Shown: one piece after another, positions 1 through 64,000 of the stretch
Numbering within the stretch: the stretch's first letter is position 1
Layout of the letters: each line of letters starts with the position of its first letter
DNA from: Microbacterium sp. LWO14-1.2
Lineage (GTDB): Bacteria > Actinomycetota > Actinomycetes > Actinomycetales > Microbacteriaceae
Direction of reading: 5' to 3'
Length of the DNA: 64,000 nucleotides
Assembly: GCF_038397715.1 (NCBI RefSeq)
Contig: NZ_CP151633.1
Span: forward strand, 1,178,001-1,242,000
Program-made: the position numbers and the translations under genes
Notes under the pieces: model-generated
Databases searched by the model: none
Told to the model about the DNA's origin: nothing
What the model saw: the letters and a program-made list of their open reading frames with translations, nothing else

Positions 1-390
1 GAGCACCACGCTGAAGTCGAAGTCGCGGACGTACGACGAGAAGTTGTTGCCGACGATGCCGTGATGACGTCGTCCGGTCTGCCGGTCGACGATCTGGATG
101 TCGAGGACCTCGAGCAGCGGGAACCGCTTGTCCTCGCCGTCGGCGGTGAACTCCAGGCCGGCTGAGACGATCTCGAGCTCGAGCGTGTACCGGTCGCGGG
201 TCGGGTTGTCCCAGTGCGCGAGGTCGTTGAAGCGCCGGTCGATCATCGTGAGCGCGTTGCGGAGGTTCTGCCGGCGGTGCTCGCCGCGCGCGAGGTTCGC
301 GAAGTTCGTCGTGGTGCGCGAGTCGTCGGAGGGCGTGTAGTCCTCGTCGAAGCGCGTGGTGGTGATGTGGAACGTGAAGTCGTTCGCCAT
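1..390 (-). CDS. mesX: DUF1852 / MesX-like protein, N-terminal part (cut by window edge)
   Basis: The frame is open to the left edge, so only the first 130 residues are visible; family members are roughly 320-330 aa. The N-terminus (MANDFTFHITTTRFDEDY) and the block IVGNNFSSYVRDFDFSV are what I recognise as the DUF1852 signature. Known for the family: MesX accompanies MesD-type, folate-independent methionine synthases and is needed for their activity in vivo. The mesD partner would lie left of the window and cannot be confirmed. The gene is divergent from a LysR regulator 123 bp away, which probably controls it. Family assignment is firm; the methionine role is inferred from family knowledge. 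Confidence 0.85.
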   Translation of the reverse strand, partial: MANDFTFHITTTRFDEDYTPSDDSRTTTNFANLARGEHRRQNLRNALTMIDRRFNDLAHWDNPTRDRYTLELEIVSAGLEFTADGEDKRFPLLEVLDIQIVDRQTGRRHHGIVGNNFSSYVRDFDFSVVL

Positions 391-499
391 GAGCGGCCCA
401 TCTGCTGGCTGAGCGACCGGATCGGCCGCGCGGAAGTCTGTGCATCCATCGTGCGGCGGAAAGCGGACTATCGGGTAACTCGCGCCAGCTATGCGCGGA

Positions 500-505
500 T
501 ATAGT
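500..505 (+). promoter_or_regulatory. Candidate -10 box (TATAGT) for the LysR gene
   Basis: TATAGT ends 8 bases before the ATG at 514 and no purine-rich ribosome binding site is visible upstream of that ATG. The messenger may therefore start at or next to the ATG (leaderless), which is common in actinobacteria. A short CTAT-N8-ATAG inverted repeat (489-504) overlaps the box and could be part of a regulator site. No convincing -35 hexamer is seen. Confidence 0.35.
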
Positions 506-513
506 CTCTACCT

Positions 514-1455
514 ATGGCACGCGGATCCAGCGGCATCACGCTGCAGCAGCTCCACTACTTCGTCGAGGTCGCGGCGGAGGGGTCGATCAGCGCGGCCGCC
601 GATCTGCTCTACGTCTCGCAGCCCACGATGTCGGCGGCCATGAAGGACCTCGAGACGCGGGCCGGGCGCACCCTGCTGCTCCGCTCCGCCCGCGGCGTCA
701 CCCTCACGGCCGACGGCGCGGAGTTCCTCGGGTATGCACGACAGGTCACCGAGCAGGTCGCGCTGCTCGAGCAGCGGTACCTCGGTCGGCCGCCGTCGCG
801 TCGCCTGCTGGGCGTCTCGGCACAGCACTACTCGTTCGTGATCGACGCCTTCGTGCGCATGGTCAAGGCCAGCGGAGCGGCGGAGTACGAGTTCTCCCTT
901 CGCGAGACCCGCACGTGGGACATCATCGAAGACGTCCGCACCCTGCGCAGCGAACTCGGCATCCTCTACCGCAACGACTTCAACCGCAGCGTCATCGACA
1001 AGCTGCTGCGCGACTCCGGCCTCGCATTCCATCCCCTCTTCCTCGCCGATCCGCACATCTTCATCTCGCGCAAGAACCCGCTCGCGGCGCGCGATCGCGT
1101 GACCCTCGACGATCTCGCCGGCCTCCCCCGTCTCACTTTCGACCAGGGTGCGAACAACTCGTTCTACTTCGCCGAGGAGATCCTCTCGACCCTGTCGAGC
1201 GCGCAGGAGATCCGCGTCTCGGATCGCGCGACCATCTTCAACCTCATGATCGGCCTCGACGGGTACACGATCTCGACGGGCATCATCAGCGACGACCTCG
1301 ACCCCGAGATCGTCGCGATCCCGCTCGACGTCGACGAGCGCATCGAGATCGGCTGGATCGGCCACTCCGCCATCCCGCTCACGGAGCAGGCGCAACGCTA
1401 TCTCGACGAGCTGCGGGCGGTCGTCGCGGGCTTCGGAGTCGTGCTGCTCGGCTGA
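514..1455 (+). CDS. LysR-family transcriptional regulator
   Basis: A 313-aa protein with an N-terminal winged helix-turn-helix (residues about 10-70, including AADLLYVSQPTMSAAMKDLE) followed by a periplasmic-binding-protein-like effector domain, the usual LysR length and order. It is divergent from the DUF1852 gene and so probably controls the methionine synthase locus to the left, perhaps in response to methionine or homocysteine; this is inferred from position only. The start has no clear ribosome binding site (see candidate -10 box at 500-505). It converges on the tct operon, with a strong hairpin between them. Confidence 0.9.
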   Translation: MARGSSGITLQQLHYFVEVAAEGSISAAADLLYVSQPTMSAAMKDLETRAGRTLLLRSARGVTLTADGAEFLGYARQVTEQVALLEQRYLGRPPSRRLLGVSAQHYSFVIDAFVRMVKASGAAEYEFSLRETRTWDIIEDVRTLRSELGILYRNDFNRSVIDKLLRDSGLAFHPLFLADPHIFISRKNPLAARDRVTLDDLAGLPRLTFDQGANNSFYFAEEILSTLSSAQEIRVSDRATIFNLMIGLDGYTISTGIISDDLDPEIVAIPLDVDERIEIGWIGHSAIPLTEQAQRYLDELRAVVAGFGVVLLG

Positions 1456-1470
1456 GGCCGGGGGAGACAC

Positions 1471-1508
1471 GAGAACGCCTCGGACGATACGGCGTCCGAG
1501 GCGTTCTC
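1471..1508. terminator. Bidirectional terminator hairpin
   Basis: A perfect 16-bp inverted repeat (arms 1471-1486 and 1493-1508, 6-base loop) sits between the convergent stop codons of the LysR gene (1455) and tctA (1518). No U-tract follows, as often seen in actinobacterial terminators. Confidence 0.85.
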
Positions 1509-1517
1509 CCTCGTGGG

Positions 1518-3050
1518 TCAGGCTTCGACGGACACCTTCTTCGCCTCGACCTTCGCCTGAGCACGCGCCACGATGCGCCCGCGCACCGCCAGCACGAGGA
1601 CGACGGCCAGGATCGCGTACAGGGTGAGCGAGATCGGCCCCTGCACGAGCACCGAGAAGTCGCCGTTGGCGCTCATCGCGGCATCCCGCAGGCTGGTCTC
1701 CGCCAGCGGTCCGAGCACCATGCCGATGATCAGCGGGGCGAGCGGGTAGTCGAGCGCCCGCATCAGGAACCCGAGCAGACCGATCCCCAGCAGCATGAGC
1801 AGGTCGAACACCGAGCCGCTCGTCGCGTAGATGCCGAGGGCGCAGAAGAGCGTGATGCCCGCGTACAGGTAGGGACGCGGGATCAGCAGCAGCTTGGCCC
1901 ACAGCATCGCGAAAGGCAGGTTCAGGATGAGCAGCACGATCATCGCGATGAAGAAGCTCGCCAGCAGCGCCCATACGAGCTCGGGCGCCCGCTCGAACAG
2001 CAGCGGACCGGGCTGCAGCCCGTACTGGCGGAACGCGGCGAGCATGATCGCGGCGGTCGCCGAGATCGGCAGGCCCAGGGCGAGCAGAGCACCCATCGCC
2101 ATGCTGGTGGTCGAGTTGCCCGCGGCCTCGGGGGCTGCCAGACCGCGGATCGCCCCCGTGCCGAAGGTCGGGCGCGCGCGTCGGGCGTCGAGACGCTTCT
2201 CGAGTCCGTAGGCGAGGAAGGTCGGGATCTCCGATCCGCCGGCCGGCACCACGCCGAACGGGAGGCCGATCGCGGTGCCGCGGAACCAGGCGGGAGCGGC
2301 CTCCCTGAACTCGCTGCGGCTGAGCCACGGGCGACCAGACGGCTTGATGAGGGCCCTGTCCTTCATGTGCCGCTCCAGGCAGGCGACGTAGATGACCTCT
2401 CCGAGCGCGAGGATCGCCACGGTCACCGTGACCAGCGAGACGCCGTCGAAGAGGTTCGGCGATCCCATGGTGAAGCGCGGGGCCCCCGAGACGCCGTCGA
2501 CGCCGATCACGGCGATCCCGAGACCGATGAACAGCGAGGTCAGCCCCTTGATCACGTTGTCGGTGACGACCGACGACGTGGCGACGAACGCGAACACCGC
2601 GAGCGCGAAGAACTCCGCTGGTCCGAACCGGCTGGAGAAGTCGGCCAGGGCCGGAGCGAGGAAGACCACGACGATCGACCCGATGAAGCCGCCGATGAAC
2701 GCGCCGATCGCGGCGGTCGCGAGCGCTTGGGCCGCCCGGCCGTTCCTCGCCATCTTGTGGCCCTCGATCGTCGAGGCGATCGCCGACGCCTGCCCCGGCG
2801 TGTTCATGAGGATGCCCATGGTGGAGTCACCGAACAGGCCGCCGAAGTACACGCCGGCGAACATGATGAACGCCGCCGTGGGTTCGAGCGAGAAGGTCAC
2901 CGGCAGCAGAAGCGCGACCGCCATCGAGGAGCCGAGGCCCGGCATCACGCCGACCGCGGTACCCAGCAGGCATCCGATCAGCACCCAGACGAGGTTCTGC
3001 CACGTCAGCGCGCCGGCGAAGCCCTCCGCGAGAAGCTGCAGCACGTCCAT
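1518..3050 (-). CDS. tctA: Tripartite tricarboxylate transporter, large permease subunit
   Basis: A 510-aa polytopic membrane protein with the TctA features: an N-terminal hydrophobic region with the glycine-rich MPGLGSSMAVALLLP segment and the later GGSEIPTFLAYGLEKR loop. It forms the membrane channel, with TctB, of a secondary importer of citrate-like carboxylates that uses the binding protein TctC. It is the last gene of tctC-tctB-tctA; its ATG lies 1 base after the tctB stop, implying coupled translation. Substrate cannot be read from sequence. Confidence 0.95.
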   Translation of the reverse strand: MDVLQLLAEGFAGALTWQNLVWVLIGCLLGTAVGVMPGLGSSMAVALLLPVTFSLEPTAAFIMFAGVYFGGLFGDSTMGILMNTPGQASAIASTIEGHKMARNGRAAQALATAAIGAFIGGFIGSIVVVFLAPALADFSSRFGPAEFFALAVFAFVATSSVVTDNVIKGLTSLFIGLGIAVIGVDGVSGAPRFTMGSPNLFDGVSLVTVTVAILALGEVIYVACLERHMKDRALIKPSGRPWLSRSEFREAAPAWFRGTAIGLPFGVVPAGGSEIPTFLAYGLEKRLDARRARPTFGTGAIRGLAAPEAAGNSTTSMAMGALLALGLPISATAAIMLAAFRQYGLQPGPLLFERAPELVWALLASFFIAMIVLLILNLPFAMLWAKLLLIPRPYLYAGITLFCALGIYATSGSVFDLLMLLGIGLLGFLMRALDYPLAPLIIGMVLGPLAETSLRDAAMSANGDFSVLVQGPISLTLYAILAVVLVLAVRGRIVARAQAKVEAKKVSVEA

Positions 3051-3051
3051 G

Positions 3052-3660
3052 TCAGAACCCCCATCCGAGAATGCCCGAGGGCAGCGACATGCCGAGCGCC
3101 ATGTCGAACGCGATGTACGAGAGCGAGCTCACGGTCAGACCGACCACGAGGCTGAACAGCCAGCGGGTCGAGCCGAAGCCGCGTGCGATGCACCAGAACA
3201 GGAGCCCTGCGGCGATGATCCAGCCGAGGATGTTCAGCACGAGCGCGAAGACGAGGAACGAGCCCACCACCCAGGCGAGAGACCTCACGTCGACGCGGAC
3301 CGTGCGCTGCACGGCCGGCTCCTCGGGAGCGGCTGCGGATGCCGGGGTGACCGGCGCGTCCGAGACGGAGGCCGCGGTGTCGTCCGCGCGGAGCTCGCGC
3401 ACGGCGCCGACGACGAGCACGACCGCGAACAGGTACAGCCCCGCCGTGATGAGCATCGGGAAGAACTGCGGACCGGGGAAAGCGGTGCCCTCCGGCACCT
3501 TCATCGTGATGATGCCCACGAGCAGGTAGGTCGCGAACGCGACCAGCACGGCCGGCATCGTGAGGTTCTTCAGCAGGGCCGCCGTGCGTCCGGGGCCGGC
3601 GCCGAACGCCAGCCGCTGTCCGACGACCGCCGACACCGCTGTCGGGTTGTTGGATGACAT
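3052..3660 (-). CDS. tctB: Tripartite tricarboxylate transporter, small membrane subunit
   Basis: A 202-aa membrane protein starting MSSNNPTAVSAVVGQR with four hydrophobic segments and an Ala/Pro/Glu-rich hydrophilic loop near the middle, the TctB plan. Its ATG at 3660 shares the A of the tctC stop (TGATG), so the upstream in-frame extension is not used. It pairs with TctA as the membrane part of the importer. Confidence 0.92.
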   Translation of the reverse strand: MSSNNPTAVSAVVGQRLAFGAGPGRTAALLKNLTMPAVLVAFATYLLVGIITMKVPEGTAFPGPQFFPMLITAGLYLFAVVLVVGAVRELRADDTAASVSDAPVTPASAAAPEEPAVQRTVRVDVRSLAWVVGSFLVFALVLNILGWIIAAGLLFWCIARGFGSTRWLFSLVVGLTVSSLSYIAFDMALGMSLPSGILGWGF

Positions 3661-4655
3661 CACAGCCCCATCTCCTCGTACAGCTGCTCGATGCGGGAGT
3701 GCTCGTCCTCGAGGAAGGCGTCGAGCTCCTCCCCCGTGATGACCCGTTCCGTCCAGCGGTAGCGCTCGATGGCGTCCTTCCACTCCGGAGTCACGATCGA
3801 GTCGGCGATGAGCTCGCGCAGACCGTCGACCTGCTCGTCATCGAGGCCCGCAGGGGCGGCGAGCATGCGCCAGTTGGTGAGCGAGACGTCGTAGCCCTGT
3901 TCGGCCGCGGTCGGGATGTCGATGCCGTCGACCGGCTCCTCCGCGACGAGGGCGAGCACGCGCAGGCGGCCCGACTCGATCTGATCGATGTTGTCGGGGT
4001 AGCCGCCGGCTGCGGCCTTGGCCGTGCCGTTGAGGAGGGCCTGGATCGCCTCCCCTCCCCCGTCCGACGAGATGTAGGTCGTGTCCAGCGGGGCGATGCC
4101 CGCGCTGAGCGCGAGGTCGGTCACGACGAGCTGGTCGAATGAGCCGCCACCCGTCCACGGCACGCCCTTCGGATCGGCCTTCCACGCCTCGACGAGGTCG
4201 TCCAGCGTCTCGTACGGGGAGTCGGCGGGCACCACGATCACGTCGTACTCCTCGACGACCACGGCGAGGGGCGTCACGTCGTCGAGCGTGGCCGCTGAGC
4301 CGAACTGGATCGTCGCCGCCATGAGGCCTGTCCCTCCGACGAGGAGGTTGTTCGGCTGCCCCTCGAGCACCGAGACGTTGCCGAGGGCGATCGTGCCGCC
4401 CGCGCCCGGCATGTTCACGACCTGGACGTTGTTGACGAGCCCGTTCGCCTTCTGCGCCTGCTGCAGCTCGCGGGCCACACCGTCCCACCCGCCACCGGCC
4501 GCGGCCGGCGCGATGATGGTCATCGACGCATGGATGTCCTGTCCGGCAGCTGCCGACGTGATGGAACCGAACGCGGCGATGCCGATCGCCGCTGCGGCGA
4601 TCGTGCCGCCTATGACGCGGGGCAGGACCCGCTTACTCGATGAACTCGTCGTCAT
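3660..4655 (-). CDS. tctC: Tripartite tricarboxylate transporter, substrate-binding protein
   Basis: A 331-aa exported binding protein of the TctC (Bug) family: a basic, hydrophobic signal sequence (about residues 8-38, ending near SAAAG), then ITIIAPAAAGGGWD-like and NMPGAGG blocks typical of the family. An AGGAGG ribosome binding site precedes two adjacent ATG codons (4658 and 4655); the second has the better spacing and was chosen, the difference being one residue. First gene of the operon; a palindrome upstream (4716-4740) probably mediates control by the divergent two-component system. Confidence 0.92.
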   Translation of the reverse strand: MTTSSSSKRVLPRVIGGTIAAAAIGIAAFGSITSAAAGQDIHASMTIIAPAAAGGGWDGVARELQQAQKANGLVNNVQVVNMPGAGGTIALGNVSVLEGQPNNLLVGGTGLMAATIQFGSAATLDDVTPLAVVVEEYDVIVVPADSPYETLDDLVEAWKADPKGVPWTGGGSFDQLVVTDLALSAGIAPLDTTYISSDGGGEAIQALLNGTAKAAAGGYPDNIDQIESGRLRVLALVAEEPVDGIDIPTAAEQGYDVSLTNWRMLAAPAGLDDEQVDGLRELIADSIVTPEWKDAIERYRWTERVITGEELDAFLEDEHSRIEQLYEEMGL

Positions 4656-4715
4656 CATCGCCTCCTCGTGCGGACACCGTTGTCGCCGCAAGACGGTTAT
4701 TAGGATGGCAAGGGA

Positions 4716-4740
4716 CCGAGCGCACGTCGCGTGCGCTCGG
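4716..4740. promoter_or_regulatory. Perfect 11-bp inverted repeat between tctC and the sensor kinase gene
   Basis: Arms CCGAGCGCACG (4716-4726) and its exact complement (4730-4740) flank a 3-base spacer. On the minus strand a TAATAA -10-like box (4697-4702) lies just downstream with no -35 hexamer, so the palindrome would sit where an activator binds. It is a good candidate for the response-regulator site of the tct promoter. It could instead be a hairpin in the kinase leader, since CTTTGTG follows it on the plus strand. Confidence 0.5.
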
Positions 4741-4806
4741 CTTTGTGCTCATAGATGCTCATGGGAGAGCGGAGCGCGGCGATCCAGCGACGGAGAGGCA
4801 GCCGAG

Positions 4807-6075
4807 ATGAGACGCAGCAGTGGCGCCCGCGCCGCGCGCCTCGGGATGCTCGTGCTGCCCAGTCTCATCGTGCTCGCGGCGGTCGGAGTCACGGCAGGGG
4901 TCGCGATCGCGGCCCAGGAGCGCAGCATCCGCGCCTCCACGGCCGATCGCGTGCACGAGGTCGCCGCGAGCCTCGCCGTGCTCCCCGAGGTGCAGCGCAC
5001 GCTGGAGTCGACGGTCGACAGCGGCGATGAGGACGACCCGGCGGACGCGGTCGACCTCGCCGCCGCGACGGAGGAGCTGCAGCCCCTCGCCGACATCGTC
5101 GCGCAGGCCGCCGGGGTGTACTACGTCGTGATCACCGACGACGAGGGGGTGCGCATCACGCATCCTCTCGCCTCAGAGCGCGGCGTGCGCGTGTCGACCA
5201 CGAACGAGTCGGTGCTGGCCGGGGAGGAGTTCCTCGGCACCGAGACCGGGCCCTCCGGCCGCTCACTGCGCGCCAAGGTGCCCGTCTACGGCGACGGCGA
5301 CCGGGTCATCGGCATGGTGGCGGTCGGCGTGCTGGAATCGAGCCTCTCCGCGCGTCGCGACGAGGCGCTCGGCGACATCCTGCCGTGGATCATCGGGGCG
5401 CTCGTCGTCGGAACCCTCGCGAGCTCGGCCGTGGGCGCGGCGATCGAGCGCCGCTTCCGCCGTCTCGACGAGCAGGCGGCCGAGCACGAGCACCTGCGGC
5501 GCACCACCACCGCCCTGCAGGAGCAGTCACATGAGTTCAGCACCCGGCTCCACGTGATCCACGGGCTCGTCTCGCACGGCGACGCCGACGACGCGCTCGC
5601 CTACATCGACGGCATCGTCCCGGTGCTCACGACCGAGCGACCGGGAGTCGGCGGAACCACGGTCATGGGCGTGGCGATCGAGGCCGTGCAGAACGAGCTC
5701 ACCGCGCTGGGCACGCGGCTCGAGCTCGGGGTCGACGACGACATCGCGATCGACGAGGGCGTGCTGCTCGTCGTCGCGAACCTGTGCCGCAACGCGGGAG
5801 AGGCCGGCGCACGGCGCGTGCGCTGCACCCTGGCGGAGCGCGGACGCACACTCGTCGGCTCGGTGGAGGACGACGGACCGGGTATCGACCCCGCCGACGT
5901 CGAGCGGGTGTTCGCGCGCGGCTATTCGTCGAAGGCGGACCGCGCCGTCGGCGGTCGCGGCATCGGTCTCGACCTCGTACGTCGCGCGGTCGTGGCGCGC
6001 GGCGGTGTGATCGAGGTGGGGCGCTCGTCGCTCGGCGGCGCGCGTTTCGACTTCGAGATGGATGCCGTGCGATGA
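4807..6075 (+). CDS. CitA/DcuS-family sensor histidine kinase, short form
   Basis: A 422-aa kinase. A transmembrane helix at about residues 12-36, an extracytoplasmic sensor domain, a second helix near 194-216, then directly the dimerisation box QSHEFSTRLHVIHGL with the phospho-acceptor His242, an N box (LCRNAGEAG) and G boxes (DDGPGI, GGRGIGLDLV). Classical CitA/DcuS kinases carry a cytoplasmic PAS domain between helix 2 and the His box; here that domain is absent. ATG 4807 follows a GGAGAGG-like site. It overlaps its response regulator by ATGA and is divergent from tctCBA, so it most likely senses the tricarboxylate imported by Tct. Confidence 0.92.
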   Translation: MRRSSGARAARLGMLVLPSLIVLAAVGVTAGVAIAAQERSIRASTADRVHEVAASLAVLPEVQRTLESTVDSGDEDDPADAVDLAAATEELQPLADIVAQAAGVYYVVITDDEGVRITHPLASERGVRVSTTNESVLAGEEFLGTETGPSGRSLRAKVPVYGDGDRVIGMVAVGVLESSLSARRDEALGDILPWIIGALVVGTLASSAVGAAIERRFRRLDEQAAEHEHLRRTTTALQEQSHEFSTRLHVIHGLVSHGDADDALAYIDGIVPVLTTERPGVGGTTVMGVAIEAVQNELTALGTRLELGVDDDIAIDEGVLLVVANLCRNAGEAGARRVRCTLAERGRTLVGSVEDDGPGIDPADVERVFARGYSSKADRAVGGRGIGLDLVRRAVVARGGVIEVGRSSLGGARFDFEMDAVR

Positions 6076-6812
6076 GCGGCATCCGTGTCCTCGTGGTCGA
6101 CGACGATCCCGGCGCTCGTGCGCTGCACGGTCGATTCATCGCCGAGACTCCGGGCTTCGAGCTGGCTGGCACCGCCGGCACCGGCGCCTCGGCGCTCGCG
6201 CAGGTCACCGACGACGTCGATCTGCTGCTGCTCGACATGCGCCTGCCCGACATCAGCGGCGTCGAGGTGCTGCACCGGCTCCGTGTCATCGGCGCGACGG
6301 GACCCGACGTCCTCGTGATCAGCTCGTCGCGCGACCAGGTGACGGTGCGGCAGGCCCTCGCGGCTCACGTCGTCGGATACCTCATCAAGCCCTTCACGCA
6401 GGACGTGCTCCGTCGACGGCTGGAGGAGTACGTCGCGCGCCGCAGCGCGCGCGACGCCGATGAGCACGACCGGCCGCTCGCCCAGGGCGAGGTCGACCGG
6501 CTGCTCGCCACCGGCACCATCCGGTTGGGCGACCGAGCGGGCGATCGGTCGCCCTCGCCCTCACCGGAGCAGGCCGGCGGGCTGCCCAAGGGGCTCGCCG
6601 AGGTCACGCTGGCGCGCATGATCGCGGCCCTCGACCCGGTCACGTCTCGGTCGGCCTCCGAGATCGCAGCGACCTGCTCGCTCTCGCGCGCGACCGCCCG
6701 TCGCTACCTCGACCACCTCGTCGAGACGGGCGTGATCGACCTCGCGCACCGCTACGGCAAGCGCGGACGCCCGCAGGTGCTGTACCGCCTCGCGCCCTCG
6801 CCCGACGCCTGA
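6072..6812 (+). CDS. CitB/DctR-type response regulator
   Basis: A 246-aa protein with a receiver domain (acidic cluster VVDDD, phospho-acceptor Asp55 in LLLDMRLPD, Lys in YLIKPF) and a C-terminal helix-turn-helix (SASEIAATCSLSRATARRYL) of the kind found in CitB/DcuR-like regulators. It is translationally coupled to the kinase (ATGA) and probably activates the divergent tctCBA operon. Confidence 0.92.
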   Translation: MSGIRVLVVDDDPGARALHGRFIAETPGFELAGTAGTGASALAQVTDDVDLLLLDMRLPDISGVEVLHRLRVIGATGPDVLVISSSRDQVTVRQALAAHVVGYLIKPFTQDVLRRRLEEYVARRSARDADEHDRPLAQGEVDRLLATGTIRLGDRAGDRSPSPSPEQAGGLPKGLAEVTLARMIAALDPVTSRSASEIAATCSLSRATARRYLDHLVETGVIDLAHRYGKRGRPQVLYRLAPSPDA

Positions 6813-6844
6813 CGGCGCTGGCGAGACAGCCCCAGGATGCAGAA

Positions 6845-6870
6845 ATCCCCGCCGCTTCCGCGACGGGGAT
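6845..6870. terminator. Hairpin terminator left of the prophage
   Basis: Arms 6845-6854 and 6861-6870 form a 10-bp stem with one mismatch. It ends the kinase/regulator operon from the left. Read on the minus strand it lies just downstream of the old 3' end of tRNA-Arg, so it was probably the terminator of that tRNA before the prophage separated them. Confidence 0.7.
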
Positions 6871-6880
6871 CTCCGAGTGA

Positions 6881-6916
6881 TGTGCGCCCGAAGGGACTCG
6901 AACCCCTAACCTTCTG
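6881..6916. repeat. Left attachment site core (36-bp direct repeat)
   Basis: Identical to 22767-22802. It is the 3' part of the tRNA-Arg gene on the minus strand, from the 3' anticodon-stem half to just past the acceptor end, left behind by integration. It is not a functional tRNA because the 5' half is missing. Confidence 0.95.
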
Positions 6917-7031
6917 TTTCGGAGACACCGACCCGTTTTGGACCGCCGATAGGGCGCTCACCCTCGCCGGAATCTGGTGTCAACTGGAGCTTGACGCTGA
7001 AATCGCGAACGTGTCCGGGGTGGCACTGTGA
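6917..7031 (+). other. Detached 3' exon of the viral-form repressor
   Basis: In the integrated state this stretch has no start codon of its own. Joined in the excised phage to the repressor gene through the shared 36-bp core, it continues the same reading frame for 38 residues (CFGDTDPFWTADRAL to ANVSGVAL). The frame matches exactly across the core: GTG codons begin at 22768 and 6882. Its TGA (7029-7031) overlaps the GTG (7028) of the next gene, the normal coupling used throughout this phage, which argues it is a real coding end. Confidence 0.8.
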
Positions 7032-7288
7032 GCCGTCGCGACATCGAGACGTCCTCATATCTCGATTTCGCCCGACGCATCATCCGCCGCGCTGGCGCTC
7101 GCGTGGCCCAGGAAGATGACTGGCAACTCGGCGAGTTGACCTCCCTCCGCGATGAGGTTGAGGACGCCATCACTCGCGCCGTCGCCGGGCTGCGGGCACA
7201 GGGCCACTCATGGCAGTACATCGGCGATGGGCTCGGGATCACCCGCCAAGCGGCCCAACAACGCTATGCCGAGAAGGTGACCGCGTGA
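7028..7288 (+). CDS. Small phage protein with C-terminal helix-turn-helix-like segment
   Basis: An 86-aa protein starting GTG (overlapping the viral repressor stop as GTGA). The C-terminal part (GHSWQYIGDGLGITRQAAQQRY) looks like a sigma-region-4-like helix-turn-helix. No exact family recognised. It is first in a run of four overlapping small genes before the integrase. In the phage genome it would be co-transcribed with the repressor; in the prophage it is cut off from that promoter. Confidence 0.75.
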   Translation: MSRRDIETSSYLDFARRIIRRAGARVAQEDDWQLGELTSLRDEVEDAITRAVAGLRAQGHSWQYIGDGLGITRQAAQQRYAEKVTA

Positions 7289-7527
7289 GCCTGGAGCGTC
7301 GCCGCGAACTCTCGCGGATGACCAAGGCCGAACTTATCGATCTCATCGACACGACGGAAGAGGCCCGGACCGGCTACCAGTGGACGACTGAGGACGGGCA
7401 GACGGTCCGCCGCACCCTTGGCCCCTGGCTGGTCATCGACTGCCCAGGGTGCGGGATGGAAGAGGGCTACAGCCCTCACATCTGCCAGGAACCCGACCAC
7501 GAGATTCGGAGACATGACCATGGGTGA
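7285..7527 (+). CDS. Small phage protein with CxxC motif
   Basis: An 80-aa protein starting GTG at 7285, overlapping the previous gene by GTGA. It has a DCPGCGMEEGY segment followed by HICQEPDH, a possible zinc-binding site, after an N-terminal helical part (SRMTKAELIDLID). Function unknown. Confidence 0.65.
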   Translation: MSLERRRELSRMTKAELIDLIDTTEEARTGYQWTTEDGQTVRRTLGPWLVIDCPGCGMEEGYSPHICQEPDHEIRRHDHG

Positions 7528-7777
7528 CATCTACGTGAAGCCGATCGTTGCCAAGGCGACCCTGCGGTGCGACAAGTGCGGCGCTCGCTGGGAGTCACGC
7601 ACCTACGAGCCGGTCCGATGGGGTGACGAGACGAAGGCCGCCCAGCCCGCATTCGACGCCGGGTGGACGCTCTACCTCGCCGCCCGAGGCCGCCGGGTCT
7701 ACTGCCCGAAGCACGAGCCCACTACGCCCATGCGCCTGTTGCACGGGAATGTCGAGGTTCGGAGACACGGTGGCTGA
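7520..7777 (+). CDS. Small zinc-ribbon-like phage protein
   Basis: An 85-aa protein. A CDKC knuckle near the N-terminus and YCPKH near the C-terminus could make one zinc site. Of two in-frame ATGs (7514, 7520) the second has the better distance (8 bases) from GGAG at 7508-7511. It overlaps the preceding gene by 8 bases. Function unknown. Confidence 0.65.
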   Translation: MGDIYVKPIVAKATLRCDKCGARWESRTYEPVRWGDETKAAQPAFDAGWTLYLAARGRRVYCPKHEPTTPMRLLHGNVEVRRHGG

Positions 7778-7964
7778 CGCCCTGTTCGACCTGGACGACT
7801 ACGCCCCGCTCACGGTCAAGTCGATGCGCTGCGCTGCGTGCATCGGCAGCGGGTGCGCTCGGTGCGGGTCGATGGGGCGGCTCGGTAGCTCGATCTGGCG
7901 GGGCGGCACCTGCCTCTCTCGCATCACGAGCGCATGGCCGGACGTCGAGGGTCGGAGCCGGTAG
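7770..7964 (+). CDS. Small cysteine-rich phage protein
   Basis: A 64-aa protein starting GTG at 7770, 5 bases after GGAG and overlapping the previous gene. It contains CAACIGSGCARCGS, a pair of zinc-knuckle-like motifs. Function unknown; its place between repressor and integrase in the phage map suggests an early or lysogeny role. Confidence 0.6.
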   Translation: MADALFDLDDYAPLTVKSMRCAACIGSGCARCGSMGRLGSSIWRGGTCLSRITSAWPDVEGRSR

Positions 7965-8022
7965 TTATTCCGAACGCTTTACTTATGTGGGGCGCTGGGT
8001 GCAGTTTCAATGAGGAGTGAAC

Positions 8023-8856
8023 ATGCTGAATGAGGCATGGGTCGCGGAGGTCACGGACTTCCTGGCGCACCAGAAAGCGGGCGGCAAGCCCGAGACGACA
8101 CGGCGAGCGAGACGGGATCACCTGTATCACCTCGCTCGCCGAGTCGACATCGCGTCACCGTGGGAGGTCACCGGGGATGACCTCATCACCTACACAGGGA
8201 TGCAGGAATGGGCGCGAGAGACGCGCCGGTCGCGCCGTGCGACGTTCCTGGCGTTCTGGCGCTGGGGAGTCGCCACGGGACGCGTTGACAAGGTGGTGGC
8301 CGAAGCGCTGCCCCCGGTGAAGGCGTCGGCGGCGCGACCGCGTCCCGCGCCGGATGCCGTCTACCGGGAAGCACTCTTGCGTGCACCGGCTCGCGAAACG
8401 CTCATGCTCCGGCTCGCCGCCGAAACGGGCATGCGCCGGTCTGAGGTCGCCCAAGTGCACACGCGCGATCTGCTGGACGACTTGGTCGGCTGGTCGCTGG
8501 TGGTGCACGGGAAGGGCGACAAGGAGCGCGTGGTGCCCCTGCCCGGCTCGCTCGCCCGGATGATTCAGGACGCGCCGGACGGCTACCTCTTCCCCGGCGA
8601 CTGGGGACCCGGTCACCTGTCCCCCGCCTACGTCGGCAAGCGCATCCGCAACCTGATGCCGGACGGCTGGACGATGCACACGCTCCGCCATCGGTTCGGG
8701 ACGCGGGCCTACGCGCTGCGGAGTGATCTGCTGCTCGTGCAGGAGCTACTTGGCCACGCGTCCCCGAGCACGACTAGGCGATATGTTGAGCTTGACCGCA
8801 AGCGCATGCGGTCACTCGTGGATGAACTGGAGGCCGCTGATGTCCGCTACGCCTGA
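8023..8856 (+). CDS. int: Tyrosine-family integrase
   Basis: A 277-aa tyrosine recombinase. An N-terminal SAM-like core-binding domain (about 1-100) precedes the catalytic domain with all expected residues: Arg138 (GMRRSE), Lys164 (GKGDKER), His219-x-x-Arg222 (MHTLRH), His245 (LLGHAS) and Tyr254 (TRRYVEL). ATG 8023 lies 5 bases after GAGGAG, better than the in-frame GTG at 8017. It would recombine the tRNA-Arg core. No excisionase gene is obvious. The C-terminus ends ADVRYA; I see no clear ssrA-like tag. Confidence 0.95.
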   Translation: MLNEAWVAEVTDFLAHQKAGGKPETTRRARRDHLYHLARRVDIASPWEVTGDDLITYTGMQEWARETRRSRRATFLAFWRWGVATGRVDKVVAEALPPVKASAARPRPAPDAVYREALLRAPARETLMLRLAAETGMRRSEVAQVHTRDLLDDLVGWSLVVHGKGDKERVVPLPGSLARMIQDAPDGYLFPGDWGPGHLSPAYVGKRIRNLMPDGWTMHTLRHRFGTRAYALRSDLLLVQELLGHASPSTTRRYVELDRKRMRSLVDELEAADVRYA

Positions 8857-9028
8857 TCTTGTGATGATCCTCATGACGTGGCTCGCCGCGTTCGTCATCG
8901 GCGGGGCGGTGCTGTACTTCGTGGTTCGCGCCGCCGTGGTGAGCGGTCTGCGTCATCACGCACTCTGGCGCGCCGACGGCAGCTACGAGATTGAACTCGA
9001 GCGCCATCGACGCGCCAACGCGGAGTAG
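8840..9028 (+). CDS. Small single-pass membrane protein
   Basis: A 62-aa protein overlapping the integrase 3' end, with GGAGG 6 bases before its ATG. One strong transmembrane helix (LVMILMTWLAAFVIGGAVLY) and a charged C-terminus (ELERHRRANAE). Function unknown. It is the last plus-strand gene and converges on the lysis genes with no visible terminator in the 3-base gap. Confidence 0.65.
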   Translation: MSATPDLVMILMTWLAAFVIGGAVLYFVVRAAVVSGLRHHALWRADGSYEIELERHRRANAE

Positions 9029-9031
9029 CGG

Positions 9032-9250
9032 TTAGCGCGGCTCGCCGGAGTCGTCCACGTAGAGCAACGCCATGATGAGCGGGAGCGCCACGGGGGACGC
9101 CGTGGCCGGAATCCATCCGGCGAACACGGCGACCCCGATGGCCGCGACGGCCACTCCGTAGGCCCATCGGCGGACGGCGGGGGTGAGTACGCGGGATGCG
9201 GTCGCGCGTGCGGCGGCGCGGCGCTCGCGTCGGGTGAGCGGTTCGGTCAT
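9032..9250 (-). CDS. Holin-like membrane protein
   Basis: A 72-aa protein with a very basic N-terminus (RRERRAAARA) and two hydrophobic segments. It is the last gene of the late operon, just after the endolysin and another membrane protein (ATGA overlap), the usual place for holins. The order holin-like gene after endolysin is typical of actinophages. Function inferred from position and topology. Confidence 0.65.
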   Translation of the reverse strand: MTEPLTRRERRAAARATASRVLTPAVRRWAYGVAVAAIGVAVFAGWIPATASPVALPLIMALLYVDDSGEPR

Positions 9251-9555
9251 GGTGTGCCTTTCTGTTGGATGGTGTCTACCCGCCGCGAGAGCGCGCGGTG
9301 GTCGGCCCGAAGTCCCCGGATGTCCTCACGGATGCCGCCGACGTCGCGGCGAAGGTCGCGGAACCATCCCCGCGTTTCGTCGTGACGGCTGTCGTTCTCT
9401 TCGCGGAAGTTCGTCTCGTGATGGTTGACGACCTGTTCTCGGGTGGCCGTCGTGTCTCGGCGGACCTTCCCGATGCGGACTCCGAGGACGCCGATCACGG
9501 CCACAAGGATCGCCTGTGTTCCGGCGATCAGCGCGAGCGCGATCGACTCGCTCAT
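9247..9555 (-). CDS. Holin-like protein with N-terminal membrane helix and coiled coil
   Basis: A 102-aa protein: one transmembrane helix (ALIAGTQAILVAVIGVLGV) followed by a charged helical region with heptad-like spacing (DLRRDVGGIREDIRGLRAD). This plan matches actinophage membrane proteins found beside endolysins. It overlaps the endolysin stop and the next gene start by ATGA. A lysis role is inferred. Confidence 0.65.
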   Translation of the reverse strand: MSESIALALIAGTQAILVAVIGVLGVRIGKVRRDTTATREQVVNHHETNFREENDSRHDETRGWFRDLRRDVGGIREDIRGLRADHRALSRRVDTIQQKGTP

Positions 9556-10232
9556 ACCGCCACGGCCTTTCGAGCGTTGGGCGGAACCTCAGCGCGGACC
9601 GACGCGGGGACGGTGAGCGCGAGCGCGGTCAGGCACGTCGCCGCCGCGTAGCGGTCCATCGCCCGTTCCGGCCCGTAACCGACCGCCCACGTGCGCCCGA
9701 CGTGCAGCCCGTCGTTCGTGAACAGGAAGCCGCTTGTGGCTTCGTTGACCAGCCACCAGCCGGGGCCTCCCCCGTTGCCGTTGTAGTCGTCCGTGATCTT
9801 CCACAGCTCCATGTGCTTTCTCCTTCTCTGAGGGCTTGCCGAAGGCCGGTTGCGGTGGTTGTCCCGACCTTCGAGGTACTTGAAGTGGTGCCGTTCGGTC
9901 GGGTCGCTGGCGTGCGTCCTGATCCATCCGTGGTCGGCGGCGAGCTCTACGAACTCCGGGTCTGTCCAGTCGTCGGAGTCCAGGCCGACCCCCGCCGTGT
10001 GGTCGGACTCGCGCGGGTGCACGGCACGCGAGTGGTTCGGCTTAGGCCCGCGTCCTGCGACCCACGCCTCCCACGCTTCGTACATGGCCATCTGGGTATC
10101 CCAGTCCGCATAGGTGCGGTTGATGTCCACGGCCCGTCCACGGTCGCTTTCGAGTCTCCGGAAGGATGCGGCGGCGGGTGGGGTGAAGGTCACGCCGGGG
10201 CGGACGGTCTCTAGGGTGGGTGCGCCGCCCAT
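9552..10232 (-). CDS. Endolysin, VanY/M15-type peptidase
   Basis: A 226-aa protein. An SxHxxGxxxD motif (Ser76, His78, Asp85) and a later ERHHFKY element with the third zinc ligand His116 identify a LAS-type metallopeptidase that cuts peptidoglycan stem peptides. The C-terminal part (from about residue 135, MELWKITDDYNG) is likely wall-binding or of unknown role. Start ATG 10232 has GGAGG 4 bases upstream and shares a base with the fibre gene stop. Confidence 0.88.
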   Translation of the reverse strand: MGGAPTLETVRPGVTFTPPAAASFRRLESDRGRAVDINRTYADWDTQMAMYEAWEAWVAGRGPKPNHSRAVHPRESDHTAGVGLDSDDWTDPEFVELAADHGWIRTHASDPTERHHFKYLEGRDNHRNRPSASPQRRRKHMELWKITDDYNGNGGGPGWWLVNEATSGFLFTNDGLHVGRTWAVGYGPERAMDRYAAATCLTALALTVPASVRAEVPPNARKAVAV

Positions 10233-11008
10233 CACGCCTCCAGTGCTTCGACTCGGGCAGTAAGGTCCGCGACGGTGGTGGCGAGTTCCTGCAGCGCTCC
10301 GATAGCGACCAGCGCCAGGCGCTCGTAATGGACGGTCTCCGGTTCCCCGTTCGCGTCGAAGTGGACGAACTCGGAGAGACCCGCGTCGATCAGTTCTTCC
10401 GCGATCACACCCACTTCGACCGGCGCGTCCTCCCAGCCCTCTCCGAAGACAGCGGCCCGGAGTCGGTAGGTCCGGAGCCGGATGCCGAGAAGGTCGCGAA
10501 CGGAGTAGGCGTGGTCGCTGATGTCCTTCTTGAACCGTCGCGCAGAGGGCGACTTACCGACCCGACCGTCGTTGTTGATGTAGGCCGCGACATAGCCGGC
10601 GGTGACCGGCGTTGCAGCGGGCGTGTACAGCTGCCCTTGCACAACGACGTTGTTCAGGTAGAGCGTGGCCGCGTTCCAGAACGCATCTACGTAACCCTTG
10701 GTGGCGACGTCGGCGGGGCCAGAGGGCGAGTTGCTCGGGATGCGGCCCGCCGCGTCATAGGAGACGACTTTGCCGACCTCCACGGACCCGAGGGCCGCGA
10801 GCACCACGCCGAGGTTGGCGCGTGCCGCTGCGGCGGTCGTAGCCCCCGTCCCGCCCTTCGCGACGGACAGCGTCGCCATGGTCCGCCGCGCGACTTCGTC
10901 GGCGAGCCGGTTGATGTATTCGTCCAGGTCGGACGCGAAGCCGGTTCCCGGTACGAGAGCGATGCCCGCCGCGAGTGCGTCGGCTCCAGGGGTCGGGGTG
11001 AGTGGCAT
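10232..11008 (-). CDS. Tail fibre / receptor-binding protein with S74 chaperone domain
   Basis: A 258-aa protein. The stretch LSVAKGGTGATTAAAARANL is a common phage fibre motif. The C-terminal third is an intramolecular chaperone of the Peptidase_S74 type, with SARRFKKDIS giving Ser155 and Lys160 at the 5-residue spacing of the autoproteolytic dyad, then GVIAEEL and a terminal coiled coil (ATTVADLTARVEALEA). Cleavage before Ser155 would release about 104 residues. AAAGGA precedes ATG 11008 by 6 bases; longer upstream frame is rejected. Confidence 0.85.
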   Translation of the reverse strand: MPLTPTPGADALAAGIALVPGTGFASDLDEYINRLADEVARRTMATLSVAKGGTGATTAAAARANLGVVLAALGSVEVGKVVSYDAAGRIPSNSPSGPADVATKGYVDAFWNAATLYLNNVVVQGQLYTPAATPVTAGYVAAYINNDGRVGKSPSARRFKKDISDHAYSVRDLLGIRLRTYRLRAAVFGEGWEDAPVEVGVIAEELIDAGLSEFVHFDANGEPETVHYERLALVAIGALQELATTVADLTARVEALEA

Positions 11009-11019
11009 GACGGTTCCTT

Positions 11020-12678
11020 TCAGAGGGCGTTGATGGTGCCGACCAGGGCGTTGATGGTCCCCGGCAGGAGGTCGATTGCTCCTGCCGGGGTGTCGGTGGT
11101 GCGGCTGGTGACAGTGACGGTGTCGGTATCGAAGTCGAACCGGAGTCGCGCACTGATGCCGGTCTGGATGGGTGTTCCCTCCAGGAGGACGGAGAGCGCC
11201 TGGTCCGTCTGCTCTGTCCAAGAGGGGATGCCGGAAACGGTGATGCTTCGCCCCTTGCCCTGCGCGCGGGTGACGATGTGTTCCGCGCGTCCGGGGCCGG
11301 GATAGGGGGTAGCGAGTTCGCGGCGGAGTACTTTCGTGGGAGTGCTGGTCAAGCTGAATGCGTCCGTGCGGGTCTGCTCGATGCCGTCGCCGTCGGTCCA
11401 GGTGTAGATGTAGACCGCGGCGTCGAACCACGTTTCGTCATCACGGGAGAGGCTTTCGTCAGCGCTCTCGATGTTCACGCCGTAGCGCCACATCTGCGCG
11501 CCCGCCGCCCGGTAGCTCTCTCCGCGCAGTGTCCAGCGACGCGCGCCGTCGCACACCAGCCGGAGACCAGCCGCCATGAGTAGTGGCTGGATGAAGTCCA
11601 TGGCGGACACACCGGCCCGCCATGTCAGCGACTCGGGACGTCGCTCGATAACCGGAACGCGCGTCGAGGTGGAGGCGTGCACAGCGGCTTGAAACTCATA
11701 GCCGTAATGCGCGTCGTCGGCCAGCCCGCCATCGAAGTACGGGATGAGTTCGGCCCCTTCGTAGAACATGGCCATCGTGGCGTAGTGAAGGTTCCCGGCC
11801 GCGTTGCCTACGGTGTTGATGTACGGGACCGCTTCGTCCGCTCCGGGCGGGCACTGCGCGATGACGTGCATGCGTCGAAACGCGGTGACGTCGGACGATA
11901 TGAACGCGCCGTATGCGGTGGCGGATGCGACTGACCCGCCCGCGCTCCACCACTGCACAGCGGCCCGCGCCTGTCGGGCGACCCCCGAGCAGAGGTAGGC
12001 GGTGAACACATACCACTTGCCGGGGGTGACGCGGTATCGCGCGGAGAGCGGGACGACGTTGGACTCTCCGGCTGCTGCGGTCCAGCTGTAGGCGGTATTT
12101 CCCACGGGCGGGAGCGGTGCGGACATCACCACGCGGGCGCCACCGGATGCCCCGGAACCTACTTGCCACGCGGCGCCATTGTTGGCCAGTCGCGCGTTCG
12201 TCACTTGGTTCGTGACTGACCAGTACGCGGTGACGTCGGCGTCCTCGGGGCCGGGGTCCAGGGTTGCGCCGATCTTGGCCAGGACGTACGCCGTCACGGC
12301 GCGGAGTGACGCTTGGTGCGCTCGTGCTCCGGCATCGTCAGTCAGCTGCGCGAAGTCTTTGAGGATCGCCTCATCGGAGGCGAGATCGACGGTGACGGTT
12401 CCGTCCGCCCGGTTCGGCGACACGGAGCGGATCCCGAGGTTGAACGTCCGGGAATTGGTGACGCTGCCGAATGCTCCGGTCGCACCGACGATGATGCGGC
12501 GGGAGTCTCGCGGGTCGAGGTCGTCCAGGAGTGCGGCGTCCTCCACGGCGAGCGTGATCGTTCCCTGGACGTGCGGAACCGCGCCCGCGTCTTGGGTGAG
12601 GTTGCCACCCGTGATCGAAAGGACAGTGCCGAGCCCTGCAAGCTCTGCGGTGTAGGTGTGCTGGCTGACGGTCGTCAT
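11020..12678 (-). CDS. Minor tail protein (hub / tail-tip, with carbohydrate-binding-like middle)
   Basis: A 552-aa protein following the tape measure and a 120-aa tail protein. The N-terminal third looks like a tail-hub domain. The middle (about 150-310, with YWSVTNQVTNARLANNG and a long beta-rich stretch) resembles a carbohydrate-binding-module-like insert. The C-terminal part again looks like hub (TWRAGVSAMDFIQPLLMAAG). It overlaps its upstream gene by ATGA. Exact family not identified. Confidence 0.75.
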   Translation of the reverse strand: MTTVSQHTYTAELAGLGTVLSITGGNLTQDAGAVPHVQGTITLAVEDAALLDDLDPRDSRRIIVGATGAFGSVTNSRTFNLGIRSVSPNRADGTVTVDLASDEAILKDFAQLTDDAGARAHQASLRAVTAYVLAKIGATLDPGPEDADVTAYWSVTNQVTNARLANNGAAWQVGSGASGGARVVMSAPLPPVGNTAYSWTAAAGESNVVPLSARYRVTPGKWYVFTAYLCSGVARQARAAVQWWSAGGSVASATAYGAFISSDVTAFRRMHVIAQCPPGADEAVPYINTVGNAAGNLHYATMAMFYEGAELIPYFDGGLADDAHYGYEFQAAVHASTSTRVPVIERRPESLTWRAGVSAMDFIQPLLMAAGLRLVCDGARRWTLRGESYRAAGAQMWRYGVNIESADESLSRDDETWFDAAVYIYTWTDGDGIEQTRTDAFSLTSTPTKVLRRELATPYPGPGRAEHIVTRAQGKGRSITVSGIPSWTEQTDQALSVLLEGTPIQTGISARLRFDFDTDTVTVTSRTTDTPAGAIDLLPGTINALVGTINAL

Positions 12679-13037
12679 GAACCGACCTCACAGAAGGGGA
12701 CTTCCAGGAGCCACGCAGAACGGCTATCCGGGTCCAGCCGGGTCCGCATGCGTCCTTCCGCCACGACGAATGACATGGCCACCTGCGGGACTTCGGGGTC
12801 GCTGAGAGTGAGCACCTGCGGAACGCGCAGCGCGCTCTCGGCGGATGCCGCTGCGGCCCCGGTCGCAAAGAGAAGGGTCAGGACACCCGAACGGAGGTCG
12901 AGCGGACGGAGAGTGATGTCCGGGTCGGGCCGCCCGATGATGCGGTGCACGCGCGTGCGTGTCTCGCTCTCCGCTTCAAAGCCGTCGACCAGGGCGGGGA
13001 CGATGGCCCCGCCGCCGTGCGTGATGGTGGTGGCCAT
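12675..13037 (-). CDS. Minor tail protein (distal-tail-like)
   Basis: A 120-aa beta-rich protein directly after the tape measure gene (stop and start overlap as TAATG) and coupled to the next minor tail gene by ATGA. Position and size suggest a distal tail or tail-tip adaptor. No diagnostic motif is recognised. Confidence 0.65.
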   Translation of the reverse strand: MATTITHGGGAIVPALVDGFEAESETRTRVHRIIGRPDPDITLRPLDLRSGVLTLLFATGAAAASAESALRVPQVLTLSDPEVPQVAMSFVVAEGRMRTRLDPDSRSAWLLEVPFCEVGS

Positions 13038-14191
13038 TACTGATCCCAGCCGTTCCCTGAGGTAACGATCCGCGCGCCGATCTTGATGGTGGTTCCGGAG
13101 AGGATGCGGAGCTTGCGGTCGACGTCAGACGTGTCCCCGTTGACGTACACGGTGGCGTTGCCGTCCGGGATGCCGTAGATCTTGCTCTCGATCGCGCTGA
13201 CGTTCTCGGTCGCCTGTCCTGTCTCAGCGTCGATGTAGATTTGCTTGCCGTCAGGGAGCGTGTAGATGCTGTCCCCGAACTCATCGACAGTGAGAGTGGC
13301 GTCCTTCGCTGCGGTTGCCTGGTCACGGAGGAAGTAGGACATGGTGTCCACGGCGGTCGCGCCGTCCCGCTGCGCCTGGACGTGCCGGTTGAATGCGTCG
13401 GTGGCCTTGTTGACTTCGACCTCCAGCGGAGTGAGTGAGCCCACCGTTCCGCCGTTCGCCTGAGCGAGTTCCTGCGCCGCCTGAGCATCCTTCGCCGCCG
13501 CATCGCGCTTGCGGTCCAGGGCGGCGGCTACCTCATCGAGAGCGGCGGGCGATCCCGCCATGGCCGCAACTGCGGTCTCTTCGGCGACTCCCCAAAGGCG
13601 TGCGTTCTCCGTGACTTCCGCGTGCTGGTTGCTCAGAATCTCCAGCCCCTTCGCGACGATGGTCGCGGTGGAGAGCACCTTGGAACCCTCTTCGAGGTAG
13701 GTGTTGGCCCATTCGTTGGTGAGCGCCTGAAGCTCTTCCTGCGCCTCTTGGACGTTCTCGAACCCGGCCACTGCCAGTCCGATACCAGCTGCCGCCGCCA
13801 GGCCCGCGACAGCGCCAGCGGGACCGAACCCGGCGAAGGCGTTGGCGGCGATTTCCTGGAGTGCGTCGGCGATGGACTCGGCGGAACCGTCGAAGGATGC
13901 GGCGGCTTCGCGGGCGGTGCTGTTGGCTTCGTCGGCGAACTCTTCTGCGCCGTCTGATGCCTTGTCGAAGGACTGTTTAGCGCCGTCGCCGATCTTGCGG
14001 ACAGCGTCGTCGGCGCGTCCGGCTGAGCGGACCATGTCGCGGAAGGAGGCTTCGAGCTTGTCGCCCGCTTTGTCGCCGTCACGCGTGATGTCCTCCAGCG
14101 CGTCGGCTGTGTCGTCCAGCGCCTTGGAGAGGTCTTTGACATCGCGTTGCGCGGCTCGGGAATTGGCGGCGATGTCGATGGTGAGGGCCAT
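13037..14191 (-). CDS. Tape measure protein (short)
   Basis: A 384-aa protein with a long alpha-helical, Ala-rich charged N-terminal half (RDVKDLSKALDDTADALED), a hydrophobic central segment (AGAVAGLAAAAGIGLAVAG) and a beta-rich C-terminus. ATG 14191 is coupled to the upstream stop (TAATG). At the usual ratio of about 0.15 nm of tail per residue the tail would be under 60 nm, consistent with the tiny genome. Confidence 0.85.
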   Translation of the reverse strand: MALTIDIAANSRAAQRDVKDLSKALDDTADALEDITRDGDKAGDKLEASFRDMVRSAGRADDAVRKIGDGAKQSFDKASDGAEEFADEANSTAREAAASFDGSAESIADALQEIAANAFAGFGPAGAVAGLAAAAGIGLAVAGFENVQEAQEELQALTNEWANTYLEEGSKVLSTATIVAKGLEILSNQHAEVTENARLWGVAEETAVAAMAGSPAALDEVAAALDRKRDAAAKDAQAAQELAQANGGTVGSLTPLEVEVNKATDAFNRHVQAQRDGATAVDTMSYFLRDQATAAKDATLTVDEFGDSIYTLPDGKQIYIDAETGQATENVSAIESKIYGIPDGNATVYVNGDTSDVDRKLRILSGTTIKIGARIVTSGNGWDQ

Positions 14192-14700
14192 TACTCCTGC
14201 TTCCCTTCGAAGGCTGTGGCGATGGTGCGCACGGTGGTCTGTACCCACAGGCGCGCCATTCGCGGGATCATTTCTTTGGCGGCGGGGAAGAACACGTAGC
14301 CGCTGCTGTTGCGCGGTTTCATGGCCGTTGCAGCCCGTCTCGTGACTTCGTGCGTTCCGCCCTTGCGGCTCTTGCGTCGGTAGGTGGTGCGCCGGTCGCG
14401 GTCAGCGCCGAACTCCGTGGCGTGATAGTCCGTCTTGGGGTTGAATCCCCCCGTGAGGGGACGCCCCTTGCCCGCCGACTGGATGCGCACGTTCTGATCG
14501 GAGACCGACACGACGGCGGTGTCCACGATGACGCGGTGCTCCAGTCGGGTATCGGCCCGCTCTGACAGGGCTTTCTTCCACTCGGGACCGGCGACGCGCT
14601 TCGTCTGCTGGCGGTTGAGCTTGGCAATCGTCCGATCCAGTGAACGGATGGCATAGATCGCCGCGAGGAGTTCTCGCGAAGCTCTCACGTCTAAACGCAT
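14191..14700 (-). CDS. Tail protein of unknown role, between major tail protein and tape measure
   Basis: A 169-aa basic protein with an Arg/Lys-rich middle (TTYRRKSRKGGTHEVTRRA). Its place is that of tail assembly chaperones, but no slippery sequence or second overlapping frame was seen. It may instead be an HK97 gp10-like neck protein in an unusual place. Confidence 0.7.
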   Translation of the reverse strand: MRLDVRASRELLAAIYAIRSLDRTIAKLNRQQTKRVAGPEWKKALSERADTRLEHRVIVDTAVVSVSDQNVRIQSAGKGRPLTGGFNPKTDYHATEFGADRDRRTTYRRKSRKGGTHEVTRRAATAMKPRNSSGYVFFPAAKEMIPRMARLWVQTTVRTIATAFEGKQE

Positions 14701-14718
14701 CGCCGGTCCCGTTCGGGC

Positions 14719-15126
14719 CTACGCGCCGATGACGGGCTGGCCCGCAACTTCGAACGTGACCGACGCCTCCGGCACGGTGTCGATGTCGCCGCCGATGCTG
14801 GCGGGTACGAGAAGGATGGTGGCGGTGACCGTCGCCCCTCCGGCGATGGGATCGAACGTCATCACCACGGACTCTCCGGGAGTCGCGCTGTGGAGGCGCT
14901 TGGAGAGACTGGCCGCGGAGGCGATGTCCTGCGCGAACGTGATCGTTGCCGTCCACTCGGGGTCTCCGAAGAACCGGAACCGGGACGTCGGGGTGAGGCC
15001 GCGCCACTTGATGACGGGCGTGGTCGGGTCGAAACGGATCGTGCGAAGCGCTGCTTCGTAGGTGTCCGTTCCGATGCCACACGTGACGTTCTTCAGGACG
15101 AACGGGGCGGCTGCGATGTTGGCCAT
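14719..15126 (-). CDS. Major tail protein
   Basis: A 135-aa beta-rich protein with a strong ribosome binding site (AAAGGAGTAACCACC before ATG 15126), as expected for an abundant structural protein. It sits between the neck genes and the tape measure. Assigned by position, size and expression signal; short for the family, fitting the minimal phage. Confidence 0.75.
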   Translation of the reverse strand: MANIAAAPFVLKNVTCGIGTDTYEAALRTIRFDPTTPVIKWRGLTPTSRFRFFGDPEWTATITFAQDIASAASLSKRLHSATPGESVVMTFDPIAGGATVTATILLVPASIGGDIDTVPEASVTFEVAGQPVIGA

Positions 15127-15131
15127 GGTGG

Positions 15132-15503
15132 TTACTCCTTTGAGGCGATGACGGTGAACGGGATGTCGTAGGCGAGACGCGCGCCGTAGCCGACTGCGGT
15201 GGCGTCGTCGTGGCTGTAGCGGGCGTCGAGGTAGTCGAGGGTGGCGGTGACGATGTCGTCCAGCTGGTCCCCTGCGCGGTCCAGGTCCAGGTGCGGGGAG
15301 ATGAGGGTGACCAGGAGTCCGACGTTGCGGTGAGACAGCGGCGCTTGCGGGGTCAGGGCGAAGCTCTTCCCCCGGATGAGCGCGGTGGGGACGGTGATGT
15401 CGTCCAGCTCGCGTTCGGTCGCGATGACGCGGACCCCGGCGAGTTCGGCGATGTCCGCCCAGTCCGCTTTCAGCTGCGTCTCGATCTCCTTGCGCACGCT
15501 CAT
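15132..15503 (-). CDS. Neck / tail terminator-like protein
   Basis: A 123-aa protein (MSVRKEIETQLKADW) coupled by ATGA to the head-tail connector upstream and followed by the major tail protein. Size, fold impression (helix, then beta strands around TLISPHLDLDRA) and order fit a tail-terminator (gpU-like) protein. Confidence 0.7.
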   Translation of the reverse strand: MSVRKEIETQLKADWADIAELAGVRVIATERELDDITVPTALIRGKSFALTPQAPLSHRNVGLLVTLISPHLDLDRAGDQLDDIVTATLDYLDARYSHDDATAVGYGARLAYDIPFTVIASKE

Positions 15504-16132
15504 GCGATCACTCCCACGGCGCGGCGCGGGCGCAGAAGCTGCTGGACCTGCCAGTCGAGCGGGAAGGCGGTGATGCCGTAGCCGCTGCCATCCATGTCTC
15601 CGCCCGGCGAAGCCTTCGCCGAGTTGTAGAGGTTGCGGGCCTGGAGCGCCTGAGCGAGCACCCACGAATCGGGGATGCCGTCGCCGGGCACGGGGTCGCC
15701 GACCCACTGCGCGGTGATCGTCTCGCCCGCTGCGATCTGCCCCGAGTAGGACGCGCCGATGCCCCCGAGTGCAGGGACGTCGTTGATGGTGAGTACGGCG
15801 GTCGGCGCGTCCGGCGAGTTGTACTCCAGGACGCGCACCGTCCCGGCCGGGAGGAACGTGGCCGGGAGAGGGCGAATCACCGTCGATGCCGCGCCCCCGC
15901 TGCTGGTGAGAACGCCGGTGATGACGTCACCCTCTCGGGTGAGGCGAAGGGTGTAGCCGGTCGGCCAGGTGAGGGTGACCGGCGCGTACCCGGTGGGGAT
16001 GAGTTCGGGGGCGTAGGCGAGACACGCGTCCTTCGCGGCGCTCAGGAACAGGTTCGCGACCGCGTCGTCCATCGGGACATCGGGCCACAGAACCTGGAGT
16101 TCCGTGTCGTCGGCGGTGAGCCACGTTGCCAT
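15500..16132 (-). CDS. Head-tail connector with large internal insertion
   Basis: A 210-aa protein. Residues 1-45 (DDAVANLFLSAAKDACLAYAP) and 152-210 (PDSWVLAQALQARNLYN, AFPLDWQVQQLLRPRR) match the two halves of a gp6-like connector. Between them lies about 105 residues of beta-rich sequence (about 47-151) not found in ordinary connectors, possibly an exposed decoration domain. Follows the capsid gene by 20 bases. Confidence 0.75.
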   Translation of the reverse strand: MATWLTADDTELQVLWPDVPMDDAVANLFLSAAKDACLAYAPELIPTGYAPVTLTWPTGYTLRLTREGDVITGVLTSSGGAASTVIRPLPATFLPAGTVRVLEYNSPDAPTAVLTINDVPALGGIGASYSGQIAAGETITAQWVGDPVPGDGIPDSWVLAQALQARNLYNSAKASPGGDMDGSGYGITAFPLDWQVQQLLRPRRAVGVIA

Positions 16133-16152
16133 GTCGTCTACGCCCCCGAGTC

Positions 16153-17736
16153 TCAGGCCGCGACCGTGACGGAGCGGATCGCCTGCGCGTTGTTCGCGAG
16201 GGTCGCCCAGTAGCCGAACACGGCGATGTCCTCCGCGCCGTTGCCCGGCTGGACGCCGTCCACGCGGATCGGGGTCTCGCCGAGTTCGTAGTACGTCAGC
16301 GCTTCCTTCGCGCCCACGAACACCTTGCCCGCGCCGACCGCTGCGGGCATGAGCTTGAACCCGGCCATGTCGCCCTCTTCGAGACCGAACCCGGCGTTCA
16401 GGAACGCGAGCACATCGTCCTTGGGGGTGAGGACGATGTCGCGCCACAGGGCCGGGTCAATGAGCGCGAACGCGGGGCGGTTCTCGGTGGCGATGACGCC
16501 GAGTGCGCCGTCCACGACGGCGGCCAGTCCCTTGGCGATGCCAGCGGGCACGGTGCCGGGGGCGGTGACGGTGCCAGCGGCCATGATGGCGGCGAGCACC
16601 TTGCCGTCCGTCTTGCGCTTGTAGTCCTCGGCCTGGTTCACGAGGTAGCTCGCGATCACGCTCTGGTCGTTGAAGTCGCGGAAGCGGCGGTCGAGCCGGT
16701 GGCCTCCGGCGAGACGCGCGGCGGTGACGTCCACCGGCTCGGTGTCGAGGGCGTTGGACGGCACCTCCTGGGTGTTGCCCGCGTAGTCGGCGACCTCGGG
16801 GCGCTTGCCCTCCACCCAGCGCCAGCCGCGCATCGTGTAGTTCGTCAGCGTGGCCTGGTCCACCAGGGGGACGAACCGGCGCTGGTAGGGCGCACGGGTC
16901 CAGAGCTCGCCGAGGTAGCCGGTCTCCTGTGTGTCCGCTCCGATGGTGACCGTGGTGGGTCCGGACTGCTGCACCGTCTGGAGGGCGAAGAGTTCACCCG
17001 CTGCGGCGTAGGGGGCCAGGCTGTCCGCGTCGTTGCGCGTGAGCGCCGCGAACAGGCCTTCGAGGGTGGGGCGGGGCGTGGTGGTGGCCACGGTGCCGTC
17101 CGGGACGATGTTTCCCATGAGTGCTTCCTTTTCCTTGTCGGGGTCAGTGCCGGGTGCCGGGGCGGCTTCCGGGTCTTTCGCGGTCAGGCCGTTGAGGGCG
17201 TCGGTCAGGGTGGCGAGGTCGCCGCGGAATCCGGCGATGGCTTCGGCGAGGGTGTCGCTGGCTTCGTCGGCCAGAGCCTCCGGCGCGATGGCGAAGAGAC
17301 CGGCTCCGGCGAACGCGCCTTCCGTGACCGTGGCCGCTCCCGTGAGGCGTGCCTTGATCGCCTTGGCTCCGTCGCGGACGAAGTCGGTGACCTCGGCGGA
17401 CAGCTTGCTCAGTGCGCCGGGCTTGGGCTTGCCGTTCGCGTCGATGTTGTCGCGGAGGTAGTCGTTGCCTTCGTCGGTGTCGGCCACCCGGAACTCGGAG
17501 TAGACGCCCGTGGCACGCTTCTCCAGGAACGTGGCGCGCCCGATGGGGTCGTGCCGGTTGTGGTTCCGGTTGAGGGTGATGACGTCGGGGTCGCGCGGGA
17601 GGTCGATGTTGTCCGCGCCGAACATCACCGGTTCCGTCTGGGAAACGCTGGTGCGGGAGAGTTCGCCGAACGGGAGCAGAATGCCCCGGATGGTGCGCGT
17701 GGTGGGGTCGTAGGAGAAGTCGCCGTGCTCGGTCAT
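16153..17736 (-). CDS. Fused capsid maturation protease, scaffold and major capsid protein
   Basis: A 527-aa fusion. Residues about 1-160 are a prohead protease with the catalytic His in NRNHNRHDPIGRAT and Ser in SKLSAEVTDF. Residues about 160-206 form a helical, Ala/Pro-rich scaffold-like linker (DTLAEAIAGFRGDLATL). From about 207 on it is an HK97-fold major capsid protein. Strong AGGAGG site before ATG 17736, which overlaps the portal stop (ATGA). An internal ribosome site and ATG at 17118 could give free capsid protein. Such fusions are known in the smallest actinophages. Confidence 0.88.
   Translation of the reverse strand: MTEHGDFSYDPTTRTIRGILLPFGELSRTSVSQTEPVMFGADNIDLPRDPDVITLNRNHNRHDPIGRATFLEKRATGVYSEFRVADTDEGNDYLRDNIDANGKPKPGALSKLSAEVTDFVRDGAKAIKARLTGAATVTEGAFAGAGLFAIAPEALADEASDTLAEAIAGFRGDLATLTDALNGLTAKDPEAAPAPGTDPDKEKEALMGNIVPDGTVATTTPRPTLEGLFAALTRNDADSLAPYAAAGELFALQTVQQSGPTTVTIGADTQETGYLGELWTRAPYQRRFVPLVDQATLTNYTMRGWRWVEGKRPEVADYAGNTQEVPSNALDTEPVDVTAARLAGGHRLDRRFRDFNDQSVIASYLVNQAEDYKRKTDGKVLAAIMAAGTVTAPGTVPAGIAKGLAAVVDGALGVIATENRPAFALIDPALWRDIVLTPKDDVLAFLNAGFGLEEGDMAGFKLMPAAVGAGKVFVGAKEALTYYELGETPIRVDGVQPGNGAEDIAVFGYWATLANNAQAIRSVTVAA
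17116..17136 (-). promoter_or_regulatory. Internal ribosome binding site and in-frame ATG for free major capsid protein
   Basis: Inside the fused gene, on the minus strand, AAGGAAAAGGAAG is followed after 5 bases by an in-frame ATG at 17118 (codons for M-G-N-I). Initiation here would give a 321-aa product lacking protease and scaffold, close to a normal mature capsid protein length. The placement exactly at the domain border makes chance less likely. Confidence 0.5.
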
Positions 17737-18827
17737 GCTGCTGCCTCCTGAGGCGTGGGTGTGGTGGCGCGGGCGGACGCGCCGTGGGTGTCGTTCGGGG
17801 TGGCGGTGAGGTTGGACCGGTTGAGGCGGATGACCTTGGCCTTGTTGCCGGTCACGTCCTCCTGAGTCAGGCGGGCTTCGAACGGCGCGATCCAGTACTC
17901 GAGGTCGTCGATGATCTGGTTTCGGGTGCCTTCCTGCGTGACGTAGGTGAGGCTGCTGGTGGCGGTGGAGCCGTCGAGGTACGAGACGGGCAGGTTCATC
18001 TGGTTCGCGATGTCGATGCGGGCGGCGTTGCGCCCGTTGTCGAACAGGTCGGCTTCGACTTCGCCATAGACTTCGAGGTCGAGGCTGGCGGGCAGGAAGC
18101 CGACTGCGCCGTTCTCGCTGGTGCGAGCGTTGGACCAGGCCGTCACCTGCGCCGTGGCTTCGGCCTGGTTGACGCCGTTGGCTTCCTTCTCGTGAAGGAC
18201 GATGAGCGGGATAGGGTTGCGGACGCGACCGACCCACGCGCGCTCCATGTAGCGCCAGCCCCGGATCGCATCGCGTGCGGTGATGAGGAGTCCGTCGTCG
18301 GGACCGGCGAAGAGGATCACGGACTTGTCGTCGGTGACGGGGTGCTGGTCGATGGATACGCCGGTCGGGGACGCGGTGTCGAAGGTCCAGCGGTGGCGAG
18401 CGAGCCGGGCCGCGTCGGTGATCTTCCCGGCTTCGTCGCGCTGCACGATCCAGAGGGACCAGCCGGTGAAGATCACGTCGTCCAGCGACCAGGCGAAGCG
18501 GTGCCAGCACGTCTGAGGCGTCTGGGTCGAGGTGAGCCATGCGGGCTGCTCGGGGTCGGCGATGAACTCTCCGTCGACCTCTTCGCCCTGCTCGAACACC
18601 AAGTCGGCCAGACGTCCGACGATGACCGCTCGCCCGCGCTTGATGGGCGAGACGGTCATGGCGCTTTCGCGGGTGACGGCGTCCAGGCCGGTCGGCCCGT
18701 AGATGTCGGAGTAGACCAGCGCGGCCAGCTCGGGGGTGGGAGCGAAGGGAGGGATGATCGCGCCGGATGCGAGGACGTTGCCCGCCGATGCGGGAGGGCC
18801 GAACAACAGGCGCGAGAACCAGGACAT
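17733..18827 (-). CDS. Portal protein
   Basis: A 364-aa portal. Recognisable blocks are the N-terminal MSWFSRLLFGPPAS, the central DVIFTGWSLWIVQRDEAG, and the C-terminal ANQMNLPVSYLDGSTATSSLTY typical of actinophage portals. It forms the DNA entry ring of the capsid. No ribosome binding site precedes ATG 18827; a TTGACA promoter ends just upstream, so translation may be leaderless. It lies between terminase and the capsid fusion. Confidence 0.88.
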   Translation of the reverse strand: MSWFSRLLFGPPASAGNVLASGAIIPPFAPTPELAALVYSDIYGPTGLDAVTRESAMTVSPIKRGRAVIVGRLADLVFEQGEEVDGEFIADPEQPAWLTSTQTPQTCWHRFAWSLDDVIFTGWSLWIVQRDEAGKITDAARLARHRWTFDTASPTGVSIDQHPVTDDKSVILFAGPDDGLLITARDAIRGWRYMERAWVGRVRNPIPLIVLHEKEANGVNQAEATAQVTAWSNARTSENGAVGFLPASLDLEVYGEVEADLFDNGRNAARIDIANQMNLPVSYLDGSTATSSLTYVTQEGTRNQIIDDLEYWIAPFEARLTQEDVTGNKAKVIRLNRSNLTATPNDTHGASARATTPTPQEAAA

Positions 18828-18835
18828 GTCGAGAA

Positions 18836-18864
18836 CGGTAAGCGGCCGATTTGTAGGATGTCAA
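18836..18864 (-). promoter_or_regulatory. Candidate promoter for portal and late structural genes
   Basis: In the 62-base gap between terminase and portal, on the minus strand, a perfect TTGACA (18859-18864) is followed after 17 bases by TTACCG (18836-18841), a weak -10. The predicted start falls at or near the portal ATG (18827), which lacks a ribosome binding site. Confidence 0.4.
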
Positions 18865-18872
18865 CAAGACCC

Positions 18873-18881
18873 TGTGGATAA
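18873..18881 (-). promoter_or_regulatory. Perfect DnaA-box sequence (TTATCCACA)
   Basis: TTATCCACA on the minus strand matches the consensus DnaA box exactly, inside the terminase-portal gap. A single box is weak evidence for function; it could recruit host DnaA to phage DNA or be chance. Confidence 0.35.
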
Positions 18882-18889
18882 CTTTGTAG

Positions 18890-20629
18890 CTACCCCATAA
18901 CGATCGGCTCGAACGCGTCCGCGACGGTCGGGTCCGGGAGCTTATAGAACGCGGCGGCGCACGCCTCCAGAGGCGTGATGTCGAACGCCGGATCGGAGGC
19001 GGGCGAGCCGAAGAGAACGGCCTTTCCGGAGGTCCGCTTGACGGCTCCAGCTGCGGCCTTGTCTAGTGGCCCCTGTTCCCAGTGGCGGACGTCGCCGTGG
19101 CGCAGTCCGTTGATGAGCTTCGTGTGGGCCACGCTCTTCTCACCGAAGCGGATCATGGTTGCCTGTGGCCGGGGCCGGGCGTCCCGGTTCAGTTCCTGGA
19201 TGATGGACTTCTCTTGCGGGGAATCGTCGTAGACGATCGGTAGCCGGAGCTGCTTCCAGTACTTCCAGAGGGTGGCCGCCATCCGGGCGTTGCCCTCCTG
19301 GTGGTGGATGATCTTGACGCCGACGCGGGGCGCTTGGTCGTCGTCGCCGTCGAGCGCCCATGCGGCGCGGGCGAAGTCGCCGCCTTCGTCGGGCAGGTAC
19401 CACGCGACCGCGATGGATGCCCAGAGTCCGCCCGGGTGGACGGCGAAGGCGAGCGAGAGCGGGGTGACTCCGGTGGGGAGCGCGCCGCGTTCGGTCGTCT
19501 CGCCCCACTCCGAGCCGATGACGGTGTCGTTGCCGGTCGCCTTGCCGAAGTGTCCGAGGTACTCCATGCCGAAGCGGAGCGGGCCGAGGATCGGGAAGTT
19601 CTGGCGGATGATTGACAGCTTCGTGAGGCCGTCCAGGCCGGGGTGCCACTGCTCGATGAGCGCTCCGGCCCCAGCCTCCCAGGAGTCCAACTGCTTCTCA
19701 TCGATGTCATCCGGGACGCCGTAGCGGATGCGGCCCGCTGCGGGGTTGTGGAGCGTGGCCCAGAAGTGCGAGCCATCGCGGTACTTGCCGCCCGTCCCCG
19801 CATAGATCAGCTGCGCGCCGGGGCGGGTGTCGAAGGAGGGGATGACAGCGCCGACGATGTCGTCCCACATCTCGGGTTCCGCTTCGCCCGCTTCGTCCAG
19901 GACCAGGATGTCGTATGCGCCGGAGCGGACGTCATCGCCGTTCGGCGAGAGGATCGCGAGCTTCGAGCCGTTGGCGAACTCGATGCCGAGGGAGCCGTTG
20001 GACTCCATGAGCTTGACGCCCATGACCTTCTCGCGATGCGGCTTGTCGCGCCACTTCCGGGTGATGGGGTCGCGCACGTCGAGCTTGAAGCGCTCGCCCG
20101 CTTTCTTCGCGGTGGTGAGCATCGTGTACCCGGCCATGTAGACCGCGCGCATCCAGCATCGCCCGAGAAGGATGCACCACAGGCTGGTGGTCTTGGAGGA
20201 TCGGCGCGGCTCCAGCACGGCGTTCAGGAAGCTACCGTCGTCATCGGCGATGTCGTCCGGGTCGAGCGGACCACCGGTCCCGAGAACGTCGGCGGTTCGG
20301 AGCATCTGCGGCTGGAGGTTGCCGAGCAGTCCCCCGGCGACGATGCGGCGCGGCACGAGTTCGTTGATGATCCATGCGCCGACCAGGAACTCCGCTCGCG
20401 CCTGGTAGCTGGTGTGCAGCGCCGAGGCGTCGAGGGGATCGCGGCCCGAGTCGCGAAGCTCCACCCATGCGGCCTCATCGAGTAGAGGATGTTCGAACAC
20501 TTCTTCCGGTAGCTCCAGCCCGGCCCAGTCCAGGGGGGGGATTTCGCTGCCGGAGGCGGTAGTGGTGGCGACGTCTCTCAAAGAACCGGCTTCGCTTTCT
20601 TCGAACGTTGGTGCGATCAGATTGGCCAT
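18890..20629 (-). CDS. Terminase large subunit
   Basis: A 579-aa packaging motor. The ATPase part has a variant Walker A (EPRRSSKTTSLW) and a clear Walker B (YDILVLDEAGEAE); the C-terminal half carries the nuclease-like region with YDDSPQEKSIIQELN. ATG 20629 overlaps the HNH gene by 13 bases. No small terminase subunit is recognised; one of the small upstream genes could fill that role. Confidence 0.9.
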   Translation of the reverse strand: MANLIAPTFEESEAGSLRDVATTTASGSEIPPLDWAGLELPEEVFEHPLLDEAAWVELRDSGRDPLDASALHTSYQARAEFLVGAWIINELVPRRIVAGGLLGNLQPQMLRTADVLGTGGPLDPDDIADDDGSFLNAVLEPRRSSKTTSLWCILLGRCWMRAVYMAGYTMLTTAKKAGERFKLDVRDPITRKWRDKPHREKVMGVKLMESNGSLGIEFANGSKLAILSPNGDDVRSGAYDILVLDEAGEAEPEMWDDIVGAVIPSFDTRPGAQLIYAGTGGKYRDGSHFWATLHNPAAGRIRYGVPDDIDEKQLDSWEAGAGALIEQWHPGLDGLTKLSIIRQNFPILGPLRFGMEYLGHFGKATGNDTVIGSEWGETTERGALPTGVTPLSLAFAVHPGGLWASIAVAWYLPDEGGDFARAAWALDGDDDQAPRVGVKIIHHQEGNARMAATLWKYWKQLRLPIVYDDSPQEKSIIQELNRDARPRPQATMIRFGEKSVAHTKLINGLRHGDVRHWEQGPLDKAAAGAVKRTSGKAVLFGSPASDPAFDITPLEACAAAFYKLPDPTVADAFEPIVMG

Positions 20630-20937
20630 GATGTCTCTTGCTTCGTCGGGACGTTGATGTGCTTGCGGCTGTTGGTGATGGCTGCGCCCTGCCGTCCTCC
20701 TGCGGATCGGTTGCCGACGCATCCGCCCGTGCGGTGTCGGTGCTCAGGTGCTAGCTCGTGCAGTGCGGAGCCGAGCGCGCCGGGCAGGTGGCCGACGTCG
20801 AACGGCTGGCCAGGTGCGATAGGTCGACGGCAGCGCCAGCACGCGACATCCCGTCCGGCGCTGTGTGCTGCGCGCACACGGCCCCGGATCACCGACGCGT
20901 TGCGTCGGTACTCGGCTGTCTGATGCTTGGCGCTCAT
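20617..20937 (-). CDS. HNH endonuclease
   Basis: A 106-aa protein with CWRCRRPI, the DVGHL catalytic-His strand, and LAPEHRHRTGGCVGNRSAGG, the layout of small phage HNH nucleases with a structural zinc. Such genes lie beside the terminase in many cos-type phages and help packaging cleavage. It overlaps the terminase start. Confidence 0.85.
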   Translation of the reverse strand: MSAKHQTAEYRRNASVIRGRVRAAHSAGRDVACWRCRRPIAPGQPFDVGHLPGALGSALHELAPEHRHRTGGCVGNRSAGGRQGAAITNSRKHINVPTKQETSWPI

Positions 20938-20940
20938 GGC

Positions 20941-21231
20941 TCAGTGACGCCCGTTGGCGAAGCGACCGATGTAGATGGCCCGGTCCGTGAGCATGTTCTC
21001 TGCCGCGTTGATGAACGCTCGCGCGGCGTCCAGGTACTCCGGCCCGTCTTCGACAAGGCGCGTGCGCGCCCCGTCCAGCGTCCGCGCCGCGTCGTTGAGC
21101 GACCGTGCGGTGTCGCGGAGCCCTAGCCCCTTCGCTTCGGTGCGGAGGTCGCGCGCCGAGTCCACCAGCGTGGTGAGCCGGTTGATCGTGTGGCGGCACG
21201 CGTGAGCCTCCGACGTCGTCATGGCGCTCAT
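20941..21231 (-). CDS. Small helical phage protein of unknown function
   Basis: A 96-aa, predicted all-helical, charged protein (SLNDAARTLDGARTRLVED) between a membrane protein gene and the HNH gene, overlapping the former by ATGA. No family recognised. Its place just upstream of HNH and terminase makes it a candidate small terminase subunit, without motif support. Confidence 0.65.
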   Translation of the reverse strand: MSAMTTSEAHACRHTINRLTTLVDSARDLRTEAKGLGLRDTARSLNDAARTLDGARTRLVEDGPEYLDAARAFINAAENMLTDRAIYIGRFANGRH

Positions 21232-21506
21232 CGGTCCAGCCCGTCCGGGCAGATGCCACAGTCACACGGCCCCTGGTGCTCGTAGGGTCGGGCGCACAAG
21301 TGGAGCCGACCTCCGGTCACCCATGCGCGGGCGCACTCGCCACTGCTGGCCATCGACACGGCCCTCTCAGCGGCAACGACGGCATCCGCTGCGTATGCGC
21401 GTTCCAGGCGCTTCCGCTCGCGAAGGTCGAATGTGATCCAGAGGGCCAGGATCAGGACGAAGAGGATCGCGACCCAGAGAGCCGGGATCGAGTCAGGAGC
21501 GGGCAT
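21228..21506 (-). CDS. Small membrane protein with cysteine-rich C-terminus
   Basis: A 92-aa protein: one transmembrane helix near the N-terminus (ALWVAILFVLILALWITF), then a helical region and a C-terminal cluster of cysteines (CARPYEHQGPCDCGICPDG). It overlaps neighbouring genes at both ends. Function unknown. Confidence 0.65.
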   Translation of the reverse strand: MPAPDSIPALWVAILFVLILALWITFDLRERKRLERAYAADAVVAAERAVSMASSGECARAWVTGGRLHLCARPYEHQGPCDCGICPDGLDR

Positions 21507-21663
21507 GGTGAGCGCCTTTCGTGAATGCTGCGAGTTGTTCAGGTGTGTAGTCGGGGCCGGGTCGCCATTCGTCTCCGGCGAAGCTCATGAGGCGTCCGTC
21601 GTCGCGTAGCTGGCAGTCCTGGCACCAGCCGGACACCGGATCGAATCGATGGATGTGACTCAT
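21493..21663 (-). CDS. Short phage protein with CxxC motif
   Basis: A 56-aa frame (MSHIHRFDPVSGWCQDCQLR, ending TKGAHHARS) that fills the gap between the membrane protein gene and the helix-turn-helix gene and overlaps the former by 14 bases. It resembles short actinophage proteins with a single CxxC and a DEWRPGPDY segment. No strong ribosome site, so moderate confidence. Confidence 0.55.
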   Translation of the reverse strand: MSHIHRFDPVSGWCQDCQLRDDGRLMSFAGDEWRPGPDYTPEQLAAFTKGAHHARS

Positions 21664-21687
21664 TGGTCTTTTCGCTTTCTCGCGCGT

Positions 21688-22128
21688 TTAGGTACGTGAG
21701 GTAGGAGAGAGAGTCTTGGTAGGAGGTTCATGGACGGTTCTTAGTGCGACACCAGTTGTCACCCCTGAAGGCCCGTGGCTGTCACCCCTGGATTCGGAAG
21801 GGGTGACACGGTTGTCACCCCTGGATTCGGAGTACTGGAGCGCCCACGTCATGACGTCGTAGACGGTCGGGCGATAGCGAGGGTCGAGGTGCTGGACGTA
21901 GCTCTGATCGCCTTCGCGGATGAGCCCTTCGGCGAGCAGTTCGCGGATGGCCCGCTGGACGGTGCGAGTCGAGCACTCCAGCGTCTCGGCGATGTTGGCC
22001 AGCTTCGGATACGCGCCATAGCCGAGTTCGTCGGCGCGGTCAGCGAGTTTCAGGAGCACGCGGTGCGCCGTGCCGTTGCACCGGCTCAGCGGCAGGTCAG
22101 CGGCCCAGATGTAGGCGTTGAGACTCAT
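21688..22128 (-). CDS. Helix-turn-helix protein, possible replication initiator or early regulator
   Basis: A 146-aa protein. Residues 1-90 form a winged helix-turn-helix (TAHRVLLKLADRAD, then IAETLECSTRTVQRAIREL) of the type seen in phage and plasmid replication or regulatory proteins. The C-terminal 40 residues are low-complexity (SESRGDNRVTPSESRGD) because the DNA there is an iteron-like repeat cluster. ATG 22128 is preferred over an in-frame TTG at 22140. It is the first gene of the long leftward operon. Confidence 0.75.
   Translation of the reverse strand: MSLNAYIWAADLPLSRCNGTAHRVLLKLADRADELGYGAYPKLANIAETLECSTRTVQRAIRELLAEGLIREGDQSYVQHLDPRYRPTVYDVMTWALQYSESRGDNRVTPSESRGDSHGPSGVTTGVALRTVHEPPTKTLSPTSRT
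21756..21831. repeat. Iteron-like cluster: four copies of TGTCACCCCT
   Basis: Direct copies of TGTCACCCCTG begin near 21757, 21780 and 21813, and one inverted copy lies at 21799-21808. The second and third direct copies extend identically through GGATTCGGA. They lie in the 3' end of the helix-turn-helix gene, as iterons often do relative to replication initiator genes, so this may be the phage replication origin or a binding array for that protein. Confidence 0.55.
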
Positions 22129-22132
22129 CCGG

Positions 22133-22224
22133 CAATCCAATTCGTATTGATCACGTCAGGAGTCAATCCAAACCGGATTGACACGCCGGTATTGATCGCG
22201 GCGTGTTGAATAATCCAGTTCGTA
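22133..22224. promoter_or_regulatory. Divergent early control region with repressor-like operators
   Basis: A perfect palindrome TCAATCC-AAACC-GGATTGA (22163-22181) lies midway between the leftward and rightward operons. Its ends merge into outward-facing -35-like hexamers, TTGACT on the minus strand (22161-22166) and TTGACA on the plus strand (22178-22183). Related sequence AATCCARTTCGTA occurs at 22134-22146 and 22212-22224. The array probably binds the phage repressor and shuts both promoters. The -10 boxes are not clear. Confidence 0.6.
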
Positions 22225-22237
22225 GTAGAGTCGCCAC

Positions 22238-22471
22238 ATGGCAGGCGAATACACCACGGAAGACTTGGTCGGAGATCACCATCTCCAGACGGGGAACACT
22301 GGCGGACTCATCGACGGCAACACGCTCGCGGGCCGCGCCGAGGCCCGCCCGGCCTTCTGGGGCTTCTGCGCGCACTGCGGATGGAAGGTCGGCGGGCACG
22401 ACACAACGCGGGCTGTCAAGCGAGCCTACGAACGCCATCTCAAGGCAGCTGCACGGAAGGAAGCACGATGA
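22238..22471 (+). CDS. Small phage protein upstream of the repressor
   Basis: A 77-aa protein with a FCAHCGWKVGGHD segment (possible zinc ribbon) and a basic helical C-terminus (AVKRAYERHLKAAARKEAR). First gene of the rightward operon; its stop overlaps the repressor ATG by ATGA, so the two are co-expressed. Function unknown. Confidence 0.7.
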   Translation: MAGEYTTEDLVGDHHLQTGNTGGLIDGNTLAGRAEARPAFWGFCAHCGWKVGGHDTTRAVKRAYERHLKAAARKEAR

Positions 22472-22803
22472 ACGCTGACGAAATCACCGGCGAGCTTGTA
22501 CACCTGGCGATGCGACGCCGACGCGTGACTCAGTCCGCGTTGGGCGAAGTGCTGGGGATCACTCAGCCCGCGATGGGTAAGAAGCTTTACGGCCAGCGCA
22601 GCTGGACTATCGATGAGGTCTTGGCCGTCGCCAAGTACTTCGAAATGCCCGTGACTGAGCTGCTTCCGGGCGAGGACTACCAGCCGATCCCCGAGGGCCG
22701 TGGTCGCGTTAACGCAGAAACGGCCTCCACCGAAGTGGAAGCCGTTTCGTCACTGTCTCAACACAGTGTGCGCCCGAAGGGACTCGAACCCCTAACCTTC
22801 TGA
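22468..22803 (+). CDS. Phage repressor (integrated, 111-aa form) with attR inside its 3' end
   Basis: An XRE-type repressor: helix-turn-helix at residues about 20-42 (TQSALGEVLGITQPAMGKKL), helical support region to about 67, then a linker. Residues 101-111 (VRPKGLEPLTF) are encoded by the 36-bp attachment core, i.e. antisense tRNA sequence. The stop TGA (22801-22803) uses host DNA for its last base. In the excised phage this codon is TGT and the protein continues for 38 residues to 149 aa. It probably maintains lysogeny by binding the operators at 22133-22224. Confidence 0.88.
   Translation: MNADEITGELVHLAMRRRRVTQSALGEVLGITQPAMGKKLYGQRSWTIDEVLAVAKYFEMPVTELLPGEDYQPIPEGRGRVNAETASTEVEAVSSLSQHSVRPKGLEPLTF
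22717..22748. terminator. Hairpin inside the repressor gene, possible replacement terminator for tRNA-Arg
   Basis: Arms GAAACGGC (22717-22724) and GCCGTTTC (22741-22748) plus an inner 5-bp stem TCCAC/GTGGA around a CGAA loop. On the minus strand it lies 21 bases downstream of the tRNA 3' end. Integration displaced the original terminator to 6845-6870, so this phage hairpin may end tRNA transcription. It also encodes repressor linker residues. Confidence 0.5.
22767..22802. repeat. Right attachment site core (36-bp direct repeat)
   Basis: Identical to 6881-6916. It covers the tRNA-Arg 3' end through the 3' half of the anticodon stem, and simultaneously encodes the last codons of the repressor. 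Bases outside the repeat differ immediately on both sides, so 36 bp is the exact extent. Confidence 0.95.
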
Positions 22804-22841
22804 TCCGTAGTCAGATGCTCTATCCATTGAGCTACGGGCGC
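22769..22841 (-). tRNA. tRNA-Arg (anticodon ACG)
   Basis: A 73-base cloverleaf without encoded CCA: acceptor stem GCGCCCG/CGGGCGC, D-arm GCTCAATGGATAGAGC, anticodon stem TCTGA/TCAGA with loop CTACGGA (anticodon ACG), T-arm AGGGGTTCGAGTCCCTT. The 3' half from the attachment core was supplied by the phage, restoring a complete gene after integration. Confidence 0.97.
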
Positions 22842-22871
22842 TCCTGGACCGCTCAGCGGGCCGTAGAACAG

Positions 22872-22899
22872 CTTATAGCAGTCGTCAGATGATTGCGAA
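22872..22899 (-). promoter_or_regulatory. Candidate tRNA-Arg promoter
   Basis: On the minus strand TTCGCA (22894-22899), 16 bases, then TATAAG (22872-22877). The predicted start would be about 24 bases before the tRNA 5' end. Confidence 0.45.
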
Positions 22900-22907
22900 T
22901 CGAGGGG

Positions 22908-23492
22908 TCAGCCGTCGTGTTCGGCGGCCTTCTCCTGCTTCTTCTTCCGCTTCGCGCGGGCGCGCTGCTGCGACGACAGGGCCTGCAGGTCGACGAGGCG
23001 CAGCGCCTGCATGCGGGCGTCACGCATGCGCTCGTAGTCGGGGTCCTGGTCGGGACGCATCCCCTCGACGCGCAGGCGGCGGTCGAGGTTGTGACGCACA
23101 TCCGACCAGGCGGCCTCGCGGGCCTCCTCGACGATGGCGCCAAGGGCTGCCTCGTCGTCCATCATCTCGCGCAGCCGGGTGGCGACACCGTGCGACTGCT
23201 TGGCCCGACGCCGCAGGTTGCGCACGTCGCGGTCGCGGTAGTCGTGGGTGCCGGAGGGGTCGGAGTGACGACCGCGGGCGCGTTTGCGCAGCGCGGTGAG
23301 GTTCTCCTCCGCCTCTTCGGATTCCTCGGCCATCGCCCGCAGCGCCTCGCGCGCGTCGGCGATGTACTCGTGCGTGTCGAACACGCCGCCCTCGGCGATC
23401 GTGCCGATGAGGATGTGGTTCTTCACGGCGAGGCGCGCCGCAGCGGTCGCGATCGCGACGCCTTCCGCGATGGCATCCGCAGTTCGTCCCAC
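22908..23492 (-). CDS. Conserved actinobacterial protein of unknown function
   Basis: A 194-aa protein. GTG 23492 follows GGGAGGAGGAACG, a strong ribosome site, and gives the N-terminus VGRTADAIAEGVAIATAAAR. The protein is mostly helical and charged with a Lys/Arg-rich tail (QQRARAKRKKKQEKAAEHDG), suggesting nucleic-acid or ribosome contact. First chromosomal gene right of the prophage. No function recognised. Confidence 0.75.
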   Translation of the reverse strand: MGRTADAIAEGVAIATAAARLAVKNHILIGTIAEGGVFDTHEYIADAREALRAMAEESEEAEENLTALRKRARGRHSDPSGTHDYRDRDVRNLRRRAKQSHGVATRLREMMDDEAALGAIVEEAREAAWSDVRHNLDRRLRVEGMRPDQDPDYERMRDARMQALRLVDLQALSSQQRARAKRKKKQEKAAEHDG

Positions 23493-23610
23493 CGTTCCTC
23501 CTCCCTTCGAGCGTACCCGTTTCGCCCTCCGTGGCGGTTGGCCAGAATGGACCGGAGGCGGGTCGCTGCGACCTGCTCGACCGAAGGCAGCTCGAGCGAC
23601 GGGAGCGACG

Positions 23611-24312
23611 ATGCGACAGGGTGCGGTGGGCACCGTCCGTCTCGTCGAACGCGACGGGCGACGACTGGTCGAGAAACGGCTGCCGGATGCCGAGCGCCAC
23701 CGCGCCGAGGTCAGTGCGCTGCAGGCGCTGTCGCTCGTCGACCACCTGCCCACTCCGCAGCTGATCGAGGATCGCGCCGACGCCGTCCTGATGTCGGAGA
23801 TGCCCGGCATCCGGCTCGACGAGGCCGACCCCGAGACCCGCCTACGAGGGCTTCGCGCTTCGGCATCCCTCCTCCGGCGACTGCACGCCGTCTCCCCTCC
23901 GTCCGGTCTTCGCCCGCGACCGGACGATGAGGCGATCATCGCGCGCTATCGGGCGGGCGACGCGCCGCCTCTGCCCCTCGGCATCCCGCCTGCGTCCGGG
24001 CAGGCGTTCTGTCACGGCGACTGGGGCGACGGCAATCTCCTCGCCGTGGACGGCGCGATCTCCGCGATCGTGGACTGGGAGGCCGCGCACGTCGGCGACC
24101 CGATCCGGGAGCTCTCCCGCGCCGCCTGGGGCGCCTCGCGCAAGGATCCCCGATCGTCCGCGGCGCTGATCGACGCCTACGGAGCGGATGCCGACGAAGT
24201 GCATCGGTGGGACGCGATCCACGCGGCGGAGCTGTGGCTCTGGTTCGCCGAAGCCGGCCCGCCCGAGTATCTCGCCCAGCTCACGGCCGAGCTGCGGGAG
24301 TGGGGCGCCTGA
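23611..24312 (+). CDS. Aminoglycoside phosphotransferase-family protein
   Basis: A 233-aa small-molecule kinase of the APH/choline kinase fold: catalytic loop FCHGDWGDGNLL and the metal-binding IVDWEAAHVGDP. Short for the family, with a reduced N-terminal lobe (VRLVERDGRRLVEKRLPD). The closest general likeness is to fructosamine- and hydroxyl-kinase-like APH proteins; the substrate cannot be told. The stop is 1 base from the convergent metalloprotease stop. Confidence 0.85.
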   Translation: MRQGAVGTVRLVERDGRRLVEKRLPDAERHRAEVSALQALSLVDHLPTPQLIEDRADAVLMSEMPGIRLDEADPETRLRGLRASASLLRRLHAVSPPSGLRPRPDDEAIIARYRAGDAPPLPLGIPPASGQAFCHGDWGDGNLLAVDGAISAIVDWEAAHVGDPIRELSRAAWGASRKDPRSSAALIDAYGADADEVHRWDAIHAAELWLWFAEAGPPEYLAQLTAELREWGA

Positions 24313-24313
24313 G

Positions 24314-25177
24314 TCAGCGCACCACGCCGACCCAGATCCCCGAGGCCCACGCCTGCTGGTCGCCGTTGCAGCCCACCGAGCCCGGGTACCCGCGCACCAC
24401 GGCCATGCAGTTCGCCAGGAACTCCGGATCGCCACCGAACAGGGCGTCGTAGGTCCCCGACGCGTTGAGAGTGCCCCAGACCTGGAACTGGTAGATGTGC
24501 GCGAGCTCGTGCGCCATGGCCCAGTTCAGCCGGTCGGCGCTCCATCCGGCGATGTCGCCGCGGTACTTGATGTACCCGTTGCTGTTGGCGCACGCGGCGG
24601 CGGTGCCACCCGCGCACGATGACGATTCGTAGAGGCCGACTCCGGCGCCGCCGACCCTGTCCAGCGCGGCGCGCACGCGCGCGTAGCCGTCGGGTCCGCT
24701 CGACGACCAGGCGGGTCCCATCGGGCGCGCGTACTGCGCCGCCTGCCAGGTCGAGACCTCCTCGCCCACCTTCTCGGTGAGGGCGTGCACTGTGGCGGTC
24801 GCGGCGACGACGACGGCCGGGTCTGACTTCTCGGCGAGCACGGTCTGCTGCGCGGACTGCGCTGCTGCCCGGTGCGCGGCCGTGTCGACCTTGCCCTCGG
24901 CGCTGCTGATCGCCGCGCTCAGCGACGCGATCTCCTGCACGAAGGCGGGGCGCACCTCGAGCACCGCTGCGCGGTCGGCGGTGTCGTCCTGCGCGACCTC
25001 GATCTGCGCCTGCAGGTGGTCCGACCGCATCTGCGCGTCCTGCGTCTGCTGCGCGATCTCGCGCAGCTGCGCGATGGCGTCGGCCCGGGCGTCGTCGAGC
25101 GCGTCCGCCCGGCCGATGACACCGGCGGCGAGCAGCACGGCGGCCACGACGGTCACCGAGAACACGCGGCGCAGCAT
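24314..25177 (-). CDS. Exported zinc metalloprotease-like protein with HExxH motif
   Basis: A 287-aa protein: signal or anchor helix (residues about 4-22), a helical coiled-coil region (about 30-140), then a C-terminal metallopeptidase-like domain with HELAH (223-227) and a likely third ligand Glu252 in GDPEFLANCMAV. Four cysteines (SSCAGG, AACANS, NCMAV, VGCNGD) may form disulfides outside the cell. Coupled to the upstream membrane protein gene (TGATG, no ribosome site of its own). Substrate unknown. Confidence 0.75.
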   Translation of the reverse strand: MLRRVFSVTVVAAVLLAAGVIGRADALDDARADAIAQLREIAQQTQDAQMRSDHLQAQIEVAQDDTADRAAVLEVRPAFVQEIASLSAAISSAEGKVDTAAHRAAAQSAQQTVLAEKSDPAVVVAATATVHALTEKVGEEVSTWQAAQYARPMGPAWSSSGPDGYARVRAALDRVGGAGVGLYESSSCAGGTAAACANSNGYIKYRGDIAGWSADRLNWAMAHELAHIYQFQVWGTLNASGTYDALFGGDPEFLANCMAVVRGYPGSVGCNGDQQAWASGIWVGVVR

Positions 25178-25422
25178 CACGGGAGGAAGCCCGTGGAGTC
25201 GGCGAGCTGCGCGTCCTGCTCGGCGATCGTTGCGCGCAGGCCGGTGAGCTGCTCAGCGAGGTCGTAGTTCGCCGACCTCGCTGCGTCGCGGTCCTGCTCG
25301 GCCTGCACGACCGCGGCCCTGACCTCGGCGAGCGCGGTGACACGCTGCTGGTCTGCGACCACGATGATCACCGCTCCACCGATGAGCAGCAGCCCTCCGA
25401 CGACGACCGCGAGTCTGCGCAT
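25177..25422 (-). CDS. Small membrane-anchored coiled-coil protein
   Basis: An 81-aa protein: one transmembrane helix (LAVVVGGLLLIGGAVIIVVA) followed by a helical coiled coil (AEVRAAVVQAEQDRDAARSA). ATG 25422 with GGGGAG 4 bases upstream. Its coupling to the metalloprotease suggests a partner or anchor; the helical regions of both resemble each other. Confidence 0.7.
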   Translation of the reverse strand: MRRLAVVVGGLLLIGGAVIIVVADQQRVTALAEVRAAVVQAEQDRDAARSANYDLAEQLTGLRATIAEQDAQLADSTGFLP

Positions 25423-25494
25423 ATCGCTCCCCAGACACGACGCACTTCCGGAACGATTCCGTACGCACAATATATCCAGGCGGAAGGGTCCCGA

Positions 25495-27735
25495 CTAGCC
25501 GAGCGCGTGCGGCGCGGCGCTGCGGAATCGGCGCAGTCTGAGACTGTTCAGCACGACGAAGACGCTCGAGAAGGCCATGGCGGCTCCGGCGAGCATCGGA
25601 TTCAGCAGTCCGAGGGCGGCGAGCGGGATCGCCGCGACGTTGTACGCGAGCGCCCAGAACAGGTTGCCGCGGATGATCGCGAGCGTTCGTCGCGCGAGAC
25701 GGATGGCGTCCACGGCGCCGCCCAGATCGCCGCGCACGAGGGTGAGGTCGGACGCCTCGATCGCGGCATCCGTTCCCGTCCCCACCGCGATGCCGAGGTC
25801 GGATGCCGCGAGCGCCGCCGCGTCGTTGACACCGTCTCCCACCATCGCCACGACTCTGCCCTGCTGCTGCAGCGCAGCGACCTCGGCGACCTTCTGCTCG
25901 GGGAGCACACCGGCGCGCACGGTGCGGATGCCGACCTCGGCCGCCACGGCTTCGGCAGCGCGCTGGTTGTCGCCCGTGAGCAGGACGGGCTCGAGACCGA
26001 GCGCACGGAGCCCGGCGATCGCGTCGCGAGCGTCGGGCTTCACGACATCGGAGACGACGAGGACTCCGCGGACGCGCTCACCCCACGCGACCACGACGGC
26101 GGTGTGGGCGCGCTCCTCAGCGGCCGCGAACGCCTCGCGGAGACGGCCGTCGAGCGGCGACTCGACTGCTCCGTCCGCGAGCGCCGAGAGCCGGCCGACC
26201 GTGACCCGCACCCCGTCGACGAATCCCTCGACGCCGCGGCCCTGGATGCTGCGGAACTCGCTCACCGACGGCAGATCGCCGAACCGCTCGACGGCCGCAC
26301 GTACGACGGCGGCAGCGACGGGGTGCTCTGAGGCGTCCTCCACCGCGGCGGCGAGGCGCAGCACCCGCGCCTCGTCCTCGCCGTCGGCCGCGATGACGTC
26401 GCGGAGCGTCATGCGTCCGCTCGTGACCGTGCCGGTCTTGTCGAGCACGATCGTGTCGACGCGGCGAGTCGATTCGAGGACCTCGGGGCCCTTGATGAGC
26501 ACGCCGAGCTGTGCGCCCCGGCCGGTACCGACGAGCAGCGCCATGGGCGTGGCCAGGCCGAGGGCGCACGGGCACGCGATGATGAGCACCGCGACGGCCG
26601 CCGTGAACGCCGCAGAGACTCCCCCGCCGCTGAGCAACCAGACGATGAGCGTCACGGCGGCGATCGCGAACACGATCGGCACGAACACGGCCGAGAGCCG
26701 ATCGGCGAGACGCTGCGCCTCGGCCTTGCCCGACTGCGCCTGCTCGACGAGCCGCGTCATGCGCGCGAGCTGGGTGTCGGCGCCGACCCTGGTCGCCGTG
26801 ACGACGAGGCGCCCGCCGACGTTCACGGTCGCACCGGTGACGGAATCACCCTGCCGCACCTCGACGGGCACGGACTCGCCGGTCAGCATCGACGCGTCGA
26901 CCGCGGACGACCCCTCGCTGACGATGCCGTCGGTCGCGATCTTCTCCCCCGGCCGCACGACGAACACGTCTCCGACCACGAGCCGTGCCAGCGGCATCCG
27001 CTGTTCCACGCCGTCGCGCAGCACAGCGACGTCTTTCGCGCCGAGCTCGCCGAGTGCGCGCAGCGCCGCCCCTGCCGTGCGCTTCGACCGCTGCTCGAGG
27101 AAGCGCCCGAGCAGCAGGAACATGGTGACGCCCGCGGCGACCTCGAGGTAGATCGTTCCGAGTCCGTCACCGCGCTCGATCGTGAACCGGAACGGATGCG
27201 TCATGCCCCACATGCCTGCCGTGCCGAACACGAGCGCATACAGCGACCACAGGAAGGCGGCGGAGACCCCGACCGAGATCAGGGTGTCCATCGTGACCGT
27301 GCGGTGCCGGGCGTTCAGGACCGCCGCGCGATGGAACGGCCACGCCGCCCACGTGACGACGGGGAGGGCGAGGACGACCGACGCCCACTGCCAGCCGGGG
27401 AACTGCAGCGCCTCGACCATCGCCATCGCGATGACGGGGACGGCGAGCACGACGGCCGCGATGAGGCGCCTGCGCAGCAGGACGTAGCCGGGATCCGCCT
27501 CGCCGGACCCGGTCTCGCGCGGCAGCGCGGCGGTGTAGCCGGTGCGGACGACCTCGGAGATGAGGTCGTCGGCGACCACGCCTCCCGCGACCTCGACGTG
27601 CGCCTTCTCGGTGGCGTAGTTGACGGATGCCGTCACGCCGTCGATCCGGTTGAGGCGCTTCTCGATCCGCGCGGCGCAGGACGCGCACGTCATCCCGCCG
27701 ATCTCGAGATCGTACGAGGCCAGCTGCTCGCTCAT
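25495..27735 (-). CDS. copA: Copper-exporting P1B-type ATPase
   Basis: A 746-aa pump: N-terminal metal-binding domain (MTCASC, Cys17 and Cys20), eight membrane helices, phosphatase motif TGES, the CPC ion motif in [13 protein letters not shown], phosphorylation site DKTGT, an HP motif (SEHPVAAAV) and [10 protein letters not shown]. It exports Cu(I). It follows copZ by 7 bases, and a CsoR-type operator lies upstream of copZ, so copper relieves repression of both. Confidence 0.97.
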
Positions 27736-27742
27736 GGGGTGA

Positions 27743-27952
27743 TCAGGCGCGGACGGCGCTGTACCCGGCCTCGTCGACGGCGGCCAGGACGGCGCTGTCG
27801 TCGAGCGGGGACTCGGAGGTGACGACAAGTCGACCGGAGGCCGCGCTCACGTCGATGGCAGTGATGCCCTGCAGCTTCGAGACCTCGCTGCGCACGGAGC
27901 CCTCGCAGTGCCCACAGGTCATGCCGGTCACGGTGTAGGTGGTCGTGGTCAT
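27743..27952 (-). CDS. copZ: Copper chaperone
   Basis: A 69-aa heavy-metal-associated domain with the MTCGHC site (Cys13, Cys16). It hands Cu(I) to CopA, encoded next. First gene of the operon behind the CsoR-type operator. Confidence 0.95.
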
Positions 27953-27982
27953 GTCGATCCTTTCGTCGATGACGACACCACT

Positions 27983-27999
27983 ATACCCCCTAGGGGTAT
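27983..27999. promoter_or_regulatory. CsoR-type operator of copZ-copA
   Basis: ATACCCC-CTA-GGGGTAT, a perfect 7-bp inverted repeat with the GC-rich core typical of CsoR sites. It overlaps a minus-strand -10 box TATAGT (27980-27985). No csoR gene is in the window. Confidence 0.85.
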
Positions 28000-28012
28000 C
28001 CGAGGGGCGGGA

Positions 28013-28672
28013 TCACGCGGTCTCGGACTCGACGTCGAGGCGCTTCGCAGCGGATGCGACCGCGTTCGCGGTGTGCTGCGGGATCAGCTCCCGCAGCGCG
28101 TCAGCATCCTGCGCCTCGACGGCCTCGAGGATCACGCGATGCTCCTCGGCCGTCTCGACGAGATCGTCGTGCTGCCCGAACAGCCAGCGCAGCCGCGTCG
28201 CGAACACGCTGATGAACTCGCCGATCATGTCGTTGGCCGCGAGGTGCGCGGCGACCTCGTGGAACAGGCTCGCCGCGATGCGCGCGCCCTCGACATCGCC
28301 GGCCTCGGCGGCTGCGAGCTCCTGCTCGTACGCGGCGCGCAACCGGGCGAGCCCCTCGGGCGTGCGACGCTCGGCCGCGAAGACGAAGATCATCGTCTCC
28401 ATCGCCTCGCGCACCTCGCCGTAGTCCTGCAGATCCTGCCGGGAGAACTCGCGCACGATCGCCCAGGTGCGCGGGCGTGCGACGACGACGCCCTCGGCCA
28501 CGAGCGTGCGGATCGCTTCCCGCACCGGCAACCGGGAGACGTTCAGCTCCGCAGCGATGTCGCGCTCGACGAGCCGCGAGCCCGACGCCCGCCTCCCCAG
28601 CACGATGTCATCGCGCAGAATACGCGTCACTCTCACCGACTCGAGTTCGCCGGCAGCCCCCACCTCCGCCAT
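28013..28672 (-). CDS. GntR-family regulator, FCD type
   Basis: A 219-aa regulator: winged helix-turn-helix (about 15-80; RDIAAELNVSRLPVREAIR) and a C-terminal all-helical FCD effector domain with the metal-binding pattern (Asp in EVREAMETM region, then FHEVAAHLA and EEHRVILEAV). Such regulators control carboxylate or sugar-acid genes. A weak TGG-N4-CCA site (28710-28720) lies upstream. No obvious target next to it. Confidence 0.9.
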   Translation of the reverse strand: MAEVGAAGELESVRVTRILRDDIVLGRRASGSRLVERDIAAELNVSRLPVREAIRTLVAEGVVVARPRTWAIVREFSRQDLQDYGEVREAMETMIFVFAAERRTPEGLARLRAAYEQELAAAEAGDVEGARIAASLFHEVAAHLAANDMIGEFISVFATRLRWLFGQHDDLVETAEEHRVILEAVEAQDADALRELIPQHTANAVASAAKRLDVESETA

Positions 28673-28739
28673 ATCGGGATTGTCTCATCCGCGCACCGGA
28701 GGGACAAGTTTGGTATCCCACGGTGCGTGGACATCGAGA

Positions 28740-29381
28740 TCAGGGCAGGCGGTTCGCGATGGCGAGGTTGGCGCGCAGCTCCTCGGCGTTCTGCCGCACC
28801 ACGTAGGCGGGGCGGTCGCGCTCGACGCGCCACGACTCGCTGAGCGGGCCGATGTTGACGGTGTCGAAGCCGAGCTCGTCGTAGAAGCGGGTCACGAACT
28901 CCACGGCGTCCGCGTCGTCGCCGGCCGTCGCGAGGGCGCGGCGGTTCTCGCTCCCCGCCGGAGCACCGTCGGTCGTGATGTCGCGGGCCATGATGTGGTT
29001 GAACGCCTTCGCGATGCGCGAGGTGGGCAGCTGTCGCTGCAGCAGCTCCGACGTGGTGGTCTCGCCCTTGTCGAGCGCCTCGATACGGCCGTCGCGCTCG
29101 AAGTAGTAGTTGTTGGTGTCGAGCACGATCTTGCCCGCCAGCTCGTCGACCGGAAGCTCGTCGATCCGACCGAGCGGGATGGTCACGACGGCGATGTCGG
29201 CCGCCGCAGCCGCCTCCGCGGCGGTCGCCGCGCGCGCCCTGTCCCCCAGCTCCGCGATGAGAGAGGCGAGCGTCTCCGGGCCGCGGGAGTTCGCGATCAC
29301 GACGTCATAGCCGTGGGCCACGGCCGCGCGCGCGACCTGGCTGCCGATGTGTCCTGCACCGATGATTCCGAGAGTGGTCAT
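28740..29381 (-). CDS. NADPH-dependent F420 reductase-like oxidoreductase
   Basis: A 213-aa Rossmann protein starting MTTLGIIGAGHIGSQVARAA (nucleotide loop GAGHIG) with the NSRGPETL segment that binds NADPH phosphate, and the AFNHIMARDI core typical of the Fno-like family. It reduces or oxidises a small substrate using NADP(H); whether it uses F420 is not clear. Single gene. Confidence 0.85.
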   Translation of the reverse strand: MTTLGIIGAGHIGSQVARAAVAHGYDVVIANSRGPETLASLIAELGDRARAATAAEAAAAADIAVVTIPLGRIDELPVDELAGKIVLDTNNYYFERDGRIEALDKGETTTSELLQRQLPTSRIAKAFNHIMARDITTDGAPAGSENRRALATAGDDADAVEFVTRFYDELGFDTVNIGPLSESWRVERDRPAYVVRQNAEELRANLAIANRLP

Positions 29382-29440
29382 GTGTGGGCCAACGTGTCTG
29401 GGCGACGCCTATTCCCCGATGACGCCGATCGTCGGGCGGA

Positions 29441-30379
29441 TCACAGGGTCAGCAGGTGCCGCTCCTCGACCCGGCGATAGCCGAGGCTCTCGTACAGCGC
29501 GATGGCTCCCGTGTTGAAGCCGAACACGTGCAGTCCGACCGAGTCAGCCCCGTGGTCTCGCGCCACCCGCTCGGCGGCGAGCATCAGTTCGCGCCCGTAT
29601 CCCTTGCGCCGCTGCGACTCGGCGACCTCGATGTCGAGGATGAAGGCGTGCGGTCGACCGCCCCTGGTCCGCAGGCCTACCCAGAGGATGCCGACCTCCT
29701 CGCCGTCGACCGCCGCGGTGAAGAGCTCCTGCCCCTTCGTCTCGACGCCGTCGGGCAGCTCCTGCACCATCTGACGGTGCGACTCCACGCGGGCGTCGTC
29801 GATCGAGTACCGGCCCGAGGCGGCGAGCTCCTCCGCGAAGGCCGCTTCCGATGCGGCGGCGAAGGAGGGGTACCGCGCGGCCGTCATCGGCTCCACCCCC
29901 ACCCGCGGCCGGCGGTCGCGGTCGGGGAGTGGTTCGAGCAGCATCTGGATCGATGCGCACGCGAACCCCCGCCCGTCGATGAAGGACCGGCTCGCCGCGT
30001 CGGTCGCGTACACCGAGATGCTGAGCCGGTCGACTCCGTGCCCACGCCCCATCTCGACCAGGGCGGTGAACAGCGCATCCTGCTGCGAGACGGTGGGCCG
30101 GCCCGCGAATGACAGGTCGAGGATCATGAGGATGCCGGAGATCGACGCGAGCCACACCGTGCCCAGCTCCCGATCGCCGTCGCGGATCGACAGGATGACC
30201 GACGTCTGCGTCTCGGCACCGTCGGAGAGCAGCTGGTCGAGGAACGCGTCGGCCTGCACGACCGCGTCGTCGCCCACCAGCATCCCCGAGTCCTGACGCA
30301 GCGCGATGAGGCGCTCTCTCGTCGCCGAGCGCCAGTCGTCGAAGCGGCCGGGATCGAGCGGGGTCAGCGAGAGGGGCAT
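29441..30379 (-). CDS. GNAT-family N-acetyltransferase, two-domain
   Basis: A 312-aa protein of tandem GNAT folds: the N-terminal one degenerate, the C-terminal one with the acetyl-CoA loop (ESQRRKGYGRELM) and the NTGAIALYESLGY end. ATG 30379 gives MPLSLTPLDPGRF; AGGA is upstream. Substrate unknown. Confidence 0.85.
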   Translation of the reverse strand: MPLSLTPLDPGRFDDWRSATRERLIALRQDSGMLVGDDAVVQADAFLDQLLSDGAETQTSVILSIRDGDRELGTVWLASISGILMILDLSFAGRPTVSQQDALFTALVEMGRGHGVDRLSISVYATDAASRSFIDGRGFACASIQMLLEPLPDRDRRPRVGVEPMTAARYPSFAAASEAAFAEELAASGRYSIDDARVESHRQMVQELPDGVETKGQELFTAAVDGEEVGILWVGLRTRGGRPHAFILDIEVAESQRRKGYGRELMLAAERVARDHGADSVGLHVFGFNTGAIALYESLGYRRVEERHLLTL

Positions 30380-30415
30380 GATCCCATCCTGCACCCCGGT
30401 CACGACGCAGCCGTG

Positions 30416-30850
30416 TCAGCTCTTCTGCAGGGCGTCCTCGGCGGCGACCCACGCGAGCATCGCGCACTTCACCCGAGCGACGTAGCGCGAGACCCCGCCG
30501 AGCGCCGCCGCGTCCCCGAGCAGCTCCTCGTCGGGCTCGATCTTGCCTCGCGAGCGCATGGCCGTGCGGAACGCGTCGATGCGCACCTCGAGCTCCTCGA
30601 CCGTGAGCCCCTCCGCGAGTTCGGCGAGCAGCGACGCCGACGCCTGCGAGATCGCACAGCCGTGCCCCTCCCACGCGATCGCCTCGACACTGCCGTCGGG
30701 CGCGCGGTGCACCTGCAGGGTGACCTCGTCACCGCACGTGGGGTTGATCTGGTGCGACTGCGCCGCGATCTCCTCGCGCAGCCCGAAGCCATGCGGGGTG
30801 CGCGAGTGGTCGAGGATGAGCTCCTGATACAGGTTCTGCAGGTCGCTCAT
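30416..30850 (-). CDS. sufU: SufU-type iron-sulfur/zinc sulfurtransferase
   Basis: A 144-aa protein with the three conserved cysteines (Cys39 in NPTCGDEV, Cys65 in GHGCAIS, Cys129 in RVKCAML) and the Gly-rich insert between them that marks SufU over IscU. SufU accepts sulfur from SufS. ATGA overlap with sufS. Confidence 0.95.
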   Translation of the reverse strand: MSDLQNLYQELILDHSRTPHGFGLREEIAAQSHQINPTCGDEVTLQVHRAPDGSVEAIAWEGHGCAISQASASLLAELAEGLTVEELEVRIDAFRTAMRSRGKIEPDEELLGDAAALGGVSRYVARVKCAMLAWVAAEDALQKS

Positions 30851-32169
30851 GCGCCCCTCCGGAAGAAGTCGATGGCTCCGGCGACGCCCGCGATCACGGC
30901 ATCCACCTCATCCTCGGTCGTGTAGAGATAGGTGCTCGCCCTGGTCGACGAGGTGATGCCCAGTCGGCGGTGCAGCGGCTGCGCGCAGTGGTGGCCGACG
31001 CGCACCGCGATGCCGAGATCGTCGAGGTACTGCCCCACGTCGTGCGAGTGGATGCCGTCGACATCGAAGCTCGCGAGCCCCACGCGCGGCAGGTCGATGC
31101 CCGCGCCGAGCACGCGCACCCCATCGATCGCGGTGAGGCCATCGACGAGGCGACGGCCGAAGGCGGCCTCGTGGGCGGCGATGCGCGGCATCCCGACCGC
31201 CGAGAGGTAGTCGATCGCGGCGGCGAGGGCGACGGCCTGCGACACACGCTGCGTGCCGGCCTCGAAGCGCTGCGGCGGGGGGAGGTACTCGGCCTCGGTC
31301 GTGGTGACGGTCGTGATCATCGAGCCGCCGGTGAGGAACGGGGGCAGGGCCTCGAGCAGCTCCCGGCGTCCGTAGAGCGCGCCGATCCCCGACGGGCCGA
31401 GCATCTTGTGACCGGACAGCACGGCGAAGTCGACGTCGAGGGCGCGCACGTCGAGTGGCAGGTGCGGCGCCGATTGGCACGCGTCGAGCAGCACGAGGGC
31501 GCCGACCCGGCGGGCCATGGCGACGAGCTCCTCGACCGGGTTGATCACGCCGAGCACGTTCGACACATGCGTGACGGCGATGAACTTGGTGCGGTCGCCG
31601 ATGAGCTCGGCGGCGGCGACGAGCCGCAGCGCGCCGTCGTCGTCGAGCGGAATCACCCGTAGCGTCGCCCCTGTGCGCGCGGCGAGCTCCTGCCACGGGA
31701 TGAGGTTCGCGTGATGTTCCATCTCGGTCGTGACGATCTCGTCGCCCTGACCGATGCGGAACCGTTCGGCGGCTGCTCCCCCGCGCCCCAGCGACGCGTT
31801 GGAGATTCCGTAGGCGACGAGGTTGACGGCCTCGGTCGCGTTGGATGTCCAGACGATCTCGCCCTCGTCGGCGCCGATGAAGCGGGCCACCGTGGCACGG
31901 GCGTCCTCGAACACCTCCGTCGCCTCGCCGGCGAGCGTGTGCGCCCCGCGGTGCACGGCGGCGTTCAGCGTCGTCGCGAACTCCCGCTCGGCGTCGAGCA
32001 CCGCGAGCGGACGCTGCGACGTCGCACCGGAATCGAGATACGCGAGCGGATGCCCGTTCACCTCGACACCGAGGATCGGGAAGTCCTGGCGAAGGCGCCG
32101 CACCTCGGCATCCGTCAGCGGGCTGTCGATCGGCGAGGCGATCACGTCGGCGGCGGGCGTCGTACTCAT
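30847..32169 (-). CDS. sufS: Cysteine desulfurase
   Basis: A 440-aa PLP enzyme: PLP Lys in LSGHKMLGPSG, the EMEHHANLIPW motif and the active-site Cys in VGHHCAQPLHRR. It removes sulfur from cysteine and passes it to SufU. The sufBCD genes are not next to it; only sufS-sufU are here, with a divergent LysE gene upstream. Confidence 0.95.
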   Translation of the reverse strand: MSTTPAADVIASPIDSPLTDAEVRRLRQDFPILGVEVNGHPLAYLDSGATSQRPLAVLDAEREFATTLNAAVHRGAHTLAGEATEVFEDARATVARFIGADEGEIVWTSNATEAVNLVAYGISNASLGRGGAAAERFRIGQGDEIVTTEMEHHANLIPWQELAARTGATLRVIPLDDDGALRLVAAAELIGDRTKFIAVTHVSNVLGVINPVEELVAMARRVGALVLLDACQSAPHLPLDVRALDVDFAVLSGHKMLGPSGIGALYGRRELLEALPPFLTGGSMITTVTTTEAEYLPPPQRFEAGTQRVSQAVALAAAIDYLSAVGMPRIAAHEAAFGRRLVDGLTAIDGVRVLGAGIDLPRVGLASFDVDGIHSHDVGQYLDDLGIAVRVGHHCAQPLHRRLGITSSTRASTYLYTTEDEVDAVIAGVAGAIDFFRRGA

Positions 32170-32223
32170 CCTTCTAGCTTCTCACCTGCCGGCAGCGACG
32201 GCATCGCGGGCTAGGCTCGCACC

Positions 32224-32871
32224 ATGTTCAGCGCCGACACCCTCGCGACGTTCGTCGTCGCGGCGTTCATCATGGTCGTGATCCCCGGCCCGACGGTGCT
32301 GTTCACGATCGGGCGCGCCATGGCGCTCGGACGCATCGGCGGCTTCCTCAGCATCCTGGGCACCGCGCTCGGCTCGATCCTGCTCGTCGTGGCTGTGGCG
32401 CTCGGCGTGGGCACGGCGATCGCGCAGTCGATCGTGCTGTTCACGATCGTGAAGGTGCTCGGCGCGGGGTATCTCGTCTTCCTCGGCATCCAGGCCATCC
32501 AGCACCGGAAGGATGCCGCGGCGATCGCGACGGGACCGCAGCCGCGTCGCTCGGGCCTGCGACTGCTCGCGGAGGGTTTCGTCGTCGGCATCACCAACCC
32601 GAAGTCGATCGCGTTCTTCCTCGCGATCCTCCCCCAGTTCGTCGACCTGCACACGGGATCCGTTCCTCTGCAGCTGCTCGTGCTGGGCGTGATCGTGGTC
32701 GCGATCGGTGTCGCGTGTGACGCGATCTGGGTGCTGCTCGCGAGCTCGGCCAGGCAGTGGTTCGGGCGCTCGCCGCGGCGCATCGAGGCGATGGGCGCGA
32801 CGGGCGGAGCACTCATGATCGGACTCGGCGCGTTCCTCCTGCTGTGGAGCGAGAAGCCCGCCGCGACCTGA
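32224..32871 (+). CDS. LysE/RhtB-family amino acid exporter
   Basis: A 215-aa polytopic membrane protein with six hydrophobic segments and the family signature IPGPTVLFTIGRAMALGRIGG near the N-terminus, then GITNPKSIAFFLAILPQF. It exports an amino acid or derivative; substrate unknown. Confidence 0.9.
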   Translation: MFSADTLATFVVAAFIMVVIPGPTVLFTIGRAMALGRIGGFLSILGTALGSILLVVAVALGVGTAIAQSIVLFTIVKVLGAGYLVFLGIQAIQHRKDAAAIATGPQPRRSGLRLLAEGFVVGITNPKSIAFFLAILPQFVDLHTGSVPLQLLVLGVIVVAIGVACDAIWVLLASSARQWFGRSPRRIEAMGATGGALMIGLGAFLLLWSEKPAAT

Positions 32872-32884
32872 GCGTCGCGCCGGG

Positions 32885-33145
32885 TCACCGTCCGACGTCG
32901 AGCCAGCGGAAGGTCGAGGAGTCGTCGTTCCAGCGTTCGCCTGGCTGCGGCTTCTCGGAGAAGTAGAGCACCGTGCCGCCGATGACGAGGAGCGGTCCGA
33001 GCGAGAGCCCCGCGGGCGCGACGCCCTCGGACACGGGTATGCCGAAGAAGAACTGCGGGATGGATGCGAGGATCAGCAGCGCACCCGGGATCAGCAGGGC
33101 GAGTCCGATCTTCCGGTAGGGGCGACGCCGTTTTCTTCTCACCAT
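32885..33145 (-). CDS. Small membrane protein
   Basis: An 86-aa protein with a basic N-terminus (MVRRKRRRPYRK) and two transmembrane helices (LALLIPGALLILASIPQFF; LGPLLVIGGTVLYF). No family recognised. Confidence 0.75.
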   Translation of the reverse strand: MVRRKRRRPYRKIGLALLIPGALLILASIPQFFFGIPVSEGVAPAGLSLGPLLVIGGTVLYFSEKPQPGERWNDDSSTFRWLDVGR

Positions 33146-33182
33146 GGGGTCAGGATAGAGGAACCGCCGAGCGAGACGGCCG

Positions 33183-33980
33183 TCACATACGGGCGTAGCG
33201 GGCACGCACGATCGAGAAGACGCCGTACACGGCGAGGCCCGCACCGACGACCCACAGCACCGTGCGCCCGAAGGGCAGGTCGGTGAGGCTGCGCAGCGCG
33301 GCGTCCAGACCACCCGCCTTGTCGGGGTCGTGCGTCCAAGCCGACACCACGAAGAGGACGCCGGTCACGGCGATCGCGATCCCCTTGGCGATGTAGCCGA
33401 TCACCCCGAGCACGACGATCGGCGGCCGCCCCGCGCCCGACGGCAGGTCGAGCGTCTTGCGGAAACCGGTCGTGAAGCCGCTCACGACGAAGCCGATGCC
33501 GACGCCGACCACCGTGAGTCCGATGGCGACGAGGAGGAAGATTCCTCCCGGCGCGCCCAGCAGCACTTCGCTCACGAACTTCGACGACTTCTCGGACTCG
33601 GCGGTGCCGCCGAACGCGTAGATGGTCGCGAGACCGGCGATCACGAGATAGGCCAGGGCGATGCCGAACAGCTTGATGCGCTGCCCCCACTTCTTCACCT
33701 CGCCGCCGACGGCGACGACGCCGCTCACGACCTGCCACACCGCGAGGGCGACGAGCGCGGCCGCGACGAGAGCCAGGATGAGCCCTCCCACGGGCGTCGA
33801 TCGGATCTGCTGCATCGCGCCGTCCTGATCGGCATCCCCGCCACCGCCCGAGGCGATCGACACGGCGAGCGCGCCGATGATGATGTGCACGAGACCGATC
33901 ACCACAAAGCCGGCCCGAGCGACGCGTCGGAAGGCGTCCGACCCCCTGGCCTCGTGCGCGGCGGACTTCGCTGTCGTCAT
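33183..33980 (-). CDS. DUF1206 membrane protein
   Basis: A 265-aa protein with six predicted helices and three repeats of the short DUF1206 unit (for example ARAGFVVIGLVHIIIGALAV; KLFGIALAYLVIAGLATIYA; LGVIGYIAKGIAIAVTGVLF). Family function unknown; common in actinobacteria. Confidence 0.88.
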   Translation of the reverse strand: MTTAKSAAHEARGSDAFRRVARAGFVVIGLVHIIIGALAVSIASGGGGDADQDGAMQQIRSTPVGGLILALVAAALVALAVWQVVSGVVAVGGEVKKWGQRIKLFGIALAYLVIAGLATIYAFGGTAESEKSSKFVSEVLLGAPGGIFLLVAIGLTVVGVGIGFVVSGFTTGFRKTLDLPSGAGRPPIVVLGVIGYIAKGIAIAVTGVLFVVSAWTHDPDKAGGLDAALRSLTDLPFGRTVLWVVGAGLAVYGVFSIVRARYARM

Positions 33981-34047
33981 CGATGCAGGATATCGCCGTG
34001 GGAGCGATGGGCCGGAGGGGCTTGATCCCGACGGCGTCGTGCGGCAG

Positions 34048-34677
34048 TCAGGTGCGTTCGACCGGCTGCCGGAGGATCGTGCGCAGCCGCTCGGGGGCCA
34101 CGCGCCTGGCGTCGCCGAGGTAGATCTCGTGATGGCGCGCCGTCATGCGCAGGCCGTTCTCGGGGATGAACCGCTCATGCAGCTCGGCCAGCACGGGGGC
34201 CTCGTCGTCGTACGACCCGACGTGCAGCGTCTGCACGCTCAGGCCCTCGTCGAGGGTTTCGAGTCGCACCGACCGCAGGGTCGGCAGGGGCTCCTTCTTC
34301 GCCGCCGCCTTGGCCTCGACCTTGTCGACGGCCGCCGCGAACATCTCCGCTGTCACCTGCTCGGGCACCATGATCATCATCGTCCACAGCCAGGCCGACT
34401 TGTCGCGCTTGGTCGTGAACGACTCCTTGTCGGGGGCATCCCAGAGCCCTTCGAGCGGCATCACCACCACATCGAGGTCCAGCTCGGCGCGGGCCGCGAA
34501 CTTCAGCGTGTACGCGAGCGGGAAGAGTGCGGCGACGGCATCCTTGTATTCCTTCGCCGTGTTCGGGTCGCCCGCGCCGTCGACCATCAGGTACTGCAGC
34601 GGCGGCACCTCGACGAGGCGGAACTCGCCCCGCTTCGCCCGGTATGCGTCGAGCGTCTTCTTCGGGTCGATCGGCAT
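34048..34677 (-). CDS. GyrI-like small-molecule-binding protein
   Basis: A 209-aa protein (MPIDPKKTLDAYRAKRGEF) of the GyrI-like/SbmC fold: PPLQYLMVDGAGDPNT and the C-terminal RMTARHHEIYLGDARRV. ATG 34677 follows GGAGG by 6 bases. Likely binds a drug-like or hydrophobic molecule. It lies near an AraC regulator that also ends in a GyrI-like domain. Confidence 0.85.
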   Translation of the reverse strand: MPIDPKKTLDAYRAKRGEFRLVEVPPLQYLMVDGAGDPNTAKEYKDAVAALFPLAYTLKFAARAELDLDVVVMPLEGLWDAPDKESFTTKRDKSAWLWTMMIMVPEQVTAEMFAAAVDKVEAKAAAKKEPLPTLRSVRLETLDEGLSVQTLHVGSYDDEAPVLAELHERFIPENGLRMTARHHEIYLGDARRVAPERLRTILRQPVERT

Positions 34678-34781
34678 CGTGCACCTCCGCGTCGGTTGGC
34701 GATCTGAGTCGGCGATGCGCTCAGTGTGCCACGGGGGCCGGACAACGGGTGGGCCGACAGCCGACCCACCCGCCCTCGCGA

Positions 34782-35645
34782 TCAGGCTGGTTCGACCGCC
34801 AGCCACAGCTCGCACGACGCATGCGTCCCCGTGAACTCGAGGTAGCGCACGATCGATGGTCCGGGCCGCAGCCGCCAGGGGTTCGACGGGAACCACTCGG
34901 TCGCGGTCGCCGCCCAGAGGTTCTGCAGGGTCTCGGGAAATGGACCGCTCGCGGTGAAGACCGCCCACGACCCTGCGTCGACACGTATCGCGTCGAGATC
35001 GGCCGGCACCTCGGCATCCGGCTGCACGGAGACGCCGTGCAGGTAGGTGAGCATCGTGCCCTCCGGCGCGTCCGGCGGGGTGTCGCCGGTGACGGCGAGG
35101 ACGCCGGCAGGTTCGGCGTCGCTGAGCGCCTTGAGCCGCGCGTGCTCTTCGGCGGGGATCCCTGCGATGTGCTGTTGAATGTGCGGATTCACTCCCTCGT
35201 GGATGAGCGGGACCTCGACGGCGTGGCCGACGAGGACGAGCTCGGGTGCGGTGGTGATGGTGACGTCCATCGGACTTCTCCCTTCGACGCTCAGGCGGAA
35301 CCGGAGCGTGGGTTGTGTGCGGAGAGGTCCCCCGTCTCGGCGCGCGTCCGCCGGTGAGATGCCGTGCACGGCACGGAATGCCCGCGCGAACGCCTCCACC
35401 GATCCGTAGCCGTGTCGCACAGCGACGTCGAGCAGGCTCGACGCCCCCGCGACGAGCTCCGCACCTGCGAGCGTCATGCGTCGCCGACGGATGTACTCCG
35501 AGAGCGGCATGCCTGCGAGCGCCGAGAACATCCGGCGCAGGTGGTACTCGGTCGTTCCGTGTGCTCGGGCGAAGTCCGCGACATCGAGCTCCGTGCCGGC
35601 TGCGGCCTCGATCCGATCGACCAGGGCGTTGAGCGTTCCGATCAT
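34782..35645 (-). CDS. AraC-family regulator with C-terminal GyrI-like effector domain
   Basis: A 287-aa protein: N-terminal AraC DNA-binding domain (two helix-turn-helices, about 5-105, with VADFARAHGTTEYHLRRMF and VAVRHGYGSVEAFARAF) and C-terminal GyrI-like ligand domain, the Rob/BmrR-style arrangement for sensing drugs. It may control the neighbouring GyrI-like gene. Confidence 0.9.
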   Translation of the reverse strand: MIGTLNALVDRIEAAAGTELDVADFARAHGTTEYHLRRMFSALAGMPLSEYIRRRRMTLAGAELVAGASSLLDVAVRHGYGSVEAFARAFRAVHGISPADARRDGGPLRTQPTLRFRLSVEGRSPMDVTITTAPELVLVGHAVEVPLIHEGVNPHIQQHIAGIPAEEHARLKALSDAEPAGVLAVTGDTPPDAPEGTMLTYLHGVSVQPDAEVPADLDAIRVDAGSWAVFTASGPFPETLQNLWAATATEWFPSNPWRLRPGPSIVRYLEFTGTHASCELWLAVEPA

Positions 35646-35792
35646 GAGGTCCTCCTTTCCTCACCATCGTGCCGCTCGAGCGTAGCCCGCGACCCGACCA
35701 TCCGTGTCCGATGCGATCGGCTCTCCGCCCCTCGCGACTCATTCGCACGCAGGAGGCCCGAGCTGGCTCCCGTCAGGGAGAGCGGTTCGGGC

Positions 35793-36440
35793 TCACGGAG
35801 CCACGTCGCCTCGAGCGCCGACGCGCGAACCCTGCGAGCCTCCGCCATCGGCGGGATCCTCCGCGACAACGGCTTCACTCGTTCCCGGCGCCGGCCATGA
35901 GAAAAGACCTGCGACGCGGCGGAACGCCGGGACCCGGATCGCGAGCCGCAGGACGAGGTAACCGATCACGGTTCCCAGAACATTCGTGATGAGGTCATCG
36001 ATGTCAGCGACTCTGCCGAGTCCCACGGTGACGTCCCCGATGAACTGAACGATCTCGATCGTGCCGCTCACGAGGAGCCCCAGCAGCGCCGCTCGCAGCC
36101 ACGTCGACGTGCGCAGAAGCACCGGCGCCAGCAGACCGAGCGGAACGAAGAGCGCCACGTTGAGCGTCAACCCGACGGGGTCGTCCACGATGTCTTGGAA
36201 CGGCACGACATCGATCCAGATCCACCACGGCTTCTCGTAATCGGAAGGCCCGAGGCCGAGCGGCAGGAAGGTGAGAGCGATCAAGGCGGCGAAGTAGACA
36301 CTCGCCGCGACACCGCTGAGCAGCCGCAACACCGTGAACCTGTCGCCTCTGCGGAGGCGCCAGACGGTGAAAGCGATGCCGCCGAACACGGACACTGCCA
36401 CGATGGCGAGGTCAACCACGCTCACGACGGGGCCGCTCAT
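35793..36440 (-). CDS. VanZ-family membrane protein
   Basis: A 215-aa protein with five hydrophobic segments; NVALFVPLGLLAPVLL, SGTIEIVQF and DIDDLITNVLGTVIGY mark VanZ. Its stop-start relation to xylR is an ATGA overlap (36437-36440), so it may be co-transcribed with the regulator. Low-complexity Gly/Ser/Arg tail. Confidence 0.88.
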   Translation of the reverse strand: MSGPVVSVVDLAIVAVSVFGGIAFTVWRLRRGDRFTVLRLLSGVAASVYFAALIALTFLPLGLGPSDYEKPWWIWIDVVPFQDIVDDPVGLTLNVALFVPLGLLAPVLLRTSTWLRAALLGLLVSGTIEIVQFIGDVTVGLGRVADIDDLITNVLGTVIGYLVLRLAIRVPAFRRVAGLFSWPAPGTSEAVVAEDPADGGGSQGSRVGARGDVAP

Positions 36441-37606
36441 ACGTGGCCGCCCGGATCGGTCAGCAGCTCCGCGAACGCGAGCTCGGCCGCTCCGATCAGC
36501 AGGCGGTCCGCTCCCAGGGCGGCGGGTCGGATCTCGAGCCCCTCGGCGCTCTCCGTCATCGCCAGCGCGGCGACGTCGGCGGCGAGCCGTTCGCCCTGCA
36601 GGTCGGCGAGCGTCGCGAGGAATCCGCCCAGCACGATCACGGAGGGGTTCAGCACGTTCACCGCGTTGGCGAGCGCGCTCGCGAGCACGTGCGCCTGACG
36701 CGTGACCTCCGCCTCGACCTCGGAGGAGTCGGAGGCCGTCAGCTCGCGGTCGAGCGTGTCGTCGTCGGCCTGGTCGAGCCCGGCGACGTCGAGCAGCAGA
36801 CGCCGACTCACCTCCGCTTCGAGCACGCCGTCGGCCGTGCGGCGGTCGGCATCATCGGTGATGCGCGGACGGTTCTGACCGAACTCGCCGGCGTATCCGC
36901 CCGCACCGGTCACGGGGAATCCTCGGATGATGAGCCCGCCGCCGATACCCGAGGCACCGCCGTTCAGGTAGACGAGGTCGTCGATGCCCCGGCCTGCCCC
37001 GTAGCGGTGCTCGGCGATCGCTCCGAGCGTCGCATCGTTGTCGACCGCGACCGTGACGTCGGCCGCCGCGCGTACGAGCTCGGCAAGCGGCACGTCGACC
37101 CAGTCGAGGTGCGGCGCATTGCGCACCACGCCGTCACTCGCCCGCACGAGACCGGGCACCGCGATGCCGACGGCCTCGATGCGGCCGTCGGCCAGGGCAT
37201 CGGCGCGCCAGGCCGCGATCCGCTCCGCGATCACCCCGGCGACCGCCTTGGGCGTCGGCAGGGACTCGTTCGGCAGGCGCTCACGGACGAGGATGCTGCG
37301 GTCCAGCCCGACGGCGGCGATCTCGATCGCGTCGACCTCGGGGTTCACCGCGATCGCGACGACGCGCGCGGATGCCGTGACGACCGGCGATGGGCGCCCG
37401 ACCCGACCGGGTACATCGGGCACCCGCTCGTCGACCAGCCCGCGGCGGACCAGCTCGCCGACGAGGTCGGCGATCGTGGAGCGGTTGAGACCCGTGCGCT
37501 CGGTGAGCGCTGCGCGGGACTGGGCGCCCTCCTCGTGGACGAGCCGCAGCACGCGCGCGAGATTGTGCGGGCGGGTTCCGCTGGCGGGACTCGTCGGAGA
37601 CGGCAT
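36437..37606 (-). CDS. xylR: ROK-family transcriptional repressor of xylose genes
   Basis: A 389-aa protein: N-terminal winged helix-turn-helix (ALTERTGLNRSTIADLVGEL) and a ROK sugar-sensing domain (AVDNDATLGAIAEH, GGASGIGGGLI). Divergent from xylA with an inverted repeat between them, so it is the likely XylR repressor. Start ATG 37606 (MPSPTSPASG) chosen; ATG 37642 is possible and would add 12 residues. Confidence 0.88.
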   Translation of the reverse strand: MPSPTSPASGTRPHNLARVLRLVHEEGAQSRAALTERTGLNRSTIADLVGELVRRGLVDERVPDVPGRVGRPSPVVTASARVVAIAVNPEVDAIEIAAVGLDRSILVRERLPNESLPTPKAVAGVIAERIAAWRADALADGRIEAVGIAVPGLVRASDGVVRNAPHLDWVDVPLAELVRAAADVTVAVDNDATLGAIAEHRYGAGRGIDDLVYLNGGASGIGGGLIIRGFPVTGAGGYAGEFGQNRPRITDDADRRTADGVLEAEVSRRLLLDVAGLDQADDDTLDRELTASDSSEVEAEVTRQAHVLASALANAVNVLNPSVIVLGGFLATLADLQGERLAADVAALAMTESAEGLEIRPAALGADRLLIGAAELAFAELLTDPGGHV

Positions 37607-37649
37607 CCCTTCACTGTAGGGGGTGGACGGTCCCCCTGTCATGAGATAT

Positions 37650-37664
37650 GTTGTCAAACACAAC
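37650..37664. promoter_or_regulatory. Candidate XylR operator
   Basis: GTTGT-CAAAC-ACAAC inverted repeat midway between xylR and xylA, similar to ROK-type XylR sites with TTG/CAA half-sites. Confidence 0.6.
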
Positions 37665-37692
37665 TTATCCGATGACCTGCACAGGAGCAGCC

Positions 37693-38880
37693 ATGCCCAC
37701 CCCCACTCGCGACGACAAGTTCTCCTTCGGCCTCTGGACCATCGGGTACAACGGTGCAGACCCGTTCGGGGGTCCCACCCGGCCGGCGCTCGACGTCGTG
37801 CACGCGGTCGAGAAGCTCGCCGAGCTCGGGGCGTACGGTCTCACCTTCCACGACGACGACCTCTTCGCCTTCGGCTCGACCGACGCCGAACGTCAGACGC
37901 AGATCGACCGCCTCACGGGCGCGCTCGACGCCACCGGCATCGTCGTGCCCATGGTGACCACGAACCTCTTCAGCGCGCCGATCTTCAAAGACGGCGGCTT
38001 CACCTCGAACGACCGCGACGTGCGCCGCTACGCCCTGCGCAAGGTGTTCCGCCAGCTCGACTTGGGCGCCGAGCTGGGCGCCCAGACGTTCGTCATGTGG
38101 GGCGGCCGCGAGGGTGCCGAGTACGACTCCGCGAAAGACATCCGTGCCGCGCTCGAGCGCTACCGCGAGGCCGTGAACCTGCTCGGCGACTACGTGACCG
38201 ACAAGGGCTACGACATCCGCTTCGCGATCGAGCCGAAGCCGAACGAGCCGCGCGGCGACATCCTGCTCCCCACCCTCGGCCACGCGCTCGCGTTCATCGA
38301 CTCGCTCGAGCGCCCCGAGCTCGTCGGCCTCAACCCCGAGGTGGGCCATGAGCAGATGGCCGGCCTGAACTTCGCCGCGGGCATCGCCCAGGCGCTGTAC
38401 CACGGCAAGCTCTTCCACATCGACCTCAACGGCCAGCGCGGCATCAAGTACGACCAGGACCTCGTCTTCGGCCACGGCGACCTGCACAACGCGTTCGCGC
38501 TCGTCGACCTGCTCGAGAACGGCGGCCCCGGCGGCGTGCCCGCGTACGACGGCCCCCGCCACTTCGACTACAAGCCCAGCCGCACCGAAGACGAGAACGG
38601 CGTGTGGGATTCCGCCGCCGCGAACATGCGCACCTACCTCCTGCTCAAGGAGCGCGCTGCCGCCTTCCGCGCCGACCCGGAGGTGCAGGAGGCCCTCGCG
38701 GCCGCCCGCGTCGATGAACTCTCGACGCCGACCCTCGCCGAGGGCGAGTCGTACGACGACTTCCTCGCCGACCGCAGCGCCTACGAGGACTTCGACGCGC
38801 ACGCGTACTTCGGCGGCAAGGGCTTCGGCTTCGTGCGACTGCAGCAGCTCGCCACCGAGCACCTCCTCGGCGCCCGCTGA
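37693..38880 (+). CDS. xylA: Xylose isomerase
   Basis: A 395-aa TIM-barrel enzyme converting xylose to xylulose. Catalytic His53 (TFHDDDL), metal ligands in [26 protein letters not shown] and HIDLNGQ. AGGAG lies 5 bases before ATG 37693. The length and actinobacterial sequence fit class I enzymes. Followed by xylB. Confidence 0.97.
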
Positions 38881-38885
38881 TCGCC

Positions 38886-40172
38886 ATGCCCCTGGTTCTC
38901 GGGGTCGACTCGTCGACCCAGTCGTGCAAGGCGGTCGTCGTCGACAGCGCGACCGGAGCGGTCGTCCGCACCGGTCGCGCAGCTCATCCCGACGGGACCT
39001 CCGTCGACCCCGAGGCCTGGTGGCATGCACTGCAGGAGGCGATCGCAGAGGCCGGCTCGCTCGACGACATCGCGGCCTGGTCGGTCGGGGGACAGCAGCA
39101 CGGACTCGTCGCGCTCGATGCTCAGGGCCGTGTCGTCCGCGACGCCCTGCTGTGGAACGACACCCGCTCGTCCGGTGCGGCAGCCGACCTGATCGACGAG
39201 TTCGGCGCGGCCGCTCTCGCGGTGCGCACCGGGCTGGTTCCCGTCGCGTCTTTCACGATCACCAAGCTGCGCTGGTTGCGCGACCACGAGCCGGAGAACG
39301 CCGCCCGAGTCGCCGCGGTCGCACTCCCGCACGATTGGCTGACCTGGCGTCTGCGCGGCTTCGGACCCGAGAACCCGATGCTCGACGAGCTCGTGACCGA
39401 CCGCTCCGACGTCTCGGGCACCGGCTACTGGAACCCCGCGACCGGCGAGTACGACCGAGAACTGCTCGTGGCGGCGCTGGGCCACGATGCGATCCTGCCC
39501 CGCGTGCTGGGCCCCGACGAGTGGGTGACGGATGCCGACGGTCGCCGTGTCGGACCCGGCGCCGGCGACAATGCCGGTGCGGCGCTCGGCCTCGGCGCCC
39601 AGCCGGGCGACGTCGTGGTGTCGATCGGGACGTCCGGCACGGTGTTCGCCGTCAGTCGCGAACCCGTGAACGACCCCGAGGGCACGGTCGCGGGGTTCGC
39701 CGACGCCTCCGGACTCTTCCTTCCGCTGATCGCCACGCTCAACGCGGCCAGGGTCGTCGATGTCACGGCTGCGCTGCTCGGCGTGGATCACGAGGAGTTC
39801 AGCGACCTCGCCCTCGCAGCCGCCCCCGGGGCTGCGGGCCTCACGCTGCTGCCGTACTTCGAGGGCGAGCGCACACCGAACCTCCCCGACGCGACCGCGA
39901 CCCTCAGCGGCATGACGCTCGCCTCCACGACGCGCGAAAACCTCGCGCGCGCGGCGGTGGAGGGGATGCTGCGCGGACTCGGCGCCGGCCTCGACGCACT
40001 GCGCGCCCTCGGCATCCCGCTCGAACGCGCACTGCTCATCGGCGGAGGTGCGCAGTCGGAGGCCGTGCGACGGATCGCGCCCCCGGTGCTGGGACTGCCC
40101 GTGGAGGTACCCGAGCCCGGGGAGTACGTCGCCCTCGGCGCAGCCCGCCAGGCCATCGCCGCCCTCCCCTAG
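38886..40172 (+). CDS. xylB: Xylulokinase
   Basis: A 428-aa FGGY-family kinase: N-terminal phosphate loop [15 protein letters not shown], substrate segment [13 protein letters not shown], and the ATP-site motif [13 protein letters not shown] followed by [15 protein letters not shown]. Phosphorylates D-xylulose. 5 bases after xylA. Confidence 0.97.
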
Positions 40173-40183
40173 CCCCTCCCCTC

Positions 40184-40290
40184 CCGGGCCGTTGAGCGAG
40201 CGCCCTCTTCCGGGCCGTTGAGCGAGCGCCCCTCCCGGGTCGTTGAGCGAGCGCTCCTCCCGGGTCGTTGAGCGAGCGAAGCGAGACGAA
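40184..40290. repeat. Four tandem copies of a 25-26 bp GTTGAGCGAGCG repeat
   Basis: CCGGGYCGTTGAGCGAGCG recurs starting near 40184, 40210, 40235 and 40260. The last copy continues AAGCGAGACGAAACG, a form common in Microbacteriaceae intergenic DNA. It lies after xylB and may act in transcription termination or be a small multiplying repeat. Confidence 0.8.
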
Positions 40291-40394
40291 ACGCCGTGAC
40301 CCTCGCACGACCCCTTTCCCGCTCCTCGCTCGGCGTTCCGTGTGGCGCGGGCCCGCGGCATCCTCTGCATGACTACGGTGAGACCGGAGGCGAA

Positions 40395-41330
40395 ATGAAG
40401 ATCCTGATCCCCGACACCATCGACCTGCGTCTGAGCGGCGACGTCGACGCCGTCGTGTATGACATCGAGCGCGAGATCCCGGAGGAGCATCGCGACGCCG
40501 AGGTGCTCGTCGTCTGGCACAACTCCGGTGCGTGGCTCGAACAGGCCGCACGGATGCTGCCCCGCCTACGCCTCGTGCAGGCCCTCGCGTCAGGGGCGGA
40601 TGTCGTGCTGCGGTCGGGTTTCGCTCCCGAGGTGCGCATCTGTTCGGGCCGTTCGCTGCATGACGGTCCCGTCGCCGAGCACACGCTCGCTCTGATCCTC
40701 GCGGTCGTCCGCCGCCTCGACCGCCTGCGCGATGCGCAGCTCGACCACCGGTGGGACGAGGAGTTCAACGAGGCGCAGAGCGCGAAGGGCACGCGGGCGC
40801 AGTTCACGCTGTCGGGCGCTCGGGTTACGATCTGGGGCTTCGGCTCGATCGCGGCCACTCTCGCTCCGGTGCTGCGCGCGCTCGGCGCCGAGGTGCGCGG
40901 CATCGCGCGGAGCGCCGGTGAGCGGGCGGGTTTCGAGGTGCACGCGGACGCGGATGCGGATGCCGTGCTGGCAGACACCGACATCCTCGTGTCCCTGCTG
41001 CCCGCGACGCCGGATACGGCCGACCTGTTCGACGCCGCCGTCTTCGGCGCCCTCCAGCCCGGTGCCGCCTTCGTCAACGTCGGGCGTGGAGCGACCGTCG
41101 ACAAGGGCGCGCTGATCGACGCCCTGTCGTCGGGACGGCTGCGTGCGGCCGCGATCGATGTCGCGAAGGCCGAGCCGCTCCCGGCCGACGATGCGTTGTG
41201 GGACGCCCCGAACCTGCAGATCACCCCGCACGTCGCGGGAAACCGCCCGATCGGCGCGAGCGCGCTGATCGACGACAATGTCTCGCGCCTGGCCGCCGAC
41301 CGAGAGCTCGTGAACCAGGTCCGACCCTAG
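40395..41330 (+). CDS. D-isomer-specific 2-hydroxyacid dehydrogenase
   Basis: A 311-aa dehydrogenase. NAD-binding loop WGFGSIAATLAPVL, catalytic Arg and Glu region (VNVGRGATVD) and the C-terminal His in ITPHVAGN. ATG 40395 with GGAGG upstream. It reduces or oxidises an unknown 2-keto acid. Confidence 0.9.
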   Translation: MKILIPDTIDLRLSGDVDAVVYDIEREIPEEHRDAEVLVVWHNSGAWLEQAARMLPRLRLVQALASGADVVLRSGFAPEVRICSGRSLHDGPVAEHTLALILAVVRRLDRLRDAQLDHRWDEEFNEAQSAKGTRAQFTLSGARVTIWGFGSIAATLAPVLRALGAEVRGIARSAGERAGFEVHADADADAVLADTDILVSLLPATPDTADLFDAAVFGALQPGAAFVNVGRGATVDKGALIDALSSGRLRAAAIDVAKAEPLPADDALWDAPNLQITPHVAGNRPIGASALIDDNVSRLAADRELVNQVRP

Positions 41331-41339
41331 CCCGCAGCG

Positions 41340-41357
41340 AACCTCCAATCGGAGGTT
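41340..41357. promoter_or_regulatory. Operator-like palindrome upstream of the TetR gene
   Basis: AACCTCC-AATC-GGAGGTT, a perfect 7-bp inverted repeat 30 bases before the TetR ATG. A near copy (15 of 18 bases) lies at 44065-44082 before the isomerase/oxidoreductase operon. Confidence 0.65.
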
Positions 41358-41386
41358 TTCTCCATGGCGTGGGTATCATCGGGAGC

Positions 41387-42004
41387 ATGGCCGCTCCCTC
41401 CGACGACGGACCCCGCAGCCCGGGGCGTTACGCGAAGGGCATCGCCCGGCGGCAGGAGATCCTCGACAAGGCGATCGAGGTGTTCGCGAAGCGCGGTTCT
41501 CGACGGACCAGCCTGCGTGCGATCGCTCAGGAGGTCGGCGTCACGCACGCCGCGCTCACGCATTACTTCGGCTCCCTGGAGGAGCTGCTGGTGGCGGTGT
41601 ACCGGGAATCAGAGCGCCGCAACGACACCGAGCACCCCGAGCCGTCCGGTCTGAGTCCCGCGATGATGATGCGCGTCTCCGCCGAGGAGAACCGCAACAT
41701 CCCCGGCCTCGTGCAGCTCTACTCGACGCTCGTCGCCAACGCGCTCGAAGAGGGACACCCCGCGGCCTACGAGTTCGCGACGCACCGCTTCTCACGCCTG
41801 CGCGACCACATGGCCGAGCGCGTACGCGAGCTGCAGGCGTCGGGCGAGATCCGCGACGACCTGGATGCCGTGCTCGTGTCGTCCCTCGTCATCGCCGCCT
41901 CGGACGGCCTGCAGACCCAGTGGCTCCTCGACCCGTCCGTCGATCACGAGGCCGCCCTGGAGATGCTCGACGCGCTGCTCGCCGGACGCCGCGACTCTCA
42001 CTGA
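41387..42004 (+). CDS. TetR-family regulator
   Basis: A 205-aa regulator with an N-terminal helix-turn-helix (RRTSLRAIAQEVGVTHAALTHY, trimmed) and a helical ligand domain. Divergent operon partners are not adjacent, but the shared palindrome suggests it controls itself and the 44004-42059 sugar operon. Converges on that operon with a hairpin between. Confidence 0.9.
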   Translation: MAAPSDDGPRSPGRYAKGIARRQEILDKAIEVFAKRGSRRTSLRAIAQEVGVTHAALTHYFGSLEELLVAVYRESERRNDTEHPEPSGLSPAMMMRVSAEENRNIPGLVQLYSTLVANALEEGHPAAYEFATHRFSRLRDHMAERVRELQASGEIRDDLDAVLVSSLVIAASDGLQTQWLLDPSVDHEAALEMLDALLAGRRDSH

Positions 42005-42012
42005 ACGACGGA

Positions 42013-42044
42013 GCGGGCCCGCCGGCGTGAGCCGACGGACCCGC
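42013..42044. terminator. Bidirectional terminator hairpin
   Basis: Arms 42013-42026 and 42031-42044, 12 of 14 bases paired, loop GTGA, between the convergent stops at 42004 and 42059. Confidence 0.75.
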
Positions 42045-42058
42045 AGGTTCCGTACGCG

Positions 42059-43183
42059 TCAGAGCGTGGCGGCGAAGGGATCGAAGCCCTCCGGCAGGAG
42101 CGGCACGGGTGCGACCGTGCTCTCGACGGTCACCGTCGTGCCCGACTGGGCGGAGTCCTGCGCCGAGAGCAGCACATCGAGCACGTGGAAGCCGAGCTCG
42201 CCCGAGGCGACGTGCGGACGCCCCTCGGCGATCGCGCGCACCATGTCGAGGGCTCCGAGACCGCGGCCCACCTCGATGTCCGCGTGCTCGATCTCGATCC
42301 ACTCCTGCTCGAACGACATCCCGTCGCGGATCACACCGAGCGGCTTGACGTAGGCGATACGTCCGGCGAACGTGTTCGGGTCGGGCAGCACGATCGTGCC
42401 CTCGGTGCCGTGGATCTCGACGATCCCGTGACGCTCGAGCGCCGAGTCGAAGCTCAGCAGGCTCTGCGCCTGAGCACCTCCCTCGAACGCGGTCACGATC
42501 TGGATCGTCGACGGCACCTCGACGGGGAAGGTCGTGCCGGCGAGCGGTCCGGTGTGGATCTCGCGCTCTTCGCGCGCCTTCGATCCGACGGCGGCGACGC
42601 GGTCGACCGGGCCGAGCAGGCTGACCAGGGCGGAGAAGTAGTACGGCCCCATGTCGAGCAGCGGGCCGGCGCCCTGGGCGAAGAGGAAGCCGGGGTTCGG
42701 ATGCCACAGGTCGGGGCCCTGCGTCTGGAACGTCGTCTGGGCGAACAGCGGCCGCCCGATGACGCCGGCCTCGATCGCGCGGCGCGCGGCCTGGAACCCA
42801 GGACCGAGAAGCGTGTCGGGCGCGGAGCCGATCCGCAGTCCGGCCGCCTCCGCCTCGCGGAGCAGCAGGGCCGCGCCGTCGCGGTCGAGCCCGAGGGGCT
42901 TCTCCGTCCACACGTGCTTGCCGGCAGCGATCGCCGCACGCGAGACCTCGATGTGCACGGCCGGGATGGTGAGGTTCACGACGAGGTCGACGTCGGGGTG
43001 TGCGAGCACGTCCTCCGCCGAGCCGAACGCGGGGACGCCGTACTTCTCGGCCTGCGCCTGGGCGCGGTCCACCAGCAGGTCGCCGACGATGAGCACCTCG
43101 GTGTCGGGGAACGACGAGAGGTTCTGCAGGTAGGTGTCGCTGATGACGCCGACGCCGATGATGCCGATGCCGACGGCGCTCAT
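42059..43183 (-). CDS. Gfo/Idh/MocA-family oxidoreductase
   Basis: A 374-aa NAD(P)-dependent sugar or inositol dehydrogenase: Rossmann loop GIIGVGVISDTY, EKPLGLD (catalytic Lys region) and a C-terminal beta-sheet domain (GPLLDMGPYYFSAL). Coupled by ATGA to the upstream isomerase gene. Substrate unknown. Confidence 0.92.
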   Translation of the reverse strand: MSAVGIGIIGVGVISDTYLQNLSSFPDTEVLIVGDLLVDRAQAQAEKYGVPAFGSAEDVLAHPDVDLVVNLTIPAVHIEVSRAAIAAGKHVWTEKPLGLDRDGAALLLREAEAAGLRIGSAPDTLLGPGFQAARRAIEAGVIGRPLFAQTTFQTQGPDLWHPNPGFLFAQGAGPLLDMGPYYFSALVSLLGPVDRVAAVGSKAREEREIHTGPLAGTTFPVEVPSTIQIVTAFEGGAQAQSLLSFDSALERHGIVEIHGTEGTIVLPDPNTFAGRIAYVKPLGVIRDGMSFEQEWIEIEHADIEVGRGLGALDMVRAIAEGRPHVASGELGFHVLDVLLSAQDSAQSGTTVTVESTVAPVPLLPEGFDPFAATL

Positions 43184-44004
43184 CGGGCGAAACCGCCCTC
43201 GATGAGGAACGCGTAGCTCGCTGCGATGTCGGCGAACACGTCACCCGGGGCGTTGTCGTACTCGATGATCGCGTACTTCAGGTCGGATGCCGCGCGCAGC
43301 GCCTCGGCGAGAGGCACGTCGCCCGTGCCGGCGTGGCGCTGGTCGAGGGAGTCGGAGCCGAAGGCCTCGGCGCCGGGCGCGAACGGGTTGGTCTCGGGTG
43401 CGACGCCGTCCTTCACGTGGGCGGCGACGAGGCGGTCGCCGAGCAGCGACACGAGCGCGGTGACGTCCTGTCCGCCGACCAGCGCCCAGTACAGGTCGAG
43501 CTCGATGGCGACGCGCTCGTCGGTGAGGGCGATGAAGCGCTCGTACGCGGTCTGCCCGTCGAACTCCGCGAGGAACTCCTGCGCGTGGTTGTGGTAGCCG
43601 ACCTCGAGGCCGAAGCCGGCGGCGGTCTCGGTGAGGGCGTTCAGACGCTCGGCGATGTCGGTGACGCCCTCGAGCGTCAGCCAGCGGTCGGTGACGACGA
43701 AGGGGTCGATGACGGTCTTGATGCCGACCTTCGCCGCTGCCTCGAAGACGACCTCGGGCGCGGGGGTGGGGATCGAGCCGTCCGGGGTCCACAGCTCGTC
43801 GGAGAGCAGGGGCGCGTGCCCGGTCGGCGAGGCGAGACCGGAGGCGTCGAGGGCTGCGCGGATCTCGTCGGGCCGGCCGACGAAGTCGAACGCCTCGACG
43901 TTGCGCAGGCCGATCGCGGCGAGCTTGTCGAGCGACCCCTCCATGTCGGCGGAGAACTCCGCCGCGAGCGTGTAGAGCTGGACCGATGCTTCTGGCAGGG
44001 CCAC
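43180..44004 (-). CDS. Sugar phosphate isomerase/epimerase, TIM-barrel type
   Basis: A 274-aa protein of the AP-endonuclease-2-like isomerase family: VQLYTLAAEF start, metal-site strands VGYHNHAQEF, IELDLYWAL and HVKDG. GTG 44004 has AAGGAAGG 5 bases upstream. First gene of a two-gene operon behind the operator-like palindrome at 44065. Confidence 0.9.
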   Translation of the reverse strand: MALPEASVQLYTLAAEFSADMEGSLDKLAAIGLRNVEAFDFVGRPDEIRAALDASGLASPTGHAPLLSDELWTPDGSIPTPAPEVVFEAAAKVGIKTVIDPFVVTDRWLTLEGVTDIAERLNALTETAAGFGLEVGYHNHAQEFLAEFDGQTAYERFIALTDERVAIELDLYWALVGGQDVTALVSLLGDRLVAAHVKDGVAPETNPFAPGAEAFGSDSLDQRHAGTGDVPLAEALRAASDLKYAIIEYDNAPGDVFADIAASYAFLIEGGFAR

Positions 44005-44064
44005 GGTGACCTTCCTTCGTAGTGCGGGTGGGCAGCTCGTTCTGCCCGCGGTCAGACTAGCAGA

Positions 44065-44082
44065 AACCTCCATGCGGAAGTT
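44065..44082. promoter_or_regulatory. Second copy of the TetR-type operator
   Basis: AACCTCC-ATGC-GGAAGTT, matching 15 of 18 bases of the palindrome at 41340-41357, located 61 bases before the isomerase GTG. Confidence 0.6.
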
Positions 44083-44167
44083 ATGAGTTCTCGCGGTGTG
44101 TCCACCCTCTCGCGGGTCACCCGGATGCAGGGTGGACACCGCCGCTGCAGAGGCGCATGCTGAACGC

Positions 44168-44563
44168 ATGACGGCATTCGACAGCACCCACGCGTTCAGC
44201 GGATTCAGCGTCGACGACATCGACGCCGCCCGCACCTTCTACGGCGACGTCCTCGGCATGGACGTGACGACAAACGAGATGGGGTTCCTCGACATCGCGC
44301 TCGGCGACGGCGCATCGATCCTCGTCTACGCGAAGCCGAATCACGAGCCGGCGAGCTTCACCGTTCTCAACTTCCCGGTGGACGACGTCGAGGCGGCGGT
44401 CGACGAGCTCAACGCGCGCGGCGTGGTCACCAAGATCTACGACGACCCGCAGCTCGGCACCGACGCGAAGGGCATCTCGCACGGCCAGCCGGGTCGCGGG
44501 CCCGACATCGCCTGGTTCCGCGACCCGGCCGGCAACGTGCTCGCGGTGCTCGCGCCGAACTAG
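44168..44563 (+). CDS. VOC-superfamily (glyoxalase-like) protein
   Basis: A 131-aa single VOC domain: [22 protein letters not shown] and a C-terminal [13 protein letters not shown] with the metal-ligand pattern. ATG 44168 chosen. Its stop overlaps the convergent epimerase stop by 4 bases. Substrate unknown. Confidence 0.88.
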
Positions 44564-45534
44564 GCGAGGAGGCTGTCGAAGAGGGCGTTGATCGCGGGGT
44601 CGACGCGCTGCAGCTCGGGGTGAGCGTCGTGCCAGTCGATGATCGCACTGGCCGACTCGTGCAGTCCGATGGTCGGCGCGAAGTCGCGCACGAGCCGCTT
44701 GATCTTCGTGTTGTCGAACACGACGGAGTGCGCCATGTCACCGGTGAGCTGGCCTGCGCGATCGGGGATCGCTGCCTCGATGGCCTCGCTGGTCGCATAC
44801 CGGAGGCGCGGCTCGGCGCCGGCGGCGCGCCCCAGCATCCCGTAGATCTGGTTCCAGGTGTAGACGAAGTCACTCGTGATCTGGAACGTGTCGCCGTGCG
44901 CGAGCGGGTTGCCGAGGAGGCCGACGAACCCGACGGCGAAGTCGCGCGAGTGGGTGAGAGTCCACAGCGAGGTCCCGTCGCCGTGCACGACGATCTCCTC
45001 GCCTCGCCGGATGCGGTCGATCGCGGTCCAGCCGCCGAAGGCGGGGATGGTCCACTCGTCGTAGGTGTGCGAGGGTCGCAGCACCGTGACCGGGAAGCCT
45101 CGTTCCCGGTAGGCCGCTGTCAGCAGGTCCTCGCAGGCGATCTTGTCGCGCGAGTACTGCCAGAACGGATTCCGCAACGGCGTCGACTCCGTGATCGGAA
45201 GATGCGCGACCGGCTTCTGGTACGCCGACGCCGAGCTGATGAAGACGTACTGCCCCGTACGCCCCTCGAAGCGGTCGATGTCGCGCTGTACCTGGTCGGG
45301 GGTGAAGGCGATCATGTCGGCCACGACGTCGAACTCACGACCGGCGAGCGCGGCGTCGACAGCCGCGTCGTCGGCGATGTCCGCGGTCAGCACCTCGACG
45401 CCCTCGGCCGGTTCACGCTGCGATCGGCCGCGGTTGAGCAGCGTCACCTCCATGCCGCGCTCGGCGGCGAGCGCACTGGCGGCGGACGAGATGATCCCCG
45501 TCCCGCCGATGAACAACACCGTCGTCGCTGACAT
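44560..45534 (-). CDS. NAD-dependent epimerase/dehydratase-family protein
   Basis: A 324-aa extended SDR protein: [13 protein letters not shown] nucleotide loop, YSRDK catalytic Tyr/Lys pair, and a C-terminal substrate domain. Members are isoflavone-reductase or sugar-nucleotide epimerase-like. Function unknown. Confidence 0.88.
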
Positions 45535-45570
45535 GTCGGTCCTCTTCTCAGAACGCGCGGGCGGTGCTCG

Positions 45571-45921
45571 TCAGGGGCGCAGGTCGAGGTCGAGATCGTC
45601 GATCACGTCGATGCCCCACTCCATGGGCGGCTGGTCCTCGCCGTCGGCATCGCGTCGCGGGAACCGGTGGTGTCCGCGGAGGCGGGCGGCATGCTCGGAG
45701 AAGTCCGGGTCGACGCCCTCCGATGCGCTCGGTCCGACGAGCACATCGTTGCCGAGGCCCACCACGAGCTCCGCCGTGTCCTTCTCGCCGTCGACGATGA
45801 TCGGAATCTGCAGCGCCTCCGACTCGCCCTCGTTCGCGATCGCCGCCGCCAGCACCACGAGGGCGTCTGCGACATCGTCGGTGGTGACCAGCTGCTGACC
45901 TGCGTACGAGACGAGCTTCAT
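45571..45921 (-). CDS. Small conserved protein of unknown function
   Basis: A 116-aa acidic protein (MKLVSYAGQQLVTTDDVADAL) with DGEKDTAELVVGLGNDVLVG in the middle, which looks like a ligand or nucleotide pocket. C-terminus is acidic (DVIDDLDLDLRP). No family recognised; likely widespread in Microbacterium. Confidence 0.7.
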   Translation of the reverse strand: MKLVSYAGQQLVTTDDVADALVVLAAAIANEGESEALQIPIIVDGEKDTAELVVGLGNDVLVGPSASEGVDPDFSEHAARLRGHHRFPRRDADGEDQPPMEWGIDVIDDLDLDLRP

Positions 45922-46001
45922 GATCACAGCCTGGCACCGACCTGCCTCCGCAGTCACGGGCTTGCGCTCGGGCCCGTTCGTATGTGACAGGGTGGCGGCG
46001 T

Positions 46002-46928
46002 TCACCCGGTGGCCGGGCGATACCATCGCGGCTCGAGGAACGCGGCCCCGATTGCCCCGCCGACGTCCCCCGCCCGGGAGAATCTGATCTCCGGCACGGG
46101 GGCGTACGTATCGATTCGCGTGTAAGCACGCTGAGCGGCCTCATGCAGAAGGTCGTCGAACTGCGCAACGCTTCCGCCGATGACGATCACATTCGCGCGA
46201 ACCACGGTCTGAAGGTCGGCGAGCCCCGCGCCGAGGGCGTTGCCGAAGGACTCGAAGACGGACAGCGCCTGCTCCTGACCCCCGCGAGCACGACTCGCGA
46301 GCTCTGCGAGCGCATCGGCTGCACCGGGACCGCACACCTCTTCCGCAGCAGCCTGCAGCGCGGTTCGGGACACCGCCTGCTCCCAGCACGCGCTCCGACC
46401 GCAATAGCAGGGCGGCGTCGGCTCGGCGACGAGACGGTGTCCGGCTTCGGGATGCTCACCGTCGGTGCCGCGGATCGGGCGGCCTCGGTCGAGCGCGGCG
46501 ACTCCTACACCCGTGCCGAGAGTGACCATCAGCGTCCCGGCGGCACCGACGGCCTCGCCGAGTCGTTGCTCGTAGATGGCGGCCGTCACCGCGTCATTGT
46601 CGATCGACACCGGCACGTCGAACGCGTCGCCCAGTTCGCCTTCAAGGTCCGCGCCGCTGAACCCGGGGAGAGTGGCCGGATTGCGGATCACGCCGCACCG
46701 GTCGACGGGACCGCTCGCCCCGATGCCGATCGACACGGGAGTCCGCCCCGCCAGCAGTGTGCGGATCGCCGATACGAGACTCGGCACGGCGACCGCACGC
46801 TCCGCAACCGTAGCGAATGACACGCGGTCGACGGTCGCCCCTTCCGAACCCACGAGCACGATCCTCGTTCCCGTGCCGCCGAGGTCGACGCCCACCCTGA
46901 CATCCGTCGTCTCACTCACCGTGCTCAC
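46002..46928 (-). CDS. ROK-family sugar kinase
   Basis: A 308-aa kinase without DNA-binding domain: ATP loop GVDLGGTGTRIVLVG, DNDAVTAA catalytic Asp, GTGVGVAALD and the zinc cluster CYCGRSACWEQ with EAGH upstream. It phosphorylates a sugar or amino sugar. Coupled (ATGA) to the SIS gene in one operon with GMC oxidoreductase; the last gene of the set. Confidence 0.92.
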   Translation of the reverse strand: MSTVSETTDVRVGVDLGGTGTRIVLVGSEGATVDRVSFATVAERAVAVPSLVSAIRTLLAGRTPVSIGIGASGPVDRCGVIRNPATLPGFSGADLEGELGDAFDVPVSIDNDAVTAAIYEQRLGEAVGAAGTLMVTLGTGVGVAALDRGRPIRGTDGEHPEAGHRLVAEPTPPCYCGRSACWEQAVSRTALQAAAEEVCGPGAADALAELASRARGGQEQALSVFESFGNALGAGLADLQTVVRANVIVIGGSVAQFDDLLHEAAQRAYTRIDTYAPVPEIRFSRAGDVGGAIGAAFLEPRWYRPATG

Positions 46929-47947
46929 AGAGTCGCCGTGACCTTGCTGCCGTAGGCGAAGGCACCGGGGACGACACCGTTGCCGTGCGCGAAGGCCACC
47001 GCGAGCCGTTCCGCGACGACCGACTGCTCGATCAGCGCCGCCATCGACCCGTCGGCGTTCGTCTCGATGGTCGTCGCCCCGTCGAGATGTAGATCTCCCA
47101 CGAGGACCACATCAGCGCCCGAGGCGACGAGGTCGTGAGCGATCCGGCCGAGCGGGCGGTCGACGTCGTCGCGCCCTGCGCCGAACAGCACGCCTGTGAA
47201 GCCTGGACCGGCGAGCTCGTACGGACCGTGCCGGAACTCGCCCCCGACGAACCCCTCGACGGGGACCTTGGACGACTCCTTGATGATCAGTGCGGCGAAC
47301 AGCGCGGTCGCCGCGGCATCGCCCCATCCGACGATGCCGACTCGTGGTCGCGGCGGAGTGAGCGCGGCCTCCGCGACCCCGAGCAGATCGAGATCGACCT
47401 GCGCTTCGACGTGCTCCGCCGCCGACGCGATCTGCTGCTCGACGAGGCGCGGATCGACGGCGCCGAAGGAGGCGGCGATCCGGTGATGGGTGACGATCGA
47501 ATTGAGGTAGCTCTTGGTGCTGACGGTCGCCTCCGGTCCACTCTGCAGCGGCAGGTGGAGATCGGCGGCCCGCGCGAGCGGACTGTCGTCGGACGCCGTG
47601 ATGCCGATCAGAGTCGCGCCGCCCCGTCCACGAGCGAGGAGCTCGACGATTTCGGCGCTGGCACCGGATTGCGAGGTCGCGATCACGAGAGTGTCCGGGG
47701 TGAGGAGCCCGGGGGTGTCGAGGAGCTGCCCCGCATCGACATTCCATACCGGGCGTCCCGTCGCGGCGATCGCGCGCCACGTCGGGATGCCGACCGTGTG
47801 GGAGCTGCCCATCCCCGTGAGGACGATCCGCTCCCACGGACGGGCGGTGATCTCAGCGAGTCGCGGTTCCGGACCGCGTCTCGCCAGCTCGCGCAGCGCT
47901 TCCGGCTGCTCGCGGATGTTCAGCTCGAACGGGGATGCCGTCGTCAT
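46925..47947 (-). CDS. SIS-domain sugar isomerase / deglycase-like protein
   Basis: A 340-aa protein of two SIS domains: TGMGSSHTVGIPTW and ATSQSGASAEIVELL in the first, GWGDAAATALFAAL and FRHGPYELA in the second. Related to AgaS/GlmS-C and the fructoselysine-6-phosphate deglycase FrlB. AAGGAGG precedes ATG 47947. With an APC permease and kinase nearby it could cleave a phosphorylated amino-sugar or glycated amine. Confidence 0.88.
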   Translation of the reverse strand: MTTASPFELNIREQPEALRELARRGPEPRLAEITARPWERIVLTGMGSSHTVGIPTWRAIAATGRPVWNVDAGQLLDTPGLLTPDTLVIATSQSGASAEIVELLARGRGGATLIGITASDDSPLARAADLHLPLQSGPEATVSTKSYLNSIVTHHRIAASFGAVDPRLVEQQIASAAEHVEAQVDLDLLGVAEAALTPPRPRVGIVGWGDAAATALFAALIIKESSKVPVEGFVGGEFRHGPYELAGPGFTGVLFGAGRDDVDRPLGRIAHDLVASGADVVLVGDLHLDGATTIETNADGSMAALIEQSVVAERLAVAFAHGNGVVPGAFAYGSKVTATL

Positions 47948-49440
47948 CGACCCGCCTCCTTCTTCAGCAGTCCATGGGCGATGTTCGCTCCGATCATCGC
48001 CGTCGGCAGGTTGATGTTCCCTCGGGTGATCGAGGGCATGATCGACGCGTCCGCGACGTACAGACCCTCCGCGCCGTGGACTCGACCCGAGCTGTCGACG
48101 ACCGCCGTCGCATCCTCGCGCGGACCCATCTTGCATGAGCCCACGGGGTGGCAGTAGTTGACGATGTCGTCGAGAGGATCCCCGTCCCCCACGCGTTCGC
48201 CCAGGATCTCGGCGAGCGCGGGGTGCGCCACCATCCGGTCGAGGAGCGCGAGAGCCTCGCCGAGCACCGTGCGATCATGCCCTTCCGGGTCGGAGCCGTA
48301 GCGATGGTCGATCACCGGGTTCACGACGTCGAGATCGGGTCCGAGGGTGACAGTCCCCTCGGAGCGCGCCCGCATGGCGCCGCCGTAGAGGGAGATCGGT
48401 GGGAGGCCGGGGTGCCCGCTGTTCGCGCCGGCCACCATGAACACGTGGATGTCGTAGGGGCCGTCGTCACACAGGCTCGAACGGATCCTGCCGATGGTCT
48501 GCTCGTCGGGGCTCCAACCCAACGCGGCGAGCTCCTCGACGAGGCCGGGGCGTCCGGCGAAGTCCAACTGCACGCACTCGTGGTCGAGTAGATGCTTGCC
48601 GACTCCGGGCAGATCGACCACGGTCTCGATCCCGAGCTCGGCAAGCTCCTCCGCAGGCCCCACACCGGACCGCAGCAGGATCGCCGGCGAGTGGTAGGCC
48701 CCAGCGGCGACGACCACACGCTCTGCGCGGACGCGCACGACCTCGCCGCCGACCTCGATCTCGGCGCCGGTCGCGCGCGTGCCGTCGAAGGTCAGGCGGC
48801 GTACACGCGCCCCACCGCGGATCGTGAGGTTCGGCCGGTCGCGCACGTCGTCGAGAAACGCGAAGGCGCTGTTCCAGCGGACGCCGTCCACCACGTTCAC
48901 GGGCATCGGACCGATCCCCTCGCCGGCGTCGAGGTCATCCAGATCGTCGGCGAACGGCAGACCCGCGGCGAGGCCCGCGTCGACGAAGGCCCGCTGTGGC
49001 GGCGTCAGCTCGCCCATCGTGTAACGGCGCACGCGAAAGGCGTCCCGCACTCGGTCGAGCAGGGGTTCCACCTCCGCGGCGGACCACCCGGGGTTCCCCT
49101 TCGCCGCCCATTCGTCGTAGTCGAATCGCGCGCTGACCGATGCCGTGCACCCGTTGTGCGCCGAGCATCCCCCGACGATCGCGGCCCGCGGCAGGTCCAG
49201 GGTCCCGGAACCCGAGGTGCGCGTGGTGTGCAGGTCGTAGTCGTGCGAGAGCGGGATGGTCCGGGCATCCAGCATGTCCGCGGGCCATCGGCCGTCGGCC
49301 TGCGGGCCGTAGTCCGGCCCGGCTTCGACCAACAGGACCGTCGAGTCCGTACCCGCCGCGAGAACGCCGGTGAAGGCGGACCCGCCGGGGCCGGCGCCGA
49401 TAACGAGAGTGTCGACGTGGGAAGGGAGAGAAGTGTTCAT
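47944..49440 (-). CDS. GMC-family FAD-dependent oxidoreductase
   Basis: A 498-aa choline-dehydrogenase-like flavoprotein: VIGAGPGGSAFTGVLAAG FAD loop, C-terminal HPVGSCKMGPRED with the catalytic His, and ADASIMPSITRGNINLPT. It oxidises an alcohol group of a sugar or similar substrate. ATGA overlap with the SIS gene, which points to a shared pathway. Confidence 0.9.
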   Translation of the reverse strand: MNTSLPSHVDTLVIGAGPGGSAFTGVLAAGTDSTVLLVEAGPDYGPQADGRWPADMLDARTIPLSHDYDLHTTRTSGSGTLDLPRAAIVGGCSAHNGCTASVSARFDYDEWAAKGNPGWSAAEVEPLLDRVRDAFRVRRYTMGELTPPQRAFVDAGLAAGLPFADDLDDLDAGEGIGPMPVNVVDGVRWNSAFAFLDDVRDRPNLTIRGGARVRRLTFDGTRATGAEIEVGGEVVRVRAERVVVAAGAYHSPAILLRSGVGPAEELAELGIETVVDLPGVGKHLLDHECVQLDFAGRPGLVEELAALGWSPDEQTIGRIRSSLCDDGPYDIHVFMVAGANSGHPGLPPISLYGGAMRARSEGTVTLGPDLDVVNPVIDHRYGSDPEGHDRTVLGEALALLDRMVAHPALAEILGERVGDGDPLDDIVNYCHPVGSCKMGPREDATAVVDSSGRVHGAEGLYVADASIMPSITRGNINLPTAMIGANIAHGLLKKEAGR

Positions 49441-49456
49441 GATTCCACCAGCGGGG

Positions 49457-50215
49457 TCAGGCGATGAGCAGCTCGGCCCCCGCAGCCGAGATCTCGTTCT
49501 TGTGGGTGCCCGCGACGGAGGCGTCGGTCACCACGAGGTCGACCTCGTCCAGGCCGCAGATGCGGGCGAACGCCTCGCGTCCGAACTTGGACGAGTCCAC
49601 GGCGACCACCGTGCGGCGAGAGACCTCCCGCGCCGCACGCTTGACCGCGGCATCCTCGACGTTCCACTCGGTCAGTCCGGCGCCGACGTCGATCGCCGAC
49701 GCCGTCATGATGTAACTGTCGAAGCGGTAGCGCCGCAGCGCCGCCTCGGCATCCGAGCCGACGATGCTGGACTCTCCGGTCCGCACCATCCCGCCCGGGA
49801 TCATCAGTCGGGTCGCATGGTCGGTCGACAGCACATCGGCGACCCGGATGTTCAGAGCGCACACCGTCAGGTTGCGTCCCACGAGCGCCTCGGCGATCGC
49901 GACTCCGGTCGAACCGCCGTCGAGCACGATCGTCTGACCATCGATGATCTCGCGCGCGACGGCCTGACCGATGAGTCTCTTGGCATCGGCGTTCGTGCGA
50001 CTGCGGAGGGCGAAAAGCGGCTCGAAGCTGCGGCTCGCGGCGGATACCGCCCCTCCGTGGGTGCGGACGAGCAACCCGGCCGCCGCCAACTGGATGATGT
50101 CGCGCCGAGCTGTCATCTCGGACACCCCGAACCGCGCGCTGAGGTCGGTGACGCTCACCTCGCCCTGGTCGGCGAGCTGCGCGAGGATCTCCTGCTGTCG
50201 GTGCTCCGCGTTCAT
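49457..50215 (-). CDS. DeoR-family transcriptional regulator
   Basis: A 252-aa regulator: winged helix-turn-helix (VTDLSARFGVSEMTARRDI) and a DeoR C-terminal sugar-phosphate-sensing domain (IVLDGGSTGVAIAEAL, VAVDSSKFGREAF). It lies between the APC permease and the GMC/SIS/ROK genes on the same strand and should control them in response to a phosphorylated sugar. Confidence 0.92.
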   Translation of the reverse strand: MNAEHRQQEILAQLADQGEVSVTDLSARFGVSEMTARRDIIQLAAAGLLVRTHGGAVSAASRSFEPLFALRSRTNADAKRLIGQAVAREIIDGQTIVLDGGSTGVAIAEALVGRNLTVCALNIRVADVLSTDHATRLMIPGGMVRTGESSIVGSDAEAALRRYRFDSYIMTASAIDVGAGLTEWNVEDAAVKRAAREVSRRTVVAVDSSKFGREAFARICGLDEVDLVVTDASVAGTHKNEISAAGAELLIA

Positions 50216-50254
50216 GGTGTGGCCCTCTCGGTCGGTGCGTGACACTTCTCGAGA

Positions 50255-51700
50255 TCAGTCAACATCAGGGAGCTCTCCGGCCTGAGCCATCCACGCGCGC
50301 TTCCCCGGTCGAAGATTGCGCCCGAACAGGATCGCGAGTCCGATCACCACGTACAGCACGGCGATGAAGGGCGCGAGCGAGATCGGGAACGCGGGCAGCG
50401 GGTTGAGGCTGTAGAAGGCGATCAGCCCCAGCGCGATCGTGGACACGATCGGCGCGACCACGTAGGCCCACGGGTTGAACTCCTCCGGACGCCGCGTGCG
50501 GAAGAACCGGTATGCGGCGATATTCATCAGCACGAAGATCGGGATGTACACGAAGGTCCCGGCGGTGCCGAACACGTTGAAGAGGTTGTAGGGCCCGATC
50601 GGGATGCCGATAGCGAGGCACACGAGCAAGGCGAGGGCCGACTGGACGTAGACGGCGACGACCGGCGTCCGGTGCTTCTCCTGCACGGTGGCGAGCACGC
50701 TCGGCAGGGCACCGGTCCTGGCGATCCCGTAGACGGTGCGGGTGGCGCTCGTCGTGCACGCGATGCAGACGCCGAGACCCGAGTTGACGAGGGCGATCAG
50801 CACGATCAGAGATCCACCGTCGAAGACGCGGTCGGCCAGCACGAAGGCCGGCGCGGTCGGCGATTCCGCGAGGGAGGCGAGGTCGTCGACTCCCCACCCG
50901 ATCTGCAGGCCCCATGCGGTCACGACGTAGAACACCCCGATGAGCACGAGCGACCCGATGATCGCTCGCGGGATGATGCGCTTCGGATCGCGGGACTCCT
51001 CGCCCACAGCGGCGGCGCTCTCGAACCCGGTGAACGCGAAGATCGACAGGACGACGGCGAGGAAGAACCCCGAGCCGTTCTGGATGTTCACGGGGTTGAA
51101 CCCTTCGAGGCTCACGCCGCCCACGCCGGGGTTGAACACGCCCCACGCCGCCAACGACAGTCCCACCAGCATCTCGAAGACCGTCATCACCACGAGGAAC
51201 TTGATCGAGATCACGATGCCTCGATATGCGCAGGCGAAGCAGATCGCGAGGATGACGACCGCGTAGACCCACCACGGGATCCCGATGCCGTACTTCGCGC
51301 TCAACGCGTCCTGGAGGATCGCGCCGGTGAACGACGCCAGCGCGGCGGGGACGATCGTCACCATGAGCGCGTACAACCAGCCCGTCATGAAGCCCGCACG
51401 CGGGCCGATGCCGCTCGACACGTAGGTGTAGAACCCCCCGGCGGACGGGAGGTGTCTGGCGAGACCGCGCAGCGGAATCGCGATCATCAGGCAGAGAACG
51501 AACGCCGCGAGGTACGTGAGCGGCGCGCTCACCCCTGCCTGGGACGTCGTGAAGGCGATCGTGTAGAAGATGCCGAGCGTCGGCGAGATCTGCGCGATCG
51601 ATTGCATGAGGGTTCCGCCGAGGCCGATGGACCCGGTGCGAAGCGTAGACGTCATCGGAGCGCCCTGACGCGTCAGTGCGTCGGGTCGGGAGTCGGACAT
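50255..51700 (-). CDS. APC-superfamily amino acid / amine permease
   Basis: A 481-aa membrane protein with 12 predicted helices; LRTGSIGLGGTLMQSIAQISPT-like start (GxG near helix 1) and FAFTGFESAAAVGEESRDP in helix 6. AAGGAG precedes ATG 51700. Family members carry amino acids or conjugates such as fructoselysine (FrlA). First gene of the leftward set, with an AT-rich promoter and inverted repeat upstream. Confidence 0.92.
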   Translation of the reverse strand: MSDSRPDALTRQGAPMTSTLRTGSIGLGGTLMQSIAQISPTLGIFYTIAFTTSQAGVSAPLTYLAAFVLCLMIAIPLRGLARHLPSAGGFYTYVSSGIGPRAGFMTGWLYALMVTIVPAALASFTGAILQDALSAKYGIGIPWWVYAVVILAICFACAYRGIVISIKFLVVMTVFEMLVGLSLAAWGVFNPGVGGVSLEGFNPVNIQNGSGFFLAVVLSIFAFTGFESAAAVGEESRDPKRIIPRAIIGSLVLIGVFYVVTAWGLQIGWGVDDLASLAESPTAPAFVLADRVFDGGSLIVLIALVNSGLGVCIACTTSATRTVYGIARTGALPSVLATVQEKHRTPVVAVYVQSALALLVCLAIGIPIGPYNLFNVFGTAGTFVYIPIFVLMNIAAYRFFRTRRPEEFNPWAYVVAPIVSTIALGLIAFYSLNPLPAFPISLAPFIAVLYVVIGLAILFGRNLRPGKRAWMAQAGELPDVD

Positions 51701-51773
51701 CGGTTCTCCTTCGAACTGCTGAGGTGTCGAACAGGGACGAAGGTTAACGTACACGCAAGATGTTCGTATTCAC

Positions 51774-51785
51774 AACATAAATGTT
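51774..51785. promoter_or_regulatory. Candidate DeoR operator upstream of the APC permease
   Basis: AACAT-AA-ATGTT inverted repeat within an AT-rich stretch (51745-51795) that also contains repeated TTGT/CACAA words, unlike the GC-rich surroundings. DeoR sites are often AT-rich. The 230-base gap 51701-51930 holds the promoters of both divergent operons; nothing else was seen in it. Confidence 0.4.
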
Positions 51786-51930
51786 TGTCTTGTGACTCGC
51801 AGATGACGACAGCGACCGTCCAGTCCATGTTTTGCGCGCACGAGACGTGGAACGAACAGGGACCGGGCACTTGAATTGACCGCATCGATCGGCCCGCACC
51901 GATCGAACCGACCAGACCCGAGGAGTACGG

Positions 51931-52119
51931 ATGGACATCGTCGTTCAGACCAGCGCATGCGTCGGAGCAGGCCAGTGCGCCCTGGTGGCGCCCGAGGTGT
52001 TCGATCAGGACGACGACGGCATCGTCCTCCTGCTCGACCCCTCGCCCGAGGGGGCGGATGCCGACGCTGCCACCCGCGCCGCGCGGCTCTGCCCGGCGCG
52101 CGCGATCGCCCTCGCCTGA
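51931..52119 (+). CDS. Ferredoxin, 3Fe-4S type
   Basis: A 62-aa ferredoxin with three cysteine ligands: CVGAGQC (the middle Cys of a 4Fe motif replaced by Gly, the mark of 3Fe-4S P450 ferredoxins) and CPARAI. It donates electrons to the P450 encoded two genes downstream. Confidence 0.93.
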   Translation: MDIVVQTSACVGAGQCALVAPEVFDQDDDGIVLLLDPSPEGADADAATRAARLCPARAIALA

Positions 52120-52121
52120 CC

Positions 52122-53330
52122 GTGGCCGCTCGCGACCGCGTCGTCGTCGTCGGCGCATCGATCAGCGGGCTCACCGCCGCGGAGACGCTGCGACTGGAAG
52201 GCTTCGAGGGCGCGATCGTCCTGCTCGGCGACGAGCAGCACCTCCCCTACACCCGGCCTCCGCTGTCGAAGCAGATCCTCGCGCGCGAGTGGGAACCGGA
52301 CGACGCGCGCATCCGCACGTCCGAGGAGCTCGCAGCCCACCGCATCGAGGTCCGCCTGGGGTGCGCCGCGACCGGACTCGACGTGGGAGCGCGCGTTCTC
52401 GAGACGACAGCCGGACCGCTCGCGTTCGACGAGCTGGTCATCGCGACAGGGACAGCACCTCGGCCTCACCCCGCACTGCCGGATGCTCTCACGCTGCGCA
52501 CCATGGACGACGCCCTCGCGCTCCGCGACCGGATGGACCGTGCGCGGAGCATCGCGGTCGTCGGATCGGGCATCCTGGGATCCGAGATCGCGAGCGTCGC
52601 ACGGAAGCACGATGCGGAGACGCTGCTCATCGGTCGCTCAGGCACCCTGAGCTTCGGCGGGGTCGGCGATCTGCTGACGACCGAGCTCGCGGCCCTGCAC
52701 GAGGAGCACGGGGTCGAACTGGCGCTGCGCGCCGGCATCCGCTCCGCCGAACGACACGGCCCGGCCACGCGCCTGCGATTCGACGACGGCGGCCACCGCG
52801 ACGTCGACCTCGTCGTCACGATGATCGGCGGAACGCCCCGCACCGACTGGCTGCGCGACTCGTCGCTCGACGTCGTCGACGGCGTCGCGTGCGACGCCGA
52901 CGGTGTCGCGGCTCCCGGCGTGTGGGCGGTCGGAGACGTCGCCGCCTGGGCCGATCCGGCGACGGGCCGTCGCGTGCGGATCGAGCATCAGAGCTTCGCG
53001 ATCGAGCAGGCCATCGCGGTCGGCACCCGGCTCGCGCACGGCGACGCGAGTCCGCGTCCTGTGCCGCTGTTCTGGTCCGAGGTGCACGGCACCCGCATCC
53101 ACGCCTACGGCTGGTTCGATCCCCGGCGGCCGCTCGCCGACGCCACCCCCGACGAGGAGACGAGAGGCCGCGTCTACGCGAGCCACGACAGCGACGGAGG
53201 GGTGCGCGGCATCGTCGGCTGGAATGCGACACCCCGCGCGTTCCGCACCGCCCGTGCCGCGGTCGTCGCCGCACCGCACGATTCGACCCCGCACACCTCT
53301 TTCCGGCACGCCTCGACCCAGACCGCTTGA
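52122..53330 (+). CDS. FAD-dependent ferredoxin reductase
   Basis: A 402-aa reductase of the putidaredoxin/rhodocoxin reductase type: FAD loop VVVGASISGLTAAETLRL, NAD loop VVGSGILGSEIASVA, and AVGDVAAWADPATG. GTG 52122 begins 2 bases after the ferredoxin stop. It passes electrons from NAD(P)H to the ferredoxin. Confidence 0.93.
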   Translation: MAARDRVVVVGASISGLTAAETLRLEGFEGAIVLLGDEQHLPYTRPPLSKQILAREWEPDDARIRTSEELAAHRIEVRLGCAATGLDVGARVLETTAGPLAFDELVIATGTAPRPHPALPDALTLRTMDDALALRDRMDRARSIAVVGSGILGSEIASVARKHDAETLLIGRSGTLSFGGVGDLLTTELAALHEEHGVELALRAGIRSAERHGPATRLRFDDGGHRDVDLVVTMIGGTPRTDWLRDSSLDVVDGVACDADGVAAPGVWAVGDVAAWADPATGRRVRIEHQSFAIEQAIAVGTRLAHGDASPRPVPLFWSEVHGTRIHAYGWFDPRRPLADATPDEETRGRVYASHDSDGGVRGIVGWNATPRAFRTARAAVVAAPHDSTPHTSFRHASTQTA

Positions 53331-53347
53331 GAACGAAGGAGACGATG

Positions 53348-54622
53348 ATGTCGATCCCCGCAGAATGCCCGTTCCACGCCCGCTCGCTCCCGGGTGACGG
53401 CACCCCGCTGAGCCCGTCGCCTCGACTGGCGGAGTGGCGCGAGGAGGGCGGATTCACGCCGCTCGACTTCCAGGACGGGCATCACGGTCTCGTCGCCACC
53501 CGCTACGACGAGGTGGTGGCGGTCCTGCAGGACCCCCGCTTCAGCATGCGCCCGAGCAGGATGCCGGTCGGCCCCGACGCCGACCTGCACGCGACAGCGC
53601 ACGGCGAGGTGGCGGAGGCCGAAGCCGTTCCGCTCGAACTTCCGGGCGACCTCGACGAGGCGGGCCAGGCGTCGGATGCTCTCAACCTGCTCAACCTCGA
53701 CGGCGAGGAGCACTCGAAGCTGCGGCGCGCGGTCATGCCCCGCTTCTCGGTGCGGCAGGCGCGAGGACGGGAGCCGTGGATCCAGGCGATGGTCGCCGAG
53801 CAGATCCAGCATCTGCGCGAGATCGGCCCCGAAGTCGACCTGTGGCGCGACTACGGCATGCACATCTCCGCGCGGACGCACTGCCATGTGATCGGCATCC
53901 CCGACCACCACTACCCCACGTTCGTCGCACTGTTCGTCGAGGCGTCGACCGCCCAGCAGAAATACGACTTCATCCGGATGCTGCTGGCCGAACGCGCCGA
54001 CTCCCCGGGCGACGACGTCATCACCGACCTCCTGAAAAATCCCGACCTCGACCGGATCGAGGTCGAAGGGCTGCTGCGCCTGCTCATGGGGGCGGGGCGC
54101 GATTCGGTCGCGTACCTCATCGCCACGGCATCCGTCGCCCTGCTCACGCATCCCGAGCAGCTCGCGGCGCTGCGCGACGACCCCGACCTGGTCCGGCCGG
54201 CCGTGGAGGAGTTCATGCGCGCGGGCGCCATGTTCATCACCCTCTTCGCCCGCACCGCGACCGAGGACGTCGAGATCGAAGGCACCACGATCCCCGCCGG
54301 CACCTCGGTGTCGGTCTCCCCGGTGGGCGCCAACCGCGATCCCCGCCACTGGGGCGACGCGAACCCCGACGACTTCGACGTCACCCGCGACGCCTTCGGA
54401 CACATCGGCTTCGGCTACGGCATCCACGGATGCATCGGCCAGCAGGTCGCGCGCGTCGAGATCCGCGAGGCGATCACCGCGCTGCTCAGGGAGTTCCCCG
54501 AGATCGCGCTCGTCCACGCCGACCAGACCACGCCGCAGCCGTTCGCGCACCCGGTGGCCGTCTACGAGGCGGGCGCCGTGATCGCCCGCCTCGACGGTGT
54601 CGTCGGCCACCGCGACGGCTAG
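53348..54622 (+). CDS. Cytochrome P450
   Basis: A 424-aa P450: haem loop FGYGIHGCIGQQ with the axial thiolate Cys362, ExxR in EEFMR, and the I-helix segment MGAGRDSVAYL where a Ser stands in place of the usual Thr of the acid-alcohol pair. Two adjacent ATGs (53345, 53348) follow GAAGGAG; the second has better spacing. It sits behind its own ferredoxin and reductase, so the three form a class I system. Substrate unknown. Confidence 0.95.
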   Translation: MSIPAECPFHARSLPGDGTPLSPSPRLAEWREEGGFTPLDFQDGHHGLVATRYDEVVAVLQDPRFSMRPSRMPVGPDADLHATAHGEVAEAEAVPLELPGDLDEAGQASDALNLLNLDGEEHSKLRRAVMPRFSVRQARGREPWIQAMVAEQIQHLREIGPEVDLWRDYGMHISARTHCHVIGIPDHHYPTFVALFVEASTAQQKYDFIRMLLAERADSPGDDVITDLLKNPDLDRIEVEGLLRLLMGAGRDSVAYLIATASVALLTHPEQLAALRDDPDLVRPAVEEFMRAGAMFITLFARTATEDVEIEGTTIPAGTSVSVSPVGANRDPRHWGDANPDDFDVTRDAFGHIGFGYGIHGCIGQQVARVEIREAITALLREFPEIALVHADQTTPQPFAHPVAVYEAGAVIARLDGVVGHRDG

Positions 54623-54631
54623 CATCGTCGC

Positions 54632-55498
54632 ATGACCACGGAGCGCCCCGTCGACGACCCGGTCGTCGTCGGGGCGAACTGGTACCGCTTCTCGTCGGGA
54701 GAGCACATCCTCAACCCGCATGTGATGAGCGTGTCGTTCGTGTGGATCGTCAGCGGCACCGGGGAGATCATCGCGAACGGACGCCCCTTCACGGTCGAGC
54801 AGCAGCACATCCTGCGGCTGCCGTGGCGGCACCGCGTCGAGTACCGCGCCAGTACCAGGACGCCCTTCCACATCGGCACCCTGCACATCGTCCCCCGGCA
54901 CGACCGGGGCGTCTCCGTGACCCCGCGGGTGGCCTTCCTCCCCGGCGACCCGCTGCTGGCGGATCCGACACGGCACGGCGATCCGTCGGAGTTCCACCCC
55001 GGTGCGACCTCGATGCGCAACGCCGCCGCCCGCCGCATCACCGAGTTCGGCACGATCGCGATAGAGCGACTCGGCGAGGGCGGGTTCGACGAGGAGTACT
55101 TCCGCTCGCTCGGTCGCCTGGTGCTCGCCGACAACGCCGCCTGGTCCGACAGCCACGCCCACGACACGACCCTGCCCGGCTCGCTCGAGCTCATGATGAC
55201 GTACATCCGGCACCACATCGCGGAGCCGCTGACCGTGGCCCGCGTCGCCGAAGCCGCCCGCTGCAGCGAGACCACCGCGCAGCGCCTCTTCTCCAAGCAC
55301 CTGGGCGAGCCCATGCAGGCGTGGATCAGGCAGCTGCGACTGCGCGAGGCAGCGAGCCTGTTGCGCACCACGGGCCTGCGGGTGAGCGAGGTCGCCGGAC
55401 TCGTCGGCTACGAGGATCCGCTGTACTTCTCCCGCGCCTTCCGCCGGGCTTTCGGCGTCGCGCCCAGCCGCTTCGCGGGCTCGACCCTGCGGCCCTGA
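54632..55498 (+). CDS. AraC-family regulator
   Basis: A 288-aa protein: N-terminal cupin-like effector domain (SVSFVWIVSGTGEIIANG) and a C-terminal AraC DNA-binding domain (VARVAEAARCSETTAQRLFS; VSEVAGLVGYEDPLYFSRAFR). 9 bases after the P450 and before the aldo/keto reductase, so it likely controls this cluster. Confidence 0.9.
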   Translation: MTTERPVDDPVVVGANWYRFSSGEHILNPHVMSVSFVWIVSGTGEIIANGRPFTVEQQHILRLPWRHRVEYRASTRTPFHIGTLHIVPRHDRGVSVTPRVAFLPGDPLLADPTRHGDPSEFHPGATSMRNAAARRITEFGTIAIERLGEGGFDEEYFRSLGRLVLADNAAWSDSHAHDTTLPGSLELMMTYIRHHIAEPLTVARVAEAARCSETTAQRLFSKHLGEPMQAWIRQLRLREAASLLRTTGLRVSEVAGLVGYEDPLYFSRAFRRAFGVAPSRFAGSTLRP

Positions 55499-55639
55499 CG
55501 CCTGCGTCGGTCGCCGCTGATCGTCCGGTCCATGTTTCGGCGCTCCGTGTGCTGGGCGCGCGCGGCGCCGATCCGTAGATTCGTGCGCGAGATCGCGCGG
55601 CTGCCGGCCGCGCCCGAGCGTGAGGGAGCGCACCTGCCC

Positions 55640-56620
55640 ATGACCGTTCATCGACGCCCGTTCGGACGCACCGGATGGGACATCAGCGAGGTGGCGTTCG
55701 GCGCCTGGCAGCTCGGCGGCCAGTGGGGTCCCGTCGACGACGAGGCCTCGATCCGCACCCTGCACGACGCGTTCGAGGCGGGTGTGAACTTCGTCGACAC
55801 CGCCGAGATGTACGGCTCGGGACACAGCGAACAGGTCGTCGGCGAGGCGCTGCGGCGATGGCGCGGCGAGCGCATCAGGGTCGCGACGAAGGTGCAGCCG
55901 CCGCAGTGGCCGCACCCGTCGGTCGACGACCCCGACATCGCGGCCGCCTATCGTCCCGAGTACCTACGCGATCAGGTGGAGCAGTCGCTGCGGCGTCTCG
56001 GCGTCGAGCGCATCGATCTGTACCAGCTGCACTGCTGGATGCCGAGCGGACTCCGCGACCGCACCTGGCTCGACACCCTGCACGCCCTGCGCGACGAGGG
56101 CAAGATCGACCGGATCGGGGTCTCGCTGCGCGACTATCGCCCCGATGAGGGGGTCGCCCTCGCGGAGGCCGGCCTCGTCGACTCCATCCAGGTCATCTAC
56201 AACATCTTCGAGCAGAGCCCCGAGCACGAGCTCTTCCCCGCCGCCGAGGCGTCCGGTACCGCGATCATCGCCCGCGTCGCCCTCGACTCGGGGTCGCTGA
56301 GCGGCGCGTGGACTCCCGAGACCTACGACGGCTGGGCCGACGGGTCGGTGCTGAAGACCATGTTCCGTGACGAACGGTTCGCCGAGACGCTCGAGCGCGT
56401 GGCGGCGGTGCGCGAGATCACCGGACCCTACTACGACGGTCTCGACGAGGCCGCGGTGCGCTTCGTGCTCGACAGCTCCGCGGTCAGCACGGCGATCGTG
56501 GGGATGACCAACTCCCGTCGTCTCGCGCGCAACCTGTCGTTCGCCGACGGGCGCGGTCTCGTCGACGGGCTGCACGACCAGCTGGCCGGATCCGAGTGGC
56601 GAAGGAACTACTACATATGA
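55640..56620 (+). CDS. Aldo/keto reductase
   Basis: A 326-aa AKR: GRTGWDISEVAFGAWQLGG start, catalytic Asp-Tyr (DTAEMYGSGHSEQ), Lys (VATKVQPP) and His (YQLHCW), and the NADPH-binding C-terminus (TAIVGMTNSRRL). Probably reduces or oxidises a carbonyl of the P450 substrate. Coupled to the creatininase-family gene by ATGA. Confidence 0.92.
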   Translation: MTVHRRPFGRTGWDISEVAFGAWQLGGQWGPVDDEASIRTLHDAFEAGVNFVDTAEMYGSGHSEQVVGEALRRWRGERIRVATKVQPPQWPHPSVDDPDIAAAYRPEYLRDQVEQSLRRLGVERIDLYQLHCWMPSGLRDRTWLDTLHALRDEGKIDRIGVSLRDYRPDEGVALAEAGLVDSIQVIYNIFEQSPEHELFPAAEASGTAIIARVALDSGSLSGAWTPETYDGWADGSVLKTMFRDERFAETLERVAAVREITGPYYDGLDEAAVRFVLDSSAVSTAIVGMTNSRRLARNLSFADGRGLVDGLHDQLAGSEWRRNYYI

Positions 56621-57336
56621 GCAGCATCGACACCGCCGCCGTCGAGCGGCTCAGCCCCGCGCAGATCGCGGAGCGCCTCGCGACGGCATCCGTCGCCTAT
56701 CTCCCCCTCGGCTCGCTGGAGTTCCACGGCCCGCATCTGCCGATCGGGCTCGACGCCCTCACGGCGCACGGCATCTGCCTCGAAGCCGCCCGCCTGGGCG
56801 GAGGGATCGTGCTGCCCCCGTACTACCAGGCGGTCGGCGGCGAGCATTCCCGCTACCCGTGGACGATCATGAGCGATGCGCCGGACGCGATCGAGACGCT
56901 GCTCGGTGAGACGCTCGCGAGACTCGACCAGCTCGGCGTGCGGCGGACCGTGCTGCTCAGCGGGCACTTCGCCGACGAGCAGCGCGACCTCGTGACCCGC
57001 GTCGCCGACAGATGGAACGACACGGATGCCGCGATGCGCGCCGTCGCGCGCACGCTCGGGCAGGCGCCGGAGCCCCCCGTCGCGCCCGACCATGCCGGGC
57101 GCTTCGAGTCGCTGGTGCTGCACGCGCTGTCTCCGGAGCTCGTCGACGTCGCCGCGCTCCCCGACCCCGACCGCTTCCCGGCACCCGAGGGAGAGGACCC
57201 GTACGGGCAGGACAGGCACCGCGCCGACCACCCGCTGCACGGCGTGTTCGGCGCCGATCCGCGCCGCCTCGACACCGAGAACGCAGCCGCGCTGCTCTCT
57301 CACCTCGCACGCTGGACCGCCACACTCGCCCAGTGA
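56617..57336 (+). CDS. Creatininase-family metal-dependent amidohydrolase
   Basis: A 239-aa protein: LPLGSLEFHGPHLPIGLDA gives the metal ligands (Glu, His, Asp) of the creatininase fold; the later SGHFADEQRD replaces the common NGHGGN motif. ATG 56617 overlaps the AKR stop. It would hydrolyse a cyclic amide or formamide in the same pathway; substrate unknown. Confidence 0.88.
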   Translation: MSSIDTAAVERLSPAQIAERLATASVAYLPLGSLEFHGPHLPIGLDALTAHGICLEAARLGGGIVLPPYYQAVGGEHSRYPWTIMSDAPDAIETLLGETLARLDQLGVRRTVLLSGHFADEQRDLVTRVADRWNDTDAAMRAVARTLGQAPEPPVAPDHAGRFESLVLHALSPELVDVAALPDPDRFPAPEGEDPYGQDRHRADHPLHGVFGADPRRLDTENAAALLSHLARWTATLAQ

Positions 57337-57369
57337 TCACAGAGCGACGGCATCCCGCCTCGCTGCGAA

Positions 57370-57401
57370 GAGCGCCCCGGTCGGATCCGACCGGGGCGCT
57401 C
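57370..57401. terminator. Bidirectional terminator, perfect palindrome
   Basis: A 32-base perfect palindrome centred on GGATCC between the convergent stops of the creatininase-family gene (57336) and rhaS (57422). Confidence 0.85.
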
Positions 57402-57421
57402 GTCGTCTGCAGCGGAACGAC

Positions 57422-58465
57422 TCAGAAGTCGAACTCGCCGATGTTGTCCTTGTCGAACACGAACGGGTCGCCCAGCAGCACGGTGGCGTCCTCGCCGACC
57501 GTGAACTCGCCGAGCTTGCCCGCCTCGAACGTGTCGCCCTCCTTGCCGGTGATGTCGCCCGAGATGAGCGCGGCCGAGGCGTAGGCGGCCAGGTAGCCGA
57601 GGTCCTCCGGGTTCCACAGTGCGAACGCCGTGACCGTGCCGTCCTCGACGTACTCGCGCATCTGGTTCGGGGTGCCGAGACCGGTCAGCGCGACCTTGCC
57701 CTTGTAGTCCGAGGTCGAGAGGTAACGGGCCGCGGCCGAGATGCCGATCGTCGTGGGCGAGATGATGCCCTTGAGGTTCGGGTGGCTCTGCAGCAGCGCC
57801 GCGGTCTTGTCGAACGAGACCTGCTCGTCGTCGTCACCGTAGACGACGTCGACCAGCTGGATGTTCGGGTGCTCCGACGCCAGCAGCTCCTTCATGATGT
57901 CGATCCAGGCGTTCTGGTTGGTCGCGTTGGCGGTCGCCGACACGATCGCGATCTCGCCGGCGTCGCCGATCTGCTCGGCGATGAGGTCGACCTGCGCCTT
58001 CGCGATGCCCTCGGCGGTCGCCTGGTTCACGAACAGGTCGCGGCACTCGGGATTCGTGTCGGAGTCGAACGTGACGACCTTCACCCCGGCGTCGCGGGCC
58101 TCGTCGAGCGCGTCGCAGATGGCCTTCGGGTCGTTCGCCGAGACGACGAGCGCACCGACGCCCTGCTGCGTGGCGGTGTTGATGTAGCTGACCTGCGCGT
58201 CGGGAGTGGACTCGGCGGGGCCGACCTCCGCGAACGTGCCGCCGAGCTCGTCGACGGCAGCCTTGCCGCCCTTGCTCGACGTGTCGAAGTACGGGTTGCC
58301 GAGGCTCTTGGGCAGGAACGTGATCGCGAGGTTGTCGCTGCCACCGCCCTCGCCGCCGGTCGATCCCCCGCCGGAGCCACCCGTGTCGGCACAGCCCGCG
58401 AGGGCGAGCGTCGCGACGACGACGGCTGCAGCCACTGCGGCCACACGCTTGCGTGCAAACTTCAT
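57422..58465 (-). CDS. rhaS: Rhamnose ABC transporter, substrate-binding lipoprotein
   Basis: A 347-aa lipoprotein: lipobox LALAGC near residue 25, then a Gly/Ser-rich tether and a periplasmic-binding fold (FLPKSLGNPYFD, TFDSDTNPECRD, ALTGLGTPNQMREYV) that I recognise as the RhaS type. Last gene of the operon; 58-base gap after the permease. Rhamnose specificity is supported by the mutarotase at 63343. Confidence 0.88.
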   Translation of the reverse strand: MKFARKRVAAVAAAVVVATLALAGCADTGGSGGGSTGGEGGGSDNLAITFLPKSLGNPYFDTSSKGGKAAVDELGGTFAEVGPAESTPDAQVSYINTATQQGVGALVVSANDPKAICDALDEARDAGVKVVTFDSDTNPECRDLFVNQATAEGIAKAQVDLIAEQIGDAGEIAIVSATANATNQNAWIDIMKELLASEHPNIQLVDVVYGDDDEQVSFDKTAALLQSHPNLKGIISPTTIGISAAARYLSTSDYKGKVALTGLGTPNQMREYVEDGTVTAFALWNPEDLGYLAAYASAALISGDITGKEGDTFEAGKLGEFTVGEDATVLLGDPFVFDKDNIGEFDF

Positions 58466-58523
58466 TGTTCTTCCTTTCGTGCGGACGACCGAGACGGGTG
58501 CCGTCGGCCGGAGGCGCAGTTCG

Positions 58524-59576
58524 TCATGAGGCTGGAGACGCTGCGACGCGAGGGGGACGGCCGGGTCGCCGTCGGGCTTTCTGGAGCCAGGTGAGGATGC
58601 TGGCGCCGACGACCGACAGCACCAGCAGCGCGCCCGTGATGACGTTGATGACGTCGGACGTGACGTTGGCCAGGCGCAGCGCGCTGGAGAGGACGCCGAT
58701 GAGCAGCACGGCCGCCACGACGCCGTAGATCTGACCGCGACCGCCGAACACCGAGACCCCGCCGAGCACGACCGCGGCGATGACCTGCAGCTCGAGTCCG
58801 GTCGCGTTGTCTCCGCGGGCGCTGCCGAAGCGGAGCGTGAAGTAGATGCCCGCGAACGCCGACACGAGACCGGAGAGCACGAACAGCAGGAACTTGGTGC
58901 GCTCGACGTGGATGCCGGAGAATCGCGCCGCATCCTTCGAGAGACCGATCGCGTAGATGCCGCGGCCGAACGGCGTGAAGTGCAGGATCACGACGAACAC
59001 GACGAGCAGCACGAGGAACGGCACCATGATGTACGGGATCGTCGTTCCGGCGATCTTGGCCTTCGCGAGCGCGGTCCACATCTCGGGGAAGTCGGTGACG
59101 GCCGTGGTGCCGAGCACCCCGACCGCGAGGCCGCGGAACAGCGCGAGGGTTCCGATCGTCACGGCGAGTGACGGCAGTCCGACGGTCGTCACGAGGAAGC
59201 CGTTGAACGCTCCTCCGACGACGCCGACGAGCAGCGCGAGCAGCGCGGCGACTTCGAAGGGGATGCCCGCCTGCACGCTCGCACCGGTGACGACGCTCGC
59301 GAGACCCACCATGCTGCCGACGGACAGGTCGATCTCGCCGGTGATCATGACGAGCGTCATCGGCAGCGCGATCAGCAGGATCGGAGCGACGTCGAGCAGC
59401 AGGTAGTTGAGCGTGATCGGCTGCCCGAAGCCGCGGACCGTGGCGATCGCGTAGGCGGTGACGATCACGAGGAGGGCCACGATGGCCATCTCGCGACTGA
59501 CGACGATCCGTCGCCACAGCGGCTTCTCGAAGTCGCGCGAGACGCGGTTGGTCGAGGTGGTGGTCGCGGTGGTCAT
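58524..59576 (-). CDS. rhaQ: Rhamnose ABC transporter permease
   Basis: A 350-aa membrane protein of the ribose/xylose permease family with a MITGEIDLSVGSMVGLASV signature and about ten hydrophobic segments. ATG 59576 overlaps the previous permease stop (ATGA). Forms the channel with the other permease; order suggests RhaQ, but P and Q could be swapped. Confidence 0.85.
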   Translation of the reverse strand: MTTATTTSTNRVSRDFEKPLWRRIVVSREMAIVALLVIVTAYAIATVRGFGQPITLNYLLLDVAPILLIALPMTLVMITGEIDLSVGSMVGLASVVTGASVQAGIPFEVAALLALLVGVVGGAFNGFLVTTVGLPSLAVTIGTLALFRGLAVGVLGTTAVTDFPEMWTALAKAKIAGTTIPYIMVPFLVLLVVFVVILHFTPFGRGIYAIGLSKDAARFSGIHVERTKFLLFVLSGLVSAFAGIYFTLRFGSARGDNATGLELQVIAAVVLGGVSVFGGRGQIYGVVAAVLLIGVLSSALRLANVTSDVINVITGALLVLSVVGASILTWLQKARRRPGRPPRVAASPAS

Positions 59577-60600
59577 GCCTGGTCCCTCGCTTCGATGAGC
59601 CGCCGCTTCTGCCTGACCGCGAGCCAGCGGTCCAGCACGATCGCGCCGATGATGAGCACGCCGACGACGGCGCGCTGCCAGAAGTCGGGGATGCCGAGGA
59701 TCGGCAGCGCCCGGTTGATGGTCATGAGGAGCATGGCGCCGATGGCCGCGCCCCAGAGGGTGCCGACGCCGCCGGTGATGGCCACGCCGCCGATGACGGC
59801 CGCGCCGACGGCATCCAGCTCCCACCCGGCTCCCGCCTGGGAGCTGACGGTTCCGTACCGGGCGACGTAGAAGACGCCGGCGAGTCCTGCGAGCGCGCCG
59901 GAGAGGATGAAGGCCGACAGCACCCGGCGTGTCACCCGCAGGCCGTACAGCTCGGCGGCCGACGGGTCGGAGCCGATCGCGTAGTACTCGCGTCCGCCGC
60001 GGGTGTTGCGCATGTACCAGGCGATGACGACGAGCAGCACGAGCGCGACGATCGCGAGGAGCGGGATGGTGAGGAACTGCCCTGTGCCGATCGCGAGGAA
60101 CTCGCGGGGGATGTCGGAGGCATTGACCCGCGTGGAGCCCGCCCACATCACGTTGATGCCGCGGTACGCGTAGAGGGTGCCGAGCGTGATGACCATGGCG
60201 GGCACCCGGGCGTAGGCGACGAGCACGCCGTTCACGAGACCCAGCAGTGCCCCGAAGCCCACGGCGAGCAGCACCACCACCGGGATCGGGAGGGCGGGGA
60301 CGTCGATGAAGAGGCGTCCGGTCAGGTAGGCGGTGAGTCCCATCACGGAGCCGACCGAGAGGTCGACGTTGCGGGTGATGATGACGATCGCCTGCCCGAT
60401 CGCGACGAGCGCGAGGATCGACGGCGTGAGCAGCAGGTCGCGCCATCCGTCGGCCGAGAAGAGGAAGCTCGGGTTCTTCGCGGTGGCTGCCGTCACGACG
60501 AGCGCGAGGGCGATGAGGATGCCGAACTCGCGCGCCTTCCCGAGCGTGCCGATGCGCTTCGTGAGCCCGGAGACGGGGATGCGGGTGGTCGATGTGAAGG

Positions 60601-60604
<4 letters not shown>
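59573..60604 (-). CDS. rhaP: Rhamnose ABC transporter permease
   Basis: A 343-aa permease of the same family (IITRNVDLSVGSVMGLTAYL). GTG 60604 overlaps the ATPase stop as GTGA. Companion of the permease at 58524. Confidence 0.85.
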
Positions 60605-62133
<1,529 letters not shown>

Positions 62134-62166
62134 AGGTTCCTCCTCGTTGAGGTCGGGTATACAATC

Positions 62167-62178
62167 TGAATCGATTCA
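62167..62178. promoter_or_regulatory. LacI-type operator between rhaT and its regulator
   Basis: TGAATCGATTCA, a perfect 12-bp palindrome with central CG, typical of LacI/GalR sites; a further half-site TCGATTCAT follows at 62182. It lies between divergent rhaT and lacI-type genes and probably controls both. Confidence 0.75.
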
Positions 62179-62299
62179 TGTTCGATTCATGGCTACTGTA
62201 GGCATCGAACACAATCGGGTCAAGTCACGGATTCGACACGACGGACGAGGGTCCACGAGAGGGTGCTGCGAGGACGCAGCGGCGAGGAATGACGAGCAC

Positions 62300-63310
62300 A
62301 TGCCGGTGAGCATCAAAGACGTGGCGGACGCCGCCGGCGTCTCCGTCGGCACCGTCTCGAATGTGCTCAACCGACCGGAGACGGTGTCAGCGGAGTCGGC
62401 CCAGCGCGTGCAACGGGCCATCGACGAACTCGGCTACGTGCGCAACGAGGCCGCCAGGAAGCTGCGCGTCGGAGTGTCGAACACGGTCGGATTCGTCGTG
62501 CTCAACGGGCAGAACCCGTTCTTCAACGACGTCGTGCGCGGCGCGGAGGACGAAGCCTCGCGCCACGGCATCGCCATCCTCTACGGCAACACCGACGAGG
62601 ACACCGCGCGGGAGCGGCAGTATCTCGACCTGTTCGCCGAGCAGCAGGTGCGCGGAGTGCTGATCTCTCCCTACGGCGACATCCATCCTCGCCTCGAGCA
62701 CCTGCGAGCCCGCGGCATCCGCGCGGTTCTCGTCGACCGGTTCGGCGGCGCGAGCCGGTTCAGCTCGGTGTCGGTCGACTCGGTCGCCGGCGGACGCCTG
62801 GCCGTCGAGCATCTGATCGAGACCGGCCGCCGGCGCATCGCCTTCGTCGGCGGCCCGATGGACATGCGGCAGGTCACGGACCGCATCGCGGGAGCGCGCG
62901 TGGCGATCGACAACGCCGCAGCCGGGATCGACTTCGAGGTGCTCTCGACGTCGGCCATGACGGTCGACGAGGGAGCGGCAGCAGGACTGCGGCTGCTCGA
63001 GAGACCGCGCCGCGACTGGCCGGACGCGCTCTTCGCGGCGAACGACCTGGTCGCGCTCGGCCTGCTGCAGTCGCTCACGGTGGACGGGCGGATGCTGGTG
63101 CCCGACGAGATCGCGCTGATCGGGTTCGACGACATCTCCTTCGCCTCCGCCGCCGCGGTGCCCATCTCATCGATCCGTCAGCCGAGCGCGATGATCGGCC
63201 GCACGGCTCTGCGCGTCCTGCTCGAAGAGAGCGACGACCCCGAGCTCATCCCCCGTCAGACCGTCTTCCAGCCGGAGCTCGTGGTGCGACGGTCGACCGC
63301 CACAGCCTGA
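62300..63310 (+). CDS. LacI-family transcriptional regulator of the rhamnose operon
   Basis: A 336-aa regulator: VSIKDVADAAGVSVGTVSNV helix-turn-helix and hinge, then a sugar-binding domain (FVVLNGQNPFFNDVVRG; LIGFDDISFASAAAVP). ATG 62300 (MPVSIKD) chosen over longer frames. Divergent from rhaT with the operator between; followed by rhaM. Confidence 0.93.
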   Translation: MPVSIKDVADAAGVSVGTVSNVLNRPETVSAESAQRVQRAIDELGYVRNEAARKLRVGVSNTVGFVVLNGQNPFFNDVVRGAEDEASRHGIAILYGNTDEDTARERQYLDLFAEQQVRGVLISPYGDIHPRLEHLRARGIRAVLVDRFGGASRFSSVSVDSVAGGRLAVEHLIETGRRRIAFVGGPMDMRQVTDRIAGARVAIDNAAAGIDFEVLSTSAMTVDEGAAAGLRLLERPRRDWPDALFAANDLVALGLLQSLTVDGRMLVPDEIALIGFDDISFASAAAVPISSIRQPSAMIGRTALRVLLEESDDPELIPRQTVFQPELVVRRSTATA

Positions 63311-63342
63311 GACCCCATCCGATCCGACCTCCGAGGAGCGAC

Positions 63343-63687
63343 ATGACCCGCGTAGCGTTCACCCTGCAGGTGAAGCCCGAGATGCTCGACGCCTACATCG
63401 AGCGCCACACCCCCGTCTGGCCGGAGATGCTCGCCGAGATCGCCGCGGCCGGTCGTCGCGACTACTCGATCTTCGTCGACCGCGAGAACGCGCGTCTGTT
63501 CGGTTACTACGAGACCGACGACGACGACGCTGCCCGCGAGCACCTCGCCGCGTCTCCCGTGGCCGCGCGGTGGGAGGCGTCGATGGCTGAGTTCTTCGTC
63601 GGTCTCGACGGCCGCGCCGACCAGGCGGCGACCACCCTCGTCGAGGTCTTCAACCTCGACGAGCAGCTCATGACCTCGCGGGGCTGA
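63343..63687 (+). CDS. rhaM: L-rhamnose mutarotase
   Basis: A 114-aa protein with the RhaM pattern: FTLQVKPEMLDAYIERHTPVW-like start, catalytic His in ERHTPVW, RRDYSIFVD and LFGYYETDD. It interconverts alpha and beta L-rhamnose. GAGGAG precedes ATG by 4 bases. Its 3' end overlaps the convergent GntR gene by 20 bases. Confidence 0.93.
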   Translation: MTRVAFTLQVKPEMLDAYIERHTPVWPEMLAEIAAAGRRDYSIFVDRENARLFGYYETDDDDAAREHLAASPVAARWEASMAEFFVGLDGRADQAATTLVEVFNLDEQLMTSRG

Positions 63688-64000
63688 CCAGAGCCTCGAC
63701 CAGACGCTCCTCCGCTGCACCGAGGTGGTCGGCCAGCAGCGTCGCCGCGCGGTCGGCATCGCCTGCGTCGACCGCGTCGAGGATCGCCGCGTGCTGCTGC
63801 GCGATCGCGGCGGCCTCCAGCAGTCGCCTGCCCTGCACCTGGGTCATGCACAGCCGCACCTCGTCGAGCACGCTGCGGTACATGCGCGATGTGCGGTCGC
63901 TGCCGACCGCGTCGATGAGAGCGGTGTGGAAGCGGAGGTCGGGGTCGACCGTGGCGGTGTCGGCGGCGGCGGGCATGGCGAGCAGGTCCGCGTTGGCCGC
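63668..64000 (-). CDS. GntR-family (FCD) regulator, C-terminal part, cut by window edge
   Basis: The frame is open to the right edge; 110 residues of the helical FCD effector domain are visible (DLRFHTALIDAVGSDRTSRMY; AIAQQHAAILDAVDAGD), including the metal-binding His residues. The N-terminal DNA-binding domain lies outside. Probably part of the rhamnose or sugar-acid locus. Confidence 0.88.
   Translation of the reverse strand, partial: AANADLLAMPAAADTATVDPDLRFHTALIDAVGSDRTSRMYRSVLDEVRLCMTQVQGRRLLEAAAIAQQHAAILDAVDAGDADRAATLLADHLGAAEERLVEALVSPARS

Follow-up and report, generated by a model that had tools for sequence, protein, structure and literature searches.

Does the length of a phage repressor, and with it immunity, depend at this locus on whether the phage is integrated into the bacterial chromosome? 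We analysed a window of 64,000 nucleotides from Microbacterium sp. LWO14-1.2, to which all positions below refer, and in which a sequence-only reading had placed an attachment core in frame at the 3' end of a repressor gene. The prophage measures 15,886 bp, counted from the start of one core copy to the start of the other. The longest run common to both ends is 36 bp, TGTGCGCCCGAAGGGACTCGAACCCCTAACCTTCTG, found in identical copies at 6881-6916 and 22767-22802. Since ARAGORN locates a tRNA-Arg at 22768-22841 on the minus strand, the core corresponds to the 3' end of this tRNA and host DNA resumes at 22803. By the evidence of ARAGORN and the repeat, attB lies at the tRNA 3' end and the tRNA is restored. 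The elements that delimit the prophage, with two of its genes, are as follows.

6881..22802, no strand: prophage between the core copies (36-bp direct repeat, tRNA-Arg at the right copy, phage family matches)
6881..6916, plus: attL core, a copy of the tRNA-Arg 3' end, antisense to the tRNA on this strand
22767..22802, plus: right core copy, from repeat comparison
22768..22841, minus: host tRNA-Arg (anticodon ACG), intact, restored by integration (ARAGORN)
18890..20722, minus: terminase large subunit (phrog_9, E 5.6e-9), 35% identical to the terminase of PensacolaC28, a Microbacterium phage with a virion genome of 16,749 bp (PP978844)
21688..22140, minus: divergent gene, replication-initiation-like (phrog_1032, E 1.8e-18), on the far side of the candidate operators described below

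Profile scans yielded family matches to terminase, portal, major head, major tail, tail-fibre-like, replication-initiation-like and tyrosine integrase proteins, the Pfam portal and capsid scores being below their cut-offs. The protein at 9552-10235 reads to us as endolysin-like, in this case without a family match. At the DNA level, a megablast of 9000-22700 against phages matched no isolated phage. The same genome harbours a second prophage of about 16 kb in a tRNA-Lys gene (G000:C1, about 274,121-290,221; L218/L219), which has a related integrase and a two-form repressor of its own (99/121 aa in the frame examined).

The repressor gene runs in frame through the right core copy. Its 111-aa lysogen form ends RPKGLEPLTF, encoded up to TTC-TGA, and the A of the stop codon is host base 22803, so that the bacterial side of the junction makes the prophage stop. 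The left core copy is followed by T, which gives TGT, a Cys codon, in place of TGA. When repressor and core were joined in silico to the sequence from 6917 onward, the frame extended to 149 aa, ending NVSGVAL (CFGDTDPFWTADRALTLAGIWCQLELDAEIANVSGVAL); its stop, TGA at 7029-7031, shares bases with the GTG at 7028 where the next gene starts. The attP junction is predicted to read CTTCTG-TTTCGGAGAC, with the core inside the repressor coding sequence, and the natural long forms of relatives agree.

22468..22803, plus: repressor, lysogen form, 111 aa, BetR/HTH (PF08667, E 4.7e-7, over the cut-off; phrog_4583 transcriptional repressor, E 2e-11)
6917..7031, plus: 38-residue tail of the long form (in silico join; counterparts in proteins P0005, P0009 and P0010 and in PensacolaC28 gp20)
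7028..7288, plus: 86-aa HTH protein whose GTG overlaps the long-repressor stop (phrog_686 HTH DNA binding protein), 60% identical to PensacolaC28 gp19
8017..8856, plus: tyrosine integrase, 279 aa (PF00589, E 1.3e-19; phrog_1, E 5.7e-38)

Homologues of the 7028-7288 gene come after the long repressor in several relatives. The core coordinates, the in-frame position, the host-completed stop and the 149-aa joined form that the sequence-only reading had given were all right to the base. A 77-aa ORF at 22238-22471, situated between candidate operators and repressor and overlapping the start of the latter (ATGA), matched no PHROG family.

The integrase gene lies downstream of the repressor on the same strand, 985 bp away with further ORFs between, and the order in the joined form is repressor, core, integrase. 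PF00589, at residues 123-261 of 279, was the only domain found, and an arm-type binding domain would have little room at the N-terminus; the protein terminates in AADVRYA. In a search of wider genome contigs, the best 80 of 211 were led by Rothia at 55% identity and Plantibacter at 49%, followed by values of 38% or less. No recombination directionality factor was recognised in a non-exhaustive scan of the prophage ORFs.

These parts suggest the following course of events. In the free phage the repressor would run through the core and end 38 codons later as a 149-aa protein, its stop overlapping the start of the next gene. The integrase, encoded further along the same strand, would recombine the core with the tRNA-Arg 3' end, and integration would supply the host-completed stop, yielding a stable short repressor where the long phage form would be short-lived. 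By analogy with the BPs system, the long form would be unstable or inactive, the short form would repress, and immunity would follow integration. Repressor, HTH gene and integrase are presumably transcribed together. The long form ends GVAL and the integrase VRYA, to be compared with the host tmRNA tag AETKRNDFALAA and its end ALAA; the GVAL end is only loosely ssrA-like, and degradation of the long form is what the analogy would predict. We rejected an ssrA-like -LAA end as a general feature of long forms: only P0008, P0023 and the predicted long form of G151 have a plain CYGLAA end, and as 7 of the 18 long forms predicted in the census below end in Arg, the classic -LAA tag is not general there.

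Repression would be exerted at paired candidate sites between the divergent operons.

22133..22149, plus: candidate operator CAATCC-N5-GGATTG with one mismatch; a similar pair lies upstream of the G241 repressor
22164..22180, plus: candidate operator CAATCC-N5-GGATTG, exact; likewise paired upstream of the G241 repressor

Two such matches arose by chance in 37 of 100 shuffles of the window and in 18 of 200 of L146. This expectation is not negligible, so the argument rests on the position and spacing (31 and 32 bases) that the window and G241 share.

Natural proteins of both lengths were found among relatives. The 149-aa form, searched against 5.8 billion proteins, gave 24 matches, 12 of which stop at GLEPLTF like the lysogen form (one being the window's own protein) while 12 run past it; because the query was the long form, this ratio is not a frequency. 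Residues identical to the predicted tail number 25/38 in P0005, 24/38 in P0009 and 21/38 in P0010, and all three continue CFGDT. P0013 (139 aa) and P0020 (102 aa) represent a single repressor at two lengths, identical at 96 of 102 common positions. The closest repressor, P0002 (80% identical, named Microbacterium sp. Leaf320), equals the sequence of G241, a genome of the window's genus, bar one leading Met. Searched alone with E up to 10, the 38-aa tail found two phage records, one at E 8 and the other, gp20 of PensacolaC28, at E 5e-5. The sequence-only reading had proposed looking in related phages for a 149-aa homologue with the same C-terminus; natural proteins do carry the predicted junction, and the gp20 tail matches.

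Further searches widened this set of relatives. The family of the 7028 gene had matches in 35 of 398 genomes, and among 12 loci examined, L254 has a core and an FW tail. A search of gp20 against viral contigs yielded no confirmed match. BonaeVitae, over its whole record, has a repressor of 75-76 aa and no annotated integrase, with no tRNA-Arg core in the examined stretches; Noelani also has a repressor of 75-76 aa, with no integrase in 11 of its 25 features and no tRNA-Arg core in the examined stretches.

How general the arrangement is in the genus was addressed by a census. The integrase was sought in 366 genomes (E up to 1e-30) and found at 38 places in 37 genomes, of which 34, all except G041, G273, G313 and G151:C166, were examined, mostly up to 20 kb on each side. 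An att pair was accepted at 26 of the 34. The eight places without one (G140, G311, G248, G191, G011, G068, G326 and G355) include some cut by contig ends, and the repeats at G011 and G355 were not accepted. For G196, where the right copy could be either of two, we took the 14.7-kb one. Twenty of the 26 elements, 15.4 to 18.0 kb in size, reside in tRNA-Arg (13), tRNA-Lys (5) or tRNA-Asn (2). We scored a switch where the repressor frame stops no more than 4 codons past the core in the lysogen and at least 15 codons further on at the joined attP, thresholds that were chosen after the first att-joining results had been seen.

By this measure 19 of the 20 prophages in tRNA-Arg, -Lys and -Asn possess the switch (18 of the 18 first tested, plus G357). 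Only one of the three frames could qualify in 18 of these 19, and two could in G256; the product of the frame chances is 5e-9, a value that ignores the kinship of the phages. The positives display at least five geometries and both core orientations, and the lysogen stops among the first 18 are TGA (8), TAA (7) and TAG (3). Each of their 18 repressors matches an HTH family (E 0.01 or better), 17 of them above a curated cut-off and G217 not. Among elements with related integrases in tRNA-Gly (G078, G082, G287 and G196) and tRNA-Leu (G309 and G205), none of 18 frames qualified.

The twentieth prophage, G211, fails as computed, and its core copies (L215/L281, 13,456-13,520 and 29,337-29,401) differ at one base. 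Depending on this base the repressor reads TAG or TGG, and a working switch would hinge on where the crossover falls: left of the mismatch, forms of 80 and 151 aa result, and right of it there is no switch.

Two smaller kinds of element also surfaced. The tRNA-Gly element of G082 (L196:18424 to L197:7974) contains two integrase-family ORFs together with proteins resembling a primase and an excisionase, and a scan of 8 ORFs gave no match to a structural family; it is possibly a phage satellite, and similar-sized att pairs (8-10 kb) occur in G078 and G287. L149 (G151:C175) is an element of about 1.4 kb with att copies 1,357 bp apart and a two-form repressor of 95/112 aa, the long one ending CYGLAA; we read it as a decayed prophage, a satellite or an assembly effect.

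Core orientation and adjoining modules vary among these phages. The core is read in the tRNA sense in G323, G270, G065, G211 and PensacolaC28, and in the four prophages among these, tRNA or trailer bases supply the lysogen stop. The phages of G270 and G323 carry the host trailer plus two extra bases, and the frame is thereby shifted past the trailer's TGA. In L036, L037 and L038, other HTH domains are joined to the near-identical end NAETA(S/P)TE(V/A)EAV(S/P)SLSQHSVRPKGLEPLTF, the integrases of the L036 and L037 contigs being 87-88% identical to that of the window. The NAETA...SLSQHSVRPKGLEPLTF end is tRNA-proximal DNA, and the same sequence stands beside the tRNA in genomes of the genus in which the frame at that place has no recognisable HTH.

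On the other side of the core, FW follows it in 10 of 18 tails, and G137 and G065 have FW-IVGCQ-PD in common despite opposite core orientations. The long-form stop overlaps a possible start codon in 16 of 18 cases (10 GTGA, 5 ATGA and 1 TTGA). Across 20 tail pairs, dN/dS runs from 0.26 to 1.15: the window gives 0.29 with PensacolaC28 (33 codons, Fisher p 0.006) and 0.34 with G133 (35 codons, p 0.012), and others are near 1, such as window-G272 at 1.15 and L254-PensacolaC28 at 0.94. The excess at third positions is weak, with p at 0.12 for window-G133 and at 0.043 when four pairs are pooled. A DNA dyad, TGTCAGG...CCTGACA, also falls on part of the conserved tail. The case for purifying selection on the tail peptide is weakened.

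Dyads like TGTCAGG-N3-7-CCTGACA occur in the tails of G323, G272, G137, G065, G270, PensacolaC28 and L254, just before the next gene, and may be a regulatory site or a terminator. The dyad is degenerate in the window, and G241 has a similar one in an extra ORF after the tail.

For the small Microbacterium phages as a group we tentatively propose, at somewhat less than an even chance, that the core acts as an in-frame cassette that can be swapped, set between an HTH module that varies and an FW-type tail that is conserved. Such cassettes would be exchanged among tRNA-Arg, -Lys and -Asn sites in both orientations and in different frames, with the lysogen-only stop rebuilt from host bases each time. 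The tail would then be a new instability or inactivation signal and not an ssrA mimic, and immunity specificity would shuffle while the switch stays.

Two hairpins accompany the window's core copies.

22717..22748, minus: stable hairpin inside the repressor frame (RNA fold in the tRNA direction, z -6.3 for 22705-22770)
6841..6874, minus: hairpin on the host side of attL (RNA fold, z -6.0 for 6836-6885; similar sequence at the G241 attL)

The tRNA-proximal end described above forms the first hairpin, and its strength in the tRNA direction makes it probable that the phage carries a tRNA terminator within its repressor gene; the second is probably the original terminator of the tRNA. Hairpins also occur inside the repressor ORFs of the Curtobacterium phage Barebow and of PensacolaC28. 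Scans of 21900-22900 for terminators and for sigma-70 promoters returned none.

Other readings of these data deserve consideration. Open frames are common in antisense tRNA sequence, LEPLTF-stop is also read in several genomes whose tRNA-side frame has no recognisable HTH, and G211 would have no switch if its crossover falls right of the mismatch; the repressor might then merely run into the att site, with two lengths that are equally active. Such fortuitous read-through is very improbable, as 19 of 20 prophages in tRNA-Arg, -Lys and -Asn both truncate and extend the protein, through at least five geometries and three stops, against 0 of 18 frames in the tRNA-Gly and -Leu elements; moreover, tails are found again behind other HTH modules, and there are natural long forms. 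We give still less credence to a prophage in decay, with its att site in a gene fragment by chance and no working switch today: such decay would fit the megablast, but the att copies are identical over 36 bp, the integrase, terminase, portal and capsid frames are open, and protein relatives reside in prophage contigs of about 16 kb and in a virion genome.

More serious, if still unlikely, is a stable long form that acts differently, its tail altering DNA binding or partners or coupling translation to the next gene, with no proteolysis. Many tails do have a common FW-containing core rather than an ssrA-like end, the overlap of 16 of 18 long-form stops with a possible start codon would suit coupling, and for BPs an A135E form is reported to give a modest rise in Prep activity. 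Both BPs forms, however, are reported to bind DNA alike and the long one to be inactive through degradation, and the CYGLAA ends of P0008, P0023 and predicted G151 are close to the ALAA end of the host tmRNA tag. The switch might instead be partly transcriptional, with in-frame hairpins cutting the repressor mRNA and so giving non-stop messages or limiting integrase expression. We rate this as quite improbable: strong hairpins do lie in the repressor ORFs of the window, Barebow and PensacolaC28, and the tails of G270 and G323 have dyads with a T run behind them, yet the window's hairpin is upstream of the core and so present in both forms, its T run is only three bases long, and the terminator scan was empty.

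A BPs-type integration-dependent repressor switch is very probably the best explanation of the locus. The two-form repressor that the sequence-only reading had postulated is well supported by the anatomy of the locus, the genus census, the natural long forms and PensacolaC28. At the level of sequence one can read the two repressor forms, the stop made by the host, the tRNA site, and relatives that occur naturally in either length. Among the delimited prophages of about 16 kb with related integrases in another actinobacterial genus, this switch, which has been studied chiefly in mycobacteriophages, is the rule. The same outcome is reached there with different tRNAs, stops and orientations, so that the role of the long-form tail can be tested by comparison. 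The compact phages and their integrases are also on offer for Microbacterium genetics. In the open-access literature, covered largely as listings, neither the switch in Microbacterium phages nor a sense-oriented core was found in print.

The logic of the switch is not new; it is that of the published integration-dependent immunity of BPs, host-made stop included. Broussard et al. 2013 is reportedly its original description. BPs gp33 (136/103 aa) and the repressor of Angel, which we take to be a cluster G phage, resemble the window in having attP within the repressor gene, a tRNA-Arg attB, the same core reading and a Cys codon replaced by a stop. Angel reads the core as RPEGFEPPTFC in its 136-aa repressor, and its integrase is 48% identical to that of the window. 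Unlike BPs and Angel, the window's prophage has another HTH domain, a tail without a clear -AS or -LAA end and a probable tRNA terminator in the ORF. It also differs in size (15.9 kb as against 41.4 kb in Angel) and in the extra ORFs between repressor and integrase, which overlap in Angel. In BPs the host base adjoining the core turns the Cys codon into a stop (PMC9262239).

The sequence-only reading erred in calling the phage far smaller than the known examples, and we reject exceptional smallness for this immunity system. Published cases are the Gordonia CW phages GMA5, GRU3, Jeanie and McGonagall, of 17.1-17.7 kb and with this immunity type (PMC5559632), and prophages of Bifidobacterium, about 18 kb in size, in which the viral repressor is predicted to be 18 residues longer and to have an ssrA-like tag (PMC6109161). 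Gordonia phage SallySpecial (15,896 bp) has, in our reading, a tRNA-like core inside its annotated immunity repressor. By published description, GMA5 resembles the window in an ORF between repressor and integrase, whereas the CW phages differ in their tRNA-Lys att site and their repressors. Mycobacterium abscessus prophages use different reading frames through one core (PMC9934374).

Barebow (18,292 bp, PQ868957) provides the best integrase match, at 50.7%, and a 133-aa HTH protein with the tRNA-Arg core (34/36) and a hairpin in frame; it differs in the HTH and in the tail, which ends RRAS, and its integrase begins 64 bp further on. The paper on PensacolaC28 calls the phage lytic and does not mention the repressor/att arrangement (PMC11895466). 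This phage is described as forming clear plaques, and its integrase is annotated as two genes (L247:13009-13885) while the long-form repressor is kept, possibly after a recent loss of lysogeny. Its gp20 is a 137-aa HTH repressor-like protein with a tRNA-Arg core and the tail FWTDERAISL...WCQVEPDTEI...GVE (pattern FWT-ER...WCQ-E-D-EI). The gp20 core is read in the tRNA sense and its HTH domain is another one, but its stop overlaps gp19, the counterpart of the window's 7028 gene.
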